Origin: Desulfovibrio sp.
GTDB lineage: Bacteria > Desulfobacterota > Desulfovibrionia > Desulfovibrionales > Desulfovibrionaceae
NCBI GenBank assembly: GCA_016218665.1
Contig: JACRDI010000009.1
Span: 1 to 64,000, forward strand
Reading direction: 5' to 3'
DNA length: 64,000 bases
Of the stretch, positions 1 to 64,000 are shown in pieces (the first letter of the stretch is position 1; the number at the start of each line of letters is the position of its first letter). A program made the translations under genes and the position numbers. The notes under the pieces were generated by a model. The model had not been told where the DNA came from. It worked only from the letters and a program-made list of their open reading frames with translations, and did no database searches.

Positions 1-1
1 C

Positions 2-751
2 CTGGAGTTCAAGCGCAAGCTCATCACCGACAACCTGGAGCGCGGCATGTTCCCCTGGACGCGCCGCTACCTGAAGAACGGCTTCCGCGGCCACTTCTCC
101 ACCATCGGCCTCTTGGGCGGGCACGAGGCCTGCCTGAACTTGATCGGCAAGGGCATCGACACCGACAACGGCATGCGCCTCATGCGCCGGACGCTGAACC
201 GCCTGCGCGACATCACCAGCCGCTTCCAGGAGGAGACAGGCACCCTGTACAACCTGGAGGCCACCCCGGCGGAGGGCACCAGCTACCGCCTGGCCAAGAT
301 CGACAAGAACCTCTACGCCGACATCATCACCAGCGGCAACGGCACCCCGTACTACACCAACTCCACCTGCCTGCCCGTGGGCTACTCCCAGGACGTGCTG
401 ACCTGCCTGGAGCACCAGGACCAGCTGCAGCCGCTCTACACCGGCGGCACCGTGTTCCACACCTTCCTGGGCGAGAGCGTGGCCGACGTGGCCTCCCTGC
501 GGGAGTTCATCGTCACCAGCTTCCGCAAGACCAAGCTGCCGTTCCTGTCCATCACGCCCACCTTCAGCGTGTGCAAGGACCACGGCTACATCCAGGGCGA
601 GCACGAGCAGTGCCCCACCTGCGGGGCCGAGGCCGAGATCTACACCCGCATCGTGGGCTACTACCGCCCTGTCTCCCGCTGGAACAAGGGCAAGCAGGCC
701 GAGTACGTGGACCGCGTGGTCTACTCCGGCTTCTGCGGCTGCGACAGGTAG
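2..751 (+). CDS. nrdD: anaerobic ribonucleoside-triphosphate reductase NrdD, C-terminal part
   Basis: This is the C-terminal third of a class III (glycyl radical) ribonucleotide reductase; the frame is open from base 2, so the start lies upstream of the window. The enzyme makes deoxyribonucleotides without oxygen. Visible hallmarks are the NLEATPAEG segment, the zinc-site cysteines (SVC followed by CPTC) and the glycyl-radical motif RIVGYY near the end. The tail finishes GFCGCDR. It is clearly paralogous to the complete nrdD at 41.5-43.7 kb but differs in sequence and tail, so the genome holds two NrdD genes. Three hairpins follow the stop codon. Confidence 0.93.
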   Translation: MEFKRKLITDNLERGMFPWTRRYLKNGFRGHFSTIGLLGGHEACLNLIGKGIDTDNGMRLMRRTLNRLRDITSRFQEETGTLYNLEATPAEGTSYRLAKIDKNLYADIITSGNGTPYYTNSTCLPVGYSQDVLTCLEHQDQLQPLYTGGTVFHTFLGESVADVASLREFIVTSFRKTKLPFLSITPTFSVCKDHGYIQGEHEQCPTCGAEAEIYTRIVGYYRPVSRWNKGKQAEYVDRVVYSGFCGCDR

Positions 752-768
752 GTAGGGCAAGGAAATGC

Positions 769-815
769 GCAGGGGCGCCGCCCCTGCACCCCGCCAGGGG
801 GTATGCACCCCCTGG
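769..815. repeat. two consecutive GC hairpins
   Basis: Two short inverted repeats lie just after the nrdD stop. One has 8-bp arms (769-776 and 780-787, loop gcc). The other has 8-bp arms (794-801 and 808-815, loop tatgca). Neither is followed by a T tract. They sit between convergent genes and look like dispersed intergenic hairpin sequence, with possible roles in transcript 3' ends. Confidence 0.7.
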
Positions 816-824
816 ACCCGCATG

Positions 825-866
825 GCAAAGATGCCGGTTCCGCACATGCGGAACCGGCATCTTTGC
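825..866. repeat. 20-bp perfect inverted repeat
   Basis: The arms at 825-844 and 847-866 are exact reverse complements of 20 bases, separated by 2 bases. It is the third hairpin between the convergent nrdD and nitroreductase genes. No T tract follows on either strand, so a classical intrinsic terminator is uncertain; a bidirectional mRNA-end stabiliser is equally plausible. Confidence 0.8.
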
Positions 867-925
867 ATACTGGGGGAAGGGGTGCCGTCTGGAATAGTGC
901 CAACGAAGATGGCTTTGCGGACGCC

Positions 926-1708
926 CTACAGCCAGCTCACCTTCGCCGCTTTCCTGGGCGGCACCAGCGCGTAGCGCAGCCTGGGCGCGCCGATCATCAG
1001 CGCCCCGCACACGGCACGGCCTTCCGGCACGCCGACCATGGCCGCGAGGCCGGGGTTGTTCGCCAGGGCCCGGTGCACAATGCCCGCCCAGCACACGCCC
1101 AGCCCCTGCGCCGCGGCGGCCAGTTCCACGTAGGTCAGGGCGATGCCGGCGTCGGTCTCGCGCCAGTCGTTGTCCGCGTCGCCCAGGGCGATGATGACAT
1201 GCGGCGCGCCGCGCATGACGAAGTCGCGGCCGCTCTGTGCCAGGCGGGCGTAACGCTCCATGCCGGGCACGGTGGCGAGCCAGTCACCGATGGCCTTTCC
1301 CAAGGTGCGGGTCGTGGCGGGGTTTTCCAGCACGATGTAGCCGAGCTGCTGCGTGTTCTTGGCCGTGGGCGCAATGCGGGCCACCTCAAGGAGTCCGGCC
1401 AGGGTCTCGCGCGGCAGGGCCTCGTCCTTGTACTGGCGCACGGAGCGCCGGGCCCTCATCAGGTTCGTGAGCTCCGGCAGCCCGGCGCGCTCGCGCGGGA
1501 GGAGGAGGAAGGACTCTGCGGGCAGGCGGCTGTGTGACAAGGCTCCGTGGGGGCAGACGGCCGCGCAGTGCCCGCAGTCGATGCAGTTGTCCGGGTTTGC
1601 GGCCACGGGGTAGCCCTCGGCGTCCGCCTCGATGACGGCCACGGGGCAGGCGGCCATGCAGATGCCGTCGCGCCGGCAGTTCTCTTTGTCCACGCAGATG
1701 AGATCCAT
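926..1708 (-). CDS. ferredoxin-nitroreductase fusion protein
   Basis: A 260-residue flavoprotein of the nitroreductase family with an N-terminal two-cluster ferredoxin domain, likely passing electrons from Fe-S centres to FMN and then to an unknown acceptor. ATG at 1708 is preceded by AAGGAG at good spacing, so it is preferred to the longer frame that opens at 1798. The ferredoxin part covers residues 5-56. Its second site is a normal CxxCxxCxxxCP, while the first reads CRRDGICMAACP, with aspartate in place of the second cysteine. The nitroreductase part begins near residue 80 (RARRSVRQYKDE). It is divergent from the HxlR regulator, which often controls such oxidoreductases. Confidence 0.85.
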   Translation of the reverse strand: MDLICVDKENCRRDGICMAACPVAVIEADAEGYPVAANPDNCIDCGHCAAVCPHGALSHSRLPAESFLLLPRERAGLPELTNLMRARRSVRQYKDEALPRETLAGLLEVARIAPTAKNTQQLGYIVLENPATTRTLGKAIGDWLATVPGMERYARLAQSGRDFVMRGAPHVIIALGDADNDWRETDAGIALTYVELAAAAQGLGVCWAGIVHRALANNPGLAAMVGVPEGRAVCGALMIGAPRLRYALVPPRKAAKVSWL

Positions 1709-1931
1709 TGTGTGCTCCTTGGTGTGTGGGGAAAGGGGGAGACCGCCGGGCGGTGATGTCTTTTCCATCTGTACCGGCTTTTTTGCAAGTAGGCACAATT
1801 CCGTGCTGTAGTATCGGCAGGGAAACGGTCGTGGAGTATAGCGGGATTACGGGCTTGCCAGGGCGTTTGAGGGTTGCTATCCCGGCGCGGAGACACGCGT
1901 GAGGTCCGCGATGCGGACGAGGGAGGAAGGC

Positions 1932-2324
1932 ATGGGAACCGAAGCCGGGACGTGCACCGAACAACGATGCTGCGCGGGCAGGCGCTATTTCTGCTCCGTG
2001 GAGCTGGCCCTGCAGGTCATCGGCGGCAAGTGGAAGCCCATCATCCTCTGGCACCTGCGTTCGGGGCAGAGCAGGCGCTTCGGCGAGCTCCGGCGCTCCA
2101 TGCCCAACGTGACGCAAAAGATGCTGACCCAGCAGCTGCGCGAGCTTGAGGGCGACGGCCTGCTGCTGCGCACCGTGCATCCGCAGGTGCCGCCCAAGGT
2201 GGAGTATGCGCTGACGGACCTGGGGGCCAGCGTGCTGCCCGTGCTGGATCAGCTGTGCCGCTGGGGCGCGGCGTTTGAGGCCAGCCAGCCGGTGCGCGGC
2301 GATGTGGCCCGGAGCGCGCTCTAG
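1932..2324 (+). CDS. HxlR-family transcriptional regulator
   Basis: A 130-residue winged-helix DNA-binding protein of the HxlR family. The core motif is present in order: a cysteine-containing N-terminus (CSVELALQVIGGKWK), the recognition region (RFGELRRSMPNVTQKMLTQQL) and the wing (VPPKVEYALTDLG). The ATG at 1932 has GGAGG 5 bases upstream, which beats the ATG at 1899. It diverges from the ferredoxin-nitroreductase gene with about 220 bases between, so that gene is the likely target; HxlR proteins often respond to electrophiles through a cysteine. Its last 4 bases overlap the end of the convergent small membrane gene. Confidence 0.88.
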   Translation: MGTEAGTCTEQRCCAGRRYFCSVELALQVIGGKWKPIILWHLRSGQSRRFGELRRSMPNVTQKMLTQQLRELEGDGLLLRTVHPQVPPKVEYALTDLGASVLPVLDQLCRWGAAFEASQPVRGDVARSAL

Positions 2325-2683
2325 CTGTCCTGGTCCCGCGTGGCGCGCAGGATGAGCGCCGCCGCGCCCAGCGTTGCCCCGGCCACGATGAGCGCCAGGG
2401 GCGTGCCGCGCAGCAGGCCCGCCGCCTGCTCCCGCAATTGCGCAAAGAACACGCCCTGCTTGCCCGTAAGGTATTCGACGCTCCTGCGGTAGGCGCGGGA
2501 ATCCCACTCCGACGTGGCCTGCGCGCCGCCACTTTCCAGCTCGAAGCGCGCCGGGCCGTCCTGCGGGGCGAGCGGATCGGCCACATACAGCCAGGCCGCC
2601 AGGCACAGGCCGATGACGAGCACGGCCGAGGCGAGCACTTCGCCCCTGCCGCGCCGCTTCCTGTCCGTTTCGTTTTTCCGCAT
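2321..2683 (-). CDS. small membrane protein, two predicted transmembrane segments
   Basis: A 120-residue protein not assignable to a family. It starts with a basic cytoplasmic stretch (MRKNETDRKRRGRGE), then a hydrophobic segment at about residues 15-35, a soluble stretch of about 50 residues, a second hydrophobic segment (TPLALIVAGATLGAAALIL) and a short charged tail, so both termini are probably cytoplasmic. It converges on the HxlR gene with a 4-base overlap and lies upstream of the autotransporter on the opposite strand. No function is claimed. Confidence 0.6.
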   Translation of the reverse strand: MRKNETDRKRRGRGEVLASAVLVIGLCLAAWLYVADPLAPQDGPARFELESGGAQATSEWDSRAYRRSVEYLTGKQGVFFAQLREQAAGLLRGTPLALIVAGATLGAAALILRATRDQDS

Positions 2684-2809
2684 GCCGCCGCCTCATGTTT
2701 TCCGTTTGTTGACGCGGACATGGTAAGCGTGTTTTGTGGGCCGGACAAGTCCATAGCCCAGGCCCGCGTGCCAGGCCCGCATGTCAGGCCCGCATGTCAG
2801 GAGGTCCGC

Positions 2810-4690
2810 TTGCCCCGTCCGCACCGCCGCAGGCCGCCCCGCCGCAGGCCGCCCCGCCGCCGCCGCTCCGCTTCGCCTGCGTTCCGGGCGGCTCGGGCCG
2901 CCGCGTGGGCGCAGCTGCTGCTTCTGCTGGTGCTGGCGGCCGCGCCCGCCCGCGCCCTGGACTGGAGCACCCTGGCCCAGCCCGTGGGGACCTTCGTCGG
3001 AGACACGGCCAACCCTTCCGGCGTGTATGCGCCCGCCACCATCAACGCCGTGCTGGGCGGCACGCCGCCCTTCGACTCCGGCACGGGCGTCACCCTCATC
3101 CGCCTGACCCAGACCCAGCAGTTCGTGCGCTTCTACAACCCCACCGACGCCACCAACCCGTCCAGCGCGGTGGGCTCGTGGATGATGCGCGCCAGCGAGA
3201 TACGCGGGCTCACCGCCGCGCAGATACGCGACACGTTCGCCCTGCCCGCCCTGCCCACCAACATGGTCCAGGTGGTGGTGCCCACGGGCTACGCGCTGTA
3301 CACGGGCATCGCCGCGCCCATCGCAGGCTGGGGCGACGGAGGCGGGCTGCAGAACCGGCTCATGGCCAGCAAGCCGCCCTCCGGGGACATTCCCGCCGAC
3401 GGCTGGCTGCCCGCGGGCAACTACGTCAACGCCCAGGCCCTGGCCAATGCGCCTGTGCTGTCCTACCGCTATGCGGCGCGCTCGTCACCGGCCGGAGCGC
3501 GCATGGGCGCGTACATGGACGGCCTGGCCCCGCGCCCGGGCAGCGACCTGGAGGGCGTGTACAACGCCCTGGACACCCTGTCCTTCACCGGCAAGACGGC
3601 CGAGGTGGGCAAGGCCATGGACAGCTTCTCCCCGGCGCGCTTCAGCGCCCTGAACGCGGTGAGCCTGCGCGCAACGGCCTTGCAGGCCGCTTCCCTGGAT
3701 GCGCGCGGCATGCAATTGGCCCTGGGATTAGATGGCCAGGACGGGCAGGAGGCCGGAAGTGCGGAACCCGTGCTCCTGGCCTTCAGCGGCGGGCCGGAGG
3801 AGCTTGCGGCCGTGCTGCCGCGCCTGGGCCAGCGGCAGGGGCGCTGGAACGACTGGAGCCTGTGGCTGCGCGGCGGCGGGGAATACCTGCGCGACAACGC
3901 CAGGGGCGGCACGCCCTACACCGCGGCCACCGCGGCCGTGCACGCCGGGGCGGACCGCCGCGTGGGGCCGGATCTTGTCCTGGGCCTGGGGCTGGGCCTG
4001 GCCCGCACCGCCCTCGACTGGGAGCAGGACGGCGGGGACGCGGCCACCAGCACCCTGAGCCTCTCCGGCTACGGCTTCTGGAACAGCGGCGAATACTTCG
4101 CCAGCGGCGACCTTGATCTGGAGGCCGCCTTCACCGATGCCCGGCGGCGCATCCGCACCGCGGTGACGGAGCGCGTGGCGCGGTCCAGCCAGAACGGCGG
4201 CGGCGGCTCGGCGCGGCTGCGCGCGGGCAGGCGCATCGCCTTGCAGGAGGGCGAGGGGGGATGGACCCTGAGCCCCAGCGTGGAGCTGGGCTACGTGCTG
4301 CACCGGCAGAACGCCTTCCGCGAGACCGGCGCGGGAGACCTGAACCTGGACGTTGGCGCGGCAACGGCCCAGACCCTGCGCACCGGGGCGGAGCTCGCCC
4401 TGTCCCGGCGGGTGGAGCTGGCGGACGGGGCCGTGCTCGCGCCGGAGGCCGCCGCGGGCTGGCTGCGCGAGACCCCGCTGGACAGCCGGGTGTTGCGGGC
4501 CTCCTTCAGCGGCTATGCCGAGGGCTTCCAGAGTTACGGGGACGACGGTCCCAAGGACAGCCTGACCCTGCGCGCCGGGCTGACATACCGCGAGACCGGG
4601 GGTTTCACCCAGTTTCTGCGCTACTCCGGCATGCTGCGCGAACGCTTCCAGGCGCACAGCCTGGAACTCGGCTGCCGCTGGAGCTTCTAG
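2810..4690 (+). CDS. autotransporter outer-membrane beta-barrel protein
   Basis: A 626-residue type V secretion protein. I choose TTG at 2810 because AGGAGG lies 5 bases upstream and it is followed by a very basic n-region, a Leu-rich h-region and an AxA cleavage site (about residue 50); the upstream ATG at 2720 has no such site. Residues about 51-330 are a passenger with no recognised catalytic domain. Residues about 350-626 form the beta-barrel translocator and end in WSF, the aromatic C-terminal signature. The basic leader is built from a repeated CGCCGCAGGCCGCCC-type DNA unit (about 2820-2860). The passenger resembles a recurrent uncharacterised autotransporter N-region with RGLTAAQIRDTF, as far as I can recognise. 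Confidence 0.82.
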   Translation: MPRPHRRRPPRRRPPRRRRSASPAFRAARAAAWAQLLLLLVLAAAPARALDWSTLAQPVGTFVGDTANPSGVYAPATINAVLGGTPPFDSGTGVTLIRLTQTQQFVRFYNPTDATNPSSAVGSWMMRASEIRGLTAAQIRDTFALPALPTNMVQVVVPTGYALYTGIAAPIAGWGDGGGLQNRLMASKPPSGDIPADGWLPAGNYVNAQALANAPVLSYRYAARSSPAGARMGAYMDGLAPRPGSDLEGVYNALDTLSFTGKTAEVGKAMDSFSPARFSALNAVSLRATALQAASLDARGMQLALGLDGQDGQEAGSAEPVLLAFSGGPEELAAVLPRLGQRQGRWNDWSLWLRGGGEYLRDNARGGTPYTAATAAVHAGADRRVGPDLVLGLGLGLARTALDWEQDGGDAATSTLSLSGYGFWNSGEYFASGDLDLEAAFTDARRRIRTAVTERVARSSQNGGGGSARLRAGRRIALQEGEGGWTLSPSVELGYVLHRQNAFRETGAGDLNLDVGAATAQTLRTGAELALSRRVELADGAVLAPEAAAGWLRETPLDSRVLRASFSGYAEGFQSYGDDGPKDSLTLRAGLTYRETGGFTQFLRYSGMLRERFQAHSLELGCRWSF

Positions 4691-4708
4691 AAACGGTGGG
4701 GCGCGGAA

Positions 4709-5605
4709 TCAGCTCAGGCCGCCCTCGTCCACGCGCTTGTCGCGGTAGAAGTCGAGCAGGTTCCACTTGAAGATGAAGGCGTTGATCTCCGGCAGCACGT
4801 TGTCCCTGAGGGGTTTCCAGACCAGCTTGCGTTCCTTGTCCAGCGCGCCGGTGTCGACGAATTCGAGGCCGAGGGCCGTCTCGCCCGCCTGGGGATCGTA
4901 GAAGACGTTGCGCAGCAGGGCGTTGGCCAGGAAAGCCTTCTCCATCTCCTCCTGCTCCTCCATGGCCTTGAAGTACAAGGAGTAGCGCTCGCCCTGGGCG
5001 GGCTTCAGGCCTTTTTCCGTCAGCAGCGCGTTCTGGACCACGAGCCGGATGCCGCAGGTGGAGATGTTGTCCACCTTGAGCCGGCCCTGGTCCCTGTCCT
5101 GGGTGCTGAACAGTGGCGGAGTCCCGGCCACGTTGGCGCCCTGGGGCAGCTCCCGCCAGACCATGACCGCCGGCAGGCGCGCCGGGCCCGCCCCCACGCG
5201 CACGCTGCGCCGCTGCTGGGCGTGCTCCATGGTCTCCGGCGGGGTGAGCAGGAAGTACACCAGCCCGGCGGGGGAGACGCTCACGGACTCCACGCGGCTC
5301 TTGAAGGTGAAGAAGTGCGAGTGCTCCGGGTCTTCGCGGTCGCGCACGCGGAAGTAGCAGGAAACTCCCATGCCCTCCCAGGACTTGGACGCGCTCTTGA
5401 GCGAGGAGACCTCCACTGCAAGGCCGGAGCCCCCCACCTTGGCCAGCACGCCGGTGATCTCCTTGATGTTGGTGACGTGGGAGTCGAAGCTGATGCGCAG
5501 CTTGGCGCGCTGGTCGAGGATGTCCTCAATGGTGTCGCGCACGAGTCGGCGGTTGCGCGCGGCGACCTCCTCGTCCGGATTGCTCTTGGTCCACAGGGCG
5601 CACAT
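4709..5605 (-). CDS. YcgR/PilZ-like c-di-GMP receptor
   Basis: A 298-residue cytoplasmic protein with a two-domain layout like flagellar brake proteins: an N-terminal beta-rich YcgR-like domain (residues about 15-130) followed by a PilZ-like domain that begins at QQRRSVRV, whose RRxxR-like arginines would contact c-di-GMP. A partner D/NxSxxG motif appears as DNISTCGIRLV. ATG at 5605 has AGGTAGG upstream. It is the downstream member of a same-strand run mscS, this gene, next to two GGDEF cyclases, which supports a role as a local c-di-GMP reader. A flagellar or a secretion target cannot be told apart here. Confidence 0.72.
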   Translation of the reverse strand: MCALWTKSNPDEEVAARNRRLVRDTIEDILDQRAKLRISFDSHVTNIKEITGVLAKVGGSGLAVEVSSLKSASKSWEGMGVSCYFRVRDREDPEHSHFFTFKSRVESVSVSPAGLVYFLLTPPETMEHAQQRRSVRVGAGPARLPAVMVWRELPQGANVAGTPPLFSTQDRDQGRLKVDNISTCGIRLVVQNALLTEKGLKPAQGERYSLYFKAMEEQEEMEKAFLANALLRNVFYDPQAGETALGLEFVDTGALDKERKLVWKPLRDNVLPEINAFIFKWNLLDFYRDKRVDEGGLS

Positions 5606-5640
5606 ACGGGGGCCTACCTTTCGACTGGCGGGGATATGGC

Positions 5641-5670
5641 GCGGGCCCCGGCGATGACACCGGGGCCCGC
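5641..5670. repeat. 11-bp inverted repeat after mscS
   Basis: Perfect arms gcgggccccgg (5641-5651) and its complement (5660-5670) flank an 8-base loop, between the mscS stop and the YcgR-like gene start on the minus strand. A further palindromic ccggccgg pair lies at 5726-5747. No T tract follows, so these may reduce read-through or stabilise the mscS message rather than terminate outright. Confidence 0.55.
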
Positions 5671-5788
5671 GATGACAATCTAGCAACGCCGAAGGCGGCT
5701 GACAAGCGTTGGAAACGCCGATTTTCCGGCCGGAACCGTCCGGCCGGCTGGAGGCGCCGCACTGCGGGCTGCTGCTGCGTCTGCTCCG

Positions 5789-6607
5789 CTAGCCCAGCAT
5801 GCGCACTTCGCGCTGCGGGAAGGGAATGACCACCCCCGCCTGGCGGAAGCGCTCCAGGATGGCCTGGTTGATCTCGCTGGTGGCCGGGCCGTAGTCCGGC
5901 ACCTGCACCCAGGGGGCCACGTTGATGTTCACGCTGGAGTCCGCCAACTGGGAGACGCCCAGCACCGGGGCGGGCTCCTTCAGCACGCGGGGGCTGGCCT
6001 CCAGAATGCCGCGGACGATGCCCAGGGCCTTTTCCACATCCGCGTCGTAGGAGATGCCCACCGAGATGTGCAGCTGGCGCACGCGGCCGTAGTTGTGCAG
6101 AATTTCCCCCACGATCTTGCGGTTGGGGATGATCACCTTGGAGCGGTCGGCGTGGCCCAGGGTGGTGCTGAAGAGGCTGATGTCGAGGATCTCGCCCTCT
6201 TCCTTGACGATGGAGATGTAGTCGCCCACGTGGAAGGGCTGGGTGAAGATGATGGTGAGCCCCGCGGCCACGTTGCCCAGAATGCCCTGCATGGCCAGGG
6301 CCACGCCTGCGCCGGCCACGCCCAGGCCGGCGATGAGGGGCAGCAGCTCTATGCCCAGGTTCTGCAGCGCCATGACGCCGAAGAGCGCCAGGATGAGCGC
6401 CCGGGCGATGCGCACCAGAAGCGAGCGCACCGGGGGCTCCAGGGCCAGCTTCTGGAGCACGCGGTCCAGCAGCCTGCCGGCCCAGCTGCCCACCATGTAG
6501 CCGGCCACGAGGATGAGCACGGCCACGAAGAGTTTGGGACCGAAACGCATGGCCATGTCGATGGCCGAAGTCCGTACCTGGTCGAGGGACTGCAGGGAGT
6601 CGTCCAT
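5789..6607 (-). CDS. mscS: small-conductance mechanosensitive channel MscS
   Basis: A 272-residue inner-membrane channel that opens under membrane tension and protects against hypo-osmotic shock. Three membrane segments are visible: KLFVAVLILVAGYMVGSWAG, then RALILALFGVMALQNLGI, then the pore-lining TM3 with its Gly/Ala pattern (GLGVAGAGVALAMQGILGNVAAG). The beta domain follows (FHVGDYISIVKEEGEI, IPNRKIVGEIL), as does a C-terminal alpha/beta domain. Length is close to E. coli MscS (286). ATG at 6607 has AAGGAG at 8 bases. It lies upstream of the YcgR-like gene and downstream of a GGDEF cyclase on the same strand. Confidence 0.93.
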   Translation of the reverse strand: MDDSLQSLDQVRTSAIDMAMRFGPKLFVAVLILVAGYMVGSWAGRLLDRVLQKLALEPPVRSLLVRIARALILALFGVMALQNLGIELLPLIAGLGVAGAGVALAMQGILGNVAAGLTIIFTQPFHVGDYISIVKEEGEILDISLFSTTLGHADRSKVIIPNRKIVGEILHNYGRVRQLHISVGISYDADVEKALGIVRGILEASPRVLKEPAPVLGVSQLADSSVNINVAPWVQVPDYGPATSEINQAILERFRQAGVVIPFPQREVRMLG

Positions 6608-6728
6608 GGTCAGCTCCTTGGCTTGCGCAGGCGGTGCGCGCGGATGTTGCTCGATTTTGCGGAGAATACCCCGACACGGGCGGCGGTGGCAATACGTGCC
6701 CCCGCGAAAGTGGTCCTGCGGATGCGCG

Positions 6729-8321
6729 TCAGGTCGCGGGGGGCTCTCCGGAAGCGCCCCGCAGTCCTTCGGGCCCGCAGTCCAGCGAGCTGAAGACCAC
6801 CACGCGGTCCTTGCCGCAGTGCTTGGCCGCGTAAAGGGCGGTGTCGGCGTTGCGCAAAAGTTGCAGCGAGGGCAGCCCCGGCCGCCAGCCGGCCACGCCG
6901 ATGCTCAACCCCTGGCGGTGCTGGTCGTCCTCGGGCTGCGGGCTTTGCGACTGGAACTTGGGCAGGATCCTGGCCATGATCTCCGCGGCTGCGGCTTCCG
7001 TTGCGCCGGGCATGAGCACGGCGAACTCGTCGCCGCCCAGGCGGGCGAAGATGTCCACCCGGCGCAGCTCGCCCTGGAAGGTCGCCGCCACCCTCTGCAG
7101 CATGGCGTCGCCAAAGGCGTGGCCGTAGGTGTCGTTGACCTCCTTGAAGGAGTCGAGGTCGAAGAAGGCCAGGGAGAAGGGCGCGCCGCTGCGCTCGGAG
7201 CGCAGGATCTCCTTTTCGAGCATGTGATCAAACACCCGCCGGTTGAAGCAGCCGGTGAGGTGGTCGCGCTCGGCCAGATCCTGCAGTTCGCGGTTCAGTT
7301 CGGCCAGGCGCCTGCGCTGGACGCTGTCGCGCAGGAAGTAGACCGCGCTGCCGCCCAGAAGCAGCAGCGCCATGAACACCCCGACGAAGGTGAAGGCCAG
7401 GTGCAGGCGGTAGGTCTGCTCCGCCTCGGCCAGCAGCCTGGGTATGCCCTGCACCCCGTAGACCACGAGGTCTTCCTTGGGCAGCCGCGCCACGTGCACA
7501 AGGCTGGGCTCCCGGTCCGGGCCGTAGAGGTAGGCGGGCCTGCCGCCGATGCTGTGGGGGAGCAGGGGCACGGACTGCAGGGACTCCCTCTGGTAGCGTG
7601 ACAGGGAGGCCTTCTTGTCCAGCTGCAGCGCCCTGGAGCCGGGGATGGCCGCCAGGATGAGCCTGGGGTCGTCCGCCAGGACCACCACGCCCATGCTGTC
7701 GGTGACGAAGCCGGAATACAGGCTGATCTGCTCGGTGAGGGTGGACAGGCCGAGCTTGAGGGCGAGGACGCCGACGACCTTGCCGCCGGCGCGCACCGGC
7801 GCGGAGAAATGGAAGCCCGGCACCGTGGACACGCGCCCCACGACGAACTGGGTCGTGGTGTTGCCCTTCAGTCCTTCGGACACGTACTCCCGGTCGCCCA
7901 GGTTGACCCCGATGAGGTTGACCGGCGACTGGAAGTCGTTGGAGGCCACGCAGATGCCCTGGGCGTTGATGAGCATGGCCCGGTGCAGGTGCAGCTTGCG
8001 GGTGTATTCGACCACGCGCGCGTTGGCCTGGGCCGCCTTTTCCGGGTGGGCGATGAAGTCGGGCCACTGCGGGGCGGAGGCCAGCAGCTCGGTCAGGTCG
8101 TGCAGCATGGAGAACCGGTAGGCGGCCTTCTCGGCCACCTGCTCGGTGTCGGCGCGCAGCGCCTCCTGCGCGGCCGCCAGGGACGTGTCGAGGTGCTGTT
8201 GGCGCTCCCTGTCGGCGTGGATGAACGCCGCGGCGCCGGCAAGCGGCACGGCCAGCGCGGCCAGCAGCAGCAGAGAACGCAGCGGGTGCGCGGCAATGGC
8301 GTTTTGGAGGCGTGTGAACAT
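6729..8321 (-). CDS. membrane diguanylate cyclase with periplasmic sensor domain
   Basis: A 530-residue GGDEF enzyme that makes c-di-GMP from two GTP. A membrane segment at about residues 14-33 leads to a periplasmic Cache-type sensor domain (about 35-300, with FHFSAPVRAGGKVVGVLALKL) and a second membrane helix (FTFVGVFMALLLLGGSAVYFL). The GGDEF domain follows, starting at RDHLTGCFNRRVFD. The active site FARLGGDEF is intact, and an RRVD I-site precedes it by five residues, so product inhibition is expected. No EAL domain is present. ATG at 8321 lacks a clear ribosome site. It is divergent from the GAF-GGDEF gene, with a direct repeat between them. Confidence 0.9.
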   Translation of the reverse strand: MFTRLQNAIAAHPLRSLLLLAALAVPLAGAAAFIHADRERQQHLDTSLAAAQEALRADTEQVAEKAAYRFSMLHDLTELLASAPQWPDFIAHPEKAAQANARVVEYTRKLHLHRAMLINAQGICVASNDFQSPVNLIGVNLGDREYVSEGLKGNTTTQFVVGRVSTVPGFHFSAPVRAGGKVVGVLALKLGLSTLTEQISLYSGFVTDSMGVVVLADDPRLILAAIPGSRALQLDKKASLSRYQRESLQSVPLLPHSIGGRPAYLYGPDREPSLVHVARLPKEDLVVYGVQGIPRLLAEAEQTYRLHLAFTFVGVFMALLLLGGSAVYFLRDSVQRRRLAELNRELQDLAERDHLTGCFNRRVFDHMLEKEILRSERSGAPFSLAFFDLDSFKEVNDTYGHAFGDAMLQRVAATFQGELRRVDIFARLGGDEFAVLMPGATEAAAAEIMARILPKFQSQSPQPEDDQHRQGLSIGVAGWRPGLPSLQLLRNADTALYAAKHCGKDRVVVFSSLDCGPEGLRGASGEPPAT

Positions 8322-8529
8322 GCGCGCCAGGTTGTTGCGGCCGGAGCGGGAGGGAACCGCCTTGGGCTCGTTCCGACTGTTTTTCGAAGTCTCTCACAAA
8401 TCGTACCGATCCGCCAGCCATGTGTTGCCAGCCAGACCGCCGGACGGAACTGGCGCAAAAGCGCGGGAACGCCCGGTCCAGGCGGGAAAACCAGCCCTGC
8501 CTCCCTTGATTGCGGCGGAAGATTGCGGC

Positions 8530-8585
8530 ATGAGTCCTGAAAAACGACTCGCACGGTATGAATCCTGAAAGATTGCTCGCACGGC
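8530..8585. repeat. two tandem 28-bp direct repeats
   Basis: Copies at 8530-8557 and 8558-8585 match at 22 of 28 positions by eye; both begin ATGARTCCTGAAA and end CTCGCACGG. They lie in the divergent intergenic region between two GGDEF genes, 54 bases before the chosen start of the plus-strand cyclase. A regulator-binding or duplication origin is possible. Confidence 0.7.
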
Positions 8586-8638
8586 ATGACGATCGCTGCC
8601 GCGGACATTTCGGGCGCTGGGGCCGGGCAGGGGGATTG

Positions 8639-9649
8639 ATGGACAACGGGACTGTGGAGAGCGCCCTCTCCCCGGAAGTGCTGACCCAGATCATCGGCGC
8701 GCAGGCCGAGATCGTCCGGCAGGGACAGGACCTCGGCAGCGTCATGGACCTGGTGGCGGAACGGCTGCTTGCGCTCACCGGCGCGGCCGGCTCCATCGTG
8801 GAACTGGCGGAGGGCGGCGAGATGGTCTACCGCGCGGCCGCGGGCATGGCGCAGGGACAGCTGGGCCTGCGGCTCAAGGGCTCGGGCAGCCTTTCCGGCC
8901 TGTGCGTGGAGACCGGCGAAATCCTCGTCTGCGACGACTCCGAGACCGATCCCCGCGTGGACCGCGAGGCCTGCCGCACGGTCGGGCTGCGGTCCATGGT
9001 GGTGGCTCCCCTGGTGCACCAGGACTCCGCGGTGGGCGTGCTCAAGCTCGCCTCGCGGCAGGTCTCGTATTTTAAAGAGAAGCACATCGCCGTCCTGCAG
9101 CTCATGTCCGAACTGGTGGCCTCGGCCACGTATTTCGCCGCGCGCAACGAGGTGAGCGAGCTGTACCACCGGGCCACCCACGACAGCCTGACGGGCCTGG
9201 CCAACCGGGCCCTGTTCTACGACAGGCTGCGGCAGGCCATGGCGCTGGCGCAGCGCAGGGCCGCGCGCCTGGGCATCCTGAATCTGGACATGGACGGGCT
9301 CAAAGCCATCAACGACCAGCACGGGCACCGCGCGGGCGATGCCGCCCTCCGGGAGTTGGCCGAGCGCCTGGGCAGGGCGTCGCGCCAGTCCGATACGGTG
9401 GCCAGGCTTGGCGGCGACGAGTTCGGCATCATCCTGCCGGAGGTGCAGGACCTCGACGGCGCGCGCGCGCAAGCGGAACGGGTGGAGGCGGCCGTGCGCC
9501 GGCCGTACCGCTTCGAGTCCTGCGACCTGGAACTGGGCGTGAGCATTGGCGCGGCCGTGTACCCGGTGGACGCCACCGACCTTGATGTGCTGCTGCACAA
9601 GGCCGACGAGGCCATGTACCGGGTCAAGAGGACCCGCAAGGGCCGCTAG
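8639..9649 (+). CDS. GAF-domain diguanylate cyclase
   Basis: A 336-residue soluble GGDEF protein. ATG at 8639 is preceded by AGGGGG; the longer frame from 8558 starts inside the tandem repeat and is less likely. Residues about 20-155 form a GAF sensor domain (MDLVAERLLALTGAAGSIVE, later VVAPLVHQDSAVGVLKL). The cyclase domain starts at THDSLTGLANRALFYDR and contains RLGGDEFGIILPE. RQSD five residues before GGDEF is a complete I-site, predicting feedback inhibition. No membrane segment is present, so the signal is intracellular. It is divergent from the membrane-bound cyclase and ends at a strong terminator. Confidence 0.92.
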   Translation: MDNGTVESALSPEVLTQIIGAQAEIVRQGQDLGSVMDLVAERLLALTGAAGSIVELAEGGEMVYRAAAGMAQGQLGLRLKGSGSLSGLCVETGEILVCDDSETDPRVDREACRTVGLRSMVVAPLVHQDSAVGVLKLASRQVSYFKEKHIAVLQLMSELVASATYFAARNEVSELYHRATHDSLTGLANRALFYDRLRQAMALAQRRAARLGILNLDMDGLKAINDQHGHRAGDAALRELAERLGRASRQSDTVARLGGDEFGIILPEVQDLDGARAQAERVEAAVRRPYRFESCDLELGVSIGAAVYPVDATDLDVLLHKADEAMYRVKRTRKGR

Positions 9650-9676
9650 CGCCGCCCCGCGCCAGCAGCAACAAAA

Positions 9677-9720
9677 GCCCCGCCGCGACACGTCGTTCGC
9701 CGGCGGGGCCTTTTCTTTTT
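9677..9720 (+). terminator. intrinsic terminator of the GAF-GGDEF gene
   Basis: Arms gccccgccg (9677-9685) and cggcggggc (9701-9709) are followed by ttttcttttt (9711-9720). The T tract runs directly into the CCA complement of the truncated tRNA-Leu on the other strand. Confidence 0.88.
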
Positions 9721-9780
9721 GGTGCCCGGAGCGGGGATTGAACCCGCATGGCCCGAGGGCCGAGGGATTTTAAGTCCCTT
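9720..9780 (-). pseudogene. truncated tRNA-Leu(TAA), 3' portion only
   Basis: Read on the minus strand, this is a canonical tRNA-Leu from the 5' side of the anticodon stem onward: anticodon stem AGGGA/TCCCT with loop CTTAAAA (anticodon TAA), a long variable arm, a T arm with loop TTCAATC, the acceptor 3' strand and an encoded CCA. The D arm and the 5' acceptor strand are missing; upstream the sequence runs into the 3' flank of the intact neighbour tRNA. The acceptor and variable arm differ from the neighbour, so it is not a simple local duplication. The likeliest reading is the displaced 3' part of the host tRNA at an attachment site. Confidence 0.82.
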
Positions 9781-9787
9781 GAGCAAG

Positions 9788-9875
9788 TGGTGCCGGGGGC
9801 GGGATTTGAACCCGCAAGGCCTTGAAAGGCCGTGAGATTTTAAGTCTCATGTGTAGACCCTTCCACCACCCCGGC
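9788..9875 (-). tRNA. tRNA-Leu (anticodon TAA)
   Basis: A complete class II tRNA on the minus strand, 88 nt with encoded CCA. Acceptor GCCGGGG pairs with CCCCGGC, the D stem is GTGG/CTAC, and the anticodon stem TGAGA/TCTCA carries loop CTTAAAA. It has a long variable arm (GGCC/GGCC core) and a T arm GCGGG/CCCGC with loop TTCAAAT. It lies between the integrase gene and the truncated tRNA-Leu, so it is probably carried by the element and may replace the interrupted host gene. Confidence 0.93.
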
Positions 9876-9931
9876 GAGCCCATTTGCTACACTTTCTGCA
9901 GCCCTGGCGCAACCGAAATTCGGCAAGGGGA

Positions 9932-10999
9932 TTACTGCGGAACAATCCCCTGCGAGGCCACTGCAGCTCCCCAAGTCGCGCCCTGCAACACCTGCCGGAT
10001 GGTGTCTTTATCTTGCGGGGCGAAGTGGGCGTACCTGCGGGTCGTCTGCAGGTTCGAGTGTCCCATATGCTCTGCCACAGCGAACAGTGGCACTCCGCGA
10101 CGGACAAGCCGGGTGCAACACGTGTGTCGGCAAGTGTACGGGATGACATGATCCAGACCAGCCGCTTTCGAAATCTTCACGAATTTGCGATGGAAGCCTT
10201 CTGTCGAAAACTCTGGGAAAACCAAACCACCTCTGGCAACCCTTGGCTTGAACACTGCAGCCATTGCATCGGTCAGGGGCAGGGCGCGGCCACGGTTTGT
10301 CTTTGTCTGCGCCGGGGTCAACATGAGCACGCCAGCGTTGAAGTCCACTTGCCAGGCCTCGGTTGTCCAGAGTTCGCCCATGCGCATCCCGCTGTCGATG
10401 AAGACCTTGGCGGCGTCGGCGACTTCGCGGTATTCCATCTGCAGCGCCTTGGCCATGAAAAGGTCCTCCTCTTCTTCGGTAAGCCAACGGATGCGGCCCT
10501 CGCCTTCTTCTTGCCGGGGCATGTGTGGCAGATGAGTGAGCTTGTGGCGGTCCGCGGCGTCTGTCAGGATCGCACTGATGAACGACAGATAGCGGTTGAC
10601 CGTGCTGCCGGTGATCGGGCGGTCATCCATGACTTCCTGGACGAACTCGTCGAGGCGCTCCGTATCGAGTTCAGCGAGCAGGAGCCGCGGCGAGATGTAC
10701 TTGCTGACGACGCGCCACTGCTTTTCGCAGTTCGCAATCTGTTCCGGCTTCTTCCACTTCGGCCTGACCTGGAGGCTGTTTCGATAGCCTCGTTCCAATG
10801 TCCAGCCCCGGCCACTCTTCTGCTCGACCTCGGCGTGGGTTTCGGCAGCCCGAGTTTCCAGCAGCTCAAGTTTGAGTCGCGTTTCGGCGAGTTCCAGATC
10901 GTCCTTGTGCGTGTCCGCCGGGAGGACGGTGGTTTTGCGTCTGCCGTCGACGGTCACGTCAATCAACCATTTCCCATCACGATGTTTGCGAATCGACAT
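9932..10999 (-). CDS. int: tyrosine-type site-specific integrase
   Basis: A 355-residue phage-type integrase that would cut and join attachment sites through a phosphotyrosine. Residues 1-60 form an arm-binding-like N-domain (MSIRKHRDGKWLIDVTVDGRR), about 70-170 the core-binding SAM-like domain, and 185-345 the catalytic domain. The catalytic set is readable: the first Arg in SGMRMGEL, His-x-x-Arg region CRHTCCTRLV, His in EHMGHSNLQTTRRYAH and the nucleophile Tyr in RRYAH. ATG at 10999 is used. It lies 56 bases from the intact tRNA-Leu, as expected for an integrase that uses the tRNA as its target. Confidence 0.95.
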   Translation of the reverse strand: MSIRKHRDGKWLIDVTVDGRRKTTVLPADTHKDDLELAETRLKLELLETRAAETHAEVEQKSGRGWTLERGYRNSLQVRPKWKKPEQIANCEKQWRVVSKYISPRLLLAELDTERLDEFVQEVMDDRPITGSTVNRYLSFISAILTDAADRHKLTHLPHMPRQEEGEGRIRWLTEEEEDLFMAKALQMEYREVADAAKVFIDSGMRMGELWTTEAWQVDFNAGVLMLTPAQTKTNRGRALPLTDAMAAVFKPRVARGGLVFPEFSTEGFHRKFVKISKAAGLDHVIPYTCRHTCCTRLVRRGVPLFAVAEHMGHSNLQTTRRYAHFAPQDKDTIRQVLQGATWGAAVASQGIVPQ

Positions 11000-11227
11000 G
11001 TTCCCTCATTTCTACTGTGCGATTTGGGACTGACGCATTGGTTCACCAAACACACGCGAGCCTTTGTGCGTCAACTTTGCGTGTCTCCTCTGCCGAACCC
11101 AGGGGCCCAAGCTGCTTCAACGGGGCCATGAGACAAGGAGTGGCCGACGCGGGCAGATGCTGCTTCTGCCAGCGCAGCGCGGCGCAGATTTGAGGTGCGA
11201 AGAACATATGATGAACCTCCAGTTGGT

Positions 11228-11536
11228 TTAGTTGTCGCCATCGTAGGTGTTGTCGTGGCGCGTGGCCCACGGAGACTCGTCATCGCAGAGAATTCCGCGT
11301 CCACTCCGTCCGAACATCGCGTTCCTGTCCTTCTTTGATACGACACCGTCGAGAATCCTCTCGCAGACACGGCTCGCAACAAGTGATGTTGTCGATTTGT
11401 GGAACTGGACATCGCCGCACCAGAGCCTGCAGTCGCCCTTGTCTTTGTAAGCTTCCCAGGTTTTCATATCGCCGTAGCCTTGGAAGTGGATGTCGCCGAT
11501 CTCGAAAGTATGGTAGGTGCGGTTTGTTGCCTTCAT
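11228..11536 (-). CDS. hypothetical protein, 102 residues
   Basis: A small soluble protein rich in Trp, Cys, Asp and Lys (MKTWEAYKDKGDCRLWCGDVQF), without membrane segments or a recognisable domain. Composition and AT content resemble phage or plasmid accessory genes. ATG at 11536 has AAGGAG at 6 bases on the minus strand, which is the main support that it is real. It lies between the integrase and another small gene, all on the same strand. Function unknown. Confidence 0.62.
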   Translation of the reverse strand: MKATNRTYHTFEIGDIHFQGYGDMKTWEAYKDKGDCRLWCGDVQFHKSTTSLVASRVCERILDGVVSKKDRNAMFGRSGRGILCDDESPWATRHDNTYDGDN

Positions 11537-11655
11537 ATCGTCTCCTTGTTGTATGTTGATGGCGATTGGGATGCCTTAACGCTCCATTGCTACCACAGTC
11601 GTCGGCAAGGCCGTTCTGCCTGCTCCATCATTCGTATAGGAATGTGGAGATATCC

Positions 11656-12042
11656 TTATGCTGCAATGTCGTCATTGCGGTCATTTGCCGTTGCGATTAT
11701 TGTACGTCCAAAGTAACAATCGCAAACTGCTTGCCAGAATTCTTCATAGTGAGCAGCGTCGTCGTATGCATAGATACTCGAAACTCGGCGGCAGCCATCT
11801 TCACCGATGTGGAGCCAGAGAGGGCGCCAAATGTTCCATCTCGTGCATTTCCCGCCGTACCAGTGGGGATCGTTAAAGAAACACTCGTGAGCGTCAGCGA
11901 GCTGCGCAAAGTCGTACCAGTCATCAGACATATCTCTTGTGTCATAGCCGTCTTCAAACTGTGCATTGAACCGAACGATTTTCTTAAACCGTTTGAACCC
12001 AGCGACAATAAGTGGAACGTACTCGATGTGTTCAATTTGCAT
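11656..12042 (-). CDS. hypothetical protein, 128 residues
   Basis: A soluble, aromatic-rich and acidic protein (DMSDDWYDFAQLADAHECFF; HYEEFWQAVCDCYFG) with no family that I recognise. ATG at 12042 follows AGGAG with 8 bases spacing; the longer frame from 12069 lacks a site. Codon use is AT-richer than the flanking core genes, as in the rest of this element. It is transcribed in line with the genes on either side. Confidence 0.65.
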   Translation of the reverse strand: MQIEHIEYVPLIVAGFKRFKKIVRFNAQFEDGYDTRDMSDDWYDFAQLADAHECFFNDPHWYGGKCTRWNIWRPLWLHIGEDGCRRVSSIYAYDDAAHYEEFWQAVCDCYFGRTIIATANDRNDDIAA

Positions 12043-12253
12043 TCGTCTTCTCCTGGTTGTAGTTGGCAAACGCTTTGCTTTCTTGTCGTGCCGATAATAG
12101 TTTCTTCATTGCTTCTTCATCAGGTTATTTCAATCTGCATATTCGCCCTCCAGTGTAATGATGTTCGCCATGATGATGTTGACGGTTCAGACTTGTTATT
12201 CGGTGACCCACGGTTGCGCCTTGAAAACAGCCTGAAGGTTTCATGTTGATATT

Positions 12254-12631
12254 TCACTGGCCTTCCACCGGGATCATCTTGGAGGTGTCGCAGTGCTCCC
12301 TCACCATTCGTTGTGCGATATCAAGGCCACGTCGCATTATTTCTCCCAGTGTCCGGCAGCCAGCTTGTGTAAGCGCTGCCCGCTTTCTGCGTTTATCCCC
12401 AGGTGCAATAGTGATGGAGATGAGCCCACGTTCCTCCAGGATATAACAAATGCGGGAAGCTGAAGTCTGTGGGAGCATTACCCTGGTCTGGATCTCCACA
12501 AAGTCCATCTGGCCCCTGGGCCCTTGTGCGATCGTCAAAAACACTCGGAAAAACTCTGGGTAGTGCTCCGGGAGCAGGCGGTGAAGGTCAAACATGTCCA
12601 GGACGCGTTGAATGTCATTATTGAAAAACAT
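12254..12631 (-). CDS. MarR-like winged-helix regulator
   Basis: A 125-residue DNA-binding protein. After an N-terminal helix (NNDIQRVLDMFDLHRLLPEHY) comes a winged-helix pattern: FVEIQTRVMLPQTSASRICYI (recognition helix), LEERGLISITIAPGDKRRKR (wing with the basic DKRR typical of MarR proteins) and a C-terminal dimerisation helix. ATG at 12631 has AAGGAG at 5 bases; the upstream frame to 12727 lacks a site. It probably regulates genes in the element. MarR membership is by pattern only. Confidence 0.75.
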   Translation of the reverse strand: MFFNNDIQRVLDMFDLHRLLPEHYPEFFRVFLTIAQGPRGQMDFVEIQTRVMLPQTSASRICYILEERGLISITIAPGDKRRKRAALTQAGCRTLGEIMRRGLDIAQRMVREHCDTSKMIPVEGQ

Positions 12632-12714
12632 AAGGACTCCTTGAGTTATGTAGCCAGGCACAATCGCCCGATATGTTCCACGGGGGTGTCCCGTGAAACA
12701 TGCGGGATACCGTG

Positions 12715-13233
12715 TCAGGAGCCGCAATGAGCATACTCGTCGAACGGCTCCTGGGCCGCGTTCGAGTCGATGCTGTAATCGAAGTGGGATTCCTGCGGCA
12801 GTTGTGCGGGGCGGGCGATAGGGAGGTCGAGATCACCTGCGAAGGCCGCGAGGTATTCAACTTCGCGCACGCAACAGTCGGGGCTGTCGCACACCTCGAA
12901 TGCGTCGTCCCGATCAGCATAAGCCCCTTGAATCCAGCCATCGGACAGGCGCTGGACAATGTATATGATCTTGGGCTTTCCGCGAAGCTGCCGGACACGG
13001 TACGCCCGGGCGAGCTGCACGAAGTCTATCTTTTCGGTGAGCGCCTCCATTGCCTCAAACACGAGCCGGGAGCCCGGAGGGTAATCGCCCCCGCCTGTCA
13101 TGTGCCCAAACCACACCTCGACAAGCCAGTCCACGAGTCTTTCAATGTCCTCGGGGGCATCCATGCCGTCGAGAAAGTCGGGGCCGAACTCGTCCTCAAA
13201 AACGCGCCGTGTCTCGTCTGACGTCCAGAGCAT
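12715..13233 (-). CDS. hypothetical protein, 172 residues
   Basis: An acidic soluble protein without a recognised family. The N-terminal half is rich in Asp/Glu (FEDEFGPDFLDGMDAPEDIE) and contains a Trp-rich helix (LVDWLVEVWFGHM). The middle has a beta-strand-like stretch (KPKIIYIVQRLSDGWIQGAY) that resembles a short antirestriction- or DUF-type fold only loosely. A CDSPDCCVREVEY cysteine group follows. ATG at 13233 has TAGGAG upstream, so the frame extending to 13353 is not used. It is in line with its neighbours on the minus strand. Confidence 0.65.
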   Translation of the reverse strand: MLWTSDETRRVFEDEFGPDFLDGMDAPEDIERLVDWLVEVWFGHMTGGGDYPPGSRLVFEAMEALTEKIDFVQLARAYRVRQLRGKPKIIYIVQRLSDGWIQGAYADRDDAFEVCDSPDCCVREVEYLAAFAGDLDLPIARPAQLPQESHFDYSIDSNAAQEPFDEYAHCGS

Positions 13234-13353
13234 GTTCTCTCCTATTTTTGACGGCTTGGTTTTTGTCGTGCCGCCTACGCCCTTGTATATAGTAGCATCG
13301 CGTCGTCTGTCAAGATATTTTGCTGCTTTGTTATTTCTATTAAAACGTTGCAT

Positions 13354-13704
13354 TTTAAGAGGTTAAGTATTTAAAGCCTAGAGTGGTGGGTGAAGTGTTC
13401 TCGCCGAAGATTACCTGCACGCCATCAAGAATGTCTTCTGGACCTGACGCCCCGTTGAGAATTGGGCTTGCTTAAGCTGGTGGTTGCTCGCCCAGGCAAG
13501 CGTATGGGGCGCTGGTTGGTTGAGCGGGGCGTGCGGGGCGTCTGAAAGACATTCGATGCGGGAGCCGTTACGTTCCGCAGGTAACGCCTCAAACCTGGAG
13601 GAATACGGCGAGCTGGTCACTCCTCATTCCGAAAACTGAAGGTAGTGTTCCAGCTAAGCAGACCGGCTTTCCCGGCTTGCCTGGAGTTGCGGGTTACGGA
13701 GAGT
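13354..13704. other. 351 bases without a supported gene
   Basis: No open frame here has a ribosome site and a protein-like composition. An AT-rich promoter-like stretch lies at 13300-13370, upstream of the minus-strand gene at 12715. I see no tRNA, repeat or terminator. Confidence 0.5.
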
Positions 13705-14223
13705 TCAGATTCGGGTGCGAAGTTCCATGCGGCCCTGGGCGGATTCCAACTCGGACCAAATCTTCCTCAGGTACGACGGGGAGACTTGGATGCGCAGTTG
13801 CTTCGAGAAGTAGCGGGCGATGAGTCGGAAACCGAGGCCCTGAACGTGAAGCTCGCGCACCAGGGCCCAGCGGTGAAGCAGCTTGTCGCGAAGCGGGGAG
13901 GGCCGCTCTTCGCGCAGGTTCCTGGCGCGGGACTCCCGCACACGCTGAAAGTCCGCGAACTGCTCCGACCTAGCGGCCCGAAAGCCGCGACGGCGGATCG
14001 TGTCGAAGCCGAAGTGGCGGATGGCGCCGAGCAACGCAACATATGGCGTCGGCGGCGCTGAAAGGGAAGCCTCGCCTGGAGACGCGGCGGCGGCACAAGC
14101 AGCGAAGGCGTCGGTGAGAATGCGCTCGCGGTCGGACTCGGCCAGGCCAGCGAGCCAGCGCAGTGCACGAGCCCGCTCCTTGGCGGTATGCAGACCGGAT
14201 GGATGCGTTGCGCGCTTCGGCAC
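13705..14223 (-). CDS. putative helix-turn-helix protein next to an integrase-like gene
   Basis: A 172-residue basic protein starting at GTG 14223 with AAGG upstream, 3 bases after the stop of the integrase-like gene, so the two are co-transcribed. The N-terminal half is helical and Ala/Arg-rich. The C-terminal part (GFRLIARYFSKQLRIQVSPSYLRKIW) has the shape of a helix-turn-helix used in replication, transfer or integration regulators. It is likely a DNA-binding partner of the upstream protein; no family is recognised. Confidence 0.65.
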   Translation of the reverse strand: MPKRATHPSGLHTAKERARALRWLAGLAESDRERILTDAFAACAAAASPGEASLSAPPTPYVALLGAIRHFGFDTIRRRGFRAARSEQFADFQRVRESRARNLREERPSPLRDKLLHRWALVRELHVQGLGFRLIARYFSKQLRIQVSPSYLRKIWSELESAQGRMELRTRI

Positions 14224-14226
14224 GAC

Positions 14227-15186
14227 TTACCTTATATATATATCGACACTGTCGAGGCGGTTGTGCGCGATCTCGTTCGCCACAGCTTGTTTCGCCTGCT
14301 CGTACGACAAGCCGGCCTCAATGGCTTCGTGCATCCGCGCCTGGGCGAAGCTGTGCTTGAGGCCGTGCGTTCCCCTGCCAGGCGCGTATTGCCCTGTCTC
14401 CCTTGCAGCCACTTCAACGGCACGCAGGAACGTACGGTACGGTGATGCGAGTTGGCCGTGCTCCGCAATGTGCTCTTCGAGCTCGCGGTATGTCTCCGGT
14501 CGCACGAAATGCTCGGTCTGTTTGCCCCCCTTCTCGGTGACGACGATGCGCCCGGCGGCGGTGCCGGAGATCGGTTCCGTGCACATGCCGAGCAAGTTCT
14601 CAGACGTGAGCGGGTTGCTGCCGCGCGCCGGTGCGCCCACGCCTTCCGCTCTACAGCCCGTCTCGCCCATGAGTTTGGCCTGGAGCCGGAGACCAGCATC
14701 AGAAATGGCGGCGTAAAGGCCAACGGGGTCAGGATACGAGCGGGTCGTGTAGCCGCCGGAACGCGCCGCCAGTTCCGTGCGCCAATGCGCCTTCTCCTCG
14801 GCCAGGACGACGCGGATGTCCGCCGCCGACTCGCCTCCATGGCGCTCCGCGTACACATCGAGCGCGTGGGAGAGCTTCGTGAGCGCCGAGATCTCGCGTT
14901 CAATCGTCTGGAACGAGCCGCCAGCGTCGCGGAGTGCCTGGCCTCGGTCTGCGATGTATGTGCGGACAAGGTCGGAGAGGCGTTGTGCCTGGCGAACATC
15001 ACGAATTCCCGCGCGCTCCAGGAACTCGACGAAGCGATGGATGTCGCGGCGGTAGACGTTCCACGTGCCGAGCCCCCGGATGAACCGCTGATCCACTGCG
15101 CCCTTCTTGCGCCCGATGGCGCGGATGCCGCCGAGGAGCGCCTCCGCCTGTGAGTGGAGTTGTTTGGGCCACCTGTTCGTTCCCAT
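14227..15186 (-). CDS. tyrosine-recombinase-like integrase, atypical active site
   Basis: A 319-residue protein with the layout of a tyrosine recombinase. The N-terminal SAM-like domain is at about residues 25-130 (WNVYRRDIHRFVEFLERAGI), and the catalytic-like domain at about 160-319. The first Arg is in ETGCRAEGVG. The box II segment reads THGLKHSFAQARM, where the usual HxLRH has Lys instead of Arg. The last box AHNRLDSVDIYIR keeps His and the C-terminal Tyr. The protein ends right after that Tyr region. GGAGG lies upstream of ATG 15186. It may be a specialised or reduced-activity recombinase, or an element-maintenance factor. Confidence 0.72.
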   Translation of the reverse strand: MGTNRWPKQLHSQAEALLGGIRAIGRKKGAVDQRFIRGLGTWNVYRRDIHRFVEFLERAGIRDVRQAQRLSDLVRTYIADRGQALRDAGGSFQTIEREISALTKLSHALDVYAERHGGESAADIRVVLAEEKAHWRTELAARSGGYTTRSYPDPVGLYAAISDAGLRLQAKLMGETGCRAEGVGAPARGSNPLTSENLLGMCTEPISGTAAGRIVVTEKGGKQTEHFVRPETYRELEEHIAEHGQLASPYRTFLRAVEVAARETGQYAPGRGTHGLKHSFAQARMHEAIEAGLSYEQAKQAVANEIAHNRLDSVDIYIR

Positions 15187-16072
15187 CTTCTCGTCCTTCC
15201 TCCCGGTCCGATCCGTTTCGCCGCCGCCTGGTTCGTTGAGTAGTGTGCTCTTTCTGCGAGCCAGGCTCGCGCGCCGAGCTTGTCGGCATGTGCGCCAGAG
15301 ATTGTCCTGGCGCCGGCGGTAGCAACTCCGCCGGTCCTTGTTGCGCTGCGTCTCCTCCTGCAGTTGGGTCTCGGACAGGACCGTCCGGTGGTTCTGCTCG
15401 CAGTTCGCGAGCGGGGAGAGTCAATGAGGCGACTTCGTGGTCACCTCGAACACTTTCTTGGGCGTTTCAGCCATCCCGTCGAGCAGGCGGCCGTTCACGG
15501 AGCCTGCGGCTCCGAAGCCCGAATGATGTATCTGGGCATCGGAAGCGTGCCACACGAGAAGGGCTCGCAGCAAACTGGGCCAGGAGAAACCAGGAAGAAT
15601 TGCGATGTGTCCGGTTTTGTTGACGCAGGGGCAGTCAACAAAACCGGACTGTGGCGGAAGCTTCGCGGACAGGATCGGAGAGAAAGAGTGCGCGCGACAG
15701 AGAGCGGTCATGGTGCGCAGGTGAATGCGCGCTCGAAAAGGCAACGCGGAACGCTCCCTTTCGCCGACAGAGGCTGTACGACGCGCTCATGGTCAAGATC
15801 ACGCTTGGCGTTCCCTTGACCATGCTCTGTGGCGCGCCGTGGTGGGAAAGGGATCAGCCCGCTTCGTATTGGGCCGCGACGCTCGTCTCTCAGATGTGAT
15901 GGGGCAACATGGCCAGTCGGTATCCCCCCGAGCAGAGGAGGGTCACAGCCACCGCATGAGAAAAATACAAGAAGGAGAAAAAGCCTAGTCGGGATCCTTG
16001 CGCTGAGCGTTTTAGCCGGCATAGCCTCTTTGAGAATCGGGCAGCGCCCGCAACCTCAAAAAGGATAACGCC
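15187..16072. other. 886 bases without a confident gene
   Basis: Several open frames exist on both strands, but none combines a ribosome site with credible protein composition. A minus-strand frame at 15708-16022 opens with a lipoprotein-like leader, but its remainder is low-complexity and antisense-like. The one clear structure is the inverted repeat at 15609-15649. The end (about 16040-16072) holds the ribosome site of the next gene. Confidence 0.5.
15609..15649. repeat. 16-bp perfect inverted repeat
   Basis: Arm gtccggttttgttgac (15609-15624) is the exact reverse complement of 15634-15649, with a 9-base spacer gcaggggca. It lies in a gene-free part of the element. It could be an operator, a recombinase site or the core of a small mobile element end. 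It has no T tract after the right arm. Confidence 0.85.
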
Positions 16073-16312
16073 ATGAGTATCTTCAAGAAAAGTGTCAAGC
16101 TTGATGCGCAGCTGAACATCAAGGTCAGCCAGGCGATGTGCAGCCGCTATCACAAAATCAAGGCACGGTTTAAGGACAGCCCCTGGGAGTTTTCCCTGCA
16201 GCCTGACTTTTCTGACTGGCTGGATACGCAGATGGAAGCCGCAGAGAAGGTGCTTGCGGAATACGAGGAAGCGAAGGAAGTCTCGGTTATCGAAGAAGTT
16301 CGGAACGCGTAG
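16073..16312 (+). CDS. small hypothetical protein, 79 residues
   Basis: A soluble helical protein with a basic N-terminus (MSIFKKSVKLDAQLNIKVSQ) and a Glu-rich C-terminal helix with coiled-coil character (MEAAEKVLAEYEEAKEVSVIEE). AAAGGA lies 7 bases before ATG 16073. Its composition is unlike noise, and it is the first plus-strand gene of the element. No family is recognised; small conjugative or plasmid accessory proteins can look like this. Confidence 0.65.
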   Translation: MSIFKKSVKLDAQLNIKVSQAMCSRYHKIKARFKDSPWEFSLQPDFSDWLDTQMEAAEKVLAEYEEAKEVSVIEEVRNA

Positions 16313-17023
16313 TCCGTTTGTTGTACGCATAGGCATCGGCCAGGCCGTGGGGCGTAGCGTTCGTGAGAAACGCGCAACGCCCACCGCCTGCGTGGTGGTT
16401 CCAACCTTTCATGTGATTGGTCGTACTCTTCTTATTTCAGGTGGTTAGTGTCTTGCTGGCGGGGTGCTCTGGCGCGTTCAGACAAGAATACTCTCAAGGT
16501 AGCGAGCGCCATCGGCGGTCCTACGCCCCCGGTTCGCTTTGTCCCCATTCCCAATCAGATCCAGACTTCTGGCTGCCGTGCAAGTCCTCGCGTCATGCGA
16601 CGGGGCACGTATCCAGGCAAAACACGCTTGGTTGCTGGCTTGGGTTCGAGGGCTACGGGCAAGATACTTCGCCCTGACTGCCGGTGCGGCTCTCGCTTCC
16701 ATTGAGCTGGACGTGACGGTTGCTCCTCGTACTCAAACGCTACGACCGATGGCGGCGCGTGCGCTATTGCCGGTTATGACTGCTCTCCGCATCATCCTTT
16801 TACCCCTTTCTGTCCTTTTCTGATTCCTGGGCGTACTCCACGCGGAATCACTCGCCATGCCGTACGGTGGTGCAGCGCCAATAGGCTTGCACCTGCGGCT
16901 CTGGAGTCCAAAGAAGAAACCTTGGAAGTATCTTTTCGATTTGGTTTCCGACTATTGCGAACGGGAAGCGCCGTGTGGTTTCATGAGTATGAAAGTCACC
17001 AGCAGCCGAAAGGAGGAAACCGC
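16313..17023. other. 711 bases without a confident gene
   Basis: Open frames on both strands here lack ribosome sites and have random-looking composition. I see no RNA gene, insertion-sequence end or long repeat. A strong ribosome site closes the interval at about 17010-17023. Confidence 0.5.
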
Positions 17024-17182
17024 ATGATCGCACAGTTGGTCGCGACGGCCATGACGTTCAGAGCCCAACTCGCGAAGCGCCTGTTTGCAAGGAGCCTTGT
17101 GCTTCGCCAGGAGAGGAACAATTACCGACCTGCCATGGCGTATGCTAAGGTCGGCGAGGGAAGATGGCGGAGGGGCAGGTGA
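17024..17182 (+). CDS. possible small basic protein, 52 residues
   Basis: The support is mainly the very strong ribosome site AAAGGAGG 7 bases before ATG 17024. The peptide is basic and Ala/Arg-rich (MIAQLVATAMTFRAQLAKRL at the start) with an amphipathic N-terminal helix and no recognised family. It could be a real small protein of the element or a chance frame behind a remnant ribosome site. Confidence 0.38.
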   Translation: MIAQLVATAMTFRAQLAKRLFARSLVLRQERNNYRPAMAYAKVGEGRWRRGR

Positions 17183-17250
17183 TCACCGCCCGCTCAGAAC
17201 ATCGTATGTGAGCCATTCTGACTCACCTGGCAGGCCGCTAGGCCCATCAT

Positions 17251-17292
17251 CGCCAAGCCAACAAGCCGGACCATGAAACCGGCTGCTTGGCG
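17251..17292. repeat. bulged 14-bp hairpin near the element's right end
   Basis: Outer arms cgccaagc (17251-17258) and gcttggcg (17285-17292), and inner arms agccgg (17264-17269) and ccggct (17279-17284), pair with one 5-base bulge and a 9-base loop. It may be an attachment- or transfer-site structure, or a transcription end. It lies just before the terminator at 17327. Confidence 0.65.
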
Positions 17293-17326
17293 AATAAGGC
17301 GCAATTGCAACTCCCACTCGATTCAT

Positions 17327-17352
17327 AGACGGCCCGCAATGGGCCGTCTTTT
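17327..17352 (+). terminator. intrinsic terminator, plus strand
   Basis: Perfect 9-bp arms agacggccc (17327-17335) and gggccgtct (17341-17349) enclose loop gcaat, with a TTTT run at 17349-17352. It would stop transcripts leaving the element toward exbD, which converges from the other side. Confidence 0.8.
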
Positions 17353-17375
17353 CCGTTCAACGCACCATGACAACT

Positions 17376-17813
17376 TCACTTCGGGGACATCGCCCTAACG
17401 GCCCCCACCTCGTCACTTTCTGCCACCACGCCGAGCTTCTCGATACCGACGCTCTTTATCTCGCCCATGACCCTGACCACCACGCCGTAGGTCACGCGCT
17501 TGTCCGCGCGCAGATACAGCTGCTTGTTCTGGGCCACCACCAAGTTCTGGAGGTGGTTGCGCAGGTCTTCGAAGGGTACCCCATATTCGTCAAGGAAGAT
17601 GCCGCCGTCCTTGCTGATAGACAAGACGAGGTGGTCGCTGCCCGCCGGCAGGGTGCGCACATTGCGCGTCTTGGGCAGGTCCACGTCCACGCCCTGGGTC
17701 AACATGGGCGCGGTGACCATAAAGATGATGAGCAGCACCAGCATCACGTCCACAAAGGGCGTGACGTTGATTTCGGCCATGTAACGGCCCGCGCCGCCCA
17801 CGTTGGCGCCCAC
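17376..17813 (-). CDS. exbD: ExbD/TolR-family proton-channel subunit
   Basis: A 145-residue inner-membrane protein that, with ExbB, uses the proton gradient to energise TonB. The single membrane helix near the N-terminus (FVDVMLVLLIIFMVTAPML) has the essential Asp, and the periplasmic domain with NVRTLPAG and LYLRADKRVTYG follows. GTG at 17813 comes right after the exbB stop with AGGAAGG upstream, so the long in-frame extension into exbB is rejected. It is translationally linked to exbB. It serves the TonB receptors of this region, although TolR cannot be fully excluded; there are no tolA, tolB or pal genes nearby. Confidence 0.9.
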   Translation of the reverse strand: MGANVGGAGRYMAEINVTPFVDVMLVLLIIFMVTAPMLTQGVDVDLPKTRNVRTLPAGSDHLVLSISKDGGIFLDEYGVPFEDLRNHLQNLVVAQNKQLYLRADKRVTYGVVVRVMGEIKSVGIEKLGVVAESDEVGAVRAMSPK

Positions 17814-17815
17814 GG

Positions 17816-18517
17816 TCAGCCGTCCTTCCTGGCGCCATGGCCCCAGGTCACCTCGCGCTCCACGCGGTTCAGGAACGCGCCCGCGAAGTTCACCAGTTCG
17901 GTCTCCACCTCGCCCAGCATGGCCAAGAGGTAGTTGTAGGCGATGGTGGCCGGGATGGCGACAACCAGGCCGATGGCGGTGGTCACCAGGGCCTCGGAGA
18001 TGCCCGGGGCCACCGTGGCCAGCGCGGCGGACTGCGACAGGCCTATGGAGTGGAAGGCGTGCATGATGCCCCACACTGTGCCGAAGAGACCGATGAAGGG
18101 CGCGGCGTTGGCGCAGGTGGCCAGGAAGGAGAGCGAGCGAGAGAGCTGCTTCAATTCGGAGCTTACTGCCCGGCGCAAGGCCCGGCGCAGGGTGTCGGAG
18201 ACGAGCTTGCGCTTGTGCGCAGGGGACATGTCCGCCTGCTCCAGCTTGCGGAAGGAACCGACACCGGCGCTTCCGATGCGAGCCAGCGGCGAGTCCTCCT
18301 CGTCGCCGATGGCGCGCAGGCCAGAGACCAGATCCTTCGCCTCGCTGAAAGCTGCATAGCCCGCCGAAGACTGCCGCGCGGCACGGCGGTATGTGATGAG
18401 CTTATGGACGATGATGCCCCAGCTCCACAGGCTCATGAGCAACAGCAGCGCCAGCACCGCCTGTACGCCCGCCGTCGCCCCAAGGATCATCCCCCAAAAT
18501 CCGCTCTCGGGAATCAT
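17816..18517 (-). CDS. exbB: ExbB/TolQ-family proton-channel subunit
   Basis: A 233-residue inner-membrane protein with three transmembrane helices: GVQAVLALLLLMSLWSWGII near the N-terminus, then SFLATCANAAPFIGLFGTVWGI and ALVTTAIGLVVAIPATIAYNYL after a long cytoplasmic loop. The conserved PFIGLFGTVWGIM and the TAIGLVVAIPA box are typical of the family. It forms the pentameric proton channel around ExbD. It diverges from hydA across about 190 bases and precedes exbD by 2 bases. Confidence 0.92.
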   Translation of the reverse strand: MIPESGFWGMILGATAGVQAVLALLLLMSLWSWGIIVHKLITYRRAARQSSAGYAAFSEAKDLVSGLRAIGDEEDSPLARIGSAGVGSFRKLEQADMSPAHKRKLVSDTLRRALRRAVSSELKQLSRSLSFLATCANAAPFIGLFGTVWGIMHAFHSIGLSQSAALATVAPGISEALVTTAIGLVVAIPATIAYNYLLAMLGEVETELVNFAGAFLNRVEREVTWGHGARKDG

Positions 18518-18582
18518 GCGAATCCGTCCTCCTCTTGCGGCCGCTCAAGCGGCCAACCCATCGTCTTTCTTCGAACCCCTGC

Positions 18583-18612
18583 TTGACACGACACAATTTT
18601 TCTGTCTATCAC
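18583..18612 (+). promoter_or_regulatory. candidate sigma-70 promoter of hydAB
   Basis: TTGACA (18583-18588) is followed by an 18-base spacer and TATCAC (18607-18612) in the AT-rich divergent exbB-hydA region. It would give a 5' leader of roughly 90 bases with GGAGG before hydA. The -10 is imperfect. A GTAGCAC motif (18639-18645) lies just downstream. Confidence 0.5.
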
Positions 18613-18705
18613 TTTTTTATGCCACATTTTTAAATTTTGTAGCACGTTGGTGCGTGGTGCCCGACGTGCCCGGAGCAGTGTGTCTACACAATCTGGAGGT
18701 GCATT

Positions 18706-19962
18706 ATGCAAGAAATGGAAAAGGTTATGATGAAGGGGAGCGCCCCGAAAAACATCGACCCCACGAAGTTCTCCTTCGTGCAGGTTGACGCGGAAAAATG
18801 CCAGGCCTGCGGCACCTGCGACGACGTCTGCAAGACCGGCGCGATTCAGCCCGTGGGCAAGGACGAGAAGCGCCAGGTGCTCGACCCGGCGGCCTGCGTG
18901 AACTGCGGCCAATGCCTGGTGAACTGCCCCTACGGCGCCATCTACGAGGAAGTCTCCTTCGTGGATGAGGTGTTCAAGGCCCTGAAGGACCCCAACACCG
19001 TGGTGGTGTCCATGCCCGCCCCGGCCGTGCGCTACGCCCTGGGCGAGGCCTTCGGCCTGCCCGCCGGCACCCACGTGGGCGGCAAGATGCACGCGGCCCT
19101 GCGCAAGCTGGGCTTCAAGCTCATCTGGGACAACGAGTTCACCGCCGACGTGACCATCATGGAAGAGGGAACCGAGCTCTTGAACCGCGTGAAGAAGCCC
19201 AGCCATGGCGCTCCGCTGCCGCAGTTCACATCCTGCTGTCCGGGGTGGGTCAAGTTCGTGGAGGCCTTCTACCCCGAGCTTATCCCCAACCTGTCCAGCG
19301 CCAAGTCGCCCATCGGCATGCTGGGCGCGCTGGCCAAAACCTACGGCGCCAAGCAGACCAAGACCGACCCCGGCAAGATGTTCACCGTTTCCATCATGCC
19401 CTGCATCGCAAAGAAGTACGAGGGTCTGCGCCCGGAGCTGGCTGCCAGCGGCTACCGCGACACCGACGTGACCATCACCACCCGCGAGCTGGCGTACATG
19501 ATCAAGAAGGCCGGCATCGACTTCAAGAACCTGAAGGACGAGGCCGCCGACCCCATCCTGGGCGAGGCCACGGGCGCAGCCACCATCTTCGCCACCAGCG
19601 GCGGCGTCATGGAGGCGGCCCTGCGCCTGGCCTACGAGGTGCTCTCCGGCGACAGGCTGAAGGACGTGGACCTGAAGGGCGTGCGCGCACACGAGGGCAT
19701 CAAGACCGCCAGCGTGGACGTGCCCAAGTTTGGCAAGGTCAACGTGGCCGTGGCCAGCGGGCTCGACAACGCCAAGAAGCTTTGCGACGAGGTCAAGGCC
19801 GGCAAGAGCCCGCACCACTTCATCGAGATCATGACCTGCCCTGGCGGCTGCGTGAACGGCGGCGGCCAGATCCTGAACCCGTCCGTACGCACGGCGGACA
19901 ATGGCTGCAGCAAGGTCTTCGCCGAGATCAACAAGCGCCTGGCCATGAAGGCCCAGGCTTAA
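18706..19962 (+). CDS. hydA: periplasmic [FeFe] hydrogenase large subunit
   Basis: A 418-residue enzyme that oxidises or forms H2 in the periplasm. Two CxxCxxCxxxC ferredoxin-type clusters lie at about residues 35-75 (CQACGTCDDVCK; CVNCGQCLVNCP). The H-cluster motifs are complete: TSCCPGW (L1), MPCIAKKYE (L2) and EIMTCPGGCVNGGGQ (L3). The size is like Desulfovibrio HydA (about 420). It has no signal peptide of its own; in this family it is carried through the Tat pathway by the small subunit, which follows directly. GGAGGTG precedes ATG 18706. The H-cluster maturases HydE, HydF and HydG are not in the window. Confidence 0.97.
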   Translation: MQEMEKVMMKGSAPKNIDPTKFSFVQVDAEKCQACGTCDDVCKTGAIQPVGKDEKRQVLDPAACVNCGQCLVNCPYGAIYEEVSFVDEVFKALKDPNTVVVSMPAPAVRYALGEAFGLPAGTHVGGKMHAALRKLGFKLIWDNEFTADVTIMEEGTELLNRVKKPSHGAPLPQFTSCCPGWVKFVEAFYPELIPNLSSAKSPIGMLGALAKTYGAKQTKTDPGKMFTVSIMPCIAKKYEGLRPELAASGYRDTDVTITTRELAYMIKKAGIDFKNLKDEAADPILGEATGAATIFATSGGVMEAALRLAYEVLSGDRLKDVDLKGVRAHEGIKTASVDVPKFGKVNVAVASGLDNAKKLCDEVKAGKSPHHFIEIMTCPGGCVNGGGQILNPSVRTADNGCSKVFAEINKRLAMKAQA

Positions 19963-19985
19963 GCCTGCGCGAGAAGGAGACAAGC

Positions 19986-20342
19986 ATGAGTGACAATACC
20001 GATTGCACCCGCCGGGACTTCCTGAAACTGGCCGGAGCCGCCGCCGCCGTTGCCGCCGTGGCCACCGCGGCCCCCGGACTTGTGACCGAGGCCGAAGCTG
20101 CCGAGCTTGACTTGGTGACCAAACGCCAGACCGGCGTGTACGCGGCCGACTCCAACCCCAAGCTCTACAAAGCACGTAAATCCCAGGACAATGCCATGGT
20201 GCAGAAGCTCTACGCCAAGGACGGCTTTCTGCACGACGGCCCCACCGGCCACAAAGCCCACCTGCTGCTGCACACGCACTACTTTGACCGCAGCGCTGGC
20301 GTGAAGGCCCTCAAGGCCAAGGGCATCAAGCTGAAGGCATAG
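19986..20342 (+). CDS. hydB: periplasmic [FeFe] hydrogenase small subunit, Tat-exported
   Basis: A 118-residue subunit starting at ATG 19986 with GAAGGAG upstream, 23 bases after hydA. The twin-arginine signal is RRDFLKLAG followed by an Ala-rich hydrophobic stretch and AEAA-type cleavage near residue 38. The mature part (LVTKRQTGVYAADSN and HYFDRSAGVKALK) matches the helical small subunit that wraps HydA. It supplies the export signal for the dimer. Cytochrome c3 is the usual periplasmic electron partner, but none is encoded in the window. Confidence 0.95.
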   Translation: MSDNTDCTRRDFLKLAGAAAAVAAVATAAPGLVTEAEAAELDLVTKRQTGVYAADSNPKLYKARKSQDNAMVQKLYAKDGFLHDGPTGHKAHLLLHTHYFDRSAGVKALKAKGIKLKA

Positions 20343-20425
20343 GCCCCCTCTGAGCCCCCTCACGGGGCCATCACTTGCCGCAGCCTGAGGACAGGATGAG
20401 TCCGAAGCCGAGGGTTGCTTCCCCA

Positions 20426-20926
20426 CTACTGCAAGCGTTTAAGGGCGTCCGCCAGTTCCGTCTCCACCTCCGGCATCGAATACGCGAGGATGGGCGGTCG
20501 CGGTTTGCCGCTTTTCAGGTAGGCGTCGAAGGCCAGGAACTCGGCGCGTGCGCGGTCCTTGAGCGCCTTGTCGCCGCCCTTATCCAACTGGCGTAGCAGG
20601 GCTTGGCCAAGATTGAAGTGCGCAAGTTCGAAGCCGCCCGCGATGGCCTTCTCATATTCGGCCACGGCAAGCTCGTCATCTCCCTGGCGCGCGGCGATGA
20701 CGCCCAGGTCGCCGTGGGCCTCGGCCGCCTCCGGAGTGCCTTCGTAATTGGCGATGAGCTTGTCGTAGTTGGCCTTGGCGAAACCAAGGTTGCCGATGCG
20801 CAGGAAGCGCTCTCCGTGGTGCAGCAGCACGGGGGCTGGCTCCGCGGCTTGAGCGGGGTGGCTGGCGTTCAAGAGCAGTGCGGCGATAGCGAGGCAGATT
20901 GCACCTGGAAAATGAATCCGGATCAT
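20426..20926 (-). CDS. periplasmic tetratricopeptide-repeat protein
   Basis: A 166-residue secreted protein. ATG 20926 follows AGGAGGAG, so the frame reaching 20965 is not used. The signal peptide is MIRIHFPGAICLAIAALLLN with cleavage after AQA. TPR-like helix pairs follow at about residues 45-80 (RFLRIGNLGFAKANYDKLIA) and 82-120 (AHGDLGVIAARQGDDELAVA). It probably acts as a protein-protein adaptor in the periplasm. It converges on hydAB and diverges from the TM1266-family gene. Confidence 0.72.
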   Translation of the reverse strand: MIRIHFPGAICLAIAALLLNASHPAQAAEPAPVLLHHGERFLRIGNLGFAKANYDKLIANYEGTPEAAEAHGDLGVIAARQGDDELAVAEYEKAIAGGFELAHFNLGQALLRQLDKGGDKALKDRARAEFLAFDAYLKSGKPRPPILAYSMPEVETELADALKRLQ

Positions 20927-20976
20927 GACTCCTCCTGGCGGCTCGGTGTTAACTGTTGGTGTCACTAAATTAATAA

Positions 20977-21073
20977 TTGTGCAACGTATTGGATTGCGAA
21001 ATTTGGCTTTGTGCTAAATTCTTGCTGGTTATCGAGTCATGCGCTTGCCAATCGTGAATGATGGTGCTACGAA
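20977..21073. promoter_or_regulatory. AT-rich divergent control region with repeated TTGTGC(T/A)A motifs
   Basis: Within the 180-base gap between the TPR gene and the TM1266-family/TonB-receptor genes lie three similar words: TTGTGCAACGT (20977-20987), TTGTGCTAAAT (21009-21019) and TGGTGCTACGA (21062-21072). The related word TTGTGCTACGT recurs upstream of the FecB-like gene (27709-27719), and its complement-like TTTGTAGCACG lies upstream of hydA. A shared operator for iron or metal control is possible but unproven. Confidence 0.4.
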
Positions 21074-21107
21074 ATAAAAAATAATAACACGAAGTGAGGT
21101 GTTCCGC

Positions 21108-21359
21108 GTGGTTGAGCTTCCCCAACGTATCGGCCTGGTCGGATTGGCTTTTGACGACGCCAAGGCCGTGTGCGGCGGTATTGAGGAGGTGCTCTGCGCC
21201 TTTCCGGACCTGGTCGTTGCGCGCATGACCGTGCCGCAGTGCGGCCAAGGCCGAAGCCTGCTGACGTTGGTCGTCAGCGCCACCACCGACCAGATCGGCG
21301 CCCTGGCCGGCCGGCTCGGCATGATCGAAGACGTACGCGTCAAATCCGTGGTCCTGTAG
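21108..21359 (+). CDS. iron-only hydrogenase system regulator, TM1266 family
   Basis: An 83-residue ACT/ferredoxin-fold protein. The C-terminal TDQIGALAGRLGMIEDVRVKS closely resembles the TM1266 family, named for its association with [FeFe] hydrogenase genes and thought to be a small regulator. GTG 21108 with GAGG 8 bases upstream is preferred to GTG 21099. It stands 9 bases before a TonB-dependent receptor rather than next to maturase genes, linking hydrogenase control with metal uptake. No DNA-binding domain is present, so it probably works through ligand binding or a partner. Confidence 0.78.
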   Translation: MVELPQRIGLVGLAFDDAKAVCGGIEEVLCAFPDLVVARMTVPQCGQGRSLLTLVVSATTDQIGALAGRLGMIEDVRVKSVVL

Positions 21360-21367
21360 GAGTCCTC

Positions 21368-23383
21368 ATGAAATACTCGCGCCTGAGATCCGTCTGCACG
21401 TCGCTCTGCCTGCTCTGCGCCTTGTGCGCACCCGGCCTCGCTGCCGCGGCTTCAGCCACGTTGGACGAGGTCCTCGTCACCGCGCGCGGCATACCCGCCC
21501 CGGCAAGCCAAACTCCCGGCAGCATCGGCGTGGTGACGCAGGAAGACATCCGGGAGAACGGCACCACTTCCGTGGCCGACGCTCTGGCGCGCATTCCCGG
21601 CGTGACCAAGAACGGCGATTCGCCCTGGGGCGCGGACGTGAACATCCGCGGGCTGGGCCGCGACCAGGTCGTGGTGCTCATCGACGGCGTGCGTGTGAAC
21701 ACCACCACGGACATCAACGGCCGTCTCGGCGTGGTGAACGAGAACGACATCGAGCGCATCGAGGTCCTGAAAGGGCCCATCAGCGCCCTCTACGGCTCGG
21801 GCTCCATCGGCGGCGTGGTCAACATCATCACCAAGAAGGGGCGCTTCACCAAAGAGCAGGAGATCCACGGCGAGGGCAACGCCAAGTACTCGACCAACCC
21901 CCAGGGGCCGGATTTCTACGGCAACCTGTCGGTCTCGGATCAACGCTATTGGTTCATGGCCTCCGGCGGCTGGCGGGAGGGCGCGAGCTACTTCGACGGG
22001 CGCGGACAGAAGGTGAACAACACGCAGTTCGAGGATTGGCAGGGAAAGATCGCCGGAGCCTTCAAATGGACAGACGAGCAGAGCTCCATGCTGCAATACC
22101 AGTCCATGGACGGCGACCAGATCGGCGTACCGGGCGGCAATTCCAAGGGCTTGCCCACCAACGCCGACGTGACCCTGCGCGAGAACGACCGGCGCATGCT
22201 CCAGCTTGTGCACACCTGGACGCCCAAGGGCATGGCCCTCACCGAATCCAGCCTGGATCTTTCCTGGCAGCTTTTGACCCGTTATCCGCGCATCGACAAC
22301 TACACCAGCGGCACGGTGGCCTGGCAGCAGCCCTCGGGCACGCACGAGACCCTGAACGGCCGCTGGAAGAATGTCTTTGCACTTGGCGACCACACATTGG
22401 TGGCCGGGGCCGAGGCCTCCAACTGGGACATGCGCTCACGCGCCGAGGTGATGAGCACCGCAGGCGTGCGCACCTTCGCCATGCCCGTGCCCGACTCCAG
22501 CCAGCTCACCAGCGGCGTGTTCGCCGAGGACGACTGGAAGCTCGCGCCGGCCTGGACGCTCAATCTTGGCGGCCGCGCCGATTCCGTACACATCACCAAT
22601 GGCGGCGGCACGGCGATATCCGGCTCCGGCGGCGAGAAGAACGACGCCAACTGGGGCGCGCACGCGGGGCTGACCTGGGTCTTCAGCGATCCTTGGAGTG
22701 CAAGCGTCATCGTCGCAAGTAGTTACCGCACTCCGAACATCCTGGAGCTCTACAAGCACATCGCCCTGGGCGGCGGCAAGTTCGAGGACGGCGACCCGAA
22801 CCTCAAGGCTGAAGAATCGCGTTACGTGGAACTCTCGCTCAAGCGTGCGGGCGAGACCCTGCGGACAACCTCCGCCCTGTTCGCCAACGCCGTGGACAAC
22901 TACATCACCAAGGAGTCCACGGGCGGCGGCAACTTCAAGATGACCAACATCGGCTCGGCCACGCTCATCGGGGTGGAGCAGTCCGTGGAGTGGGACTTCG
23001 CCAGCGGATGGATGGCTTATGCCAACGCAGCGTACACCTACGGCCGTGACGAGACCCACGCCACATGGTTGCCGTTTGTGGCCCCGCTCTCCGGTCTCGT
23101 CGGCGTCAAGCAGACCATTGGCCCCTGGTGGTGGGCCATAGAAAGTCAGTGGGCGCTGGAGCAGAACAACACCCCGGCCGGAACGGAGCACAGCGAATCC
23201 TGGGCTGTCATGAACGCGCGTGCCGGGTACAAGGTTGATGCCGCCGGGCTCAAGCACGAGTTCACCCTGGGCGTCAACAACCTGTTCAACACCTCGTACA
23301 CCAACTTCCTGACCACCGCGCGCGGAAATGTCTACCGGGAGCCGGGACTGAACGCATACGCGAACTACCACTTGAGCTTCTAG
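21368..23383 (+). CDS. TonB-dependent outer-membrane receptor
   Basis: A 671-residue receptor, start ATG 21368 with TAGGAG upstream. The signal peptide spans about residues 1-27 with cleavage after AAA. The TonB box is LDEVLVTA, followed by the plug domain (IRGLGRDQVVVLIDGVRV, IERIEVLKGPISALYGSGSIGG) and a 22-strand barrel ending in YHLSF with terminal Phe. The substrate cannot be read from sequence. It forms one run with the TM1266-family gene (upstream), the NikR-like regulator and the deoxyhypusine-synthase-like gene (downstream), so a metal complex tied to hydrogenase or nickel metabolism is likely. Confidence 0.92.
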   Translation: MKYSRLRSVCTSLCLLCALCAPGLAAAASATLDEVLVTARGIPAPASQTPGSIGVVTQEDIRENGTTSVADALARIPGVTKNGDSPWGADVNIRGLGRDQVVVLIDGVRVNTTTDINGRLGVVNENDIERIEVLKGPISALYGSGSIGGVVNIITKKGRFTKEQEIHGEGNAKYSTNPQGPDFYGNLSVSDQRYWFMASGGWREGASYFDGRGQKVNNTQFEDWQGKIAGAFKWTDEQSSMLQYQSMDGDQIGVPGGNSKGLPTNADVTLRENDRRMLQLVHTWTPKGMALTESSLDLSWQLLTRYPRIDNYTSGTVAWQQPSGTHETLNGRWKNVFALGDHTLVAGAEASNWDMRSRAEVMSTAGVRTFAMPVPDSSQLTSGVFAEDDWKLAPAWTLNLGGRADSVHITNGGGTAISGSGGEKNDANWGAHAGLTWVFSDPWSASVIVASSYRTPNILELYKHIALGGGKFEDGDPNLKAEESRYVELSLKRAGETLRTTSALFANAVDNYITKESTGGGNFKMTNIGSATLIGVEQSVEWDFASGWMAYANAAYTYGRDETHATWLPFVAPLSGLVGVKQTIGPWWWAIESQWALEQNNTPAGTEHSESWAVMNARAGYKVDAAGLKHEFTLGVNNLFNTSYTNFLTTARGNVYREPGLNAYANYHLSF

Positions 23384-23423
23384 CCTCCGTGGCTTGCGCG
23401 TGGTCCAAGCAGAAGGAAAAGTG

Positions 23424-24164
23424 ATGCGATACAATGAAGCGCTCTGGCTCCGCCTCGACGCCGAACAGTTGGAGCAGGTCGACCGGTTCCGCGCCAAGAG
23501 CGGTCGCAGGACCATGACTTCGGCCTTGAGGCACCTGGTGCAGGCGGGCTTGCAGGTGGAGCAAAGACGATCCGCAAAGGAGCGGTCCGTGACCGTCCTC
23601 TCCGTGCTCCACGAGTTGGACCGCGAGGGGCTGACGGGCAGGCTGGCGGACATCCAGCGCAAGGCCGCGGGTCTCATCCTGACCCAGAACCGGTCGCGTC
23701 TGGATGGGCACATAAGCCTGTCCGTGCTCGTGCTCCAGGGAGCGGACAAGCGCATCCGCGAGTTGTTGGAGAGTTTTCAAACCCTGGAGGGCGTCTCGCA
23801 CGCCTGGCTCAGCGAATGCCCGGAGAAGCCCATCGGCACCAGGAGCCTGCGCAGGGCGCTGGGCGCCGGGCTGGCGGAGCATGGCTGGGCCTGTACCCCG
23901 CGAGGCATGGTCATGACCATGCCGCTCATCCTGACCTGCGGGGCGGAACTGCTGTGGAAGCAGCTGCTTGCCATGCGGCCGGACGATCATCAGATCGCCG
24001 TGTCCTTTTCCGTCCATTTAGGCCGCGACGCCTTCCTGCATGTGGCAGTGCTCAAACGGCCGGCGGGCGCCAATCTCTCCGTGCTCCCCCTTCCGTCCGC
24101 GAGAAGGCGCGCGCTCTCGTATGGCCAGGGCTCCGCTCCCGACGCAGCAAGCGCCCATTTCTGA
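23424..24164 (+). CDS. NikR-like ribbon-helix-helix regulator lacking nickel ligands, with extra C-terminal domain
   Basis: A 246-residue protein, start ATG 23424 with AAGGA upstream. Residues 1-43 form a ribbon-helix-helix DNA-binding domain. Residues about 57-130 align with the NikR ACT-like metal domain (LHELDREGLTGRLADIQRK, LSVLVLQGADKRI). An ungapped alignment of the metal loop to E. coli NikR puts Arg79, Arg90, Arg92 and Ser98 in place of the four Ni ligands His76, His87, His89 and Cys95. Residues about 145-235 are an additional domain. It is probably a local repressor or activator of the TonB receptor or of the next gene, with an unknown effector. Confidence 0.78.
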   Translation: MRYNEALWLRLDAEQLEQVDRFRAKSGRRTMTSALRHLVQAGLQVEQRRSAKERSVTVLSVLHELDREGLTGRLADIQRKAAGLILTQNRSRLDGHISLSVLVLQGADKRIRELLESFQTLEGVSHAWLSECPEKPIGTRSLRRALGAGLAEHGWACTPRGMVMTMPLILTCGAELLWKQLLAMRPDDHQIAVSFSVHLGRDAFLHVAVLKRPAGANLSVLPLPSARRRALSYGQGSAPDAASAHF

Positions 24165-24200
24165 ACAACACCGGCCAACAAATCAGACCAGGAGAATTCG

Positions 24201-25172
24201 ATGTCGTCCATTTCCGCATTCATGGAGCACAATTTTCGCCACTTCAACGCGCGCGAGACCGTGGACGCGGCGCGCGCCTGGCGCGACCTGCTGGACCAGG
24301 GCGGGGCCATGTTTCTGACCATGGGCGGGGCCATGAGCACCGCCGAAATCGGCGTGAGCCTCGCCAAGATGATCCGCCAGGGCAAGGTGAGCGCCATCTG
24401 CTGCACCGCAGCCAACCTTGAGGAAGACCTGTTCAACCTGTTCAACCACAATGAATACAAGATGGTGCCCGGCTATCGGGACCTCTCGCCCGAGGCCGAG
24501 CACGCCCTGTATGAGCAGGGCTTCAACCGCGTCACCGACACCTGCATCCCGGAGGGCGTGTTCCGTCAGGTGCAGGCGCGCATGGCGCGGCTGTGGCGCG
24601 AGGCTGCGGAGGCGGGCCAGCCGAAGTTTCCCTGGGAATTCGCCTACGCCCTGCTGGACGAACCCGGCGTGGCGGAACTGTACCAGGTCCCGGCGGAGCA
24701 TTCCTGGGTGCTGGCCGCCAAGGAGATGAACCTGCCCATCTACACCCCCGGCTGGGAGGACTGCACGCTAGGCAACATCTTCGTTTCCGAGGTCATGCAC
24801 GGCAAGCTGCCCCATCACGGGGCCATACGCCACGGCACGGAGCAGATGGAGCACCTGGCGCGCTGGTACATCAACAAGGCCGCGCACAAAGTTCCCGTGG
24901 GCTTCTTTCAGATCGGCGGCGGTATTGCCGGGGACTTCCCCATCTGCGTGGTGCCCATGCTCATCCAGGACATGGAGCGCGAGGACACGCCCTTCTGGGC
25001 CTATTTCGCGCAGATCGGCGACAGCACCACCAGCTACGGCTCCTATTCCGGGGCCGTGCCCAACGAGAAGATCACCTGGGGCAAGCTCGACGCCAACACC
25101 CCGCGCTTCATGATCAATTCAGACGCCTCCATCGTGGCCCCGCTCATATTCGCCTACGTGCTGGGGGAGTAA
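24201..25172 (+). CDS. deoxyhypusine-synthase-like protein
   Basis: A 323-residue protein of the deoxyhypusine synthase superfamily, an NAD-dependent aminobutyl transferase fold using spermidine. The conserved N-terminal MFLTMGGAMSTAEIG, the nucleotide-binding region (VGFFQIGGGIAGDF) and the catalytic segment ITWGKLD with Lys295 are all present. Bacteria have no eIF5A, so the acceptor is not hypusine on a translation factor; some relatives make homospermidine. ATG 24201 follows AGGAG. It ends a run that starts with the TM1266-family regulator and TonB receptor. The role in metal uptake, perhaps ligand or polyamine synthesis, is unknown. Confidence 0.85.
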   Translation: MSSISAFMEHNFRHFNARETVDAARAWRDLLDQGGAMFLTMGGAMSTAEIGVSLAKMIRQGKVSAICCTAANLEEDLFNLFNHNEYKMVPGYRDLSPEAEHALYEQGFNRVTDTCIPEGVFRQVQARMARLWREAAEAGQPKFPWEFAYALLDEPGVAELYQVPAEHSWVLAAKEMNLPIYTPGWEDCTLGNIFVSEVMHGKLPHHGAIRHGTEQMEHLARWYINKAAHKVPVGFFQIGGGIAGDFPICVVPMLIQDMEREDTPFWAYFAQIGDSTTSYGSYSGAVPNEKITWGKLDANTPRFMINSDASIVAPLIFAYVLGE

Positions 25173-25190
25173 GGCGAAGGCAAAGGGCCT

Positions 25191-25220
25191 AAAACCCCGG
25201 CTGCTGCGTAAGGCAGCCGG
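25191..25220 (-). terminator. intrinsic terminator for the minus-strand tonB operon
   Basis: Arms ccggctgc (25197-25204) and gcagccgg (25213-25220) with an 8-base loop; on the minus strand the hairpin is followed by GG and TTTT (complement of 25191-25194). It separates the convergent deoxyhypusine-synthase-like and tonB genes. Confidence 0.72.
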
Positions 25221-25235
25221 AGCCTTGGCCGGCGC

Positions 25236-26057
25236 TCAGCGCCCATCCAGCGCGAAGCGCACCGGCAGGGTCATCCAGACGCCCACCGGAGCGCCCTTGA
25301 ATACGGCCGGTTCGAAGCGCCACTTGCGGGCGGCCTCCACGGCCTTTTCCTCGAACACGCCCGCAGGCTCCGCCGCCTGCACCAGCACCTCGCGCACGCC
25401 GCCCTCGGCGTCCACATAGAGCCGCAGCGTGACCTGGCCGGATATGCCGCGCCGCCGCGCATTCATGGGATAGATGGGCTTCACGCGTTTCACCGCCACG
25501 GGCATGCGGTCCACGGCGATTCCGCCCTGGCCCGTGCCGCTGCCGACGGATTGGCCGGAGCCCGTTCCCTGACCGCCGCCCTGACCGCCGCCCGTGCCGC
25601 CGCCAGACCCTCCGGTTGAGGCTGTGGGCGCACCCGTTCCCGTCGCCGTTACAGGCGCGGCCTGCGGTGCGGACGGAACTGGGGGAGCCTCGGTTCGGCG
25701 CGCCGCCGGATCGGGTATGGCCATGGCCTGCGGCGCTTTTGGCGCGGGGGCCGCCTCCCGCGATGCGGGCAGAGCCTGCGTGACGCCTGGCGAGCCCCCG
25801 CCGCCCTTGGCTCCGGCTATCTCCACGAACTCCACTTCCACCAGCGGCAAGGGAACCGGGAGGGGCGCGGCCAGCTTGGCGCACAACAGCGCACCGAGAA
25901 ACAGAGCATGCAGCACGGCGGAGACGCCCAGGGACAGGGTCCGCACGCGGACGGACCTTCCAATGAGCGGCAGGCGCAGGCGCGCTCGCTGGCGGCGAAC
26001 AGGCTGCGTTTCAGCAAGGCCCTCTATGGCTTGGATGAGCACTGCGGCCTCGTCCAT
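25236..26057 (-). CDS. tonB: TonB energy-transducing protein
   Basis: A 273-residue protein starting at ATG 26057 with GGAGAG upstream, 13 bases after the ABC permease. It has a basic cytoplasmic N-terminus, one membrane anchor (TLSLGVSAVLHALFLGALLC), a Pro/Ala-rich then Gly/Ser/Thr-rich periplasmic linker (unusually Gly-rich, GGGTGGGQGGGQGTGSGQ), and the C-terminal TonB domain at about 190-273 (RVKPIYPMNARRRGISGQVT, VQAAEPAG, ARKWRFEPAV). It passes ExbBD energy to the outer-membrane receptors. It lies in an operon with an ABC-2 exporter. Confidence 0.93.
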   Translation of the reverse strand: MDEAAVLIQAIEGLAETQPVRRQRARLRLPLIGRSVRVRTLSLGVSAVLHALFLGALLCAKLAAPLPVPLPLVEVEFVEIAGAKGGGGSPGVTQALPASREAAPAPKAPQAMAIPDPAARRTEAPPVPSAPQAAPVTATGTGAPTASTGGSGGGTGGGQGGGQGTGSGQSVGSGTGQGGIAVDRMPVAVKRVKPIYPMNARRRGISGQVTLRLYVDAEGGVREVLVQAAEPAGVFEEKAVEAARKWRFEPAVFKGAPVGVWMTLPVRFALDGR

Positions 26058-26070
26058 CCTCTCTCCCGCG

Positions 26071-26808
26071 TCAGTCCCTGGCCCTGGCCACGTTGCGCAT
26101 GGCGAGCAGGAAGGCTCCGACCCCAGCCGCCGCAAGCAGCGCCAGGGATGTGAGCGGCAGCTCCGCGCCCGTGGCCGCAGCCCTGGCCGCACGCGAGGCG
26201 TGTGTCAGCGGCAGGCAGAGGAGCAGCCCCTGCGCCCAGTCCGGCAGGCGTTCCACCGGGAAGAAGGTGCCACCCAAAAAGGCCATGGGCGTGATGACGA
26301 AGCTGGTGAGCATGGCCTAGTCTGCGTGGGATTTGATGAGCATGGCCAAGCCCACAGCGAGCGACGCGAAAAAGAAGCTGTTGAGCATGAGCGCCAGCCA
26401 GAACGCCGGGCCGCACCAGGGGTGTACTCCGAACAGCGCGCCCAGCAGCACCGTGAGCGCGGAGGCCAGAAGCCCGCGCGTCATGCCCGCCAGCACCTCG
26501 CCCAGCACGTAACCGCCGGGGGCTACGGGCGCGCTCTGGATCTCGTCGAAGATGCGCCAGTAAAACCGGGCCACGTTGATTTCCCCGGCAACGGACCAGG
26601 CCTGGGTCATGCTGCTCATGGCCGCCAGCCCCGGCACCAGGAACTGGAGGTAGGGCACGCCCGCGTGGCTCGCCACCTCGCCCAGGCCCCAGCCGAAGGC
26701 CAGCAGGTACAACAGCGGGGACACACACATGGTGGCCAGCATCTTGGGGCCGCGGCGGCGCATCAAGAGCGCCTCGCGGTAGTAGACCGCGCTCCAGCCC
26801 TGGATCAT
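26071..26808 (-). pseudogene. ABC-2 type permease interrupted by an in-frame TAG
   Basis: The 244 sense codons plus one internal stop make a full NodJ-like permease: six membrane segments are visible across both parts, for example LGALFGVHPWCGPAFWLALM before and FVITPMAFLGGTFFPVERL after. The TAG is at 26317-26319 (complement cta), directly after MLIKSHAD, inside a conserved stretch, and the frame continues without a shift. An ATG two codons after the stop could restart an 80-residue second part. The ATP-binding gene overlaps its start by 4 bases. It is either a recent nonsense mutation, a sequencing error, or a read-through site. TAG is used freely as a stop by other genes here. Confidence 0.85.
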
Positions 26809-27647
26809 GCCAGCTTCCTCCCGGTCACCCTGTGGAACACGTCTTCAAGGTTCACGCGGCGCAGGGTGAACGGTCCTGGCAAGGTGGAACCGAAGGCCTG
26901 CGCCTCCTCGCGTCCCGGAAAGTAATCCGTGCGCATGCCCTCGCCATTGAGCGCATCCACGGCCCAGGCGCCCAACCCGGCCATGAGCTCCTGCGGGGTT
27001 CCCAGCGCCGCCACCTGGCCCCCGTGCAGGAAGGCCACGCGGTCGGCCAGAAACTCGGCCTCCTCAATGTAATGAGTGGTGAGCAGGATGGTGGTGCCGC
27101 CCTCGCGGATGCGCTTCATGGCCGTCCAAAGCGTGCGCCGGATGGAGGGGTCCAGGCCCACGGTTGGTTCGTCTAGGAACAGCACGCGCGGCTCGTGCAT
27201 CAGCGCACGCGCGATCATCACCCTACGGCGCTGCCCGCCAGACAGCTCGCGCACCAGCGAGGCGGCGCGGTCGGCCATCTCCAGCCGCTCCAGCGCCTCC
27301 CCGGCCCGGCTGGAGCGCAGCGGCGCAGGCATGCCGAACAGCCGCCCGTGCACTTCCAGGTTTTCCGCAACCGTAAGGTCCTGGTCCAGGTTGATGGCCT
27401 GGGCCACCACCCCGCACAGGGCCTTGGCCCGCGTCGGCTCCCGTGCCACGTCCACGCCGCCCACCAGCGCCCGCCCGCCGTCCGGCAGGGTTAAACCGGT
27501 GAGGATGCGGATGGTCGTGGTTTTTCCCGCGCCGTTGGGGCCAAGGTAGGCGAATAGCTCCCCGGCCCGCACGTGCAGGTCCACCCCGGACAGCGCCTTC
27601 CTTGCGCCGTAGCTCTTCGCGAGCCCTTCAAGAACTATCACACGCAT
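26805..27647 (-). CDS. ABC transporter ATP-binding protein, NodI/DrrA type
   Basis: A 280-residue ATPase of an ABC-2 exporter. Walker A is GPNGAGKTTT, the Q-loop VVAQAINLDQ, the signature LSGGQRRRV, Walker B VLFLDEPTVGLDP and the H-loop TTHYIEEAE. The C-terminal extension (about 220-280) is typical of the DrrA/NodI type. ATG 27647 has AGGAG at 3-5 bases. The stop overlaps the permease start as ATGA. Downstream is tonB, an unusual pairing. Because the permease is interrupted, this ATPase may currently lack a functional partner. Confidence 0.92.
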   Translation of the reverse strand: MRVIVLEGLAKSYGARKALSGVDLHVRAGELFAYLGPNGAGKTTTIRILTGLTLPDGGRALVGGVDVAREPTRAKALCGVVAQAINLDQDLTVAENLEVHGRLFGMPAPLRSSRAGEALERLEMADRAASLVRELSGGQRRRVMIARALMHEPRVLFLDEPTVGLDPSIRRTLWTAMKRIREGGTTILLTTHYIEEAEFLADRVAFLHGGQVAALGTPQELMAGLGAWAVDALNGEGMRTDYFPGREEAQAFGSTLPGPFTLRRVNLEDVFHRVTGRKLA

Positions 27648-27668
27648 ATCTCCTGCGTTTCAAATTCG

Positions 27669-27740
27669 AATGCATTAGTAGCATACGATTCAATTCTTGA
27701 AAAGTCTCTTGTGCTACGTTTTGTGATTTGGTATGCATGC
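27669..27740. promoter_or_regulatory. AT-rich divergent control region between exporter and FecB-like genes
   Basis: A 122-base gap with marked AT content separates the minus-strand exporter operon from the plus-strand importer operon. It holds TTGTGCTACGT (27709-27719), AGTAGCATACG (27678-27688) and a repeated ATGCAT/GCATGC pair. The words recall those in the 20.9-21.1 kb region. This is a likely site for a shared metal regulator. Confidence 0.4.
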
Positions 27741-27769
27741 CTCCGCGCGGTTCACACGGGGAGGCAAAC

Positions 27770-28840
27770 ATGCTCGCAGGGAAGAACACTCACAGGACAA
27801 TACGCAGGACTGGCGCGGCGTTGGCTGCCACGGTTCTGACGCTGCTGATTCTTTGCGGCTGCGGCAAGGGTGAGCCCGGAGTGGCGGAGGACCAGGGGGT
27901 GCGTGTTACCGACGCCACTGGCCACGAGGTGCTGGTCAAGCGCAACCCCATGCGCGTGGTGACGCTGAACAAGAACGCCGCCGAGCTGCTGCGGCTCATG
28001 GGCGTCATCGACCGCGTGGTGGGCGTGTCCGACTGGATTCCCAAGAACCCGGACTACTGGCCGGAGCTTGCCGGGGCGCGCAACGTGGGCAAGTTCAACG
28101 CGCCCGACGAGGAGGCCATCGCCGCCCTCAAGCCGGACCTGGTGCTGTGCTACCAGAACTCGCCCGGCCCCGGCTTTGACGAGAAGATGCGCGCCGCGGG
28201 CATCCAGGTGCTGCGGCTGGAGCTGTACCGCATCACCGCGCTGCCGCGCGACGTGGAGGGCCTGGGCCGCATCTTCGGGCGCGAGGACAAGGCCCGCGAA
28301 TACCTGGATTGGCTCAAGGTGCGCATGGACGAGGTGGCCCGCCGCGTGGCCGCCAGCAAAAGCAGGCCCGACGTGTACATCGAGGGCTACTCCGACTTCG
28401 CGGCCTGCGGCAACAGCTCCGGCATGCACGAGCGCCTGGAGTTCGCGGGCGGGCGCAACATATCCGAGGCCATGCAGCCCGCCAACACCCCCGTGTCGCC
28501 GGAGTGGGTGCTGGAGCGCCAGCCCTGGGCCGTGGTAAAGATGAGCTCCCAGAACGGCTGCTACACCCATGACGGCCCGGAGGGCATGGTGGACCAGCGC
28601 GCCTCCCTGCTGGCCCGCACGGGCTGGGCCAAGACCCCGGCGGGCAAGGCCGGGCGCGTGTTCCTCATGACCACGGACGTCACCAGCGGCGCGGCCAGCG
28701 TGGTGGGCATCGCCTGGATCGCCAAGTGGCTGCACCCGGACACCTGCTCGGATCTGGACCCCAACCAGTGGCACCGCGAATTCATTGAGCGCTTCCAGGG
28801 CAGACCCTGGCGCGGCGTGTACGTGCACCCGGAGCACTAG
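27770..28840 (+). CDS. ABC importer substrate-binding lipoprotein, FecB/BtuF type
   Basis: A 356-residue cluster A-type binding protein for metal chelates. ATG 27770 has GGGGAGG upstream; the basic leader and LILCGC lipobox place it as a lipoprotein on the periplasmic side of the inner membrane. The N-lobe has RVVTLNKNAAELLRLMGVID and the C-lobe WVLERQPWAVVKMSS. It diverges from the exporter operon and begins an operon with permease, ATPase, TonB receptor and the CobN-type chelatase. The ligand may be a siderophore, heme or other tetrapyrrole, or a Ni or Co complex. Confidence 0.88.
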   Translation: MLAGKNTHRTIRRTGAALAATVLTLLILCGCGKGEPGVAEDQGVRVTDATGHEVLVKRNPMRVVTLNKNAAELLRLMGVIDRVVGVSDWIPKNPDYWPELAGARNVGKFNAPDEEAIAALKPDLVLCYQNSPGPGFDEKMRAAGIQVLRLELYRITALPRDVEGLGRIFGREDKAREYLDWLKVRMDEVARRVAASKSRPDVYIEGYSDFAACGNSSGMHERLEFAGGRNISEAMQPANTPVSPEWVLERQPWAVVKMSSQNGCYTHDGPEGMVDQRASLLARTGWAKTPAGKAGRVFLMTTDVTSGAASVVGIAWIAKWLHPDTCSDLDPNQWHREFIERFQGRPWRGVYVHPEH

Positions 28841-28842
28841 GC

Positions 28843-29862
28843 GTGCAGGTGGCGGCGGACAAAACGGGCGTGGAGGCCTACGGCGCGCTCACCGGCAGGC
28901 GCGCGGCGCGCATCCTGGTTCTGGCGGCCCTGCTGGCGGCCTCGGCGGTGGTCTCCCTGGCCGTGGGCAGCAGCTCCGCCGGCCTGCGCGACACCCTGCG
29001 CACCGGGCTGGACGGGGTCATCTTCTGGGAGCTGCGCGTGCCGCGCGTGCTCATGGGCCTGCTGGTGGGCTCCGGCCTGGCCGTGGGCGGGGCCGTGACC
29101 CAGGCCGTGCTCAAGAACCCGCTGGCCTCGCCCTTCACCCTGGGCGTGGCCTCGGGCGCGGGCTTCGGCGCGGCGCTCGGCATCGTGCTGGCCGGGGCCA
29201 TTGCCAAATGGGCCGTGGCGGGCGGGGCCTTCGGCTTCGCGCTCGTCACCGCGCTGTTCATTTTGGGCGTGGCCCGCATGAAGAGCGCCACCCCGGAGAC
29301 CCTCGTGCTCGCTGGCGTGGCCATCATGTTCCTGTTCTCTGCCGGAACCTCGCTCTTGCAGTTCCTGGGCACGGAGCAGCAGATCCAGGCCATCGTGTTC
29401 TGGAGCTTCGGCAACCTCTCGCGCGCCTCCTGGACGGACATCCTCATCGCCGCAGGCATGATTCTGCCCGCCCTGCCGCTGCTCTTCCTGCGCGGCTGGG
29501 ACCTGAACCTGCTCCTGGCGGGCGACGAGATGGCCGCCAGTCTGGGCGTCAACGTGGACCGGCTGCGCCTGGCCGCGCTTTTGCTGGCCGCGCTCATGAC
29601 CGCTGGGGCCATCTGCTTCACCGGCGTCATCGGCTTCATCGGGCTGGTGGGGCCGCACTTGGCGCGGATGATGGTGGGCGGCGACCACCGCTTCCTGCTC
29701 CCGGCCTCGGCCCTGTCAGGCGCGTTGCTGGTGCTGGTGTCCGACTGCCTGGGCCGCACGCTCTTCGCCCCGCACATGATTCCCATCGGCATCGTCACGG
29801 CCTTCCTGGGCGTGCCCTTTTTCTTCGCGCTGCTCATCCGGCGCAAACGGGAGTTCTGGTGA
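28843..29862 (+). CDS. ABC importer permease, FecCD/BtuC family
   Basis: A 339-residue permease with about nine to ten membrane helices and the family motifs LRVPRVLMGLLVGSGLAVGG, QAVLKNPLASPFTLGV and FIGLVGPHLARMMVGGDHR. The start is GTG 28843, 2 bases after the binding-protein stop, with an ATGA-like one-base overlap onto the ATPase downstream. It moves a metal chelate through the inner membrane. Confidence 0.93.
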   Translation: MQVAADKTGVEAYGALTGRRAARILVLAALLAASAVVSLAVGSSSAGLRDTLRTGLDGVIFWELRVPRVLMGLLVGSGLAVGGAVTQAVLKNPLASPFTLGVASGAGFGAALGIVLAGAIAKWAVAGGAFGFALVTALFILGVARMKSATPETLVLAGVAIMFLFSAGTSLLQFLGTEQQIQAIVFWSFGNLSRASWTDILIAAGMILPALPLLFLRGWDLNLLLAGDEMAASLGVNVDRLRLAALLLAALMTAGAICFTGVIGFIGLVGPHLARMMVGGDHRFLLPASALSGALLVLVSDCLGRTLFAPHMIPIGIVTAFLGVPFFFALLIRRKREFW

Positions 29863-30635
29863 TGCTCACAGCCCGGAACATCTCTTACGACTACCCGGAC
29901 CGCCAGGTGCTGCGCGGGGTGTCGCTGTCCCTGGCACCCGGCGAGGTGCTGGCCGTGCTGGGCCAGAACGGCGCGGGCAAGTCCACCCTCCTGCGCTGCC
30001 TGGCCGGGGCGCTCAAGCCCACGGGCCAGGTGGTGCTGGACGGCCGCCCGCTCCAGTCCGTGCCGCCCGGCGAGCGCGCGCGACTGCTGGCTTTTGTGCC
30101 GCAACATGTGCCGACGCGTCTGCCCATGACCGTGTTCGAGGCCGTGCTCTTGGGACGCAGGCCCTACCTGTCCTGGCGCCCAAGGCCGCAGGACCTGGAG
30201 GCGGCCTGGGAGGCCCTGTCGCTCCTGGGGCTGGAGGAACTGGCGCAGCGCGAGTTCTCCGAGATCTCCGGCGGCCAGCGGCAGAAGGTGGCCCTGGCCC
30301 GCGCCCTGGCCCAGGAGAGCCGCCTGCTGGTCATGGACGAGCCCACGAGCAGCCTGGACCTGAGGCACCAGTTGGAGGTCATGACCCTGCTCTGCGCGCA
30401 GGCCGAGGAACGCGACACCGGAGTCATCCTGGCCGTGCACGACCTGAACCTGGCCGCGCGCTACGCCAGCCGGGCGCTTCTGCTTTGCTCCGGACGTGTG
30501 CTGGCCGAGGGTGCGCCCGACGAGGTGCTCACCGAGGCGCTCATCCGTGAAGCCTATGGCGTGGACGTGCTGCGTGTGCAGACGGGCGCTGGCGCCATGT
30601 TATTCCCTCTGTCCGCCGTGGGCGGCCGGGCTTGA
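29862..30635 (+). CDS. ABC importer ATP-binding protein, FecE/BtuD type
   Basis: A 257-residue ATPase with Walker A GQNGAGKST, Q-loop VPQHVPTRLPMT, signature ISGGQRQKVALAR, Walker B LLVMDEPTSSLDLRHQ and H-loop AVHDLNLA. ATG 29862 overlaps the permease TGA by one base. A TonB-dependent receptor starts 29 bases after its stop, so outer- and inner-membrane steps are co-transcribed. Confidence 0.94.
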   Translation: MLTARNISYDYPDRQVLRGVSLSLAPGEVLAVLGQNGAGKSTLLRCLAGALKPTGQVVLDGRPLQSVPPGERARLLAFVPQHVPTRLPMTVFEAVLLGRRPYLSWRPRPQDLEAAWEALSLLGLEELAQREFSEISGGQRQKVALARALAQESRLLVMDEPTSSLDLRHQLEVMTLLCAQAEERDTGVILAVHDLNLAARYASRALLLCSGRVLAEGAPDEVLTEALIREAYGVDVLRVQTGAGAMLFPLSAVGGRA

Positions 30636-30664
30636 AAAGAATACGATTCCGGGAGGAAGAGTCC

Positions 30665-32737
30665 ATGCACTTCAAAACGCTTCTGCTTTGCCTTGCGCTG
30701 TACCTTACCGTTGCCGGGTCCGCCCTGGCGGAAACCCCTTCGGCCGACAACGCCACAAGCACGCCATCGGCCTCCAAGGGGACCCGGCTCCAGGAGGTTC
30801 TGGTCACGGCAACCAGCCACGAGACCCGCGTGGACGCCGTGCCCAACGCGGTGACGGTCATCACCCGCGAGCAGATCGACCAGATGGTGGCCCCCACCAC
30901 CATCGACATCCTGAAGAACGCCGCCGGCGTCGAGGTGTACAACGCCCGCGGGCCGCTCTCGTCGAGCACCTACAACCGCGTCATCATGCGCGGCCAGGGC
31001 AGCAACCCCGCACGCATCCTGGTGATGCTCAACGGCATCCCCCAGGCGGGCGGCCAGAACGGCGACTTCGAATGGAGCTTCATCAACCCCCGCGACGTGG
31101 AGCGCATCGAGATCGTGCGTGGCCCCGGCTCCGCGCTCTACGGCTCCCAGGCCATGGGCGGCGTCATCAACATCATTACCCGCAAGCCCACCGAGGCCGA
31201 CGGCAAGACCGTGTTGGAAACCAAGTACGGCTCGCTGAACACCATGAGCGCCTCGGCCTCCCACTCCCGCAAGGAGGGCGACTGGGGCTTCTACGGCTCG
31301 GCCACGGTAGGTGGAACCGATGGCTATCAGGTAATCCCCGGCGACCAGGTGGTCTACAAAAGCGGCGCGGCCACGAACTCCGACAAGCTGCGCAGCGAGA
31401 ATGACTGGGGCCGAGGCGTGGTGACCTACGACATCGACAAAACTTCCGGCCTGACCCTGAACATGATGCATGGGCACTTCATCAACCAGGGCATGTACAA
31501 CTTCATGCACGAGTTCACGGCCTTCGAAATGGCCAAGAAGCAGGCGGACCTGAACTACGCCAAGAAATTCACGGGGGGGGAGGTGTTGGCGTACGCCTCC
31601 GGCGCCTACCAGTATTCAACCTACGACGGCACCAGCAGCAGCGCGCCGTACAACAACATGGCCAAGACCGGCGAATCCCCGGCCTACCAGCGTGACTACC
31701 AGGGTGGCGTCAAGGCCACCGTGGACGCGGGCCTGGGCAACACCCTGAGCGCGGGGCTGGACATCAAGCGCACCAGCTATGACCGTCGTTATGACAACTA
31801 CGGCATGGCGGGCAACAACTATGGCTCGGCCGGAGGCGATGCCCAGGTCTGGGGCGCGTTCCTGCAAGACGAATTGAATCTGTTTGACGGCCGCCTCCTG
31901 ATCACCCCGGGCGTGCGCTACGAGAACACCAGTCTGTTCAACGGCTATGCCGAGCAACAGCCAACTGTTGCCCGGCGGGAGATGGCCCGTTCGCTCCTGC
32001 GTTCCCTCACCGGACGCGTGGGCGCGCGGTTGAACGTCGTGGACTGGCTCTCCTTCCGCTCGGCCTTCGGAGAGGCTTTCCGCGCCCCCACTCTGAACGA
32101 ACTTTACGGCGCCAGCCGCATCGGCACCAGCACCTACTACGGCAACACCGACCTCAAACCCGAACGGATGCGCTCCCTTGAGGGCGGCGTGGACATCACC
32201 CCGCTGGACGACCTGCGCATCTCGCTCACGGTCTACAAGAACCACGCGGTGGACTACATCGACAACGTGCTGGTGAGCACCGGACCCAACGTCTACAACA
32301 AGAAGAACATCGGCACCGTGGACACCGGCGGCTTCGAGGGCGAGGTCTCCTACACCTTCCTGGAGCACTGGCGCAGCTTCCTGAACCACCAGCAGTGCGA
32401 CCCCAAGCTCATGACCGGAACCTACGTGGGGCAGCGCATCACCGGCACGCCCACCATGACCACCTCCATCGGCCTGGCCTTCAGCGACCCCAAGCTGTTC
32501 AACGCCTCCGTGGTGAACCGCCGCGTGGGCCGCATCTACAACAATTCGGCCAACAGCCAAGTCTACGGCAACTACGATGTGGTGGACGTGAGACTGGCCA
32601 AGGCCTTCCAGCTTGAGACCTCCAAGCTGGAGCTCTCACTTGAGGTCTCCAACCTCTTCGATGTCCGCGTGCGCGAGACCTCAAGTACCCAGGCTCCCGG
32701 CAGCCTCTACACCGCTGGCGTGGCCTGGATATTCTAA
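30665..32737 (+). CDS. TonB-dependent outer-membrane receptor
   Basis: A 690-residue receptor. ATG 30665 has GGGAGG upstream, which decides against the earlier ATG at 30632. The signal peptide is about residues 1-24 (ALYLTVAGSALA). A short Thr/Ser-rich spacer precedes the TonB box LQEVLVTAT, then the plug (VMLNGIPQAGGQNGDFEWSF, IERIEIVRGPGSALYGSQAMGG) and the barrel ending AWIF. It lies between the FecBCD-type importer and the CobN-type chelatase. The order suggests uptake of a tetrapyrrole or metal chelate that the cytoplasmic chelatase then handles. Confidence 0.93.
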   Translation: MHFKTLLLCLALYLTVAGSALAETPSADNATSTPSASKGTRLQEVLVTATSHETRVDAVPNAVTVITREQIDQMVAPTTIDILKNAAGVEVYNARGPLSSSTYNRVIMRGQGSNPARILVMLNGIPQAGGQNGDFEWSFINPRDVERIEIVRGPGSALYGSQAMGGVINIITRKPTEADGKTVLETKYGSLNTMSASASHSRKEGDWGFYGSATVGGTDGYQVIPGDQVVYKSGAATNSDKLRSENDWGRGVVTYDIDKTSGLTLNMMHGHFINQGMYNFMHEFTAFEMAKKQADLNYAKKFTGGEVLAYASGAYQYSTYDGTSSSAPYNNMAKTGESPAYQRDYQGGVKATVDAGLGNTLSAGLDIKRTSYDRRYDNYGMAGNNYGSAGGDAQVWGAFLQDELNLFDGRLLITPGVRYENTSLFNGYAEQQPTVARREMARSLLRSLTGRVGARLNVVDWLSFRSAFGEAFRAPTLNELYGASRIGTSTYYGNTDLKPERMRSLEGGVDITPLDDLRISLTVYKNHAVDYIDNVLVSTGPNVYNKKNIGTVDTGGFEGEVSYTFLEHWRSFLNHQQCDPKLMTGTYVGQRITGTPTMTTSIGLAFSDPKLFNASVVNRRVGRIYNNSANSQVYGNYDVVDVRLAKAFQLETSKLELSLEVSNLFDVRVRETSSTQAPGSLYTAGVAWIF

Positions 32738-32763
32738 CTTTGTGCGAGGGGGAGGCCCGGACC

Positions 32764-35700
32764 ATGAAAATCACCGCCATTGTCTGGAACAGCCACGCCG
32801 AAGGGCTGGCCCGCGCGGCAGAGTCCCTGCCCTGGCTCACCCTGCGCCTGTATCCGGCCAAGAGCCTGGAGGACAGCCCGGAGCGCCAGGCCCAGGCCCT
32901 GGCCGACCTGCGTGGCTCAGACGCGGCCTTCCTGTATCGAGCCACGGAGCCGTTCTGGGACGACATGGAGCCGGAATTGAAGGAGGCGGGCAAGCGCGTG
33001 CCCACGGTCTGCCTGAGCTACGACCCCTCGCTCTGGGGCCTCTCCACCGCCCGGCCGGAGCTGGTGCAGGACGCCCACCGCTACATGACCTTCGGCGGCA
33101 TCCAGAACGTGGCGAACCTGTTGAAGGCCCTGGCGCGGGAGTTCGGCGGGCCGGAATACACGGAGCTGGATGCGCCGCCACCGGCCCCGGTTCCCTGGGA
33201 GGGCCTGTGGCATCCCGCTATGCCGACATCTGCCGGGGCGCGGCGGCACTTCGCCAGCTTGCCGGAATACCTGGCCTGGTACTCCAGTCACTGCGCCGGG
33301 CGGCCCATGGCCGACGGCCCCTGGGTGGGGCTGGTGGTGGGCCGCCACTACTGGGTGGGTGAAACGCTTGAAGTGGAGGAACTGCTCATCAGCGACCTGG
33401 AGGAGCAGGGCCTGCGCGTCATCCCCATCTTCACCAACACCATCAAGGATGACGGCCTGGGCAACAAGGGCGCGCTGGCCTGGCTGCGCGAGGTGTTCTT
33501 GGCCCCGGACGTGCCGAAGATATCCGCCGTCATCAAGCTGGTGAGCTTCTTTCTGGGCCACACGCGCAGCGGCGCAGGCAACCAGGAGGACGCCGCTGAC
33601 GACAAGGGGGCGGCTGTCGCCTCCTCGGGCGTGGCGGCGCTGAAGGAACTGGGCGTGCCGGTGTTCCAGCCCGTGTTCTCGTCCTCCAAGTCCGTGGAGC
33701 AGTGGCAGGACGACCCGCAGGGCCTAGGCAGCGAGGTGGCCTGGAGCGTGGCCATGCCCGAGTTCGAGGGCGTCATCGAACCCATGTACCTGGGCGGCGG
33801 CAGCCGGTACGAGAGCGCGGCCACCGGGGCCAGCCTGGAGCGCCGCGTGCCCGTGGCCGAGCGCAGCCAGCGCCTGTCCCGGCGCGTGGCGGCGTACATC
33901 CGGCTGGCGCAGAAGCCTGTGGCCGAGCGCAAGGTCGCCTTCATCCTGCACAACGACCCCTGCGCCTCGGTGGAGGCCACCGTGGGCGGCGCGGCCAAGC
34001 TGGACAGCCTGGAGAGCGTGTCGCGGATACTCGCGACCATGAAGGAACAGGGCTATAGCGTGGAACCGCCAGCGAGCGGAGCCGAACTCATCGAGACTAT
34101 CATGGCCCGCAAGGCTGTTTCCGAGTTCCGCTGGACCACCGTGGACGAGATCGTGCAGAAGGGCGGGGCGCTGGCCCGGCTGTCGCTCGGCACGTACCTT
34201 TCCTGGTGGCGGCACTACCCGGAGAAAGTTCGGACGCGCATCGCCGAGGCCTGGGGCGAGCCGCCGGGCGCCGAGGTGAACGGCGTGCCCCCGGCCATGC
34301 TCCACGAGGGCAAGATCGTCATCACCGGCGTGACCTACGGCAACGCGGCCATCTGCGTGCAGCCCAAGCGCGGTTGCGCCGGGCCGCGCTGTGACGGCCG
34401 GGTGTGCAAGATTCTCCACGACCCGGATATCCCGCCCCCGCACCAGTACATCGCCACGTACCGCTGGCTCCAGGACGAGACCGAGGGGTTCGGGGCGGAC
34501 GTGCTCATCCATGTGGGCACCCATGGCAACCTGGAGTTCCTGCCGGGCAAAAGCGTGGGCCTGTCCGCCTCCTGCCTGCCGGACCTGGCCCTGCACGAGG
34601 TGCCGCACCTGTACATCTACAACGCCGACAACCCGCCCGAGGGCACCATCGCCAAGCGCCGCAGCTACGCCGCGCTGGTGGACCACATGACCACGGCGCT
34701 GACGCACACCGAACTGTACGAGGAGCTGGACGAGCTGGCCCGGCACCTGGCCGAATGGGAGCAGGCCAAGGATTCCGACAAGACCCGCGCCCACATGCTG
34801 GAGCACCTGGTGCGCGACGTGGCCGAGAAGGCCAAGCTGCTCAGTTCCATCAGGGGCGGGGCGGACATGGACTTCGGCCGGCTCGCCACGGCCCTGCACG
34901 AGTCCCTGGACCTCATCCGCGGCACGCAGCACGACGACGGCATGCACGTGTTCGGCGGCGCGCCGGAGGGCGAGCGCCTGAACGCCTTCCTCTGGTCCAT
35001 CCTGCGCTACGACGCGGACGCCCCCAAGTCCCTTCGCCGCAGCCTGTGCCACATGCTGGGCCTGGAGCTGGACACCCTGCTGGCTGAGCCGGGGGCCGTG
35101 GATCAGCGCCTGAAGGTCAGCAACTCTGAGCTGCTGGCCGAAGTGGAGCGCCTGGGCCGGGAGTGCTGCGGCGCGGCGCTGGCCTGTGCGGACAGTGAAG
35201 GCTTCGTTCAGGCTGTGCTGGGCTTTGTGAGAGAATGTATGGTGGGCGAGCGCCTCGTGGACGGAGCTTCTGCCGACGACTTGCCCGCCATATTCCGCCG
35301 CATCCGAGACGTGAAGCGCCGCGTGGACGACTCCCTGGAAATCGACGCGCTGCTCAAAGGCTGCGCCGGGGGCTACATCGAACCGGGGCCGTCGGGCATC
35401 ATCACGCGCGGGCGCGAGGACATCCTGCCCACGGGCCGGAACTTCTACTCGCTCGACCCACGCCGCTTGCCTACGCGGGCCGCGCACATGGTGGGCATGC
35501 GCTTGGCCGACGCCATCATCGACAAGCATGTGCGCGAGGAAGGCCGCGTACCCGAGAACGTGGCCATGTTCTGGATGTGCAACGACATGATGTGGGCCGA
35601 CGGCGAGGGGATGGCGCAGATCTTCCACCTCATCGGCGTGCGCCCGGTGTGGAAGGGCAACGGACACGTGAAGGGCTTCGAGGTCATCCCGCTGGCCGAG

Positions 35701-36732
35701 TTGGGGCGGCCCCGCGTGGACGTGACCATCCGCGTCTCGGGCCTCCTGCGCGACAGCTTCGCGGAGCAGATGGCGCTCGTTGACGAGGCCATCCACTTTG
35801 TCGCCTGCCTGGAGGAAGCCGACGAGGACAACTACGTGCGCAAACACGCCCGCGCCACGCTGGAGAAATCCGGCGAGAGCGGCGACGAGGCGTGGAGGAA
35901 ATCCACCCTGCGCCTGTTCTCCTCCAAGCCCGGCACCTACCAGGCCGGGGTGAACCTGGCCGTGTACGCCTCGGCCTGGCAGACCGAAGCCGACCTGGCG
36001 GACATCTTCGTCTACTGGAATTCCTACGCCTACGGGCGCGGCGTGTTCGGCGAGCAGCGGCCCAGACAGTTGGAGGCCGCGCTGTCCACCGTAGACGTGA
36101 GCTACAACAAGGTGGTGAGCGACGAGCACGACCTGTTCAACTGCTGCGGCTACTACGGAACGCACGGCGGCATGACGGCGGCGGCCCGGCAATTCGGCGG
36201 CGGCGAGGTCAAGGGCTACTACGGCGACACCCGCGAGCCGGGCCGCGTGCAGGTGCGCGACCTGGCCGACGAGATCCGCCGCGTGGTGCGCACCCGGCTG
36301 CTCAATCCCGCCTGGATCGAGGGCATGAAGCGCCATGGCTACAAAGGCGCGGGCGACATCAGCAAGCGCGTGGGCCGCGTGTACGGGTGGGAGGCCACCA
36401 CCCGCGAGGTGGATGACTGGATCTTTGACGACATCGCCAAGACCTTTGTCATGGACGAGGAGAACCGCGAGTTTTTCCGCCAGCACAACCCCTGGGCGCT
36501 GGAGGAGATCGGGCGCAGGCTCCTGGAGGCCCAGTCGCGCGGGCTGTGGCAGGCCGACCCCGAAGTGCTGGACGCGCTCAAGGAGTCCTACCTGGAGATG
36601 GAGGGCTGGCTGGAGGAGAGCATGGGAGACGTCACGGGCGACTTCCAGGGCGGCAGCGTGGACATCATGCGGCCCGAGGACGTGGAGCAGTGGCAGGAGA
36701 TGATGCGGGCCATGAAGGCCAAGCCCGCCTAA
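32764..36732 (+). CDS. cobN: CobN-type chelatase large subunit
   Basis: A 1322-residue cytoplasmic protein of the CobN/ChlH/BchH family, the large substrate-binding subunit of ATP-driven metal chelatases. ATG 32764 has GGGGGAGG upstream. Family blocks are present: HVGTHGNLEFLPGKSVGLSA, YIYNADNPPEGTIAKRRS, YYGTHGGMTAA and NPAWIEGMKRHGYKGAGDI. The length is typical of CobN (about 1250-1350). It is followed by its AAA+ partners of the ChlI and ChlD type. Desulfovibrio-type bacteria make B12 with the single-subunit CbiK chelatase, so a CobN next to a TonB/ABC uptake system may act in import, for instance as a metal-removing (reverse) chelatase like HmuS. Confidence 0.9.
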   Translation: MKITAIVWNSHAEGLARAAESLPWLTLRLYPAKSLEDSPERQAQALADLRGSDAAFLYRATEPFWDDMEPELKEAGKRVPTVCLSYDPSLWGLSTARPELVQDAHRYMTFGGIQNVANLLKALAREFGGPEYTELDAPPPAPVPWEGLWHPAMPTSAGARRHFASLPEYLAWYSSHCAGRPMADGPWVGLVVGRHYWVGETLEVEELLISDLEEQGLRVIPIFTNTIKDDGLGNKGALAWLREVFLAPDVPKISAVIKLVSFFLGHTRSGAGNQEDAADDKGAAVASSGVAALKELGVPVFQPVFSSSKSVEQWQDDPQGLGSEVAWSVAMPEFEGVIEPMYLGGGSRYESAATGASLERRVPVAERSQRLSRRVAAYIRLAQKPVAERKVAFILHNDPCASVEATVGGAAKLDSLESVSRILATMKEQGYSVEPPASGAELIETIMARKAVSEFRWTTVDEIVQKGGALARLSLGTYLSWWRHYPEKVRTRIAEAWGEPPGAEVNGVPPAMLHEGKIVITGVTYGNAAICVQPKRGCAGPRCDGRVCKILHDPDIPPPHQYIATYRWLQDETEGFGADVLIHVGTHGNLEFLPGKSVGLSASCLPDLALHEVPHLYIYNADNPPEGTIAKRRSYAALVDHMTTALTHTELYEELDELARHLAEWEQAKDSDKTRAHMLEHLVRDVAEKAKLLSSIRGGADMDFGRLATALHESLDLIRGTQHDDGMHVFGGAPEGERLNAFLWSILRYDADAPKSLRRSLCHMLGLELDTLLAEPGAVDQRLKVSNSELLAEVERLGRECCGAALACADSEGFVQAVLGFVRECMVGERLVDGASADDLPAIFRRIRDVKRRVDDSLEIDALLKGCAGGYIEPGPSGIITRGREDILPTGRNFYSLDPRRLPTRAAHMVGMRLADAIIDKHVREEGRVPENVAMFWMCNDMMWADGEGMAQIFHLIGVRPVWKGNGHVKGFEVIPLAELGRPRVDVTIRVSGLLRDSFAEQMALVDEAIHFVACLEEADEDNYVRKHARATLEKSGESGDEAWRKSTLRLFSSKPGTYQAGVNLAVYASAWQTEADLADIFVYWNSYAYGRGVFGEQRPRQLEAALSTVDVSYNKVVSDEHDLFNCCGYYGTHGGMTAAARQFGGGEVKGYYGDTREPGRVQVRDLADEIRRVVRTRLLNPAWIEGMKRHGYKGAGDISKRVGRVYGWEATTREVDDWIFDDIAKTFVMDEENREFFRQHNPWALEEIGRRLLEAQSRGLWQADPEVLDALKESYLEMEGWLEESMGDVTGDFQGGSVDIMRPEDVEQWQEMMRAMKAKPA

Positions 36733-36751
36733 ACATACGGAGCGAGACACC

Positions 36752-37786
36752 TTGAAGAACCACAACTTCGCCTACCCCTTCTCGGCCATTGTGGGCCAGG
36801 AGCTTATGAAGGAGGCCCTGCTGCTCAACGTGGTCAATCCACGCCTGGGCGGCGTGCTCATCCGGGGCGAGAAGGGTACGGCCAAGAGCACGGCGGTGCG
36901 CGCCCTGGCCAGCCTGCTGCCGGAAATGGACGTGGCCGAGGGCTGCCCCTTCGCCTGCAATCCCGGCGGTGCAGATCTGTGCGAGGCATGCGCGGCCAAG
37001 GCCCAGGCCGATGCGCTCACCGCGAGTCGCCGCCGCATCCGCGTGGTGGACCTGCCCGTGGGCGCGACGGAGGACCGCGTGCTCGGCACCCTGGACCTCG
37101 AAGCCGCCATCAAGAAGGGCGAGAAGCACTTCGAGCCGGGCATCCTGGCCGAGGCGCACCGGGGCATCCTCTACGTGGACGAGGCGAACCTCTTGGACGA
37201 CCACATCGTGGACGTGCTGCTCGACGCCGCCGCCATGGGAGTGAACACCGTGGAGCGCGAGGGGGTAAGCTTCAGCCATCCGGCGCGTTTCGTGCTGGTG
37301 GGCACCATGAACCCGGAGGAAGGCGAACTCAGGCCCCAGCTGCTGGACCGCTTCGGCCTGTGCGTGCAGGTGGAGGGCATTCTGGACATCGATAGCCGCG
37401 TGGAGGTGGTGCAGCGCCGCGCGGCCTACGAGGACAGCCCCGAGGGCTTCGCCCAGGCCTGGGCGGACAAGGAACAGGCCGTGGCGGACCGTGTGGAGCG
37501 CGCCCGCGCCCTGCTGCCCCGTGTGGGCTTCCCGGACGAACTCCTGCGCCTGGTGGCCCAAATCGCCGTGGATATGGGCGTGGACGGCCATAGGGCGGAC
37601 CTGGTGATGATGAAAACCGCCAAGACCTTGGCCGCGCTGGATGGGCGCGACATCGCCACCCGCGAGGACGTGGGCCGCGCCGCCGAGCTGGCCCTGCCGC
37701 ACCGCATGCGCAAGAAGCCCTTCCAGGACATCGGCCTGGACAAAAATACGCTGGCCGGGAGCATGGAGAAGGGCCTTGCCCGCTAG
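36752..37786 (+). CDS. magnesium-chelatase ChlI/BchI-like AAA+ subunit
   Basis: A 344-residue AAA+ ATPase that powers the large chelatase subunit. It uses TTG 36752 with GGAG 9 bases upstream, 19 bases after cobN. Walker A is GEKGTAKST, Walker B ILYVDEANLLDD, sensor/insert GTMNPEEGELRPQLLDRFGL; a four-cysteine group (CPFACNPGGADLCEACAAK) in the N-terminal insert could bind metal. The size matches BchI (about 340). The next gene overlaps its end by 11 bases. Confidence 0.92.
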   Translation: MKNHNFAYPFSAIVGQELMKEALLLNVVNPRLGGVLIRGEKGTAKSTAVRALASLLPEMDVAEGCPFACNPGGADLCEACAAKAQADALTASRRRIRVVDLPVGATEDRVLGTLDLEAAIKKGEKHFEPGILAEAHRGILYVDEANLLDDHIVDVLLDAAAMGVNTVEREGVSFSHPARFVLVGTMNPEEGELRPQLLDRFGLCVQVEGILDIDSRVEVVQRRAAYEDSPEGFAQAWADKEQAVADRVERARALLPRVGFPDELLRLVAQIAVDMGVDGHRADLVMMKTAKTLAALDGRDIATREDVGRAAELALPHRMRKKPFQDIGLDKNTLAGSMEKGLAR

Positions 37787-39881
37787 ACCGCAGGTGTACC
37801 CCTTCAGCGCCCTGGTGGGGCAGGAGCGCCTGAGGCGCGCGCTCATGGTCTGCGCCGTGTGCCCGTCCATCGGCGGGGTGCTGGTGCGCGGGCAGAAGGG
37901 CACGGCCAAGTCCACCGCTGTGCGCGCCCTGGCGGCGTTGTTGCCGCATATCGAAGTGGTGCGCGGTTGTCCATTTTCCTGCGCCCCGGAGGGACCGCAC
38001 TGCCCTGAATGCGCCAACCGCCTGCACCAGGGCGAGATTTCGCCCACCGACTGGCGACCCGCCCGGCTGGTGGACCTGCCGCTGGGGGCCACCGAGGACC
38101 GCGTGTCCGGCTCGCTCGACCTGGAAGCAGCCATCCGCCACGGACGCAAGCAGCTTGAGCCGGGCCTCTTGGCCCGCGCCCATCGAGGCGTGCTGTACGT
38201 GGACGAGGTGAACCTCTTGTCCGACCATCTGGTGGACATCCTGCTCGACGCCGCCAGCCTGGGCGAGAACGTGGTGGAGCGCGAGGGCGTCAGCTTTAGG
38301 CATCCGGCGCAGGTCATCCTGGTCGGGACCATGAACCCGGAGGAGGGCGAACTCAGGCCCCAGTTGCTGGACCGCTTCGGCCTGTGCGTGGAGGTGGCTG
38401 CGCCCCTGGACCTGGACGAGCGCATGGAGGTGCTGCGCCGCCGCGAGGCCTTCGATGCCGACCCGGGCGGCTTCGCCGCCTCATGGGCTGAGGAGGAGCG
38501 CCGGACTGCGCGGGCCATTGTGGAGGCGCGCCGCGCCCTGCCGCTGGTGCGCATCCCGGCCCCACTGCTTAGGCAGGCCACGGAGCTGTGCCTGGAGGCC
38601 TGCGTGGCCGGACACCGGGCGGACATCGCCCTGCGCCTTACCGCCCGCGCCCTGGCAGCCCTGGCCGGGCGCGAGGACGTTCGCCAGGCCGACCTGGACG
38701 AGGCTGCCGAGTTGGTGCTGCTGCACCGCCGCCGCATGCCCCCGCCGCCGCCTCCACAACAGCCGGAGGAGCAGGAGGAGCAGAAGCAGGAAGAACAGCA
38801 CGACCACGAACATCAGCATAATGAGCAGCCCGAACAGGAGCCGCAACAGCCCGAGCCGCAGCAGGCCGAATCACAGCCAGAAGATGCCCGCGCCAGCGAG
38901 GAGGAAGGCGAGTTGGAGGAGTCGCCGCCGGACGAATCAGACGAATCAGACGAATCGGGCGAATCGGACCAGGAGGGTAAGGCCGCCCCGCTGGCCCTGG
39001 AGACCATCTTCCCCGTGGGCGCGGCCTTCCGCGTCAAGCCCATCGTGTACAAGAAGGACCGTGTGGTGCGCACGGGTTCGGGCAGGCGCACGCGCTCGCG
39101 CACCAGCCAGAAGTCCGGGCGCTACGTCAAGGCCAGGTACAACTCGGCACCCACGGACTTGGCCCTGGACGCCACCCTGCGTGCCGCCGCGCCGTTTCAG
39201 CGCTCGCGCAGGCTGAAGCTCGTCACGCCGGCTGAAATCGCCGAAGGCGTCGCCGTGCTGGTGCGCTCCTCCGACCTGCGCCAGCGCGTGCGCGAGAAGC
39301 GCATGGGCCACTTCATCGTCTTCGTGGTGGACGCCAGCGGCAGCATGGGCGCTGGCCGCCGCATGGTGGAGACCAAGGGCGCGGTGCTGTCGCTCCTGCT
39401 CGACGCCTACCAGAAGCGCGACAAGGTGGGGCTGGTGGCCTTCCGGGGCGAGGGAGCCTCGGTGCTGCTGCCGCCAACCAGCAGCGTGGACCTGGCCTAC
39501 AAGCTCCTGGAGGAGCTGCCCACGGGCGGCAAGACCCCGCTGGTGCATGGCCTGTCCCTGGGGCACGAGCTGCTGGAACGCCAACTGCGGCGCGATCCGG
39601 CCAGCTTCCCGGTGCTGGTGGTCATCTCCGACGGCAAGGCCAACGTGAGCCTTGCCGGGGGCAAGCCCGTGGCGGAGTCGCGCGAAGCGGCGCGGGCCAT
39701 TGCGGACGACCCGCGCATCCGCTCACTCGTGGTGGATGTGGAGAAGGCCGGGCTGGTGCGCTTCGGCCTGGCAGAAGGCTTGGCCGCAGAAATGGGCGCG
39801 CAGTACTTCCGCATCGAGGACTTGAAGGCCCGCGACTTGGTGGACGTGCTGCGCCGAGAGGTGCTGGAGACCTCGCCTTAG
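37776..39881 (+). CDS. magnesium-chelatase ChlD/BchD-like subunit with AAA+ and VWA domains
   Basis: A 701-residue partner of the preceding ATPase. TTG 37776 with GGAGAAGG upstream overlaps the ChlI-like gene; GTG 37794 is the alternative. Residues about 5-320 are a second AAA+ domain with intact GQKGTAKST and LYVDEVNLL; it also has CPFSC/CPEC cysteines. Residues about 320-410 are a low-complexity Gln/Glu/His/Pro/Ser/Asp linker (HDHEHQHNEQ and DESDESDESGESD, the last from a 9-base tandem repeat near 38936). The C-terminal VWA domain has the MIDAS motif VDASGSMGAG. The intact N-terminal ATPase is unlike many ChlD proteins, whose Walker motifs are degenerate. Confidence 0.9.
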   Translation: MPARPQVYPFSALVGQERLRRALMVCAVCPSIGGVLVRGQKGTAKSTAVRALAALLPHIEVVRGCPFSCAPEGPHCPECANRLHQGEISPTDWRPARLVDLPLGATEDRVSGSLDLEAAIRHGRKQLEPGLLARAHRGVLYVDEVNLLSDHLVDILLDAASLGENVVEREGVSFRHPAQVILVGTMNPEEGELRPQLLDRFGLCVEVAAPLDLDERMEVLRRREAFDADPGGFAASWAEEERRTARAIVEARRALPLVRIPAPLLRQATELCLEACVAGHRADIALRLTARALAALAGREDVRQADLDEAAELVLLHRRRMPPPPPPQQPEEQEEQKQEEQHDHEHQHNEQPEQEPQQPEPQQAESQPEDARASEEEGELEESPPDESDESDESGESDQEGKAAPLALETIFPVGAAFRVKPIVYKKDRVVRTGSGRRTRSRTSQKSGRYVKARYNSAPTDLALDATLRAAAPFQRSRRLKLVTPAEIAEGVAVLVRSSDLRQRVREKRMGHFIVFVVDASGSMGAGRRMVETKGAVLSLLLDAYQKRDKVGLVAFRGEGASVLLPPTSSVDLAYKLLEELPTGGKTPLVHGLSLGHELLERQLRRDPASFPVLVVISDGKANVSLAGGKPVAESREAARAIADDPRIRSLVVDVEKAGLVRFGLAEGLAAEMGAQYFRIEDLKARDLVDVLRREVLETSP

Positions 39882-39940
39882 GGCTTGTGCCAACACCGCT
39901 TGTCAGATAGAGAATGAGGCAAATCCATAGGGAGGCTCCC

Positions 39941-40354
39941 ATGCGCAAAACCATCCAGCTTCTGGCCCTGCTATCCCTGCTCCTTGTCTCGTCCACGGCC
40001 CTGGCCGGTGCCAGCGACCCGCTGTTCATCAACCTCACCAGCGACGACCCGCACCGCGCGCTCATGGCCATCAGCTTCGGCCAGGCGCAGATGGAACGCG
40101 GCCACCCGCTCACCGTGTACCTGAATGACCACGCCGTTCTGGTGGCGAGCAAAAAGAACGCCGCCAAGTTCGCTGAGCAGCAGAAGCTCCTCTCCGGCAT
40201 CGCCGCCAAGGGCGGCACCGTGCTGGTGTGCCCCATGTGCAGCAAGAAGTTCGGCGTGGCCGAGGCTGACTTCATCAGCGGAGCCAAGCTCACCAGCCCG
40301 GACATCACCGGCCCGGCCCTATTCAAAGACAACACCAAGACGCTGTCCTGGTAG
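39941..40354 (+). CDS. exported DsrE-family protein
   Basis: A 137-residue DsrE/YchN-fold protein with a signal peptide (IQLLALLSLLLVSSTALAGA) that places it in the periplasm. The core FINLTSDDPHRALMAISFGQ and VTVYLNDHAV-like strand pattern fits the family, and VLVCPMCSKKF carries two cysteines. ATG 39941 has AGGGAGG upstream. Family members bind sulfur or act in sulfur relay; this one could carry persulfide or metal in the periplasm. It follows the chelatase operon and converges on the His-rich gene. Confidence 0.8.
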   Translation: MRKTIQLLALLSLLLVSSTALAGASDPLFINLTSDDPHRALMAISFGQAQMERGHPLTVYLNDHAVLVASKKNAAKFAEQQKLLSGIAAKGGTVLVCPMCSKKFGVAEADFISGAKLTSPDITGPALFKDNTKTLSW

Positions 40355-40381
40355 CGTGGCAGGGGGCAGGCCCCCCGGTCC

Positions 40382-40642
40382 CTAGTGCTTGTGGTCGTGC
40401 GGTTCCTTGGCGTGGCCCTGGTGCTCGTGGTCGTGCGGGCCGTGCTCGCCCGTGTGCTCATGGACATGGCCCGCGCCTTCGGCGTGGTCGTGCGCATGCT
40501 TATGCTCATGCTGGTGTTCGTGGCTGTGGGTGTGCTCGTGCGGATGCGAATGCTCGCCCATGCCGGGGTGCGTGTGCGGATGCTCATGCGTGTGGCTGTG
40601 CTCGTGCGCATGGTCGTGGCTGTGCTCATGGTCGCCCTTCAT
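40382..40642 (-). CDS. histidine-rich metal-binding protein
   Basis: An 86-residue protein with 34 histidines, mostly in xH dipeptides (HEHSHDHAHEHSHTHEHPH) alternating with Glu, Asp, Ser and Thr. ATG 40642 follows AAAGGAG, so the longer frame to 40720 is rejected. It has no membrane or signal segment. It probably buffers or stores Ni, Co or Zn in the cytoplasm, like Hpn or SlyD tails. It converges on the DsrE-family gene and stands apart from nrdDG. Function inferred from composition only. Confidence 0.82.
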   Translation of the reverse strand: MKGDHEHSHDHAHEHSHTHEHPHTHPGMGEHSHPHEHTHSHEHQHEHKHAHDHAEGAGHVHEHTGEHGPHDHEHQGHAKEPHDHKH

Positions 40643-40787
40643 GGCCGTCTCCTTTCCCTTCCGGGAGTTAAGATATTGACCCCAATATAATACGGAGAAG
40701 GGCCTCGGTACAGCCCGCACGCAAAATTCATTCGTGCACGCGTCGGAGCTTGTATTGCCGATCGGTCATACCCTGCGCACCTGACGC

Positions 40788-41537
40788 CTAGTTTCGTATG
40801 ATAAGCTGTTGCCCGGCCCCGAGCGCCGCCCTCAGCCTCGCCACGAGCGCCTCGTCCACCCGCGCCCGCCCAGCCGTCGCAAGACTAGCATCAGCGCAGC
40901 CCTCGGGCTGGAAGGCCTGCAACGCCCACAGCGGCGTCCCGGCGGCGGCGATCTCTCCTGCCAGTTCCAGCAGTTCGTCCTCGGGCAGCAGTGCCGGATG
41001 CCAGGTGGTGCGCAGCTCGAAGGGAATGCCGGATTCCCGCAGCAGGTCCAGGCTCGCCCAGGCGTCCTCCGCGCTTCCTGGGGCGCCGGTGATGCGCGGG
41101 TAGGCCCGGCGCGGGGCCTTCAGGTCCAGGCCGACCCAGCCGCACAAAGGCAGAACGCGCTCCAATGCCTGCGGGGCCATGCCGCTGGTGTGCAGCCCCA
41201 CCTCGAAACCCAGGCCGCGCACCTGGCGCATGGCCTCGGCCAGGCCCGGCTGAAGGAGCGGCTCGCCGCCGGAGAACACAACCGCGTCCAGCAGGCCGGG
41301 CCGCGTCGTGAGCCAGGCCAACACCTCCGGCCATGTCCTTTCGCCCGGTCCGAAGGGACGCAGGGCGGCGTTGTGGCAATAGGGGCAGTTCCAGGCGCAG
41401 CCCTGGCAGAACACCGTGGCCGCCAGCATGCCCGGCCAGTCTGAGGTGCTTAAGGGGGTGAGGCCGCCCACGACGATTTCAGTGGCGGCGTCGGTGGCGA
41501 CGTCGGCGGCCTCACCCTTGTGCGCGGCGGATGTCAC
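40788..41537 (-). CDS. nrdG: anaerobic ribonucleotide reductase activating protein NrdG
   Basis: A 249-residue radical SAM enzyme that puts the glycyl radical on NrdD. The motif region FCQGCAWNCPYCHN contains the CxxxCxxC cluster site; the SAM-binding GGE occurs as VVFSGGEPLL. GTG 41537 overlaps the nrdD stop by 4 bases (GTGA), so translation is coupled. Longer than E. coli NrdG (154), it belongs to the larger pyruvate-formate-lyase-activase-like NrdG type. It is controlled with nrdD by the cobalamin riboswitch. Confidence 0.92.
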   Translation of the reverse strand: MTSAAHKGEAADVATDAATEIVVGGLTPLSTSDWPGMLAATVFCQGCAWNCPYCHNAALRPFGPGERTWPEVLAWLTTRPGLLDAVVFSGGEPLLQPGLAEAMRQVRGLGFEVGLHTSGMAPQALERVLPLCGWVGLDLKAPRRAYPRITGAPGSAEDAWASLDLLRESGIPFELRTTWHPALLPEDELLELAGEIAAAGTPLWALQAFQPEGCADASLATAGRARVDEALVARLRAALGAGQQLIIRN

Positions 41538-43735
41538 GCGGGCAGCTCGCCCGCGCTGCGCATGGGCTCGCGGAAGCACACGCGCTCGTCGTACTCGCCC
41601 TTCTTGCCGATGTTGAAGGCCGAGCGCGGCCGGTAGTAGCCCATGACGCGGGTCCAGATCTCGCAGTTCTGCTCGCGGCCCTCCCCGGCGCAGGTGGGGC
41701 AGGCCTTGTGCTCGCCCTCCAGGTAGCCGTGGCTGGGGCACACGGAGAAGGTCGGCGTCACGGTGATGTACGGCAGGGCGAAGCGCGAGAGCGCCCGGCG
41801 CACCAGCTCGCGGCAGGCGCGCGCGTCAGACACGCGCTCGCCCATGTACAGGTGCAGCACCGTGCCGCCCGTGTACTTGCGCTGCAACTCTTCCTGCCGC
41901 GAGAGGGCCTCGAAGGGATCGTCGGTGAAGTTCACGGGCAACTGGGAGGAGTTGGTGTAGTACGGCTGCTCGTCGGTGCCCGCCTGGAGGATGTCCGGGA
42001 AACGGCGGCGGTCCTCCTTGGCGAATCGGTAGGTGGTACCCTCCGCCGGGGTGGCCTCCAGGTTGTACAGGTGCCCGGTCTCCTCCTGGAATTCGGTCAT
42101 GCGCGCGCGCACGTGGTCCAGGAAGCGCACGGCCAGGGCGTAGCCGGCCTCGGTGGTCACGTCGTCGGCATCCCCGGAGAAATTGCGGATCATCTCATTG
42201 AGGCCGTTGACGCCGATGGTGCTGAAGTGGTTGCGCAGGGAGCCCAGGTAGCGTTTGGTGTAGGGGAAGAGCCCGGCGTCCATGCGCGCCTGGATCTCCT
42301 TGCGCTTGATTTCGAGGCTCGTGCGCGAGATGTCGAGCAGGGCATCCAGCCGGGCCATGAGGTCGCGTTCATTGCCGCGCGCGAGGTAGCCCAGGCGGGC
42401 GCAGTTGATGGTGACCACGCCCAGCGACCCGGTCTGCTCCGCGCTGCCGAACAGCCCGTTGCCGCGCTTGAGCAGCTCGCGCAGGTCCAGTTGCAGGCGG
42501 CAGCACATGGAGCGCACCATGTTGGGCGTCAGGTCGGAGTTCAGGAAGTTCTGGAAATACGGCAGGCCGTACTTGGCGGTCATCTCGAAGAGCAGGTCCA
42601 CGTTGGGGCCGTCCCAGGGGAAATCCTTGGTGATGTTGTAGGTGGGGATGGGGAAGGTGAACACGCGGCCCTTGGCGTCTCCGGCCGTCATCACCTCGAT
42701 GTAGGCGCGGTTGATCATGTCCATCTCGGCCTGTAGATCGCCGTAGGTGAAGGCCATCTCCTCCCCGCCGATGACCGGGTGCTGGCCGCGCAAGTCTTCC
42801 GGGCAGGTCCAGTCGAAGGTGAGGTTGGTGAAGGGCGTCTGGGTGCCCCAGCGCGAGGGCACGTTCAAATTGTAGATGAGCTCCTGGATGCACTGGCGCA
42901 CCTCGTCGTAGCCGAGGCTGTCCTTGCGCAAAAACGGCGCCATGTAGGTGTCGAAGGAGCTGAAGGCCTGCGCGCCCGCCCATTCGTTCTGCAGCGTGCC
43001 CAGGAAGTTCACGATCTGGCCCACGGCGCTGGACAGGTGCCTGGGCGGCTTGGCCTCCACCTTGCCGGGCACGCCGTTCAGGCCTTCGGTCAAGAGCATG
43101 CGCAGCGACCAGCCCGCGCAGTAGCCGGAGAGCATGTCCAGGTCGTGGATGTGCAGGTCGCCCTCGCGGTGCGCTCGGCCCACCTCCGGCGGGTACACGT
43201 GGTTGAGCCAGTAGTTGGCCGTGACCTTGCCTGACACGTTCAGGATGAGCCCGCCCAGCGAGTAGCCCTGGTTGGCGTTGGCGTTGACGCGCCAGTCCTG
43301 GCGGTCCAGGTACTCGTTGATGCTGGCGGCCACGTCCACCACGGTCTTTTTGTCCTGGCGGAGCTTGGCGCGCTGCTCGCGGTACACGCTGTAGGCGCGC
43401 ATGGTGGCGAAGTGGTTGGCGGAGATGAGCGCCTGCTCCACTGAGTCCTGGATGTGTTCGATGTCCGGCACGCGGCCGGAGAAGCGGTGGGAGAGCACCT
43501 TGACCACCTGGGCGGTGAGAAGTCCGGCCTCGGCGTCGTCGAACTCGCCCGTGGCCGCGCCAGCGCGGCGGATGGCCGAGCGGATCTTCCCGGCGTCGAA
43601 AACGATGACCTCGCCGCTTCTTTTGCGCACCTGCGCGGGCGGAGCGATGGGCCGCAGCGGAGTGAGGATGGCCGCAGGGGCGCTGGGTTCGGGACTGGCG
43701 GGGGCGTGGTCGAGGTGCTGGGCGGTCTGGGGCAT
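41534..43735 (-). CDS. nrdD: anaerobic ribonucleoside-triphosphate reductase NrdD, complete
   Basis: A 733-residue class III reductase. I choose ATG 43735 with GGAG 6 bases upstream over ATG 43765, which has no site. An ATP-cone starts at VRKRSGEVIVFDAGKIRSAI; the catalytic domain has HDLDMLSGYCAGWS, NFLGTLQNEWAGAQAFSS and QTGSLGVVTINCARLGY. The zinc-binding end has SVC and CPTC, and RVMGYYRP is the glycyl-radical site. It works without oxygen and without B12. The leader carries a cobalamin riboswitch and a hairpin beside the ribosome site, so high B12 should turn it off. Confidence 0.96.
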   Translation of the reverse strand: MPQTAQHLDHAPASPEPSAPAAILTPLRPIAPPAQVRKRSGEVIVFDAGKIRSAIRRAGAATGEFDDAEAGLLTAQVVKVLSHRFSGRVPDIEHIQDSVEQALISANHFATMRAYSVYREQRAKLRQDKKTVVDVAASINEYLDRQDWRVNANANQGYSLGGLILNVSGKVTANYWLNHVYPPEVGRAHREGDLHIHDLDMLSGYCAGWSLRMLLTEGLNGVPGKVEAKPPRHLSSAVGQIVNFLGTLQNEWAGAQAFSSFDTYMAPFLRKDSLGYDEVRQCIQELIYNLNVPSRWGTQTPFTNLTFDWTCPEDLRGQHPVIGGEEMAFTYGDLQAEMDMINRAYIEVMTAGDAKGRVFTFPIPTYNITKDFPWDGPNVDLLFEMTAKYGLPYFQNFLNSDLTPNMVRSMCCRLQLDLRELLKRGNGLFGSAEQTGSLGVVTINCARLGYLARGNERDLMARLDALLDISRTSLEIKRKEIQARMDAGLFPYTKRYLGSLRNHFSTIGVNGLNEMIRNFSGDADDVTTEAGYALAVRFLDHVRARMTEFQEETGHLYNLEATPAEGTTYRFAKEDRRRFPDILQAGTDEQPYYTNSSQLPVNFTDDPFEALSRQEELQRKYTGGTVLHLYMGERVSDARACRELVRRALSRFALPYITVTPTFSVCPSHGYLEGEHKACPTCAGEGREQNCEIWTRVMGYYRPRSAFNIGKKGEYDERVCFREPMRSAGELPA

Positions 43736-43744
43736 GCTGTTCTC

Positions 43745-43791
43745 CGGCTGCTTCGAGGTTTCCATGACGCGGGGGTCGAAACCAGCAGCCG
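43745..43791 (-). promoter_or_regulatory. hairpin sequestering the nrdD ribosome site
   Basis: The pairs cggctgct (43745-43752) with agcagccg (43784-43791) and ggtttc (43757-43762) with gaaacc (43778-43783) form 14 perfect base pairs with a 4-base bulge. On the minus strand the GGAG ribosome site (43745-43742) abuts the base of this stem. It is a candidate translational expression platform for the upstream B12 riboswitch. Confidence 0.65.
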
Positions 43792-43879
43792 AAGGGAATA
43801 CGCCCGTCAGAACTGCCGCATCGCCCTCCCACGAGGCGCACGCGTCACACCGCCGGGACGCGAACGTCCTGGCGGGAGC

Positions 43880-44056
43880 GGGCAGGTCTTCGGACTTGCG
43901 GGCGCTTGCGGCTTGTTGGCCGCCTTCCTCGCCCCCGGACTTCCCGGCCTGCGCCAGTGTCCCAATGTGGGGGCTCGTTCCCGTTCACCGCTGCGGGGCA
44001 GTTCCGGACTTACATCGGATTCCCTTTTCACCCGGACATGTCCGGGCACCAGCTCA
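43880..44056 (-). ncRNA. cobalamin (AdoCbl) riboswitch of nrdDG
   Basis: On the minus strand the RNA shows the conserved B12 riboswitch order: GGGTGAAAAGGGAA near the 5' end, then GTAAGTCCGGAACTGCCCCGCA, CGGTGAACGGGAAC, the CACTGG segment, GGGAAGTCCGG, and the closing GCAAGTCCGAAGACCTGCC. It lies about 115 bases before the nrdD coding region. In bacteria with a B12-dependent reductase, such riboswitches repress the B12-independent one. A second riboswitch is divergently placed about 260 bases away; the gap between them should hold both promoters. Confidence 0.9.
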
Positions 44057-44317
44057 GTTGCGTATATGGAGCCGGAGGCGGGCGAAGTCAAATCCACAGG
44101 ACAATCGCATCCACCTGAATTTGCAAGAGGACACATAACGGCGGGAGACGTTGTCCGCACATAACCAGCTGCTTTCAAAGATGAATACACTCGCATCCAG
44201 CGCGGAGATAAATTCCTAGAAAAAATCTTGAGACCGCTCTGGACGAAGCGTTCCTTGACAGCAACTCACTGGACACGCTACGCAAAAAATCCACGCCAAA
44301 TCTGGCGCGGGTATTGT

Positions 44318-44490
44318 CGCTTTCAGGTCGTCCGCCGCAAGCGGACGTGAAAAGGGAAGTTCGGTGCAAGACCGACGCTGGCCCGCAACCGTGAGAGGGG
44401 ACGAACGCCGCAAATAACCACTGGCCCTGCAAGGGGCTGGGAAGGTGCGGCAAGTAGGACGATCCTCAAGCCGGGAGACCTGCCTGGAAG
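44318..44490 (+). ncRNA. cobalamin riboswitch of the btuB operon
   Basis: A clear plus-strand B12 riboswitch: CAGGTCGTCCGC with GCGGACGTGAAAAGGGAAGT, then GGTGCAAGACCGACGCTGGCCCGCAACCGTGA, the CCACTGG box, GGGAAGGTGCGGCAAG and the closing CCGGGAGACCTGCCTG. It precedes the TonB receptor. A TTGACA at 44255-44260 with a poor -10 near 44279 is a possible promoter. The expression platform is the terminator at 44576-44610. Confidence 0.95.
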
Positions 44491-44575
44491 CCTGTTGCTT
44501 CGGCTTCGAGGTACAAGCCGGGGGCACAGCGTCCAAGCTGTCCGTGCGGACGTTCGCCCATCACCCTCCTCGGAG

Positions 44576-44610
44576 CCTCCACTTCAATTCTTGAAGCAGG
44601 AGGTTTTTTT
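44576..44610 (+). terminator. riboswitch-controlled terminator overlapping the btuB ribosome site
   Basis: CCTCC (44576-44580) pairs with GGAGG (44599-44603) and CTTCAA (44582-44587) with TTGAAG (44591-44596), closing a 3-base loop and followed by seven T (44604-44610). The AGGAGG arm is also the ribosome site for GTG 44611, so both transcription and translation would be blocked in the B12-bound state. Confidence 0.85.
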
Positions 44611-46536
44611 GTGCGCATTTCCCTTTGTGTTCTGCTCCTATTGACCCTCTTACCCCTTGCAGCCCTGGCCAAGGATGACGGCCAGGCCAACGCCACTTCT
44701 CCCGGCTACGTCATGGACGAGGTGGTGGTCTCCGCCAGTCGTGTCGAGGAACCCATCCGGCAGGTGCCGCATAACGTCACGGTGATCACCCGCGAGGAGA
44801 TCGAACGCTCCGGCGGCAACAGCATCACCGACCTGCTGGCGCGCCAAGTGGGCGTGAGCCAGCAGAACTACTTCGGCACGGACCGCAACTCGCTGGTGGA
44901 CCTGCGCGGCCAGGGCAACCTCGCCGCCCAGAACGTGCTGGTCATGGTGGACGGCCAGCGCATCACCCCGGTGGACATGGCCGCCGCGCCACTGAACACC
45001 GTGCCCCTGAGCGAGGTGGAGCGCATCGAGATCGTGCGCGGCCCGGGCGGCGTGGTCTACGGCGATCGCGCCGTGGGCGGCGTCATCAACATCATCACCC
45101 GCAAGGGCGATGCGGCAAATGGGTTCTCCGGCAGCGTCGGCGCGGGTTACGGCTCCTATGATTCCACCAAATACAACGCCGCCGTGCGCGGCCGCGAGGG
45201 GTCTGTGTTCGGCAGTCTGGCTGCCTCCACCAGCGACACCATCGGCTACCGCGCCAACGGCGCGCTCTGGCAGCAGGACGCGCTGGGCAGCCTGGGCTGG
45301 GATGTGAACAAGGCGCTCACGCTCTCGCTCTCCAGTGCCTACCACGAGGACCGCTACGGTCTGCCCGGAGGCGTGAGCCGCGCGGACGCGCTCTCGCGCG
45401 ACGCCAGGCGCATGACCAGCAGCCCCAACGACTGGGGCCAGACCACCGACGGACGCATCCAGGCCGGGGCCAAGCTCGACCTCGACACGCTGGGCGCGCT
45501 TGACTACCACCTGGGCTACCGTACGCGCGAGAATCCGTACGCCTACGGCACGACCAAGTACAGGATCAATGACGAGACAGCCAACTCCGACCTCACCTAT
45601 ACCGCCGGCTTCGACCTGCTCGGCCTGAAGCACACGTTGCGCCTGGGCGGCGACTTCTGGAGCTCCTATTACACCTCCGGGTCCCTGGCCACCAACCGCA
45701 ACAGCAGCAACGTCTGGAGCGGCGGCACGTTCGCCCACGACGCCATCACCCTGGTGCAGGACCTCTCCCTTCAGCTGGGCTACCGGTACAACCGCTACGA
45801 GGCATACGGCGAGGACATCCCCACCAACAACTGGAACAACAGCGCCTATGAGCTGGGGCTGGTCTACGACCTGACGAAGAAGGCCAGCCTGTACGCCAGC
45901 TACGCCAGCACCTTCCGCACGCCCACTGTCGACGAGCTGAACTTCCAGACCGGAACCCTCAAGCCGCAGACGAGCCGCAGCCTTGAGGCCGGCGCCCGTG
46001 CAGGCCTGATGGATAACATGGAGGCAAGCCTCGCGGTCTTCCGCTCCGTCACCAGCGACGAGATCTGGTACGACGGCAGCAAGGGCGCCTGGGGGCTGAA
46101 CTCGAACTACGAGCACGACGTCATCCGCAAGGGCGTAGAGGCCGAGCTCCGCTACCGCCCCTTCAAGGTGCTGGGGCTCAGGGCCAATTACGCGTACGTC
46201 GACGCCAAGTTCGACCAGCCTGGCACAACCGTGCCGCTGGTGCCCAAGCACACGGCCAAGCTCGCCGCGGACTGGGACATCCTGCCCTCGCTCCTGTTCA
46301 ACGTCACCGGAACCTACGTGAGTTCCAAGCAGGTGAACGCTGCCAACACCCTGCCGCCCATCTGGTCCTACACGGTGGTGGATACCAAGCTCACCTGGAC
46401 CATCGACAAGTTCAAGGTCTACGCCGGGGTGAACAACCTCTTCGACTCCTGCTACACCACCATGGCCTTCGGCAACACGTCCTACTACGCCATGCCCACG
46501 CGCAACTTCTACAGCGGCGTGGAGTGGAGCTTCTAG
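44611..46536 (+). CDS. btuB: TonB-dependent vitamin B12 receptor BtuB
   Basis: A 641-residue receptor starting at GTG 44611, seven bases after AGGAGG. The signal peptide is MRISLCVLLLLTLLPLAALA. The TonB box is MDEVVVSASR, then the plug (VLVMVDGQRITPVDMAAAPL, IEIVRGPGGVVYGDRAVGG) and the barrel ending VEWSF. Size and position behind a B12 riboswitch and before cbiZ-btuFCD identify corrinoid uptake. It is followed by a 10-bp hairpin without a T tract that may set expression relative to downstream genes. Confidence 0.95.
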   Translation: MRISLCVLLLLTLLPLAALAKDDGQANATSPGYVMDEVVVSASRVEEPIRQVPHNVTVITREEIERSGGNSITDLLARQVGVSQQNYFGTDRNSLVDLRGQGNLAAQNVLVMVDGQRITPVDMAAAPLNTVPLSEVERIEIVRGPGGVVYGDRAVGGVINIITRKGDAANGFSGSVGAGYGSYDSTKYNAAVRGREGSVFGSLAASTSDTIGYRANGALWQQDALGSLGWDVNKALTLSLSSAYHEDRYGLPGGVSRADALSRDARRMTSSPNDWGQTTDGRIQAGAKLDLDTLGALDYHLGYRTRENPYAYGTTKYRINDETANSDLTYTAGFDLLGLKHTLRLGGDFWSSYYTSGSLATNRNSSNVWSGGTFAHDAITLVQDLSLQLGYRYNRYEAYGEDIPTNNWNNSAYELGLVYDLTKKASLYASYASTFRTPTVDELNFQTGTLKPQTSRSLEAGARAGLMDNMEASLAVFRSVTSDEIWYDGSKGAWGLNSNYEHDVIRKGVEAELRYRPFKVLGLRANYAYVDAKFDQPGTTVPLVPKHTAKLAADWDILPSLLFNVTGTYVSSKQVNAANTLPPIWSYTVVDTKLTWTIDKFKVYAGVNNLFDSCYTTMAFGNTSYYAMPTRNFYSGVEWSF

Positions 46537-46548
46537 CCAAACCAATGC

Positions 46549-46573
46549 GCGGGGGCCGGCTCTCGGCCCCCGC
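46549..46573 (+). repeat. intercistronic hairpin between btuB and cbiZ
   Basis: Perfect 10-bp arms gcgggggccg (46549-46558) and cggcccccgc (46564-46573) with loop gctct. There is no T tract. The hairpin sits 13 bases upstream of the cbiZ start, and its 3' base lies beside the GGAG ribosome site, so it could protect btuB mRNA or lower cbiZ translation. Confidence 0.75.
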
Positions 46574-46585
46574 CGGAGCATCGTC

Positions 46586-47290
46586 ATGGAGCAAATCCGC
46601 TTGGTCGCCACGGACGAACACCTGCATCTGGACCTGGGTCGCCCCTGCCCGGTGCTGGGCTCCTGCGTGCTCGGCGGCGGCCTCGGCGTGGCGCGGCACG
46701 TGCTCAACCTGCGCGTGGACGCCAACCTCGCGGGCGACAGCCTGCGCTTCCCCGTGCCCGAGACGACCCTGCGGGAGTATTGTTCGGTCCAGGGCTGGGA
46801 GGGGGCGGCACTGGGCATGATGACCGCCGCTTCCATGAAATCCATACGCACGGCAAGGCTTGAGGAGGACGGCCTGGCCGTGCTGGCCGCGGTCACCGCC
46901 GGGCTGACCAACGCCCGCCGCGCCGGGGACCCGGCCGAGTGTCGCGACATGCCGACAGCCGCGCCACCGCCGGGCACTATCAACATCATCGTGGTCCTGG
47001 GCGCGAGCCTGCCTCCGGCGGCGCTGGTGGAGGCGGTGATCACCATCACCGAGGCCAAGGCGGCGGTGCTCCAGGACATGGGCGTCACCAGCCGGACCAC
47101 AGGGCTGCCAGCCACGGGCACCGGCACGGACGCGGTGGCCGTGGCGGCACTGGGCGGGCGCGAGGCGGCCTACTGCGGCAAGCACGTGCTCGCGGGGGAG
47201 CTGACGGCCCGTGCGGTGATGCAGGCCTTGGCCGCTTCGCTGGAATGGTATGCCACCAATGGACCACGTTGGGAGGGGCCGTGGGCGTGA
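46586..47290 (+). CDS. cbiZ: adenosylcobinamide amidohydrolase CbiZ
   Basis: A 234-residue enzyme that cuts the aminopropanol-side amide of corrinoids, giving adenosylcobyric acid for remodelling. The family blocks are GAALGMMTAASMKS, TINIIVVLGASLPPAALVEAVITITEAK and the signature SRTTGLPATGTGTDAVAV. ATG 46586 has GGAG at 7 bases. It lies in the B12 uptake operon and overlaps the btuF start by 10 bases. Its presence suggests that the cell salvages corrinoids with a wrong lower ligand. Confidence 0.92.
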   Translation: MEQIRLVATDEHLHLDLGRPCPVLGSCVLGGGLGVARHVLNLRVDANLAGDSLRFPVPETTLREYCSVQGWEGAALGMMTAASMKSIRTARLEEDGLAVLAAVTAGLTNARRAGDPAECRDMPTAAPPPGTINIIVVLGASLPPAALVEAVITITEAKAAVLQDMGVTSRTTGLPATGTGTDAVAVAALGGREAAYCGKHVLAGELTARAVMQALAASLEWYATNGPRWEGPWA

Positions 47291-48150
47291 AAAACATCAT
47301 CGCGTTTCTCATGGTCCTGTTGCTGGCCGCCTGCTCGTCCGACGCGGGCCAGGGCCGTCCGGCCTCCGGTACGCCGCCCAGACGAGTGGTCTGCCTCGCG
47401 CCCAGCGCAGCCGAGTTGCTCTTCGCCCTGGACGCGGGCGGCCTGGTGGTGGGCACGGCCGAGCACAGCGACGAGCCGATGGAAGCGAGAAATCTGCCGC
47501 GCGTCGGTTCCTACGCCCGGCCGGACCTGGAACGCGTCCTGGCCCTGCGCCCGGACCTCTGCATCGCGGTGCAGGACGGTACGCCGCCGCAGACGTTGGC
47601 CCGGCTGGGCGAGCTCGGCATTCCCGTGGTGCTCATGGCCACAGGAAATCTTGAGGAGCTGTTCGGCTCCATGCTCGCCACGGGCCGCGCCGTCGGGCGG
47701 GAAGAAAGGGCCGAGGCATTGGTGGCGGACCTGCGGACGCGCATGGAGGCCGTTCGCCTGCGCGCCGCCCAGGCGGAGCGCCGCCCACGCGTGCTGTTTC
47801 AGGTGAGCGGCCCGCGCATCGTGGCCGCCGGGCCGAAGAGCCTGCTGGGCCAGCTCATCGCGTTCGCCGGGGGCGACAACGCCGCACCGGCCGACCCCGC
47901 CTATCCGCAGCTCTCCGCCGAGCAGGTGATGTCCATGGCCCCGGAAGTGGTGGTGGCCTTCGATATGCTGGGCCAGGACCAGGGCATGGCCGGCTGGCCG
48001 GATGATCCGCGCATCCCTGCCGTGCGCGATCACCGCTTGTATACGGTGGCCCCGGCGCTCTTCGCGCGGCCCGGTCCGCGTCTTGCGGAAGCGCTGGAAG
48101 CGCTCGCGCGCATCATCCACCCCGAGATTTTCGGAGTGTACCGGCCATGA
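47281..48150 (+). CDS. btuF: vitamin B12 ABC importer binding lipoprotein BtuF
   Basis: A 289-residue cluster A-type binding protein. GTG 47281 with GGGAGG upstream gives a short leader and the lipobox LLAAC, so it is a lipoprotein. The fold is seen in RRVVCLAPSAAELLFALDAG and SMAPEVVVAFDMLGQD. It overlaps cbiZ by 10 bases and btuC by 4. It binds corrinoids that enter through BtuB and hands them to BtuCD. Confidence 0.9.
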   Translation: MGVKNIIAFLMVLLLAACSSDAGQGRPASGTPPRRVVCLAPSAAELLFALDAGGLVVGTAEHSDEPMEARNLPRVGSYARPDLERVLALRPDLCIAVQDGTPPQTLARLGELGIPVVLMATGNLEELFGSMLATGRAVGREERAEALVADLRTRMEAVRLRAAQAERRPRVLFQVSGPRIVAAGPKSLLGQLIAFAGGDNAAPADPAYPQLSAEQVMSMAPEVVVAFDMLGQDQGMAGWPDDPRIPAVRDHRLYTVAPALFARPGPRLAEALEALARIIHPEIFGVYRP

Positions 48151-49154
48151 CCTTGCCCGTGCCTCGCAGCTTTTCATGTCGTCTGGCTGTCATTCTGGCG
48201 CTCTTCGTCCCGGCGCTGGCGCTCTGCTGCCTGGCTGCCCTGTGTCTGGGCTCCACGACCCTCGCCCCGGCCCAAGTCTTGCGCGCGCTTATGGGGGCCG
48301 GCGACCCCATGACGCTTGCGCTGGTGCGTTCTTTGCGCCTGCCGCGCCTTCTCCTGGCCCTAGCCGCCGGTGCCAGCCTCTCCACTGGTGGGCTCGTCTT
48401 CCAGGCCCTGCTGCGCAATCCCTTGGCCGAACCGTACATCCTGGGCGTATCCGGCGGGGCGGCCATCGGCACCATCGCCGCGCTGGTGTTCGGTCTGGGG
48501 AGCCTGGCCCTGCGCCTCCCCGCGGCCTTCGCCGGTGGGCTGCTGACGCTGACCGTCGTGCTGGCCCTGGGCCGTTCCCTGCGCGCCTCGGGCCGGGACA
48601 CGCTGCTCCTGGCCGGGGTGACGGTCAACGCCTTCTGCGGTGCGGTGATCCTGTTCCTGGTGTCGCTTTCGCCCCACCATCTCATCGCATCGGTGGTGTT
48701 CTGGCTCATGGGCGACCTGGGTTCCCACGCGCCAGCGGACGCGCTGCTCCTGGCCGTGGTCGTGCTGCCCTGCCTGGCCGTGGTCCTGGTCCTGGCGCAC
48801 GGCATGAACGTGCTCCAACTGGGCGAGGAGACTGCCGCCACCATGGGCCTGCCCGTGGGGGCCGTGCGCAGCGCCCTGCTCTGGGCCACCACAGTCATGG
48901 TTTCCGCCACGGTGGCAGTGTGCGGCCCGCTCGGATTCATCGGGCTGGTGACGCCCCACGCCCTGCGTCGCGTGGTCGGCGCGGACCACCGTCTGCTCGT
49001 GCCGGCCTGCGTGCTCGGCGGCGGCGCATACCTCGCCCTGTGCGACGCGCTGGCCCGCGCGTTGCCCGCCTCGGGCGAGCTGCCGGTGGGCGTGGTGACG
49101 GCCATGCTTGGCGCGCCGGCCTTCGTGGCCCTGCTGGCCGGGAGGCGTGCATGA
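48147..49154 (+). CDS. btuC: vitamin B12 ABC importer permease BtuC
   Basis: A 335-residue FecCD/BtuC-family permease with about ten membrane helices and the motifs LRLPRLLLALAAGASLSTGG, QALLRNPLAEPYILGVSGGA and FIGLVTPHALRRVVGADHR. ATG 48147 overlaps the btuF stop (ATGA), and its own end overlaps btuD by 4 bases, so the three are translated as a unit. Confidence 0.94.
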   Translation: MTLPVPRSFSCRLAVILALFVPALALCCLAALCLGSTTLAPAQVLRALMGAGDPMTLALVRSLRLPRLLLALAAGASLSTGGLVFQALLRNPLAEPYILGVSGGAAIGTIAALVFGLGSLALRLPAAFAGGLLTLTVVLALGRSLRASGRDTLLLAGVTVNAFCGAVILFLVSLSPHHLIASVVFWLMGDLGSHAPADALLLAVVVLPCLAVVLVLAHGMNVLQLGEETAATMGLPVGAVRSALLWATTVMVSATVAVCGPLGFIGLVTPHALRRVVGADHRLLVPACVLGGGAYLALCDALARALPASGELPVGVVTAMLGAPAFVALLAGRRA

Positions 49155-49957
49155 CCGCCGCCCATGCGCTGGAGGCGCGCGGGCTGTGCTTCGCCCGCGG
49201 CCGCACGACCATCCTGGCCGACATATCTCTGGCGGCGCGGCCGGGAGCAATTCACGCCGTGATTGGCCCCAACGGCTCGGGTAAAACCACGCTCCTGCGC
49301 CTGTTGGCCGGCATCCTGTGCCCATGCGCGGGAACGGTGGAGCTTCTTGAGCGTCCCCTCGGCGTTTACTCTCACCGGCAACGGGCCAGGGCTGTGGCCT
49401 ATCTGCCGCAGAGTCTGCCCGGAACGCTTCCCCTCACGGTGCGCGAACTCGTGCTCCTCGGGCGTACCGCGCACCAAGGCCTGTTGGGCCTGGAGACCAG
49501 CAGCGACCGGGAGGCCGTGGGCCGTGCCCTGGACCTCGCGCGGGTCGCCCACCTGGCGGACGCCCGCCTGGAACGCCTGAGCGGGGGCGAGTTGCAGCGC
49601 GCGTTCATCGCCAAGGCGCTGTGCCAGGAGCCGGCCGTCCTGCTGCTGGACGAGCCCACCGCCAGCCTGGATCCGGCGCACGCGCTCCAGGTCATTGAAC
49701 TGTTGGCCGGGCTGCGCAAGGCGCACGCGGTCTGCACGGTCTTGGCCTCGCACGATCTGAACCTCGCCGCGCGCTATGCTGACGAGGCCACGCTGCTGCA
49801 TGGTGGCAGGGTCGTCTGCCAGGGTGCACCGGCAATGGTCTTCTCGCCGCAACGCCTGGAACCCGTGTACGGCTGCGGCTTCGAACTCTGCCAGTCCAGC
49901 AGTGGGGCGGGCGTGCTGCTGCCGTTCTCGAACGAAAACATCCCACGGCGAGACTGA
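49151..49957 (+). CDS. btuD: vitamin B12 ABC importer ATPase BtuD
   Basis: A 268-residue ATP-binding protein with Walker A GPNGSGKTT, Q-loop YLPQSLPGTLPLT, signature LSGGELQRAFIAKAL, Walker B LLLDEPTASLDPAH and H-loop LASHDLNLAARYA. ATG 49151 is used; the frame extending upstream to 48002 is antisense-like shadow of btuC. A TonB gene with a frameshift follows 5 bases later. Confidence 0.93.
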   Translation: MTAAHALEARGLCFARGRTTILADISLAARPGAIHAVIGPNGSGKTTLLRLLAGILCPCAGTVELLERPLGVYSHRQRARAVAYLPQSLPGTLPLTVRELVLLGRTAHQGLLGLETSSDREAVGRALDLARVAHLADARLERLSGGELQRAFIAKALCQEPAVLLLDEPTASLDPAHALQVIELLAGLRKAHAVCTVLASHDLNLAARYADEATLLHGGRVVCQGAPAMVFSPQRLEPVYGCGFELCQSSSGAGVLLPFSNENIPRRD

Positions 49958-49962
49958 ACGCC

Positions 49963-50701
49963 ATGTGCGGTCGGCCAACCCAAGCGCCGCCTTCCGGCAA
50001 GCGTCCGTTCTCGAATGGGCGTGGCGCGGGCCTGTTCCTCTCCGCCGGTGTGCATCTGCTCCTGTGCTGCGCCCTGGCTGTGACGCTTTCCTCCATGTCG
50101 GCGTCGGGATTGACGCCGTTTTTGGTTGTGGGTTTCGCGGAGAGTGCCGGAGCGCACGGCGGGGATAGTCTCGCCGTTGCAGGACGCGTCAGGTCCGGAA
50201 CCAAAGCAGACGCATCCATCGATGCGCCCAGGTCCGCGTCCCAACCTGACCCCCGTCCCCCGTGCTCCTGAAGCGGGCCAAGCGGATTCGCGCACTGCGC
50301 TTGCCGCAGTTTCGACAGAAAGCAGTGTGAGAAGGACAGGTAACGAAACGGGAACCAGTGGAAGCGCAGGGGCTGGCGGAGGAATGTCTCCCGGCAACGG
50401 CGCGGGCCAGGGCGGCGCGACAGTGGATAGCATGCCCGTGGCCGTGAAGCGGGTGAAGCCGATCTATCCTGAGGAGGCGCGGCGGCGAGGCATCACCGGG
50501 CGGGTGATCCTGCGGGTCCAAATCGACGCCGCAGGAAACGTTCGCGAAATGCTCGTCCAATCTGCCGAACCCCCTGGAGTCTTCGAAGTGCCGGCTGTGG
50601 AGGCCATGCGGAAGTGGCGCTTTAAGCCGGCGCTGCTTGTGGGGAAACCTGCTGTGTCCTGGCTCTTGCTGCCGATTCGTTTCGCCCTGGAGGACTTGTA
50701 G
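49963..50701 (+). pseudogene. tonB: tonB with an apparent frameshift
   Basis: The N-terminal part (49963-50271) has the TonB membrane anchor (GLFLSAGVHLLLCCALAVTL) and the start of a periplasmic linker, then stops. The C-terminal part is in the next frame and runs to 50701 with a standard TonB domain (RVKPIYPEEARRRGITGRVI, AMRKWRFKPALL). The two readings cross between about 50245 and 50268, at two C5 runs (gacccccgtcccccg). Joining them would give a protein of about 246 residues. Causes could be an inactivating indel, a sequencing error or a +1 frameshift. The operon context (BtuB energising) argues that it is, or recently was, functional. Confidence 0.8.
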
Positions 50702-51250
50702 GTCTTGTCGGTTACATGGGGGAACGCAGGGAGTTTGTGCGGAGGTGTCTGTTCTCCGTTGGGATGCCGAGGTCGCGCAGGGGAAAGAGTAGGCTTTGTC
50801 CAGCGGTATTTCTAGATAATCAGGATGGCGACGAATTCCGTTCCGCTCCGTTCCGCTCCGGGTTCTCGTCTAACGCGTGCGCGCCCTCGCGCGCGCGAAA
50901 GGCAAAGGCGAATACAATAAAGACATCGGAACGGATCGGAACGGGATATGTAAACCCTTCTTGATTTAAGAAAAGAAGAAAAGGAAGAATCTTACGCGCG
51001 CGCGTTGGGCTCCGGCTTGGCCCGGGCACGCATCTAATCGACCTCCAGAGCCTGGGGGAGGTGTCGTTGCGGGCACATACGCCCTTGACGTGCCGCCAGC
51101 CCCACTCACGGCCGATTAACCATCGAATTACGGCACCCCCAATTGAACCGGCGACTAGCTCACGGCTCTCTCATACCCCGCTCTGGGCACTTGCCTTGCC
51201 GCCTTGCCGTGGTGTGTACTGTCTGCATCACAGCCAAAAGGAGATTTCAA
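50702..51250. other. 549 bases without a supported gene
   Basis: The region holds the GC/AT inverted repeat at 50838-50944, runs of alternating CG (around 50883-50897 and 50993-51003) and a purine-rich stretch (50965-50992). Short open frames lack ribosome sites. It marks the change from the B12 operon to accessory DNA; I see no tRNA or integrase at this edge. Confidence 0.5.
50838..50944. repeat. inverted pair of 10-bp tandem repeats
   Basis: The left block at 50838-50855 (ccgttccgct repeated) matches the reverse complement of 50927-50944 at 17 of 18 positions; each block is itself a tandem repeat of a 10-bp unit. They are 71 bases apart. They may be binding sites for a DNA-bending or regulatory protein, or ends of a small element. 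Confidence 0.75.
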
Positions 51251-51982
51251 ATGGGCATAAGCGGGCCAACAGCGTTTATCGCGGCACAAATTCAGCGTGA
51301 CATGCCGCAGGATGGCACGGGCTCTGTCAGCACGGCCAGCCTGGCCAATGCCGCTGGCACAGAGATTGAGGGACTGAAGGGGTGTCTTGCTGACGCAATC
51401 TCAGAGTTGTCGCTTCGCTTGCCTGAATCTCTATTCTCTGGCGAGGTTCAAGGCGACCGCGTTGTGCTTGAGCGGAAGCCCGCACCTCAAGGACTCATCG
51501 CGTTCGTGCCGGCGGCAGGCGCGGCTCAATCTTCAACTGCCAAGGCGTCGCGTGAAGTTGATCCGGAAGTTGTGTCCCAACTCATGGCTTCGGCTGTTTC
51601 GTATGGAGATCGGCAGGACGTAGCCGGGCGCCGCTGCCTTGTGACGGCATTGGCCAAGCGCCCAGCCGACGAAGTCGAAGCGATACTGGGTAGCGCGCTC
51701 TGGACCAAGAAGAAGCAGGGCATCCGCTTTTGGGCGGCAGCAACGAAGCGTCTCAGGGAAGCAGCTGATGACGTGGCTTGGGCAAAGCGCCTCGGGGAAG
51801 CAGAAGATTGTATGAATGAGCAGCAGTCAAATATTAAGATGCTCGCTGTGTTGCACGCCAAGGATGATGAGGCCAGAATGATTGAGGCATCGCTTGCTGC
51901 CGGCGTGCTTCCGAGCCGTGTCCGAGCGGTTATCGTGCAACGAAAGCTCGAAAAAGAGGCCAAAGAGCAAAATACGAAATGA
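51251..51982 (+). CDS. hypothetical protein, 243 residues
   Basis: A soluble protein without recognised domains. ATG 51251 has AAAAGGAG upstream; the frame extending to 51143 lacks a site. The N-terminal part is Ala/Ser/Gly-rich (FIAAQIQRDMPQDGTGSVST). A central region (VVSQLMASAVSYGDRQDVAG) and a helical C-terminal region (FWAAATKRLREAADDVAWAK) have alternating hydrophobic and charged residues and end with a Lys/Glu-rich helix. A terminator follows. Function unknown; it stands in the defence island with its own promoter-like gap upstream. Confidence 0.68.
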   Translation: MGISGPTAFIAAQIQRDMPQDGTGSVSTASLANAAGTEIEGLKGCLADAISELSLRLPESLFSGEVQGDRVVLERKPAPQGLIAFVPAAGAAQSSTAKASREVDPEVVSQLMASAVSYGDRQDVAGRRCLVTALAKRPADEVEAILGSALWTKKKQGIRFWAAATKRLREAADDVAWAKRLGEAEDCMNEQQSNIKMLAVLHAKDDEARMIEASLAAGVLPSRVRAVIVQRKLEKEAKEQNTK

Positions 51983-51990
51983 GTAAGCGA

Positions 51991-52018
51991 AAAGGCGGGG
52001 TTCCCCCCGCCCTTTCTT
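51991..52018. terminator. bidirectional intrinsic terminator
   Basis: Arms ggcgggg (51994-52000) and ccccgcc (52005-52011) with loop ttcc; tttctt follows on the plus strand and TTTTC on the minus strand. It serves the convergent genes at 51251 and 52017. Confidence 0.8.
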
Positions 52019-52940
52019 AGCGCTCCACTACGTTCTCGCCAACTCTCGGCGCCCCTGGCGCTTCTGTGCGAATGAAAAACTGGGCCACCGTCCAGTCCTC
52101 ATTTGTTACGAGCTTCCCGTTTTGAGAGTAGCCATTACGCCAAGTCTGCCGAGCCGATTCCGGCTTGCGGCGGCTATCCCAAGCTGCACCGAAAGGTCGC
52201 ACCGGGGCGCTCTTGGTCGCTTCCCGTACCAGGGCGGGCGTGAAATCAACGTACTTACGTTGGCGGTACTGCTCGGCTACCTTTGATGCGAAGCGGAGCG
52301 AGCTTTCAGAGATACGCTCCGGCTTCCAGCCAGTACCCCATGCGCAAGTGAAACGCTCCTCCGTCTCGCGGATAAGCGCAGCAGGAAGAAATCCCGCGAG
52401 GACAACCCCAGCGTTCCGGACAAACGAGACGATTTCGGAACCGCCTGGGCGCGCGAACTGGCCGTTCGGCCACAGGTGCCCGAGCTGCCGCCACGGCGCC
52501 ACGATGGGGTCGACACGTGGGGCGAGGAAGCCGCAGATCGGGCGCATCTGCACGGTGACGTTGCCGAGCGTGTCGGACCAGCCCCCTATCAGTTCAACGG
52601 CGTCGAAGGAGGCAAGCGAGTAGTATACACTCGGCACATCGGAAAGGCTCATGTCGATGCCGATAGGCAAGCTCGTCAGGCTTGCGGCTATTTCGTGGCT
52701 TGGCGGCAGGTACTCGGCATGCTGCACGAGCCCACGCTGCACCTTCATGATGACGCGCAGCGCCGTGCGGTGCGGTGCGCCACGAAGGTCGAGACAGCCC
52801 TCGACTGCGAGCGGGTAGCCTTCCCGGCGAACGACGATTTGCCGGGTGTTCACTGCCCGGCAGGGCTTCCCCGTGCGCCTCGACAGGCCAGGCAGCATGA
52901 TGGGTTTCTTGAGTGTGACGAGGGCGAGTTCGTCGATCAT
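52017..52940 (-). CDS. hypothetical protein, 307 residues
   Basis: A soluble basic protein with no family that I recognise. ATG 52940 follows AAGGAG at 7 bases. The N-terminal part has beta-strand character (RQIVVRREGYPLAVEGCLDL; ALRVIMKVQRGLVQ); a middle part is Gly/Pro-rich (GGWSDTLGNVTVQMRPICGF); the C-terminal third is helical and basic (FASKVAEQYRQRKYVDFTPA). It lies convergent to the 243-residue gene. The defence-island context suggests testing it as a cargo function. Confidence 0.62.
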   Translation of the reverse strand: MIDELALVTLKKPIMLPGLSRRTGKPCRAVNTRQIVVRREGYPLAVEGCLDLRGAPHRTALRVIMKVQRGLVQHAEYLPPSHEIAASLTSLPIGIDMSLSDVPSVYYSLASFDAVELIGGWSDTLGNVTVQMRPICGFLAPRVDPIVAPWRQLGHLWPNGQFARPGGSEIVSFVRNAGVVLAGFLPAALIRETEERFTCAWGTGWKPERISESSLRFASKVAEQYRQRKYVDFTPALVREATKSAPVRPFGAAWDSRRKPESARQTWRNGYSQNGKLVTNEDWTVAQFFIRTEAPGAPRVGENVVER

Positions 52941-53495
52941 GAGTCCTCTCCTTGTTGCAGGTCAAAAGGGATCACGATCTCTCGAACTCTCGCAGAAAAA
53001 TCTAGATCAGAAATTCACGAAATGACGGTTTCGGGGTCTTGACTTCAGCACAGTGTCTCGGCGTTCAAAGAAAGATATTTTTCGTGTTCTCTTCGGCTAG
53101 ACCATCGCAACGTACACGGTAGCACGAGCCCGACGCGCGGCAAGGCAAGCCCTTCCAGGGGCGGCTACGCCGCGCCTTGCCACGCGCCGCTTGCTCGTGC
53201 AGCGCATCGCTAGCGGGGCGACGGTCGAAGATGTTTCGCCTCCGGCGGGGGGCTCAAATCAAAGATGCTGTGGGGAGCGTGCCGGTCCGCTTCCGTGTCC
53301 CCAGCCACGCTGACGTGAGGGCCTTGGCATCGGAAACGCGCAGAGTACTTTGGCGTTTGCGACGTGCCCCGGGTGGCTACCTTGTGAGTAGGGAATATTG
53401 CCCAATATGCTGAAGTTGATCACTTTTCCCTGGGCTCGCTTATGGCTTTGTGCTATGAAATGTTTCTCGAAACGCACAAAACATAAGGAGAAACC
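52941..53495. other. 555 bases without a supported gene
   Basis: The only clear structure is the long imperfect hairpin at 53122-53200. An AT-rich stretch at 53030-53095 and TTGTGCTATGAAA-type sequence at 53449-53461 could be promoter parts for the flanking genes. No credible coding frame is seen. Confidence 0.5.
53122..53200. repeat. long imperfect inverted repeat with inner hairpin
   Basis: Arm 53122-53146 (gcacgagcccgacgcgcggcaaggc) is nearly the reverse complement of 53174-53200, sharing the outer 7 bp and inner 8 bp exactly. A second small hairpin gcggc/gccgc (53161-53173) lies inside the loop. The cruciform-like shape lies in gene-free DNA of the defence island. Confidence 0.7.
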
Positions 53496-53981
53496 ATGGA
53501 CTGGATTCTCATCTGCAGCGGCCTTCTCATAGCCATCATAATTCTGCGCCAGCGTGGCCAGGAATCGGATGCGGAGGTATACGCGCCAATTCGCGTGGAC
53601 TCGGACGACAGTCACACCTCTGGCGCCATCTTCGGCACAAGCGTCTTGATGGACGAAAGCTCGTGCAGCTTGAGCGACGACAACTGGCCAACCAGCAGAA
53701 TGATGGACGACAGCCCCGTATCCATCGGCTACAAGTCGGATACCAGCACGGATACGAGCCGATGGACGGACCCAATGTATGCGTACGAGCTGGATAATAT
53801 CTACCACTGTACGCTCATTGATCCCACCCACCACGACGACAGCTTTTCAAGCTCGTCCGACGACAACTGGTTGAGCAGCACGACAAACTTCGACGACTCG
53901 TTCTCGTCGAGTAGCTCCGACGATGCTTGGTCCAGCAGCGGCTTCGACGATTCCTTTTCGTCAAGCGGCTTCAATGACTAG
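53496..53981 (+). CDS. membrane-anchored Ser/Asp-rich repeat protein
   Basis: A 161-residue protein with an N-terminal hydrophobic helix (DWILICSGLLIAIIIL) directly followed by RQR, giving a signal-anchor. The rest is acidic and rich in Ser, Asp and Thr; the C-terminal 50 residues consist of variants of FDDSFSSSSSDDAWSSSG repeated about four times. It is nearly free of lysine. ATG 53496 has AAGGAG at 6 bases. A terminator follows. The role is unknown; disordered acidic tails on a single helix occur in surface or scaffold proteins and in some small toxin or decoy-like proteins. Confidence 0.7.
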   Translation: MDWILICSGLLIAIIILRQRGQESDAEVYAPIRVDSDDSHTSGAIFGTSVLMDESSCSLSDDNWPTSRMMDDSPVSIGYKSDTSTDTSRWTDPMYAYELDNIYHCTLIDPTHHDDSFSSSSDDNWLSSTTNFDDSFSSSSSDDAWSSSGFDDSFSSSGFND

Positions 53982-54021
53982 CTGAAAGATACTCTTGCCG
54001 TACCGAGACGGCACAAAGAAA

Positions 54022-54043
54022 GGGGGCCTTGCGGCCCCATTTT
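54022..54043 (+). terminator. intrinsic terminator after the Ser/Asp-rich gene
   Basis: Arms ggggcc (54023-54028) and ggcccc (54033-54038) with loop ttgc, then ATTTT. Confidence 0.8.
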
Positions 54044-54406
54044 GTCTCATTGTTTCAGCGCCAGACACGATCGCAGGTCGCCTAGTAGCCAGATGTTTTC
54101 GGTCTGGGGTAGGGCAGCATGGCAAACGAGTGTTCAAAGTGGGGCCAACACAAGGTGGGGACCCCGTCGGCCAGAGTCCGCAGAGGTCTTTAGGGAAGGG
54201 GGAGCAATAGCCTCTAAGGCCGACTAGACCGCCATCGCAAGATCGGAAATGAGGGGGGCTTCTTTCTTTGGTCCATTTGGTGCGGGATTAATTTAGACGT
54301 TGCTCCAGATCGGGAAAAATAGAATTCAATAGTATCCGTGGGTTACTATGATGCTACTGGCAGAGCTGGGGCTGGCGGAGTCGCGCCTGCTGTTGCAGCC
54401 CTAAGG
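54044..54406. other. 363 bases without a gene
   Basis: I see no credible coding frame, RNA gene or repeat. It is the downstream region of the convergent subtilase gene. Confidence 0.5.
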
Positions 54407-56956
54407 TTACCAGGCTGGAACCGTTACGGTCGACTCCACCGCCAGAGCCACTGGAGTGTAAATGTCCACGTCTTGCTCTGGCGAGTGCAGGGAGACGATT
54501 AAGGAGTATCGTGCAGATTTGTTCCAATGGCCGAGCCAAGCGCGTTCACGCCACCACCCGATGACCGGATAGACACCTATCAGGTTGCATGCTGCCAGCT
54601 GTGCTCCCGGACCTTTCCAAATGTCAGAATGAATGGATCCTTTCGAACGCCCATTCTTGCCGATGAGCCAGCGGTCACTCCCGCTAGTAGTCTCAGCTTC
54701 TTCTCCTTCGTCCCTGGCCGCCTTGTTTAGGCGAATCATGAACTGCCGTCTGTCTTCCAACTGGGTGTTCAGGTCGAACCGCAGGGCGTGGGATTGGTAG
54801 CGGTAGCGGTCTTTCCATCCCACTTCGCCTGGACCCGGTTCAATGAAGTACGACAAGGTGATTCGCAGGGTGACTTCCGCTTCCCCCAGGCCTTCCAAGA
54901 CCACTTTCGGCCACGGGAGTTCATGCAGATGCATGTCCCTCGTGCGGTATTCGGCCCTGTTTTCTTTCTTGTCGAATGGCTGAAGGGTTTCCTGCGCGAT
55001 CAAGGTGAGGCTGTTCGATGCACAGTATAGGGCGCGTTGCAGATTGGGGACGCCATAACCGCACACTTTGAGCAGCTGGGCGTATTCTGTCTTGCTCTTG
55101 GAACCCAGGAAGGACTGCCGCATCTGCTCGGTCCAATCCGCCGAGTGAATCATCAGGCCTCGAACGGTCTCAGGCCACGCCTGGGGGTATTGTGTCTGAA
55201 TTTGTGCTGCCATCCACGCGGCCTGTGCGGTGGCAGCACTTGTGGCATGGATGGTGTCGAACTGATGCCTTGTGGGTTGATGGCTCGTTGAGAGCAATGA
55301 GGTGTCATCACAGGTTGAGCAGAACCCTCTGCCATCTCGCACCACGTTGCCGCCTTCCATGAGGATGTCGGGCTTGCACGGCCACTTCTGATCCCAGGCA
55401 TGTGAGGTGGAGCTAAAGGGCGAAAGCCCACCACTCGACGCTATGGGGCGATACTCCTCAAGGTCTGGGTCCGCCAAAAAAGTTTTTTCCGTATAAGCCC
55501 CTACGGTCAAGGCATTCCAGGACTGGGCAGGGTCTTGCGCAGAGCTGCGCAGATTGCTGTTTGGGTAATCCCCCCACCCATTCGGGTCCACATTGCCTGC
55601 AGAAACGATGATCAGGCGCTTTTCACCCTCGACGGAGGCTTGCTCAACATCTTGGGCAACCGCTCCTGGAGCAAGCTGCCCGATATCTAGACCCGATGCT
55701 AGTGCGTCCAAAGCGGCGGACCAGGAGGTTGGTCTACCTTGGTCGCGACCATCATCGCTGGTTACTGCCAGACAATAGAGATGCCTGCGCTGTGGGGCTT
55801 TGATCTCTACACGACTTGTGGCTTGGGAAGTCAAATACCCGTAGAGATTCTGGGCGTTTTCTTGGCCGTTCGGAGGAAGGATTTTCACAGACTCAAGGAT
55901 GTGGCCGACGGAAACGGTGCCGTTGCCTTCGAGGGCCGACTGGAGATCGCCATAACCTGCCAGTCCACACATGAGGGTGCCGTGTCCATCATGGTCATGC
56001 ACTCCCCAATCTGGATCGCAAGCATGGAGGTCTGCGTCCTCCAAAATGGGGGCGAGGAGCATGTGCCCGTTGTTTGCCCCTGTGTCCAGAATACTGACCG
56101 CAACTCCTGCTCCCGGGTTGACCTCCAGCCGGTCCAGAAGGCTCTGCGCCCATGCGACCTGCTCTTCGTTACGAAGGCCAGTCAAGAACCCCGGTGTCTC
56201 CTTTGCTCGGCGAAATTCAGCCAAGCAGTCGCTTGAGGCAAGCAGCGACCCTAGTTGTTCCCGGTTGACATTGGCTAGCACCACTGTGCGTTCAGGGAAC
56301 CGGAGAGAGCCCGTTTGTACCGGGATGTCTAACCGCTGTGCGGCTGCCCGAAATGTGGCTTCCACATCGGGAGCATCGCCGAGGAGCCAGATTTCACAAA
56401 CGACAGGATCATTCCCCGGGAAGAGCGTTTTGTCGTCGGTCCAAAGTGCCTCTGCCAAGGCCAAGTGGATATCTTCCACACTCTCAACCAGTTCCCGATT
56501 CTTCGGCTTATCAGACTTTGGTGATTCTTCTTCCAAATACTGCCGGACCCGTTCGATGAAAAATCCTTCTGTCCCGGCAGGAAGATACACCGTTGCTTTG
56601 GTGACAGGTGCAGGCTCCACGCCATCGATCGGCGTGACGGGGGTCTCTGTTCGCACATTCAACAGGCGGATGCCCTTTTTCAGATTCTCCAAACTCTCCG
56701 TTTTCAGGTCGCAGCTGGGGGCGCTTTCGAATTCGAGGTAGGTGCCTTGCCGAGTCGGGACGGCTACGGCGGTCCGGGCCACGCGTGCTTGCTTTGCTTG
56801 CTCCCAAGCCTGCTCCAATCGCTGCCTAATGAACGAGCCATGATGGACCCGGTCACGTGGGGGGTAAGTTGGGGTACCCCTCCCCTTGCCTGTGCTTGTA
56901 AACAGTGTGGTTTCAGCAGGAGCAGCAAGGAATATATGCGTTCTTTCTTCGCTCAT
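54407..56956 (-). CDS. ietS: subtilisin-like serine protease, IetS type
   Basis: An 849-residue S8-family protease without a signal peptide, so cytoplasmic. The catalytic triad is visible: Asp291 in ILDTGANNGH, His325 in HDHDGHGT, Ser573 in HATSAATA, with the oxyanion Asn455 in SAGNVD. About 280 N-terminal residues precede the protease domain, and about 270 follow. Its start overlaps the AAA+ gene stop by 4 bases (ATGA). The pair AAA+ ATPase plus subtilase is the composition of IetAS, first seen as a plasmid incompatibility-like module and later shown to defend against phage. Codon use is AT-richer than in the core genes. Confidence 0.85.
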   Translation of the reverse strand: MSEERTHIFLAAPAETTLFTSTGKGRGTPTYPPRDRVHHGSFIRQRLEQAWEQAKQARVARTAVAVPTRQGTYLEFESAPSCDLKTESLENLKKGIRLLNVRTETPVTPIDGVEPAPVTKATVYLPAGTEGFFIERVRQYLEEESPKSDKPKNRELVESVEDIHLALAEALWTDDKTLFPGNDPVVCEIWLLGDAPDVEATFRAAAQRLDIPVQTGSLRFPERTVVLANVNREQLGSLLASSDCLAEFRRAKETPGFLTGLRNEEQVAWAQSLLDRLEVNPGAGVAVSILDTGANNGHMLLAPILEDADLHACDPDWGVHDHDGHGTLMCGLAGYGDLQSALEGNGTVSVGHILESVKILPPNGQENAQNLYGYLTSQATSRVEIKAPQRRHLYCLAVTSDDGRDQGRPTSWSAALDALASGLDIGQLAPGAVAQDVEQASVEGEKRLIIVSAGNVDPNGWGDYPNSNLRSSAQDPAQSWNALTVGAYTEKTFLADPDLEEYRPIASSGGLSPFSSTSHAWDQKWPCKPDILMEGGNVVRDGRGFCSTCDDTSLLSTSHQPTRHQFDTIHATSAATAQAAWMAAQIQTQYPQAWPETVRGLMIHSADWTEQMRQSFLGSKSKTEYAQLLKVCGYGVPNLQRALYCASNSLTLIAQETLQPFDKKENRAEYRTRDMHLHELPWPKVVLEGLGEAEVTLRITLSYFIEPGPGEVGWKDRYRYQSHALRFDLNTQLEDRRQFMIRLNKAARDEGEEAETTSGSDRWLIGKNGRSKGSIHSDIWKGPGAQLAACNLIGVYPVIGWWRERAWLGHWNKSARYSLIVSLHSPEQDVDIYTPVALAVESTVTVPAW

Positions 56957-57930
56957 GCCCGTAGCGTGCTGTTGGTTTGCCCATACGCAGAGCGGCGTTC
57001 CTGAAGCATATTTTTCAGGGATGTCGCAGTGACTGACTTGCTGTCAGCCAATATGGCACTCTTTATCGCGTCATCGCAAGCCTGACCGATCTCGGCATGG
57101 CTGAGGCCTTTCGAGGCCTTGGTGAGCTCCCTGGAGGAGATTTGCTTCGGCTTGAAATTTCCCAGTCGATTGGCAATGAGGCTTTGCACTTCATCTGGTG
57201 ATGGCAGCCCGTAGTAAAGGATGTCGTCAAATCGACGGAAAAGGGCTTGGTCCAATATGGCTGCATTGTTTGTAGCGGCGACGATCAAACCATCCGAGTC
57301 GTCCTGCTCAATGAGCTGGAGGAAGGTGTTCAGGACTCGGCGCATTTCTCCCACGTCATTTCCACGTCCGCGCTCTGCGCCGATGGCGTCAAATTCATCA
57401 AAAAGGTACACACCACGCTGTGCGCGGATGATGTCGAAAATTTGCCGTAGCTTGGCGCTGGTTTCTCCCATGAACTTGGTCACCAGCTTATCCATAAGAA
57501 TGGTGTATAGGGGGAGCTTCAATTCGCCCGCCAGGACTGAGGCAGTCATTGTTTTACCTGTGCCAGGCGGACCGGCAAGAAGAATCTTGCGCCTGTTGGA
57601 GAGGCCGTGCTTACGCAGTTTGTCCTGCTTACGATATTCCCGGATGACCCGGTCGATGCGTTGGCGTTTCTCGTCCGCGAGGACTATATCCGCAATCCTG
57701 AATGACGGGGTCGCGGCAAGGATGAGGTCTGAAAATTCACGATTGAAGGGGATAACCTTCCGAGGGGTCGCTCTGGCCTTGTCGACCAGATCTCGGATGT
57801 CGTGAGCGGCAGCAGCGTGCCCCTGCTTGGCCTCATGCGCGGCGACCTGGAGAGCGATAGCGAAAAAACGCTCCCTGTCGTTGTCGCAATGTGACCGGAT
57901 CAGCGACTTAATGTGCTCCGCAGTTGCCAT
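56953..57930 (-). CDS. ietA: AAA+ ATPase, IetA type
   Basis: A 325-residue AAA+ protein. ATG 57930 follows AGGGG; earlier starts up to 58077 are possible. Helical N-domain at 1-75, then Walker A GPPGTGKT (120-127), Walker B YLFDEFDA (175-182), sensor 1 ATNN (219-222) and arginine finger FRRFDD (231-236). It resembles FtsH/spastin-like ATPases. It is translationally coupled to the subtilase, which it may hold inactive or feed with substrate when phage is sensed. It is 180 bases downstream of the Shango-type helicase gene and on the same strand. Confidence 0.85.
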   Translation of the reverse strand: MATAEHIKSLIRSHCDNDRERFFAIALQVAAHEAKQGHAAAAHDIRDLVDKARATPRKVIPFNREFSDLILAATPSFRIADIVLADEKRQRIDRVIREYRKQDKLRKHGLSNRRKILLAGPPGTGKTMTASVLAGELKLPLYTILMDKLVTKFMGETSAKLRQIFDIIRAQRGVYLFDEFDAIGAERGRGNDVGEMRRVLNTFLQLIEQDDSDGLIVAATNNAAILDQALFRRFDDILYYGLPSPDEVQSLIANRLGNFKPKQISSRELTKASKGLSHAEIGQACDDAIKSAILADSKSVTATSLKNMLQERRSAYGQTNSTLRA

Positions 57931-58110
57931 GGCATGCCCCTCTACTTCGGGAACCGATATCACTGGCTGGCAAATTTCTCCAGTTGAATGTTTCCGCTTC
58001 CCTAGTGGCATGATAGCATATCCACCTTGACGGTCACGACATGGCAAAGGGCGGGCCATGGCGCGCGGCGCAGGCACCCAGTTAAATTTTCTGCCTTGCT
58101 TGTACGTGGC

Positions 58111-60327
58111 CTAGGTCTTGCCCACCACTTGGCCAAGGACCGCCGCCGCGGCAGGAAGGTCGAGGTTGTGCGCGGCGAAGTTTCGCGCAAGCAACCCTTC
58201 GGGAAGCAGCCAGTCCCACTTCTCCTGCTGCTTGTTGAGCACACCTGCGGCAAGCTCCTGGGGCTGCGGCAAGGGACGACGGCATAGTTCAGCCAGCACC
58301 CCGGTCAATGACGACGATCCCGATTGCTTCACCAACACGCACATACCTTCCTGCTGCGCCTCAAGGCCCCAGTACCGAAGGAGCATCGCCAAGGTGTGCA
58401 GGGCGATGTCCCCGGCCCAGGGAAAGACGCGCGCGTGGTGCTCACCTTCGACCATCAAGGACTGTGCGAGGCCGAGCCGCCGGAAGTTGGCGCGCGCCTC
58501 CTCAAGAAGCTCCTGGGCGGCCGCATCCAGAAACGGGACCGGCGCGTCCTCCAGCAGCACCTGCCGCATTTCCTTGCGCACGCCGTCGCCGACCAGAGCG
58601 CCGCCGCCCTCGAAGACCGGCGGTCGCCCACCCTTGGCTGGAGCTACGAGAATGGTCTTGCGCTCCATGTCAAGCGACTCCACCTGCCAGCGACGCCCGG
58701 CGAAAATGATGTAACTGCCTGGCTCAAGGGGACTGGTGACAGGCAACGTCCCAAGGGCCTTGCCAGCCGTCACCACCTGGAACTCCTCACCGGAGGCGAA
58801 GGCCGCGTAGAAGCTGTAGTGGCCGGTGAGCCTTTCGCCCTTGGGCGCAAGCAGCAGCAGACCCGACGAGTCCTGCATCAGCACCTCTCTGCTGCCAAGT
58901 TCGCGCAGAAGCGACGCGAAGTCCTGCTGTTCAACCCCGGCAAAGGGGCCAGTGCCGCACAGGAGCGACCAGGCCTTGGCGGCGGTGATGCCGCCGGACT
59001 GGACCACCAGCGACAGGAGCTGTTGGATCAGGGTGGAGAGATGCAGGCCGGAAATGACGGGCGGTTCGTACCAGCCCCGCACAAGCAGCCGGATCTGGGC
59101 GATGGTCTGCACCAGCCCCTCCCGCAACAGGTCAGAAGGCGGGCTGTCGGCCTTGCACTCGGTTTCGATAGCGTAGCAGAACAGGATGGCCGGCTCGCCC
59201 TTGCGCCGCCCGGACCGGCCGAGCCGTTGGCGCAGGCTGGCGACGGACGGGGCCGGTCCGAGTTGGCCGATACGCTGCACGGAGCCGATGTCGATGCCCA
59301 GCTCAAGCGTGCTGGTGCAAATGGCCGTGGCCGGGCGGTCGCCGTGCTTCAACGCGGCCTCGGTCTCTTCCCGGATCTCTCGCGAGAGGCTGCCGTGATG
59401 CGGCCAGAATTCGTTGGGAACGCGTGCGTCCTCGCACATCCTGCGCAGCATGTCCGCCAGCAGCTCGACCCGGTTGCGGCTGTTGGGGAAGACGAGATTG
59501 TTGCTGCCGCGGAACGTCTTGAAGAGATGCTGCGCGATGGCCTCAACGCAGTTCTGCCCGTCATCCTTCTCCGTATCACTGGAGAGGTCAGGCGGCCTCT
59601 CCAGGAAGCCCTTGACCAGGACGCGCAGCTCCTGGCCGCCGTCGCGGCTTACGATGGTCTGCACCGGGAGGGCCGCGTCCGGGCGCAGGTATCGCTCCGC
59701 GAGCGCCATGTCGCCGAGGGTTGCGGACAAGCCGATGCGCTGGACCCGGCGGCCGAGGGCGCGTTCGATGCGGTGCAGCAGAGATTGCAGCTGCCGGCCC
59801 CGCTCCGCACCGATGAAGGAGTGCAGTTCGTCCACCACCACGCAAAGCAGCTTGGAGAAGAGCCCGGCCAGGGCGTGCCCGCGCCCCATGAGCAAGGCCT
59901 CCAGGGACTCCGGCGTGATCAGCAGGCAGCCTTCAGGCGACTTCAGGAAGCGCTTCTTGGGGCCGCTGGAGATGTCGCCGTGCCAGGGCGTGACCGGAAC
60001 CTCCAGCTGTTCGCAGAGCTGCTCCAGGCGGCCCCACTGGTCGTTGATGAGCGCAACGAGAGGAAATACCGCGATGACCAGGCTGCCCGGATTGGCCAGC
60101 ATCCGCGTGAGGATCGGCAGGAACGCGGCCTCCGTTTTGCCCGAGGCCGTGGACGCGGCGATGATGATGTCCTGCTCGCCCTTCAGGATTGGGGGGATGG
60201 CCCGCTCCTGCGCGTCCCGCAGCTCGGTCCAGCCGCTGTCGTACACCCAGCGGCGGATGCGCTCGTCCAGCAGCCCGAAGCTGCCGGAGGTTGCATCAGA
60301 GCCTGAAGCTGGCGAGTTCGTCGGCAT
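58111..60327 (-). CDS. sngC: Lhr-like superfamily 2 helicase, Shango SngC type
   Basis: A 738-residue DEAD/DEAH-type helicase. ATG 60327 has GGAG upstream and overlaps the ATPase gene by 32 bases; the longer frame to 60573 is only shadow. Motif I is ASTASGKTEAA, motif II VVVDELHSF, motif III GLSATLG, motif VI RQRLGRSGRRKGE. The Lhr-like C-terminal region follows. BREX type 2 BrxHI and Shango helicases have this type. With the adjoining ATPase and TerB protein it matches Shango. Confidence 0.85.
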   Translation of the reverse strand: MPTNSPASGSDATSGSFGLLDERIRRWVYDSGWTELRDAQERAIPPILKGEQDIIIAASTASGKTEAAFLPILTRMLANPGSLVIAVFPLVALINDQWGRLEQLCEQLEVPVTPWHGDISSGPKKRFLKSPEGCLLITPESLEALLMGRGHALAGLFSKLLCVVVDELHSFIGAERGRQLQSLLHRIERALGRRVQRIGLSATLGDMALAERYLRPDAALPVQTIVSRDGGQELRVLVKGFLERPPDLSSDTEKDDGQNCVEAIAQHLFKTFRGSNNLVFPNSRNRVELLADMLRRMCEDARVPNEFWPHHGSLSREIREETEAALKHGDRPATAICTSTLELGIDIGSVQRIGQLGPAPSVASLRQRLGRSGRRKGEPAILFCYAIETECKADSPPSDLLREGLVQTIAQIRLLVRGWYEPPVISGLHLSTLIQQLLSLVVQSGGITAAKAWSLLCGTGPFAGVEQQDFASLLRELGSREVLMQDSSGLLLLAPKGERLTGHYSFYAAFASGEEFQVVTAGKALGTLPVTSPLEPGSYIIFAGRRWQVESLDMERKTILVAPAKGGRPPVFEGGGALVGDGVRKEMRQVLLEDAPVPFLDAAAQELLEEARANFRRLGLAQSLMVEGEHHARVFPWAGDIALHTLAMLLRYWGLEAQQEGMCVLVKQSGSSSLTGVLAELCRRPLPQPQELAAGVLNKQQEKWDWLLPEGLLARNFAAHNLDLPAAAAVLGQVVGKT

Positions 60328-61606
60328 CGCTTTCTCCGCCCGCACCGGCCTCCTGCTCGGCGGCCGCGCCGTTGTCCTGCTCCACGGCGACCTGGCCCAG
60401 TAAATCCCGCCAGTCGACGCCCGGATTCTGCTCCAGCACGGCCAACAGGTTGATGAAGGCCGTGATGGTGTTGCGCGGCGTGCGGAAGTAGGCCTCCCCG
60501 ATGCGTTTGTGGCAGTGCTCCATGAAGGCAGGCAGCGCCGTGTCCGGCAGCAGATACCTTTCCGGTTCACCACCGGCGAAGACGTGGCGGAGCTTCTGGA
60601 GCAGCACCAGCAGTTCCTCCTGCGACAGGCTGGCGAGCCGCAGCACGGGACCGGAATAGTCCACCAGCCCGTCCCGGGCGAAGGCGTTTTCCGCCAGGCG
60701 TGACTGCAGCGCCGAGTAGCTATAGAGCCCGCGCCGTGTGTCCAGGAGGAATTCCGGCGTCCCGCCGAGTAGGATGCCCAGTCCCTCCGCGCCTCCCTGC
60801 AAAGCGTCGTTCAGGATGCGCAGGATTTGCTCGTAGTTGGCGTTCCTGGCCTGGGAATTCTGGAGCTTGTAAAGGTTCACCATCTCGTCCAGGCAGACGA
60901 GCAGCCCGGAATATCCGGCCAGCCGGACAAACCGGGCCATGAGCTTCAACTGGTCGTAGAAGGAGGCGTCGTCGACGATGGTGCGCACGCCGAGCGCGCC
61001 GCGGGCATCGGTCCTGGTGGAGAACTCGCCGCGCAGCCAGCGGATGGCGTCGGCCTTGAGCTGCTCGTTGCCGGACTCGAAACCCTTCCAATAGGCGGCG
61101 ATGACGTTCGCGAAGTCGTAGCCGTTGACCATCTCGGACAGTTGGTCGAGCTTGGCGTAGATGCGCTCTTCGGGGTTGCCGCCGTTGGTCCTGGCCTCGG
61201 TCATGGCCCCGGAGACGAATTTCTCCACCACGCCCGCCAAACCGCCGCCGTCCGGACGCGTTCTCGTGGCAAGGTTCTTCATGAGTTCCGCATAGAGCGA
61301 GCGGGCCTGGCCGCCCGTGGCGTGCAGCCGCCTGTCGGGGCTCAGGTCGGCGTTCGCCGTAACCAGCTTCTTCTCCATGCCCATGGTTCGCACGAGGTTC
61401 AGGAAGAAGGTCTTGCCCGAGCCGTACTCACCCACGACGACGCGGAAGGTGGCGCTGCCATCGGCGATGCGTCCGATGTCGTCGAGCAGCGAGGCGACCT
61501 CGCGCGCGCGTCCCACCTGCACGAGGTGAAGGCCCGTCCTGGGGACGACGCCTGCGCGCAGCGACTGAACTACGGCATCCCTGTCCTTGGCCCGAATCGC
61601 ACTCAT
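60296..61606 (-). CDS. sngB: BrxD-like ATP-binding protein, Shango SngB type
   Basis: A 436-residue P-loop ATPase of the kind found in BREX type 2 (BrxD) and Shango. Walker A is VVGEYGSGKTFF at about 57-68, Walker B LLVCLDEMVNLY near 225, and a sensor-like LLGGTPEFLLD near 280. The start overlaps the TerB gene stop by 4 bases. It probably forms a complex with the helicase gene product that follows; the C-terminal tail is Ala/Glu/Gly-rich and disordered. Confidence 0.85.
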   Translation of the reverse strand: MSAIRAKDRDAVVQSLRAGVVPRTGLHLVQVGRAREVASLLDDIGRIADGSATFRVVVGEYGSGKTFFLNLVRTMGMEKKLVTANADLSPDRRLHATGGQARSLYAELMKNLATRTRPDGGGLAGVVEKFVSGAMTEARTNGGNPEERIYAKLDQLSEMVNGYDFANVIAAYWKGFESGNEQLKADAIRWLRGEFSTRTDARGALGVRTIVDDASFYDQLKLMARFVRLAGYSGLLVCLDEMVNLYKLQNSQARNANYEQILRILNDALQGGAEGLGILLGGTPEFLLDTRRGLYSYSALQSRLAENAFARDGLVDYSGPVLRLASLSQEELLVLLQKLRHVFAGGEPERYLLPDTALPAFMEHCHKRIGEAYFRTPRNTITAFINLLAVLEQNPGVDWRDLLGQVAVEQDNGAAAEQEAGAGGESDADELASFRL

Positions 61607-63984
61607 TGCACCGCTCCTTCCTTGGCTTCGGCATTGATTTCCACCGGGTCTTCGCCTTCGCAGAACGGGGCGTCAAAGGCGTCGAGGGCAGCCTCGTTCA
61701 GCCGCTCCAGCGTTCCGTCCAGCATCAGCCCGCGCTCCAGGGCGATCTCCTCAAGCTCGGCGCGGGTCCAGGAGTCGCGGCCGGAGAGCACCCGCCAGAA
61801 GGACGAGTGGGCCGCATCCAGTCCCAGGAACGTCTCTTCCTGTACCTGTGCGTCATCCGGCTCGTCTGGTGCCTCGGACTCGGGTGACGGGGCAGGCTCC
61901 TCGCTGGCGAACACCGCTTCCAAGATGGCTGCGGCACGCTCGCTTTCCTCTTGCAGGGCCGCCACCTTGGCCATGTCCAGCGTGAAGCCGCAGACGCTTG
62001 CGGGGGCAGACGGAGCCGAAGATTCGGGCGGGATGGCGAAGCCGGACGCCGCCTGGGCCGGGCGCACCGCCACCGGCGCGTCCGTCACCCCATGGCCCGC
62101 CGTAGGAGCAGCGTGCAGCGTGCTGTACAGAACGCCTGCCTCAAGGCCGAGACTCTTGTAGAGCTTCTCCAGCGCCCGCACTTCCTTGGCATCGAGCACG
62201 CCGTCCGCCAGGGCCACAAGCGCGAGAAACCGGGCAAGAGACTCCTTTTCCGCTCCGGATAGTCCGTCAAGGCGCTTGTTCAGTCCACTCACGCCCGGAC
62301 GCACCTCAAGCAGCCAGGCCACATGCGCCGTTAGGCGGATGCGCTCGGCCGCGTTCAAGCCATGCCAATTTTGAGCCTGGGTCGCCAGCAGGGTCCGCTC
62401 GTTGTCGCAGATGACGCCGTCCGCCGCCGCGACCGAAGCCGCGATGCGCATGGCGAAGGCCGCGGCGTGGTAGTGCTTGGTGATTGGTCCGCTGCCCGCA
62501 TCGTTGTGAAAAAGTACTACCGGGGCGTCTGTTTCAGGAAGGGCGCCGCCGTGGCGAGTGTCAGGTTCGAACCCTATGGAGCCTTCTTCCAATCTGGCAA
62601 GCAGGGCTGAAAAGCGTGCCTTCGTGAGTTGCCGCCACGGCGGCAGGGTGCGAAACACGTCGGAAAAGGCGCGCACCAAAGGCTGTCCCGCCTGCTGCGC
62701 CTCCGTGTGCAGGGAATTCAGGTGCGCCGCAGCCTTCTCCGGCCAGGCGGCAAACGGCAGTTCGGCCAGTGCGTCCGCAGAGTTCTCTAGGTCGGACGAG
62801 CGCCCGAGCAAGCGGCTGTAGCTGTCGAGCGCCGCCATACATTCATCGGCGATAGCCTGGAGCTGCTTTGTCGGCGCGCTCAACACGGACACGTCCGGGA
62901 GATCGACATGCAGGGAAGCTGTTCCGCCCGTTCCGTGGAAAGATGGGCTGGCGAACCGGTGCACGATCTTGAGGCGGGTCTTGTTCTCCGACAGGACCAT
63001 GCCCTGGCCATGCCGCTTTGCATAGGCTTGTGAAAACAGGAGCTGAAACTCAGACGGGCAGCGCTGGGCCGGCGTCCGGAGCCGGATGTTTGGGTCCGAG
63101 CGAAGCCACGCAAAGGCCCAGTCGGCCGGGATGGGGCGCTTCTCCGCCACCATGCGGCCCAGACCGATTTTCAGCGGAGCCGAGAGGCCAAAGATGCCGG
63201 CCACAACCGTGGGTGCTGCGGCTTGTGTCTCCTGGGCCGCCGCGGCGAAGCACGACAGGGCGTCCAGCAGGGAGGAGGCATAGCTTCGGAAGGAGTGGTT
63301 GCCGCCGTATACGTCCAGCAGGCGGCGGACCTCAGCCTCAATGGCCGGGAATTCCGAGCGGAGCGACGGATCGCGTTCCGCGTCATGGAAAACGCGGCGC
63401 TCCAAACCGTAGAAGAAGAGGAATACGTAGCCAGTGTCCGCTTCGGGCGCTTGGCGCCCGCCTTCCAACCATTGAAGGTATGCCCCTCGGGCTTCAGGCG
63501 AGGCCTCGCTGTAGGATGGCCAGTAGGGCAGCCGACTTTCACCCAGCCATATATCGCTCAAGCGGGCTGACAGCTTGGGATCCACCAGCGCAGGCTCCGG
63601 TTTCCAGTCTGTTCCCACCCCGCACAGGCCGGATCCCAGGTAGAGCATGCCGCCGGGAATGATCCTGCCTGCGACCTCGACGGTCTCATTGGCGGGTATC
63701 CATCTCGACTGCCCGGGCTGCGCCGCTGCGCGCGACTGCGGGATTGGCTGGCGGTAGGGCTCGGCGACAGGCGAAAACTGGAACGTTGGTTCAACGGCGG
63801 CCGCCTCTTGGGCAACTGCCGTGGCGGTCGCCCGTTTGGCGAGGAGGCCGGAAATTGTTTGAAACAGCCACCGCAAGATGAAGAAGGTTGCCGTAAAGGC
63901 CCAGACGACAAGCTGGACAACCAACGCGACGAGTCCTGCAACTGCCTGCGCGTCCCGTTTGGTGAACGATTTGCGTCGCGCCAT
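61603..63984 (-). CDS. sngA: TerB-domain membrane protein, Shango SngA type
   Basis: A 793-residue protein with a basic N-terminus and one hydrophobic helix (AVAGLVALVVQLVVWAFTATFFILRWLF, about residues 14-41). A TerB-N-like region follows (about 90-300; FLFFYGLERRVF), a TerB-like helical domain (about 500-620; AFAMRIAASVAAADGVICDNE, LALVALADGVLDAKEVRALE) and a TerB-C-like end. AAGGAG precedes ATG 63984. It starts the three-gene operon and may sense phage at the membrane. The window ends 16 bases upstream of its start. Confidence 0.85.
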   Translation of the reverse strand: MARRKSFTKRDAQAVAGLVALVVQLVVWAFTATFFILRWLFQTISGLLAKRATATAVAQEAAAVEPTFQFSPVAEPYRQPIPQSRAAAQPGQSRWIPANETVEVAGRIIPGGMLYLGSGLCGVGTDWKPEPALVDPKLSARLSDIWLGESRLPYWPSYSEASPEARGAYLQWLEGGRQAPEADTGYVFLFFYGLERRVFHDAERDPSLRSEFPAIEAEVRRLLDVYGGNHSFRSYASSLLDALSCFAAAAQETQAAAPTVVAGIFGLSAPLKIGLGRMVAEKRPIPADWAFAWLRSDPNIRLRTPAQRCPSEFQLLFSQAYAKRHGQGMVLSENKTRLKIVHRFASPSFHGTGGTASLHVDLPDVSVLSAPTKQLQAIADECMAALDSYSRLLGRSSDLENSADALAELPFAAWPEKAAAHLNSLHTEAQQAGQPLVRAFSDVFRTLPPWRQLTKARFSALLARLEEGSIGFEPDTRHGGALPETDAPVVLFHNDAGSGPITKHYHAAAFAMRIAASVAAADGVICDNERTLLATQAQNWHGLNAAERIRLTAHVAWLLEVRPGVSGLNKRLDGLSGAEKESLARFLALVALADGVLDAKEVRALEKLYKSLGLEAGVLYSTLHAAPTAGHGVTDAPVAVRPAQAASGFAIPPESSAPSAPASVCGFTLDMAKVAALQEESERAAAILEAVFASEEPAPSPESEAPDEPDDAQVQEETFLGLDAAHSSFWRVLSGRDSWTRAELEEIALERGLMLDGTLERLNEAALDAFDAPFCEGEDPVEINAEAKEGAVQ

Positions 63985-64000
63985 GGAGTCTCCTTCTCAC

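Follow-up and report, generated by a model that had tools for sequence, protein, structure and literature searches.

The operon studied here lies at positions 27770-39881 of a 64,000-nucleotide stretch of the Desulfovibrio sp. contig JACRDI010000009.1 (hereafter, the window), and Pfam and NCBIfam models assigned every gene of the run (Table 1). The original prediction that the importer genes, a TonB receptor gene and the genes for three chelatase subunits form a single run was confirmed, all of them being located on the plus strand; its description of the two parts as fused was inaccurate, as these are separate, adjoining genes. The gene set was found to be wider than this run, with a gene for a DsrE-like protein on the 3′ side and, on the 5′ side, genes for a TonB protein and a divergently oriented ABC-2 exporter (27647 down to 25236). 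The exporter permease gene has an in-frame stop at 26317-26319 that both relatives used for comparison (G098 and G122) lack. The original prediction had mentioned neither the ABC-2 exporter, nor a link to nickel, nor the cysteine triad of CobN described below.

Table 1. Genes and sequence features of the chelatase operon and its surroundings in the window.
Feature	Position	Strand	Evidence and remarks
NikR-type site before [FeFe] hydrogenase	18619..18645	.	
Full NikR-type site before neighbouring TonB receptor / NikR-like / DHS-like cluster	21064..21090	.	
TonB protein	25236..26192	-	PF03544
ABC-2 exporter permease, shortened by in-frame stop	26317..26808	-	PF01061
ATPase of divergent ABC-2 type exporter	26805..27647	-	PF00005
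Operator/promoter region, half-sites TAGCAT, GTGCTAC, GTATGC, conserved in genus	27674..27742	.	No full NikR site, p=0.074
Periplasmic binding lipoprotein (SBP, BtuF/TroA type)	27770..28840, ATG start	+	PF01497; lipobox
FecCD/BtuC-type permease	28843..29862	+	PF01032
Importer ABC ATPase	29862..30635	+	PF00005; nearest models heme/F420-0/corrinoid ATPases, below cut-offs
TonB-dependent receptor	30665..32737, ATG start	+	PF00593, PF07715
CobN-type chelatase subunit	32764..36732, ATG start	+	PF02514, 1230 bits; NF004646
Cys538-x4-Cys543-x4-Cys548 codons, CobN Loop I	34375..34407	+	Invariant, 43/43
ChlI AAA+ subunit	36752..37786	+	TIGR02030/TIGR02442 matches below cut-off; Walker A
ChlD AAA+/VWA subunit	37776 (TTG) or 37794 (GTG) to 39881	+	TIGR02442 over cut-off; DASGS
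Secreted DsrE-like protein	39914..40354	+	PF02635; present in G098, G134 too

The CobN protein scored 1736 bits against the NCBIfam model NF004646 (cut-off 1468). It fell below the cut-offs of both the older model TIGR02257 (795 bits, cut-off 822) and the BchH/ChlH equivalog TIGR02025 (774 bits, cut-off 829), the latter representing the Mg chelatase ChlHID. ChlD scored 807 bits against TIGR02442 (cut-off 779) and its DASGS sequence represents a MIDAS motif. The nearest models to the receptor and the importer ATPase were TonB-hemin and heme ABC, respectively, both below cut-off, and that to the permease was B12. Walker A was intact in both ChlI and ChlD and both contained the cysteine inserts to which the original prediction had drawn attention. 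However, a text search identified such inserts in 20/27 ChlI and 14/27 ChlD proteins (the window's own proteins counted), and they were rejected as a distinguishing mark for lack of specificity.

The importer and CobN-ChlI-ChlD are a conserved module. Among 41 further loci with a CobN of the window's type, a TonB receptor was identified in 38, the importer in 37, ChlI and ChlD in 34 each, and an ABC-2 exporter in 15. In six loci (G363, G490, G255, G416, G205, and G275), the exporter genes were inside the operon, between those for the importer ATPase and CobN. The G275 locus also has nikR directly 3′ of chlD, encoding a NikR with nickel ligands, and CooT genes were found close to the operons of G333 and G205.

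All 43 CobN proteins of the window's type had a Cys-x4-Cys-x4-Cys triad in Loop I, which overlies the chelatase cavity, and this triad was absent from the aligned solved chains of Mycobacterium CobN, ChlH, and HmuS. The position of the triad in Loop I is based on a sequence alignment with HmuS; a structure model was discarded for this purpose, its Loop I having a pLDDT <50. The best structure match of the window's CobN was 7c6o, and its bit score was higher with Mycobacterium CobN (542) than with HmuS (355). His587 aligned with the active-site His538 of HmuS (domain III). We found no hydrophobic segment or membrane anchor in the window's CobN (no 19-residue window >1.6 on the Kyte-Doolittle scale) and no Met-rich run (maximum 7 Met per 60 residues).

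These features bear on the parallel with HmuS drawn in the original prediction. HmuS and BtuS, the heme dechelatases of Bacteroidota, likewise have a CobN-type subunit encoded in a TonB-linked uptake locus, according to the accessible portions of the reports (PMC12583661, PMC6460266), and metal removal from an imported tetrapyrrole, which we infer for the window's CobN, has been demonstrated for HmuS. The parallel held in that both proteins are of the CobN type with a shared active-site His, but only as one between distant analogues. HmuS is described in the accessible part of its report as membrane-anchored, ATP-independent and having a Met-rich insertion (PMC12583661), whereas the window's CobN lacks a hydrophobic segment, has the Loop I triad, is encoded beside ChlI, ChlD and a BtuC-type importer, and has relatives with nickel signals.

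Those nickel signals were sites resembling the delta-proteobacterial NikR operator, GTGTTAC-N13/14-GTAACAC plus an everted form (Rodionov 2004, PMC545781, as given in its accessible part). The scoring matrix was derived from 12 training sites (four each preceding [FeFe] hydrogenases and the TonB/NikR-like cluster, and the remaining four in no established context), all chosen by pattern or half-site scan, making it somewhat circular towards the published consensus. In the first test, which covered 310 bp upstream of every operon (32 stretches, the window's included and that of G519 moved manually to the receptor gene once a site had been noticed there), five stretches had p<0.01 and four scored at least 14; 300 permuted matrices gave a mean of 0.13 and a maximum of 2. 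A second batch of twenty further loci had a site before the operon in five of ten same-type loci. A loose count over all loci gave 11, but its control was weak, with permuted matrices having a mean of 2.44 and a maximum of 16, and reaching at least 10 loci in 5/200 runs.

A strict non-coding zone with fewer gene classes, defined after the second-batch and loose-count results were known, contained most of the strong sites. There were 14 sites scoring at least 15 in 902,437 bp, and ten of these, in ten loci, fell within the 27,687 bp (3.07%) that immediately precede module genes, a binomial p for which assumes independent sites, as those of related genomes are not. A strong site was assigned just upstream of a module gene in 10/41 loci and not in the other 31, with the G275 site, just under a score of 14, left out. 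For this zone, 300 column-permuted matrices (threshold 14) averaged 0.47 loci and never exceeded 6, and 11 spacer pairs without 13 gave 0 to 2 loci. NikR was encoded in 10/10 genomes whose loci carry a site. Sites were present in 10/22 NikR-positive loci versus 0/14 loci without detected NikR (Fisher p=0.0025), a comparison that omits five loci (G134, G110, G020, L045, and L046) and counts as NikR-negative those genomes, some incomplete, that were absent from the 183 positives in a sample of 395 (taken as the same as the earlier sample). The sites were scattered over the CobN tree and occurred in 3/4 loci of the branch that is sister to the window's genus.

Scanning of the inverted and everted forms revealed no full NikR site at the window's own promoter (best score 6.4, p=0.074, a half-site only) or at the corresponding promoters of the five relatives closest to it (G122, G061, G134, G110, and G098). 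At the window's promoter, two everted half-sites 26 bp apart are conserved in the genus, and these conserved elements may be -35/-10 boxes. The genome-wide pattern was not enriched over a reversed control in the window's genome (4 vs 22). With only a half-site at this promoter, the assignment of nickel to the window's operon rests on relatives and neighbours. Two NikR-type sites are present elsewhere in the window (Table 1). One precedes an [FeFe] hydrogenase, and an [Fe] hydrogenase is a target in the NikR regulon as described in the accessible part of PMC545781. The targets listed there are nik transporters, nikK, hydAB and a D. psychrophila gene pair without an assigned function, with no chelatase.

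The NikR-like gene in the window was rejected as the operon's regulator as its product, inspected by eye, had no nickel ligands. A NikR encoded elsewhere in the genome (G000:C41:70653) does have them, judged by the pattern H-x-H-x5-C, which we take to mark nickel binding, and is thus the better candidate. The genome also had [NiFe]-hydrogenase matches, five in all, spread over four contigs. A consensus scan for Fur gave no convincing site at the promoter in the window, and 30/32 upstream stretches had p>=0.055; the only stretch with p<0.05, that of G416, was cut at a contig end and had no true promoter. Fur control of the operon was rejected.

We consider there to be about an even chance that the operon serves to salvage metal, most likely nickel, from tetrapyrroles by combining uptake with ATP-driven metal removal in the cytoplasm. 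In such a system, a metal-loaded macrocycle would be taken up under nickel starvation by way of the TonB receptor, the binding protein and the BtuC-type importer. Once in the cytoplasm, it would be bound by CobN, and the ChlI-ChlD AAA+ motor would expel the metal at the expense of ATP, the Loop I triad and His587 being likely acceptors. Where present, the ABC-2 exporter may expel the emptied macrocycle or resend it as a metallophore. More tentatively, we speculate that the imported compounds are nickel tetrapyrroles, for example the F430 of methanogens or nickel porphyrins from sediments, that the triad forms the acceptor loop during dechelation by CobN-ChlI-ChlD, and that the exporter returns the ring, possibly as a reusable nickelophore. 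We know of no enzyme that removes nickel from a tetrapyrrole. The nearest family models of the transport proteins (heme for receptor and ATPase, B12 for permease) run against the nickel reading, as do the lack of a full NikR site at the window's promoter, the 31/41 loci without a strong site, the 14 loci from genomes in which no NikR was detected, and the cobalamin riboswitches described below.

The permease is also part of the case for a different, in our view unlikely, function, that of a cobalt or corrinoid module whose import substrate is a corrinoid (or a corrin free of metal), with cobalt then either being removed or being inserted late, as by the CobN of B12 synthesis. NCBIfam labels CobN and ChlD as cobaltochelatase, the permease is BtuC-type, a cobalamin riboswitch is present in the operon leader of G220, and riboswitch-led TonB receptor operons are near the chelatase genes in four loci (the window, G490, G416, and G247). 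However, the check for cbiK proposed in the original prediction identified two CbiK in the window's genome, together with one CbiD, and the CobN set is therefore dispensable for B12 synthesis, as had been supposed; B12 biosynthesis was rejected as the operon's purpose. Across 149 genomes of the family, CbiK was found in 143 and CobN in 11. No B12 riboswitch preceded the operon in the window, and G220 had the only leader riboswitch among the scanned stretches of 37/41 loci (for seven loci, the upstream stretch alone). The NikR-type sites in ten loci also argue against cobalt. Although the late cobaltochelatase (CobN with CobS/CobT or ChlI/ChlD) has subunits and a fold in common with the window's set, the latter differs in being unneeded for B12, in its Cys triad, in its linked importer and receptor, and in its relatives' NikR-type operators.

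It is improbable that the module is instead a nickel (or cobalt) insertase making a metal-tetrapyrrole cofactor or metallophore, with the transporters moving precursor or product. Insertion is the established direction for CobN-ChlI-ChlD and ChlHID, and the NikR-type sites also speak for it, but NikR is a repressor when nickel is plentiful, so that the module genes would be on when there was little nickel to insert, and the importer and receptor point to uptake. Slightly less probable still is heme-iron salvage as with HmuS (PMC12583661, in its accessible part) with AAA+ partners added, which would suit that precedent and the heme-type models nearest to the receptor and ATPase, but not the Fur results or the NikR-type sites found instead.

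Nickel salvage from tetrapyrroles would have one further counterpart in PA1921-PA1925 of Pseudomonas aeruginosa, in which a CobN-like gene adjoins a TonB receptor gene and is induced by transition-metal starvation. That operon differs in its link to zinc and regulation by Zur, and no ChlI, ChlD or ABC importer is present among its table rows in the accessible part of the report (PMC4542158). A NikR-linked CobN operon was not found described in the open PMC literature searched, as judged by titles and abstract starts, or in the accessible parts of PMC2667541, PMC11247825, and PMC10846266. If our interpretation is correct, a widespread group of CobN proteins in sulfate reducers and their kin removes metal rather than inserting it, under nickel control in several lineages, and an ATP-driven nickel arm would take its place alongside those for iron (HmuS) and zinc (PA1921-1925). 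Cobaltochelatase is the routine annotation of CobN homologues, and the operon would be a warning against counting cobN as evidence of B12 synthesis. It would also give anaerobes a means of regaining the nickel bound up in tetrapyrroles such as F430.

The gene run that the original prediction had read as an uptake and chelatase operon was confirmed, with all its genes found in the order tabulated below, intergenic gaps of at most ~30 bp and some small overlaps. Its CobN was 91% identical to that of a relative, a Humidesulfovibrio MAG (locus L041). Downstream, nrdG- and nrdD-like genes (named from reading the sequence and a radical-SAM match) are convergent to the DsrE-like gene and follow a cobalamin riboswitch. 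Another riboswitch heads a BtuB-like receptor operon, back to back with the ribonucleotide reductase-like gene. The His-rich peptide showed a likeness to metal-storage peptides.

Features of the operon and its surroundings in the window
Feature	Position	Strand	Remarks
NikR-type site	18619		before [FeFe] hydrogenase
NikR-type site	21064		before TonB receptor/NikR-like cluster
TonB protein	25236-26192		divergent, upstream of operon
In-frame stop	26317-26319		in exporter permease gene
ABC-2 type exporter ATPase	26805-27647		divergent, upstream of operon
Operon	27770-39881	+	binding lipoprotein, FecCD/BtuC-type permease, ABC ATPase, TonB receptor, CobN, ChlI, ChlD
DsrE-like gene			downstream of operon
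His-rich peptide	40385-40642	-	86 residues, 34 His; convergent to operon
Anaerobic ribonucleotide reductase-like gene	41534-43765	-	behind cobalamin riboswitch
Cobalamin riboswitch of nrd-like genes	43864-44068	-	

A phylum search with the window CobN (E up to 1e-100) identified relatives in 74 of 395 genomes, and neighbourhoods were fetched for 41 loci with CobN of the same type (31, and 10 in a second batch) and 10 of a more distant type. Counting matches on either strand, and the receptor within ~11 kb, the same-type loci had a TonB receptor in 38/41, the importer pair in 37/41, ChlI and ChlD in 34/41 each and both exporter genes in 15/41, with the exporter inside the operon, between importer ATPase and CobN, in six. 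The distant-type loci had receptor, importer pair, ChlI and ChlD in 5/10 each and both exporter genes in 2/10. These counts are lower bounds because several stretches stop at contig ends. Judged from gene content, importer, receptor and CobN-ChlI-ChlD are a conserved module.

Some CobN matches were split into two adjacent pieces, broken near residues 800-842 and many with separate open frames (genomes G247, G212, G185, G374, G252, G481, G497, G172 and G368; loci L137-L139 and L141-L144). In two distant-type loci, L129 and L131, CobN is accompanied by genes for a CbiK-like protein, an ABC-2 exporter, a TonB receptor and an importer; these may form a sister system that salvages a different metal. 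Genome G220 encodes a Gate-domain membrane protein between CobN and ChlD (L104 4893-5840, minus strand); a similar gene occurs in the G303 neighbourhood.

The check for cbiK and other cobN genes suggested in the original prediction found two CbiK, CbiD and a single CobN in the window's own genome (84% complete). Among 149 genomes of the family, CbiK was present in 143 and CobN in 11, ten of which also had CbiK; the exception, G027 (84% complete), has a mere CobN fragment at a contig end. On this distribution of genes, the CobN module is not needed for B12 synthesis. A CbiK of the window's own genome (locus L038, 10053-13846) precedes permease, ATPase and binding-protein genes of BtuCDF type, and G110 has a CbiK with a cobalamin riboswitch ~11 kb before CobN (L032 3645-3825).

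The metal that the original prediction had put first is probably wrong, as NikR-type sites in relatives point to nickel. The delta-proteobacterial NikR operator is given as GTGTTAC-N13/14-GTAACAC, everted in some genomes, with [Fe] hydrogenase among the targets (Rodionov 2004, PMC545781). Our operator matrix combined 12 sites of this family with half-sites from the Rodionov 2004 table, no CobN-operon site being among them. Across the 41 loci (902,437 bp), 14 sites scored at least 15; 10 of these, in 10 loci, fell in the non-coding stretches (27,687 bp) that lie within ~250 bp upstream of module genes (binomial p would be ~7e-13 for independent sites). Column-permuted matrices (300) gave a mean of 0.47 loci and a maximum of 6, the latter from a matrix with just two columns swapped, and 11 spacer pairs without 13 gave 0 to 2 loci. 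By topology alone, the site-bearing loci were spread over several branches of the CobN tree, and the branch sister to the window's genus had a site in three of its four loci. NikR was encoded in all 10 genomes with a site; by the phylum-wide search for NikR, which left five of the 41 loci outside the comparison, 10/22 loci from NikR-positive genomes had a site vs 0/14 from genomes without detected NikR. Among the 10 distant-type loci there was a single site, which lies within a CbiK-like match. In G275, chlD is directly followed by a nikR gene that encodes the nickel ligands, and G333 and G205 have genes for CooT, a nickel-binding protein, close to the operon.

In the window promoter, TAGCAT-N26-GTGCTAC-N13-GTATGC is kept, with variable spacers, as in G098, G134, G122 and G061, and in weaker form in G110. 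GTGCTAC is the NikR half-site of the window's genus, but the full site there scored 6.4 (p=0.074); TTGTGC-N17-TATGCA could be a plain promoter. Elsewhere in the genome, a full NikR-type site lies ~65 bp before a [NiFe] hydrogenase small subunit, putative by reading (C29:150069). Given operator sites in relatives and only a half-site at the window promoter, the nickel link has good support in several relatives, whereas for the window operon it is probable.

The window cluster at 21064-25172 (NikR-type site, TonB receptor, NikR-like protein without nickel ligands, deoxyhypusine-synthase (DHS)-like protein) is a candidate second nickel uptake system. Its receptor and DHS-like gene also occur in G098, G061, G122 and G144, the last without CobN; its NikR-like gene had matches only in the window and G098.

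Other findings weigh against the nickel link. A cobalamin riboswitch is the operon leader in G220, and riboswitch-led receptor operons lie near chelatase genes in the window, G490, G416 and G247. A strong NikR site was missing in 31/41 loci, the NikR pattern showed no genome-wide enrichment over its reversed control, and the permuted-matrix control for a looser operator count over all loci was weak. Therefore, the metal may differ between lineages, being nickel where the operon is NikR-controlled and cobalt in G220.

A Cys538-x4-Cys543-x4-Cys548 triad was present in 33/33 aligned CobN (own, 31 loci and the second G303 copy; two are N-terminal pieces only) and, by text search, in 10/10 same-type CobN of the second batch. 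Text search found none in the 10 distant loci, four of which yielded loop sequence, and in the alignment the triad was absent from the chains of Mycobacterium CobN, Synechocystis ChlH and HmuS. The alignment paired Cys548, His552 and His587 with HmuS Phe502, His506 and His538; in PMC12583661, Phe502 and His506 lie over the heme edge in the closed-loop model. The predicted model of CobN residues 270-1322 (pLDDT 77, pTM 0.81; Loop I not confidently modelled) has the CobN/ChlH/HmuS fold (TM 0.75 to 7c6o, 0.73 to HmuS 9p4s).

We propose that receptor, binding protein and importer would bring in a metal-loaded macrocycle, which would bind in the CobN cavity, where ATP hydrolysis by ChlI-ChlD would expel the metal in the direction of the Cys triad. 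The empty ring would leave via the ABC-2 exporter where present; the window's permease gene is interrupted by a stop found in neither G098 nor G122. We infer the direction of reaction and the ligand from regulation and gene company. The removal step is probably cytoplasmic because the window CobN has no hydrophobic segment, whereas that of HmuS is not. The original interpretation was right in outline but HmuS is a poor analogue, and we regard the operon as a variant of CobN-type tetrapyrrole metal salvage.
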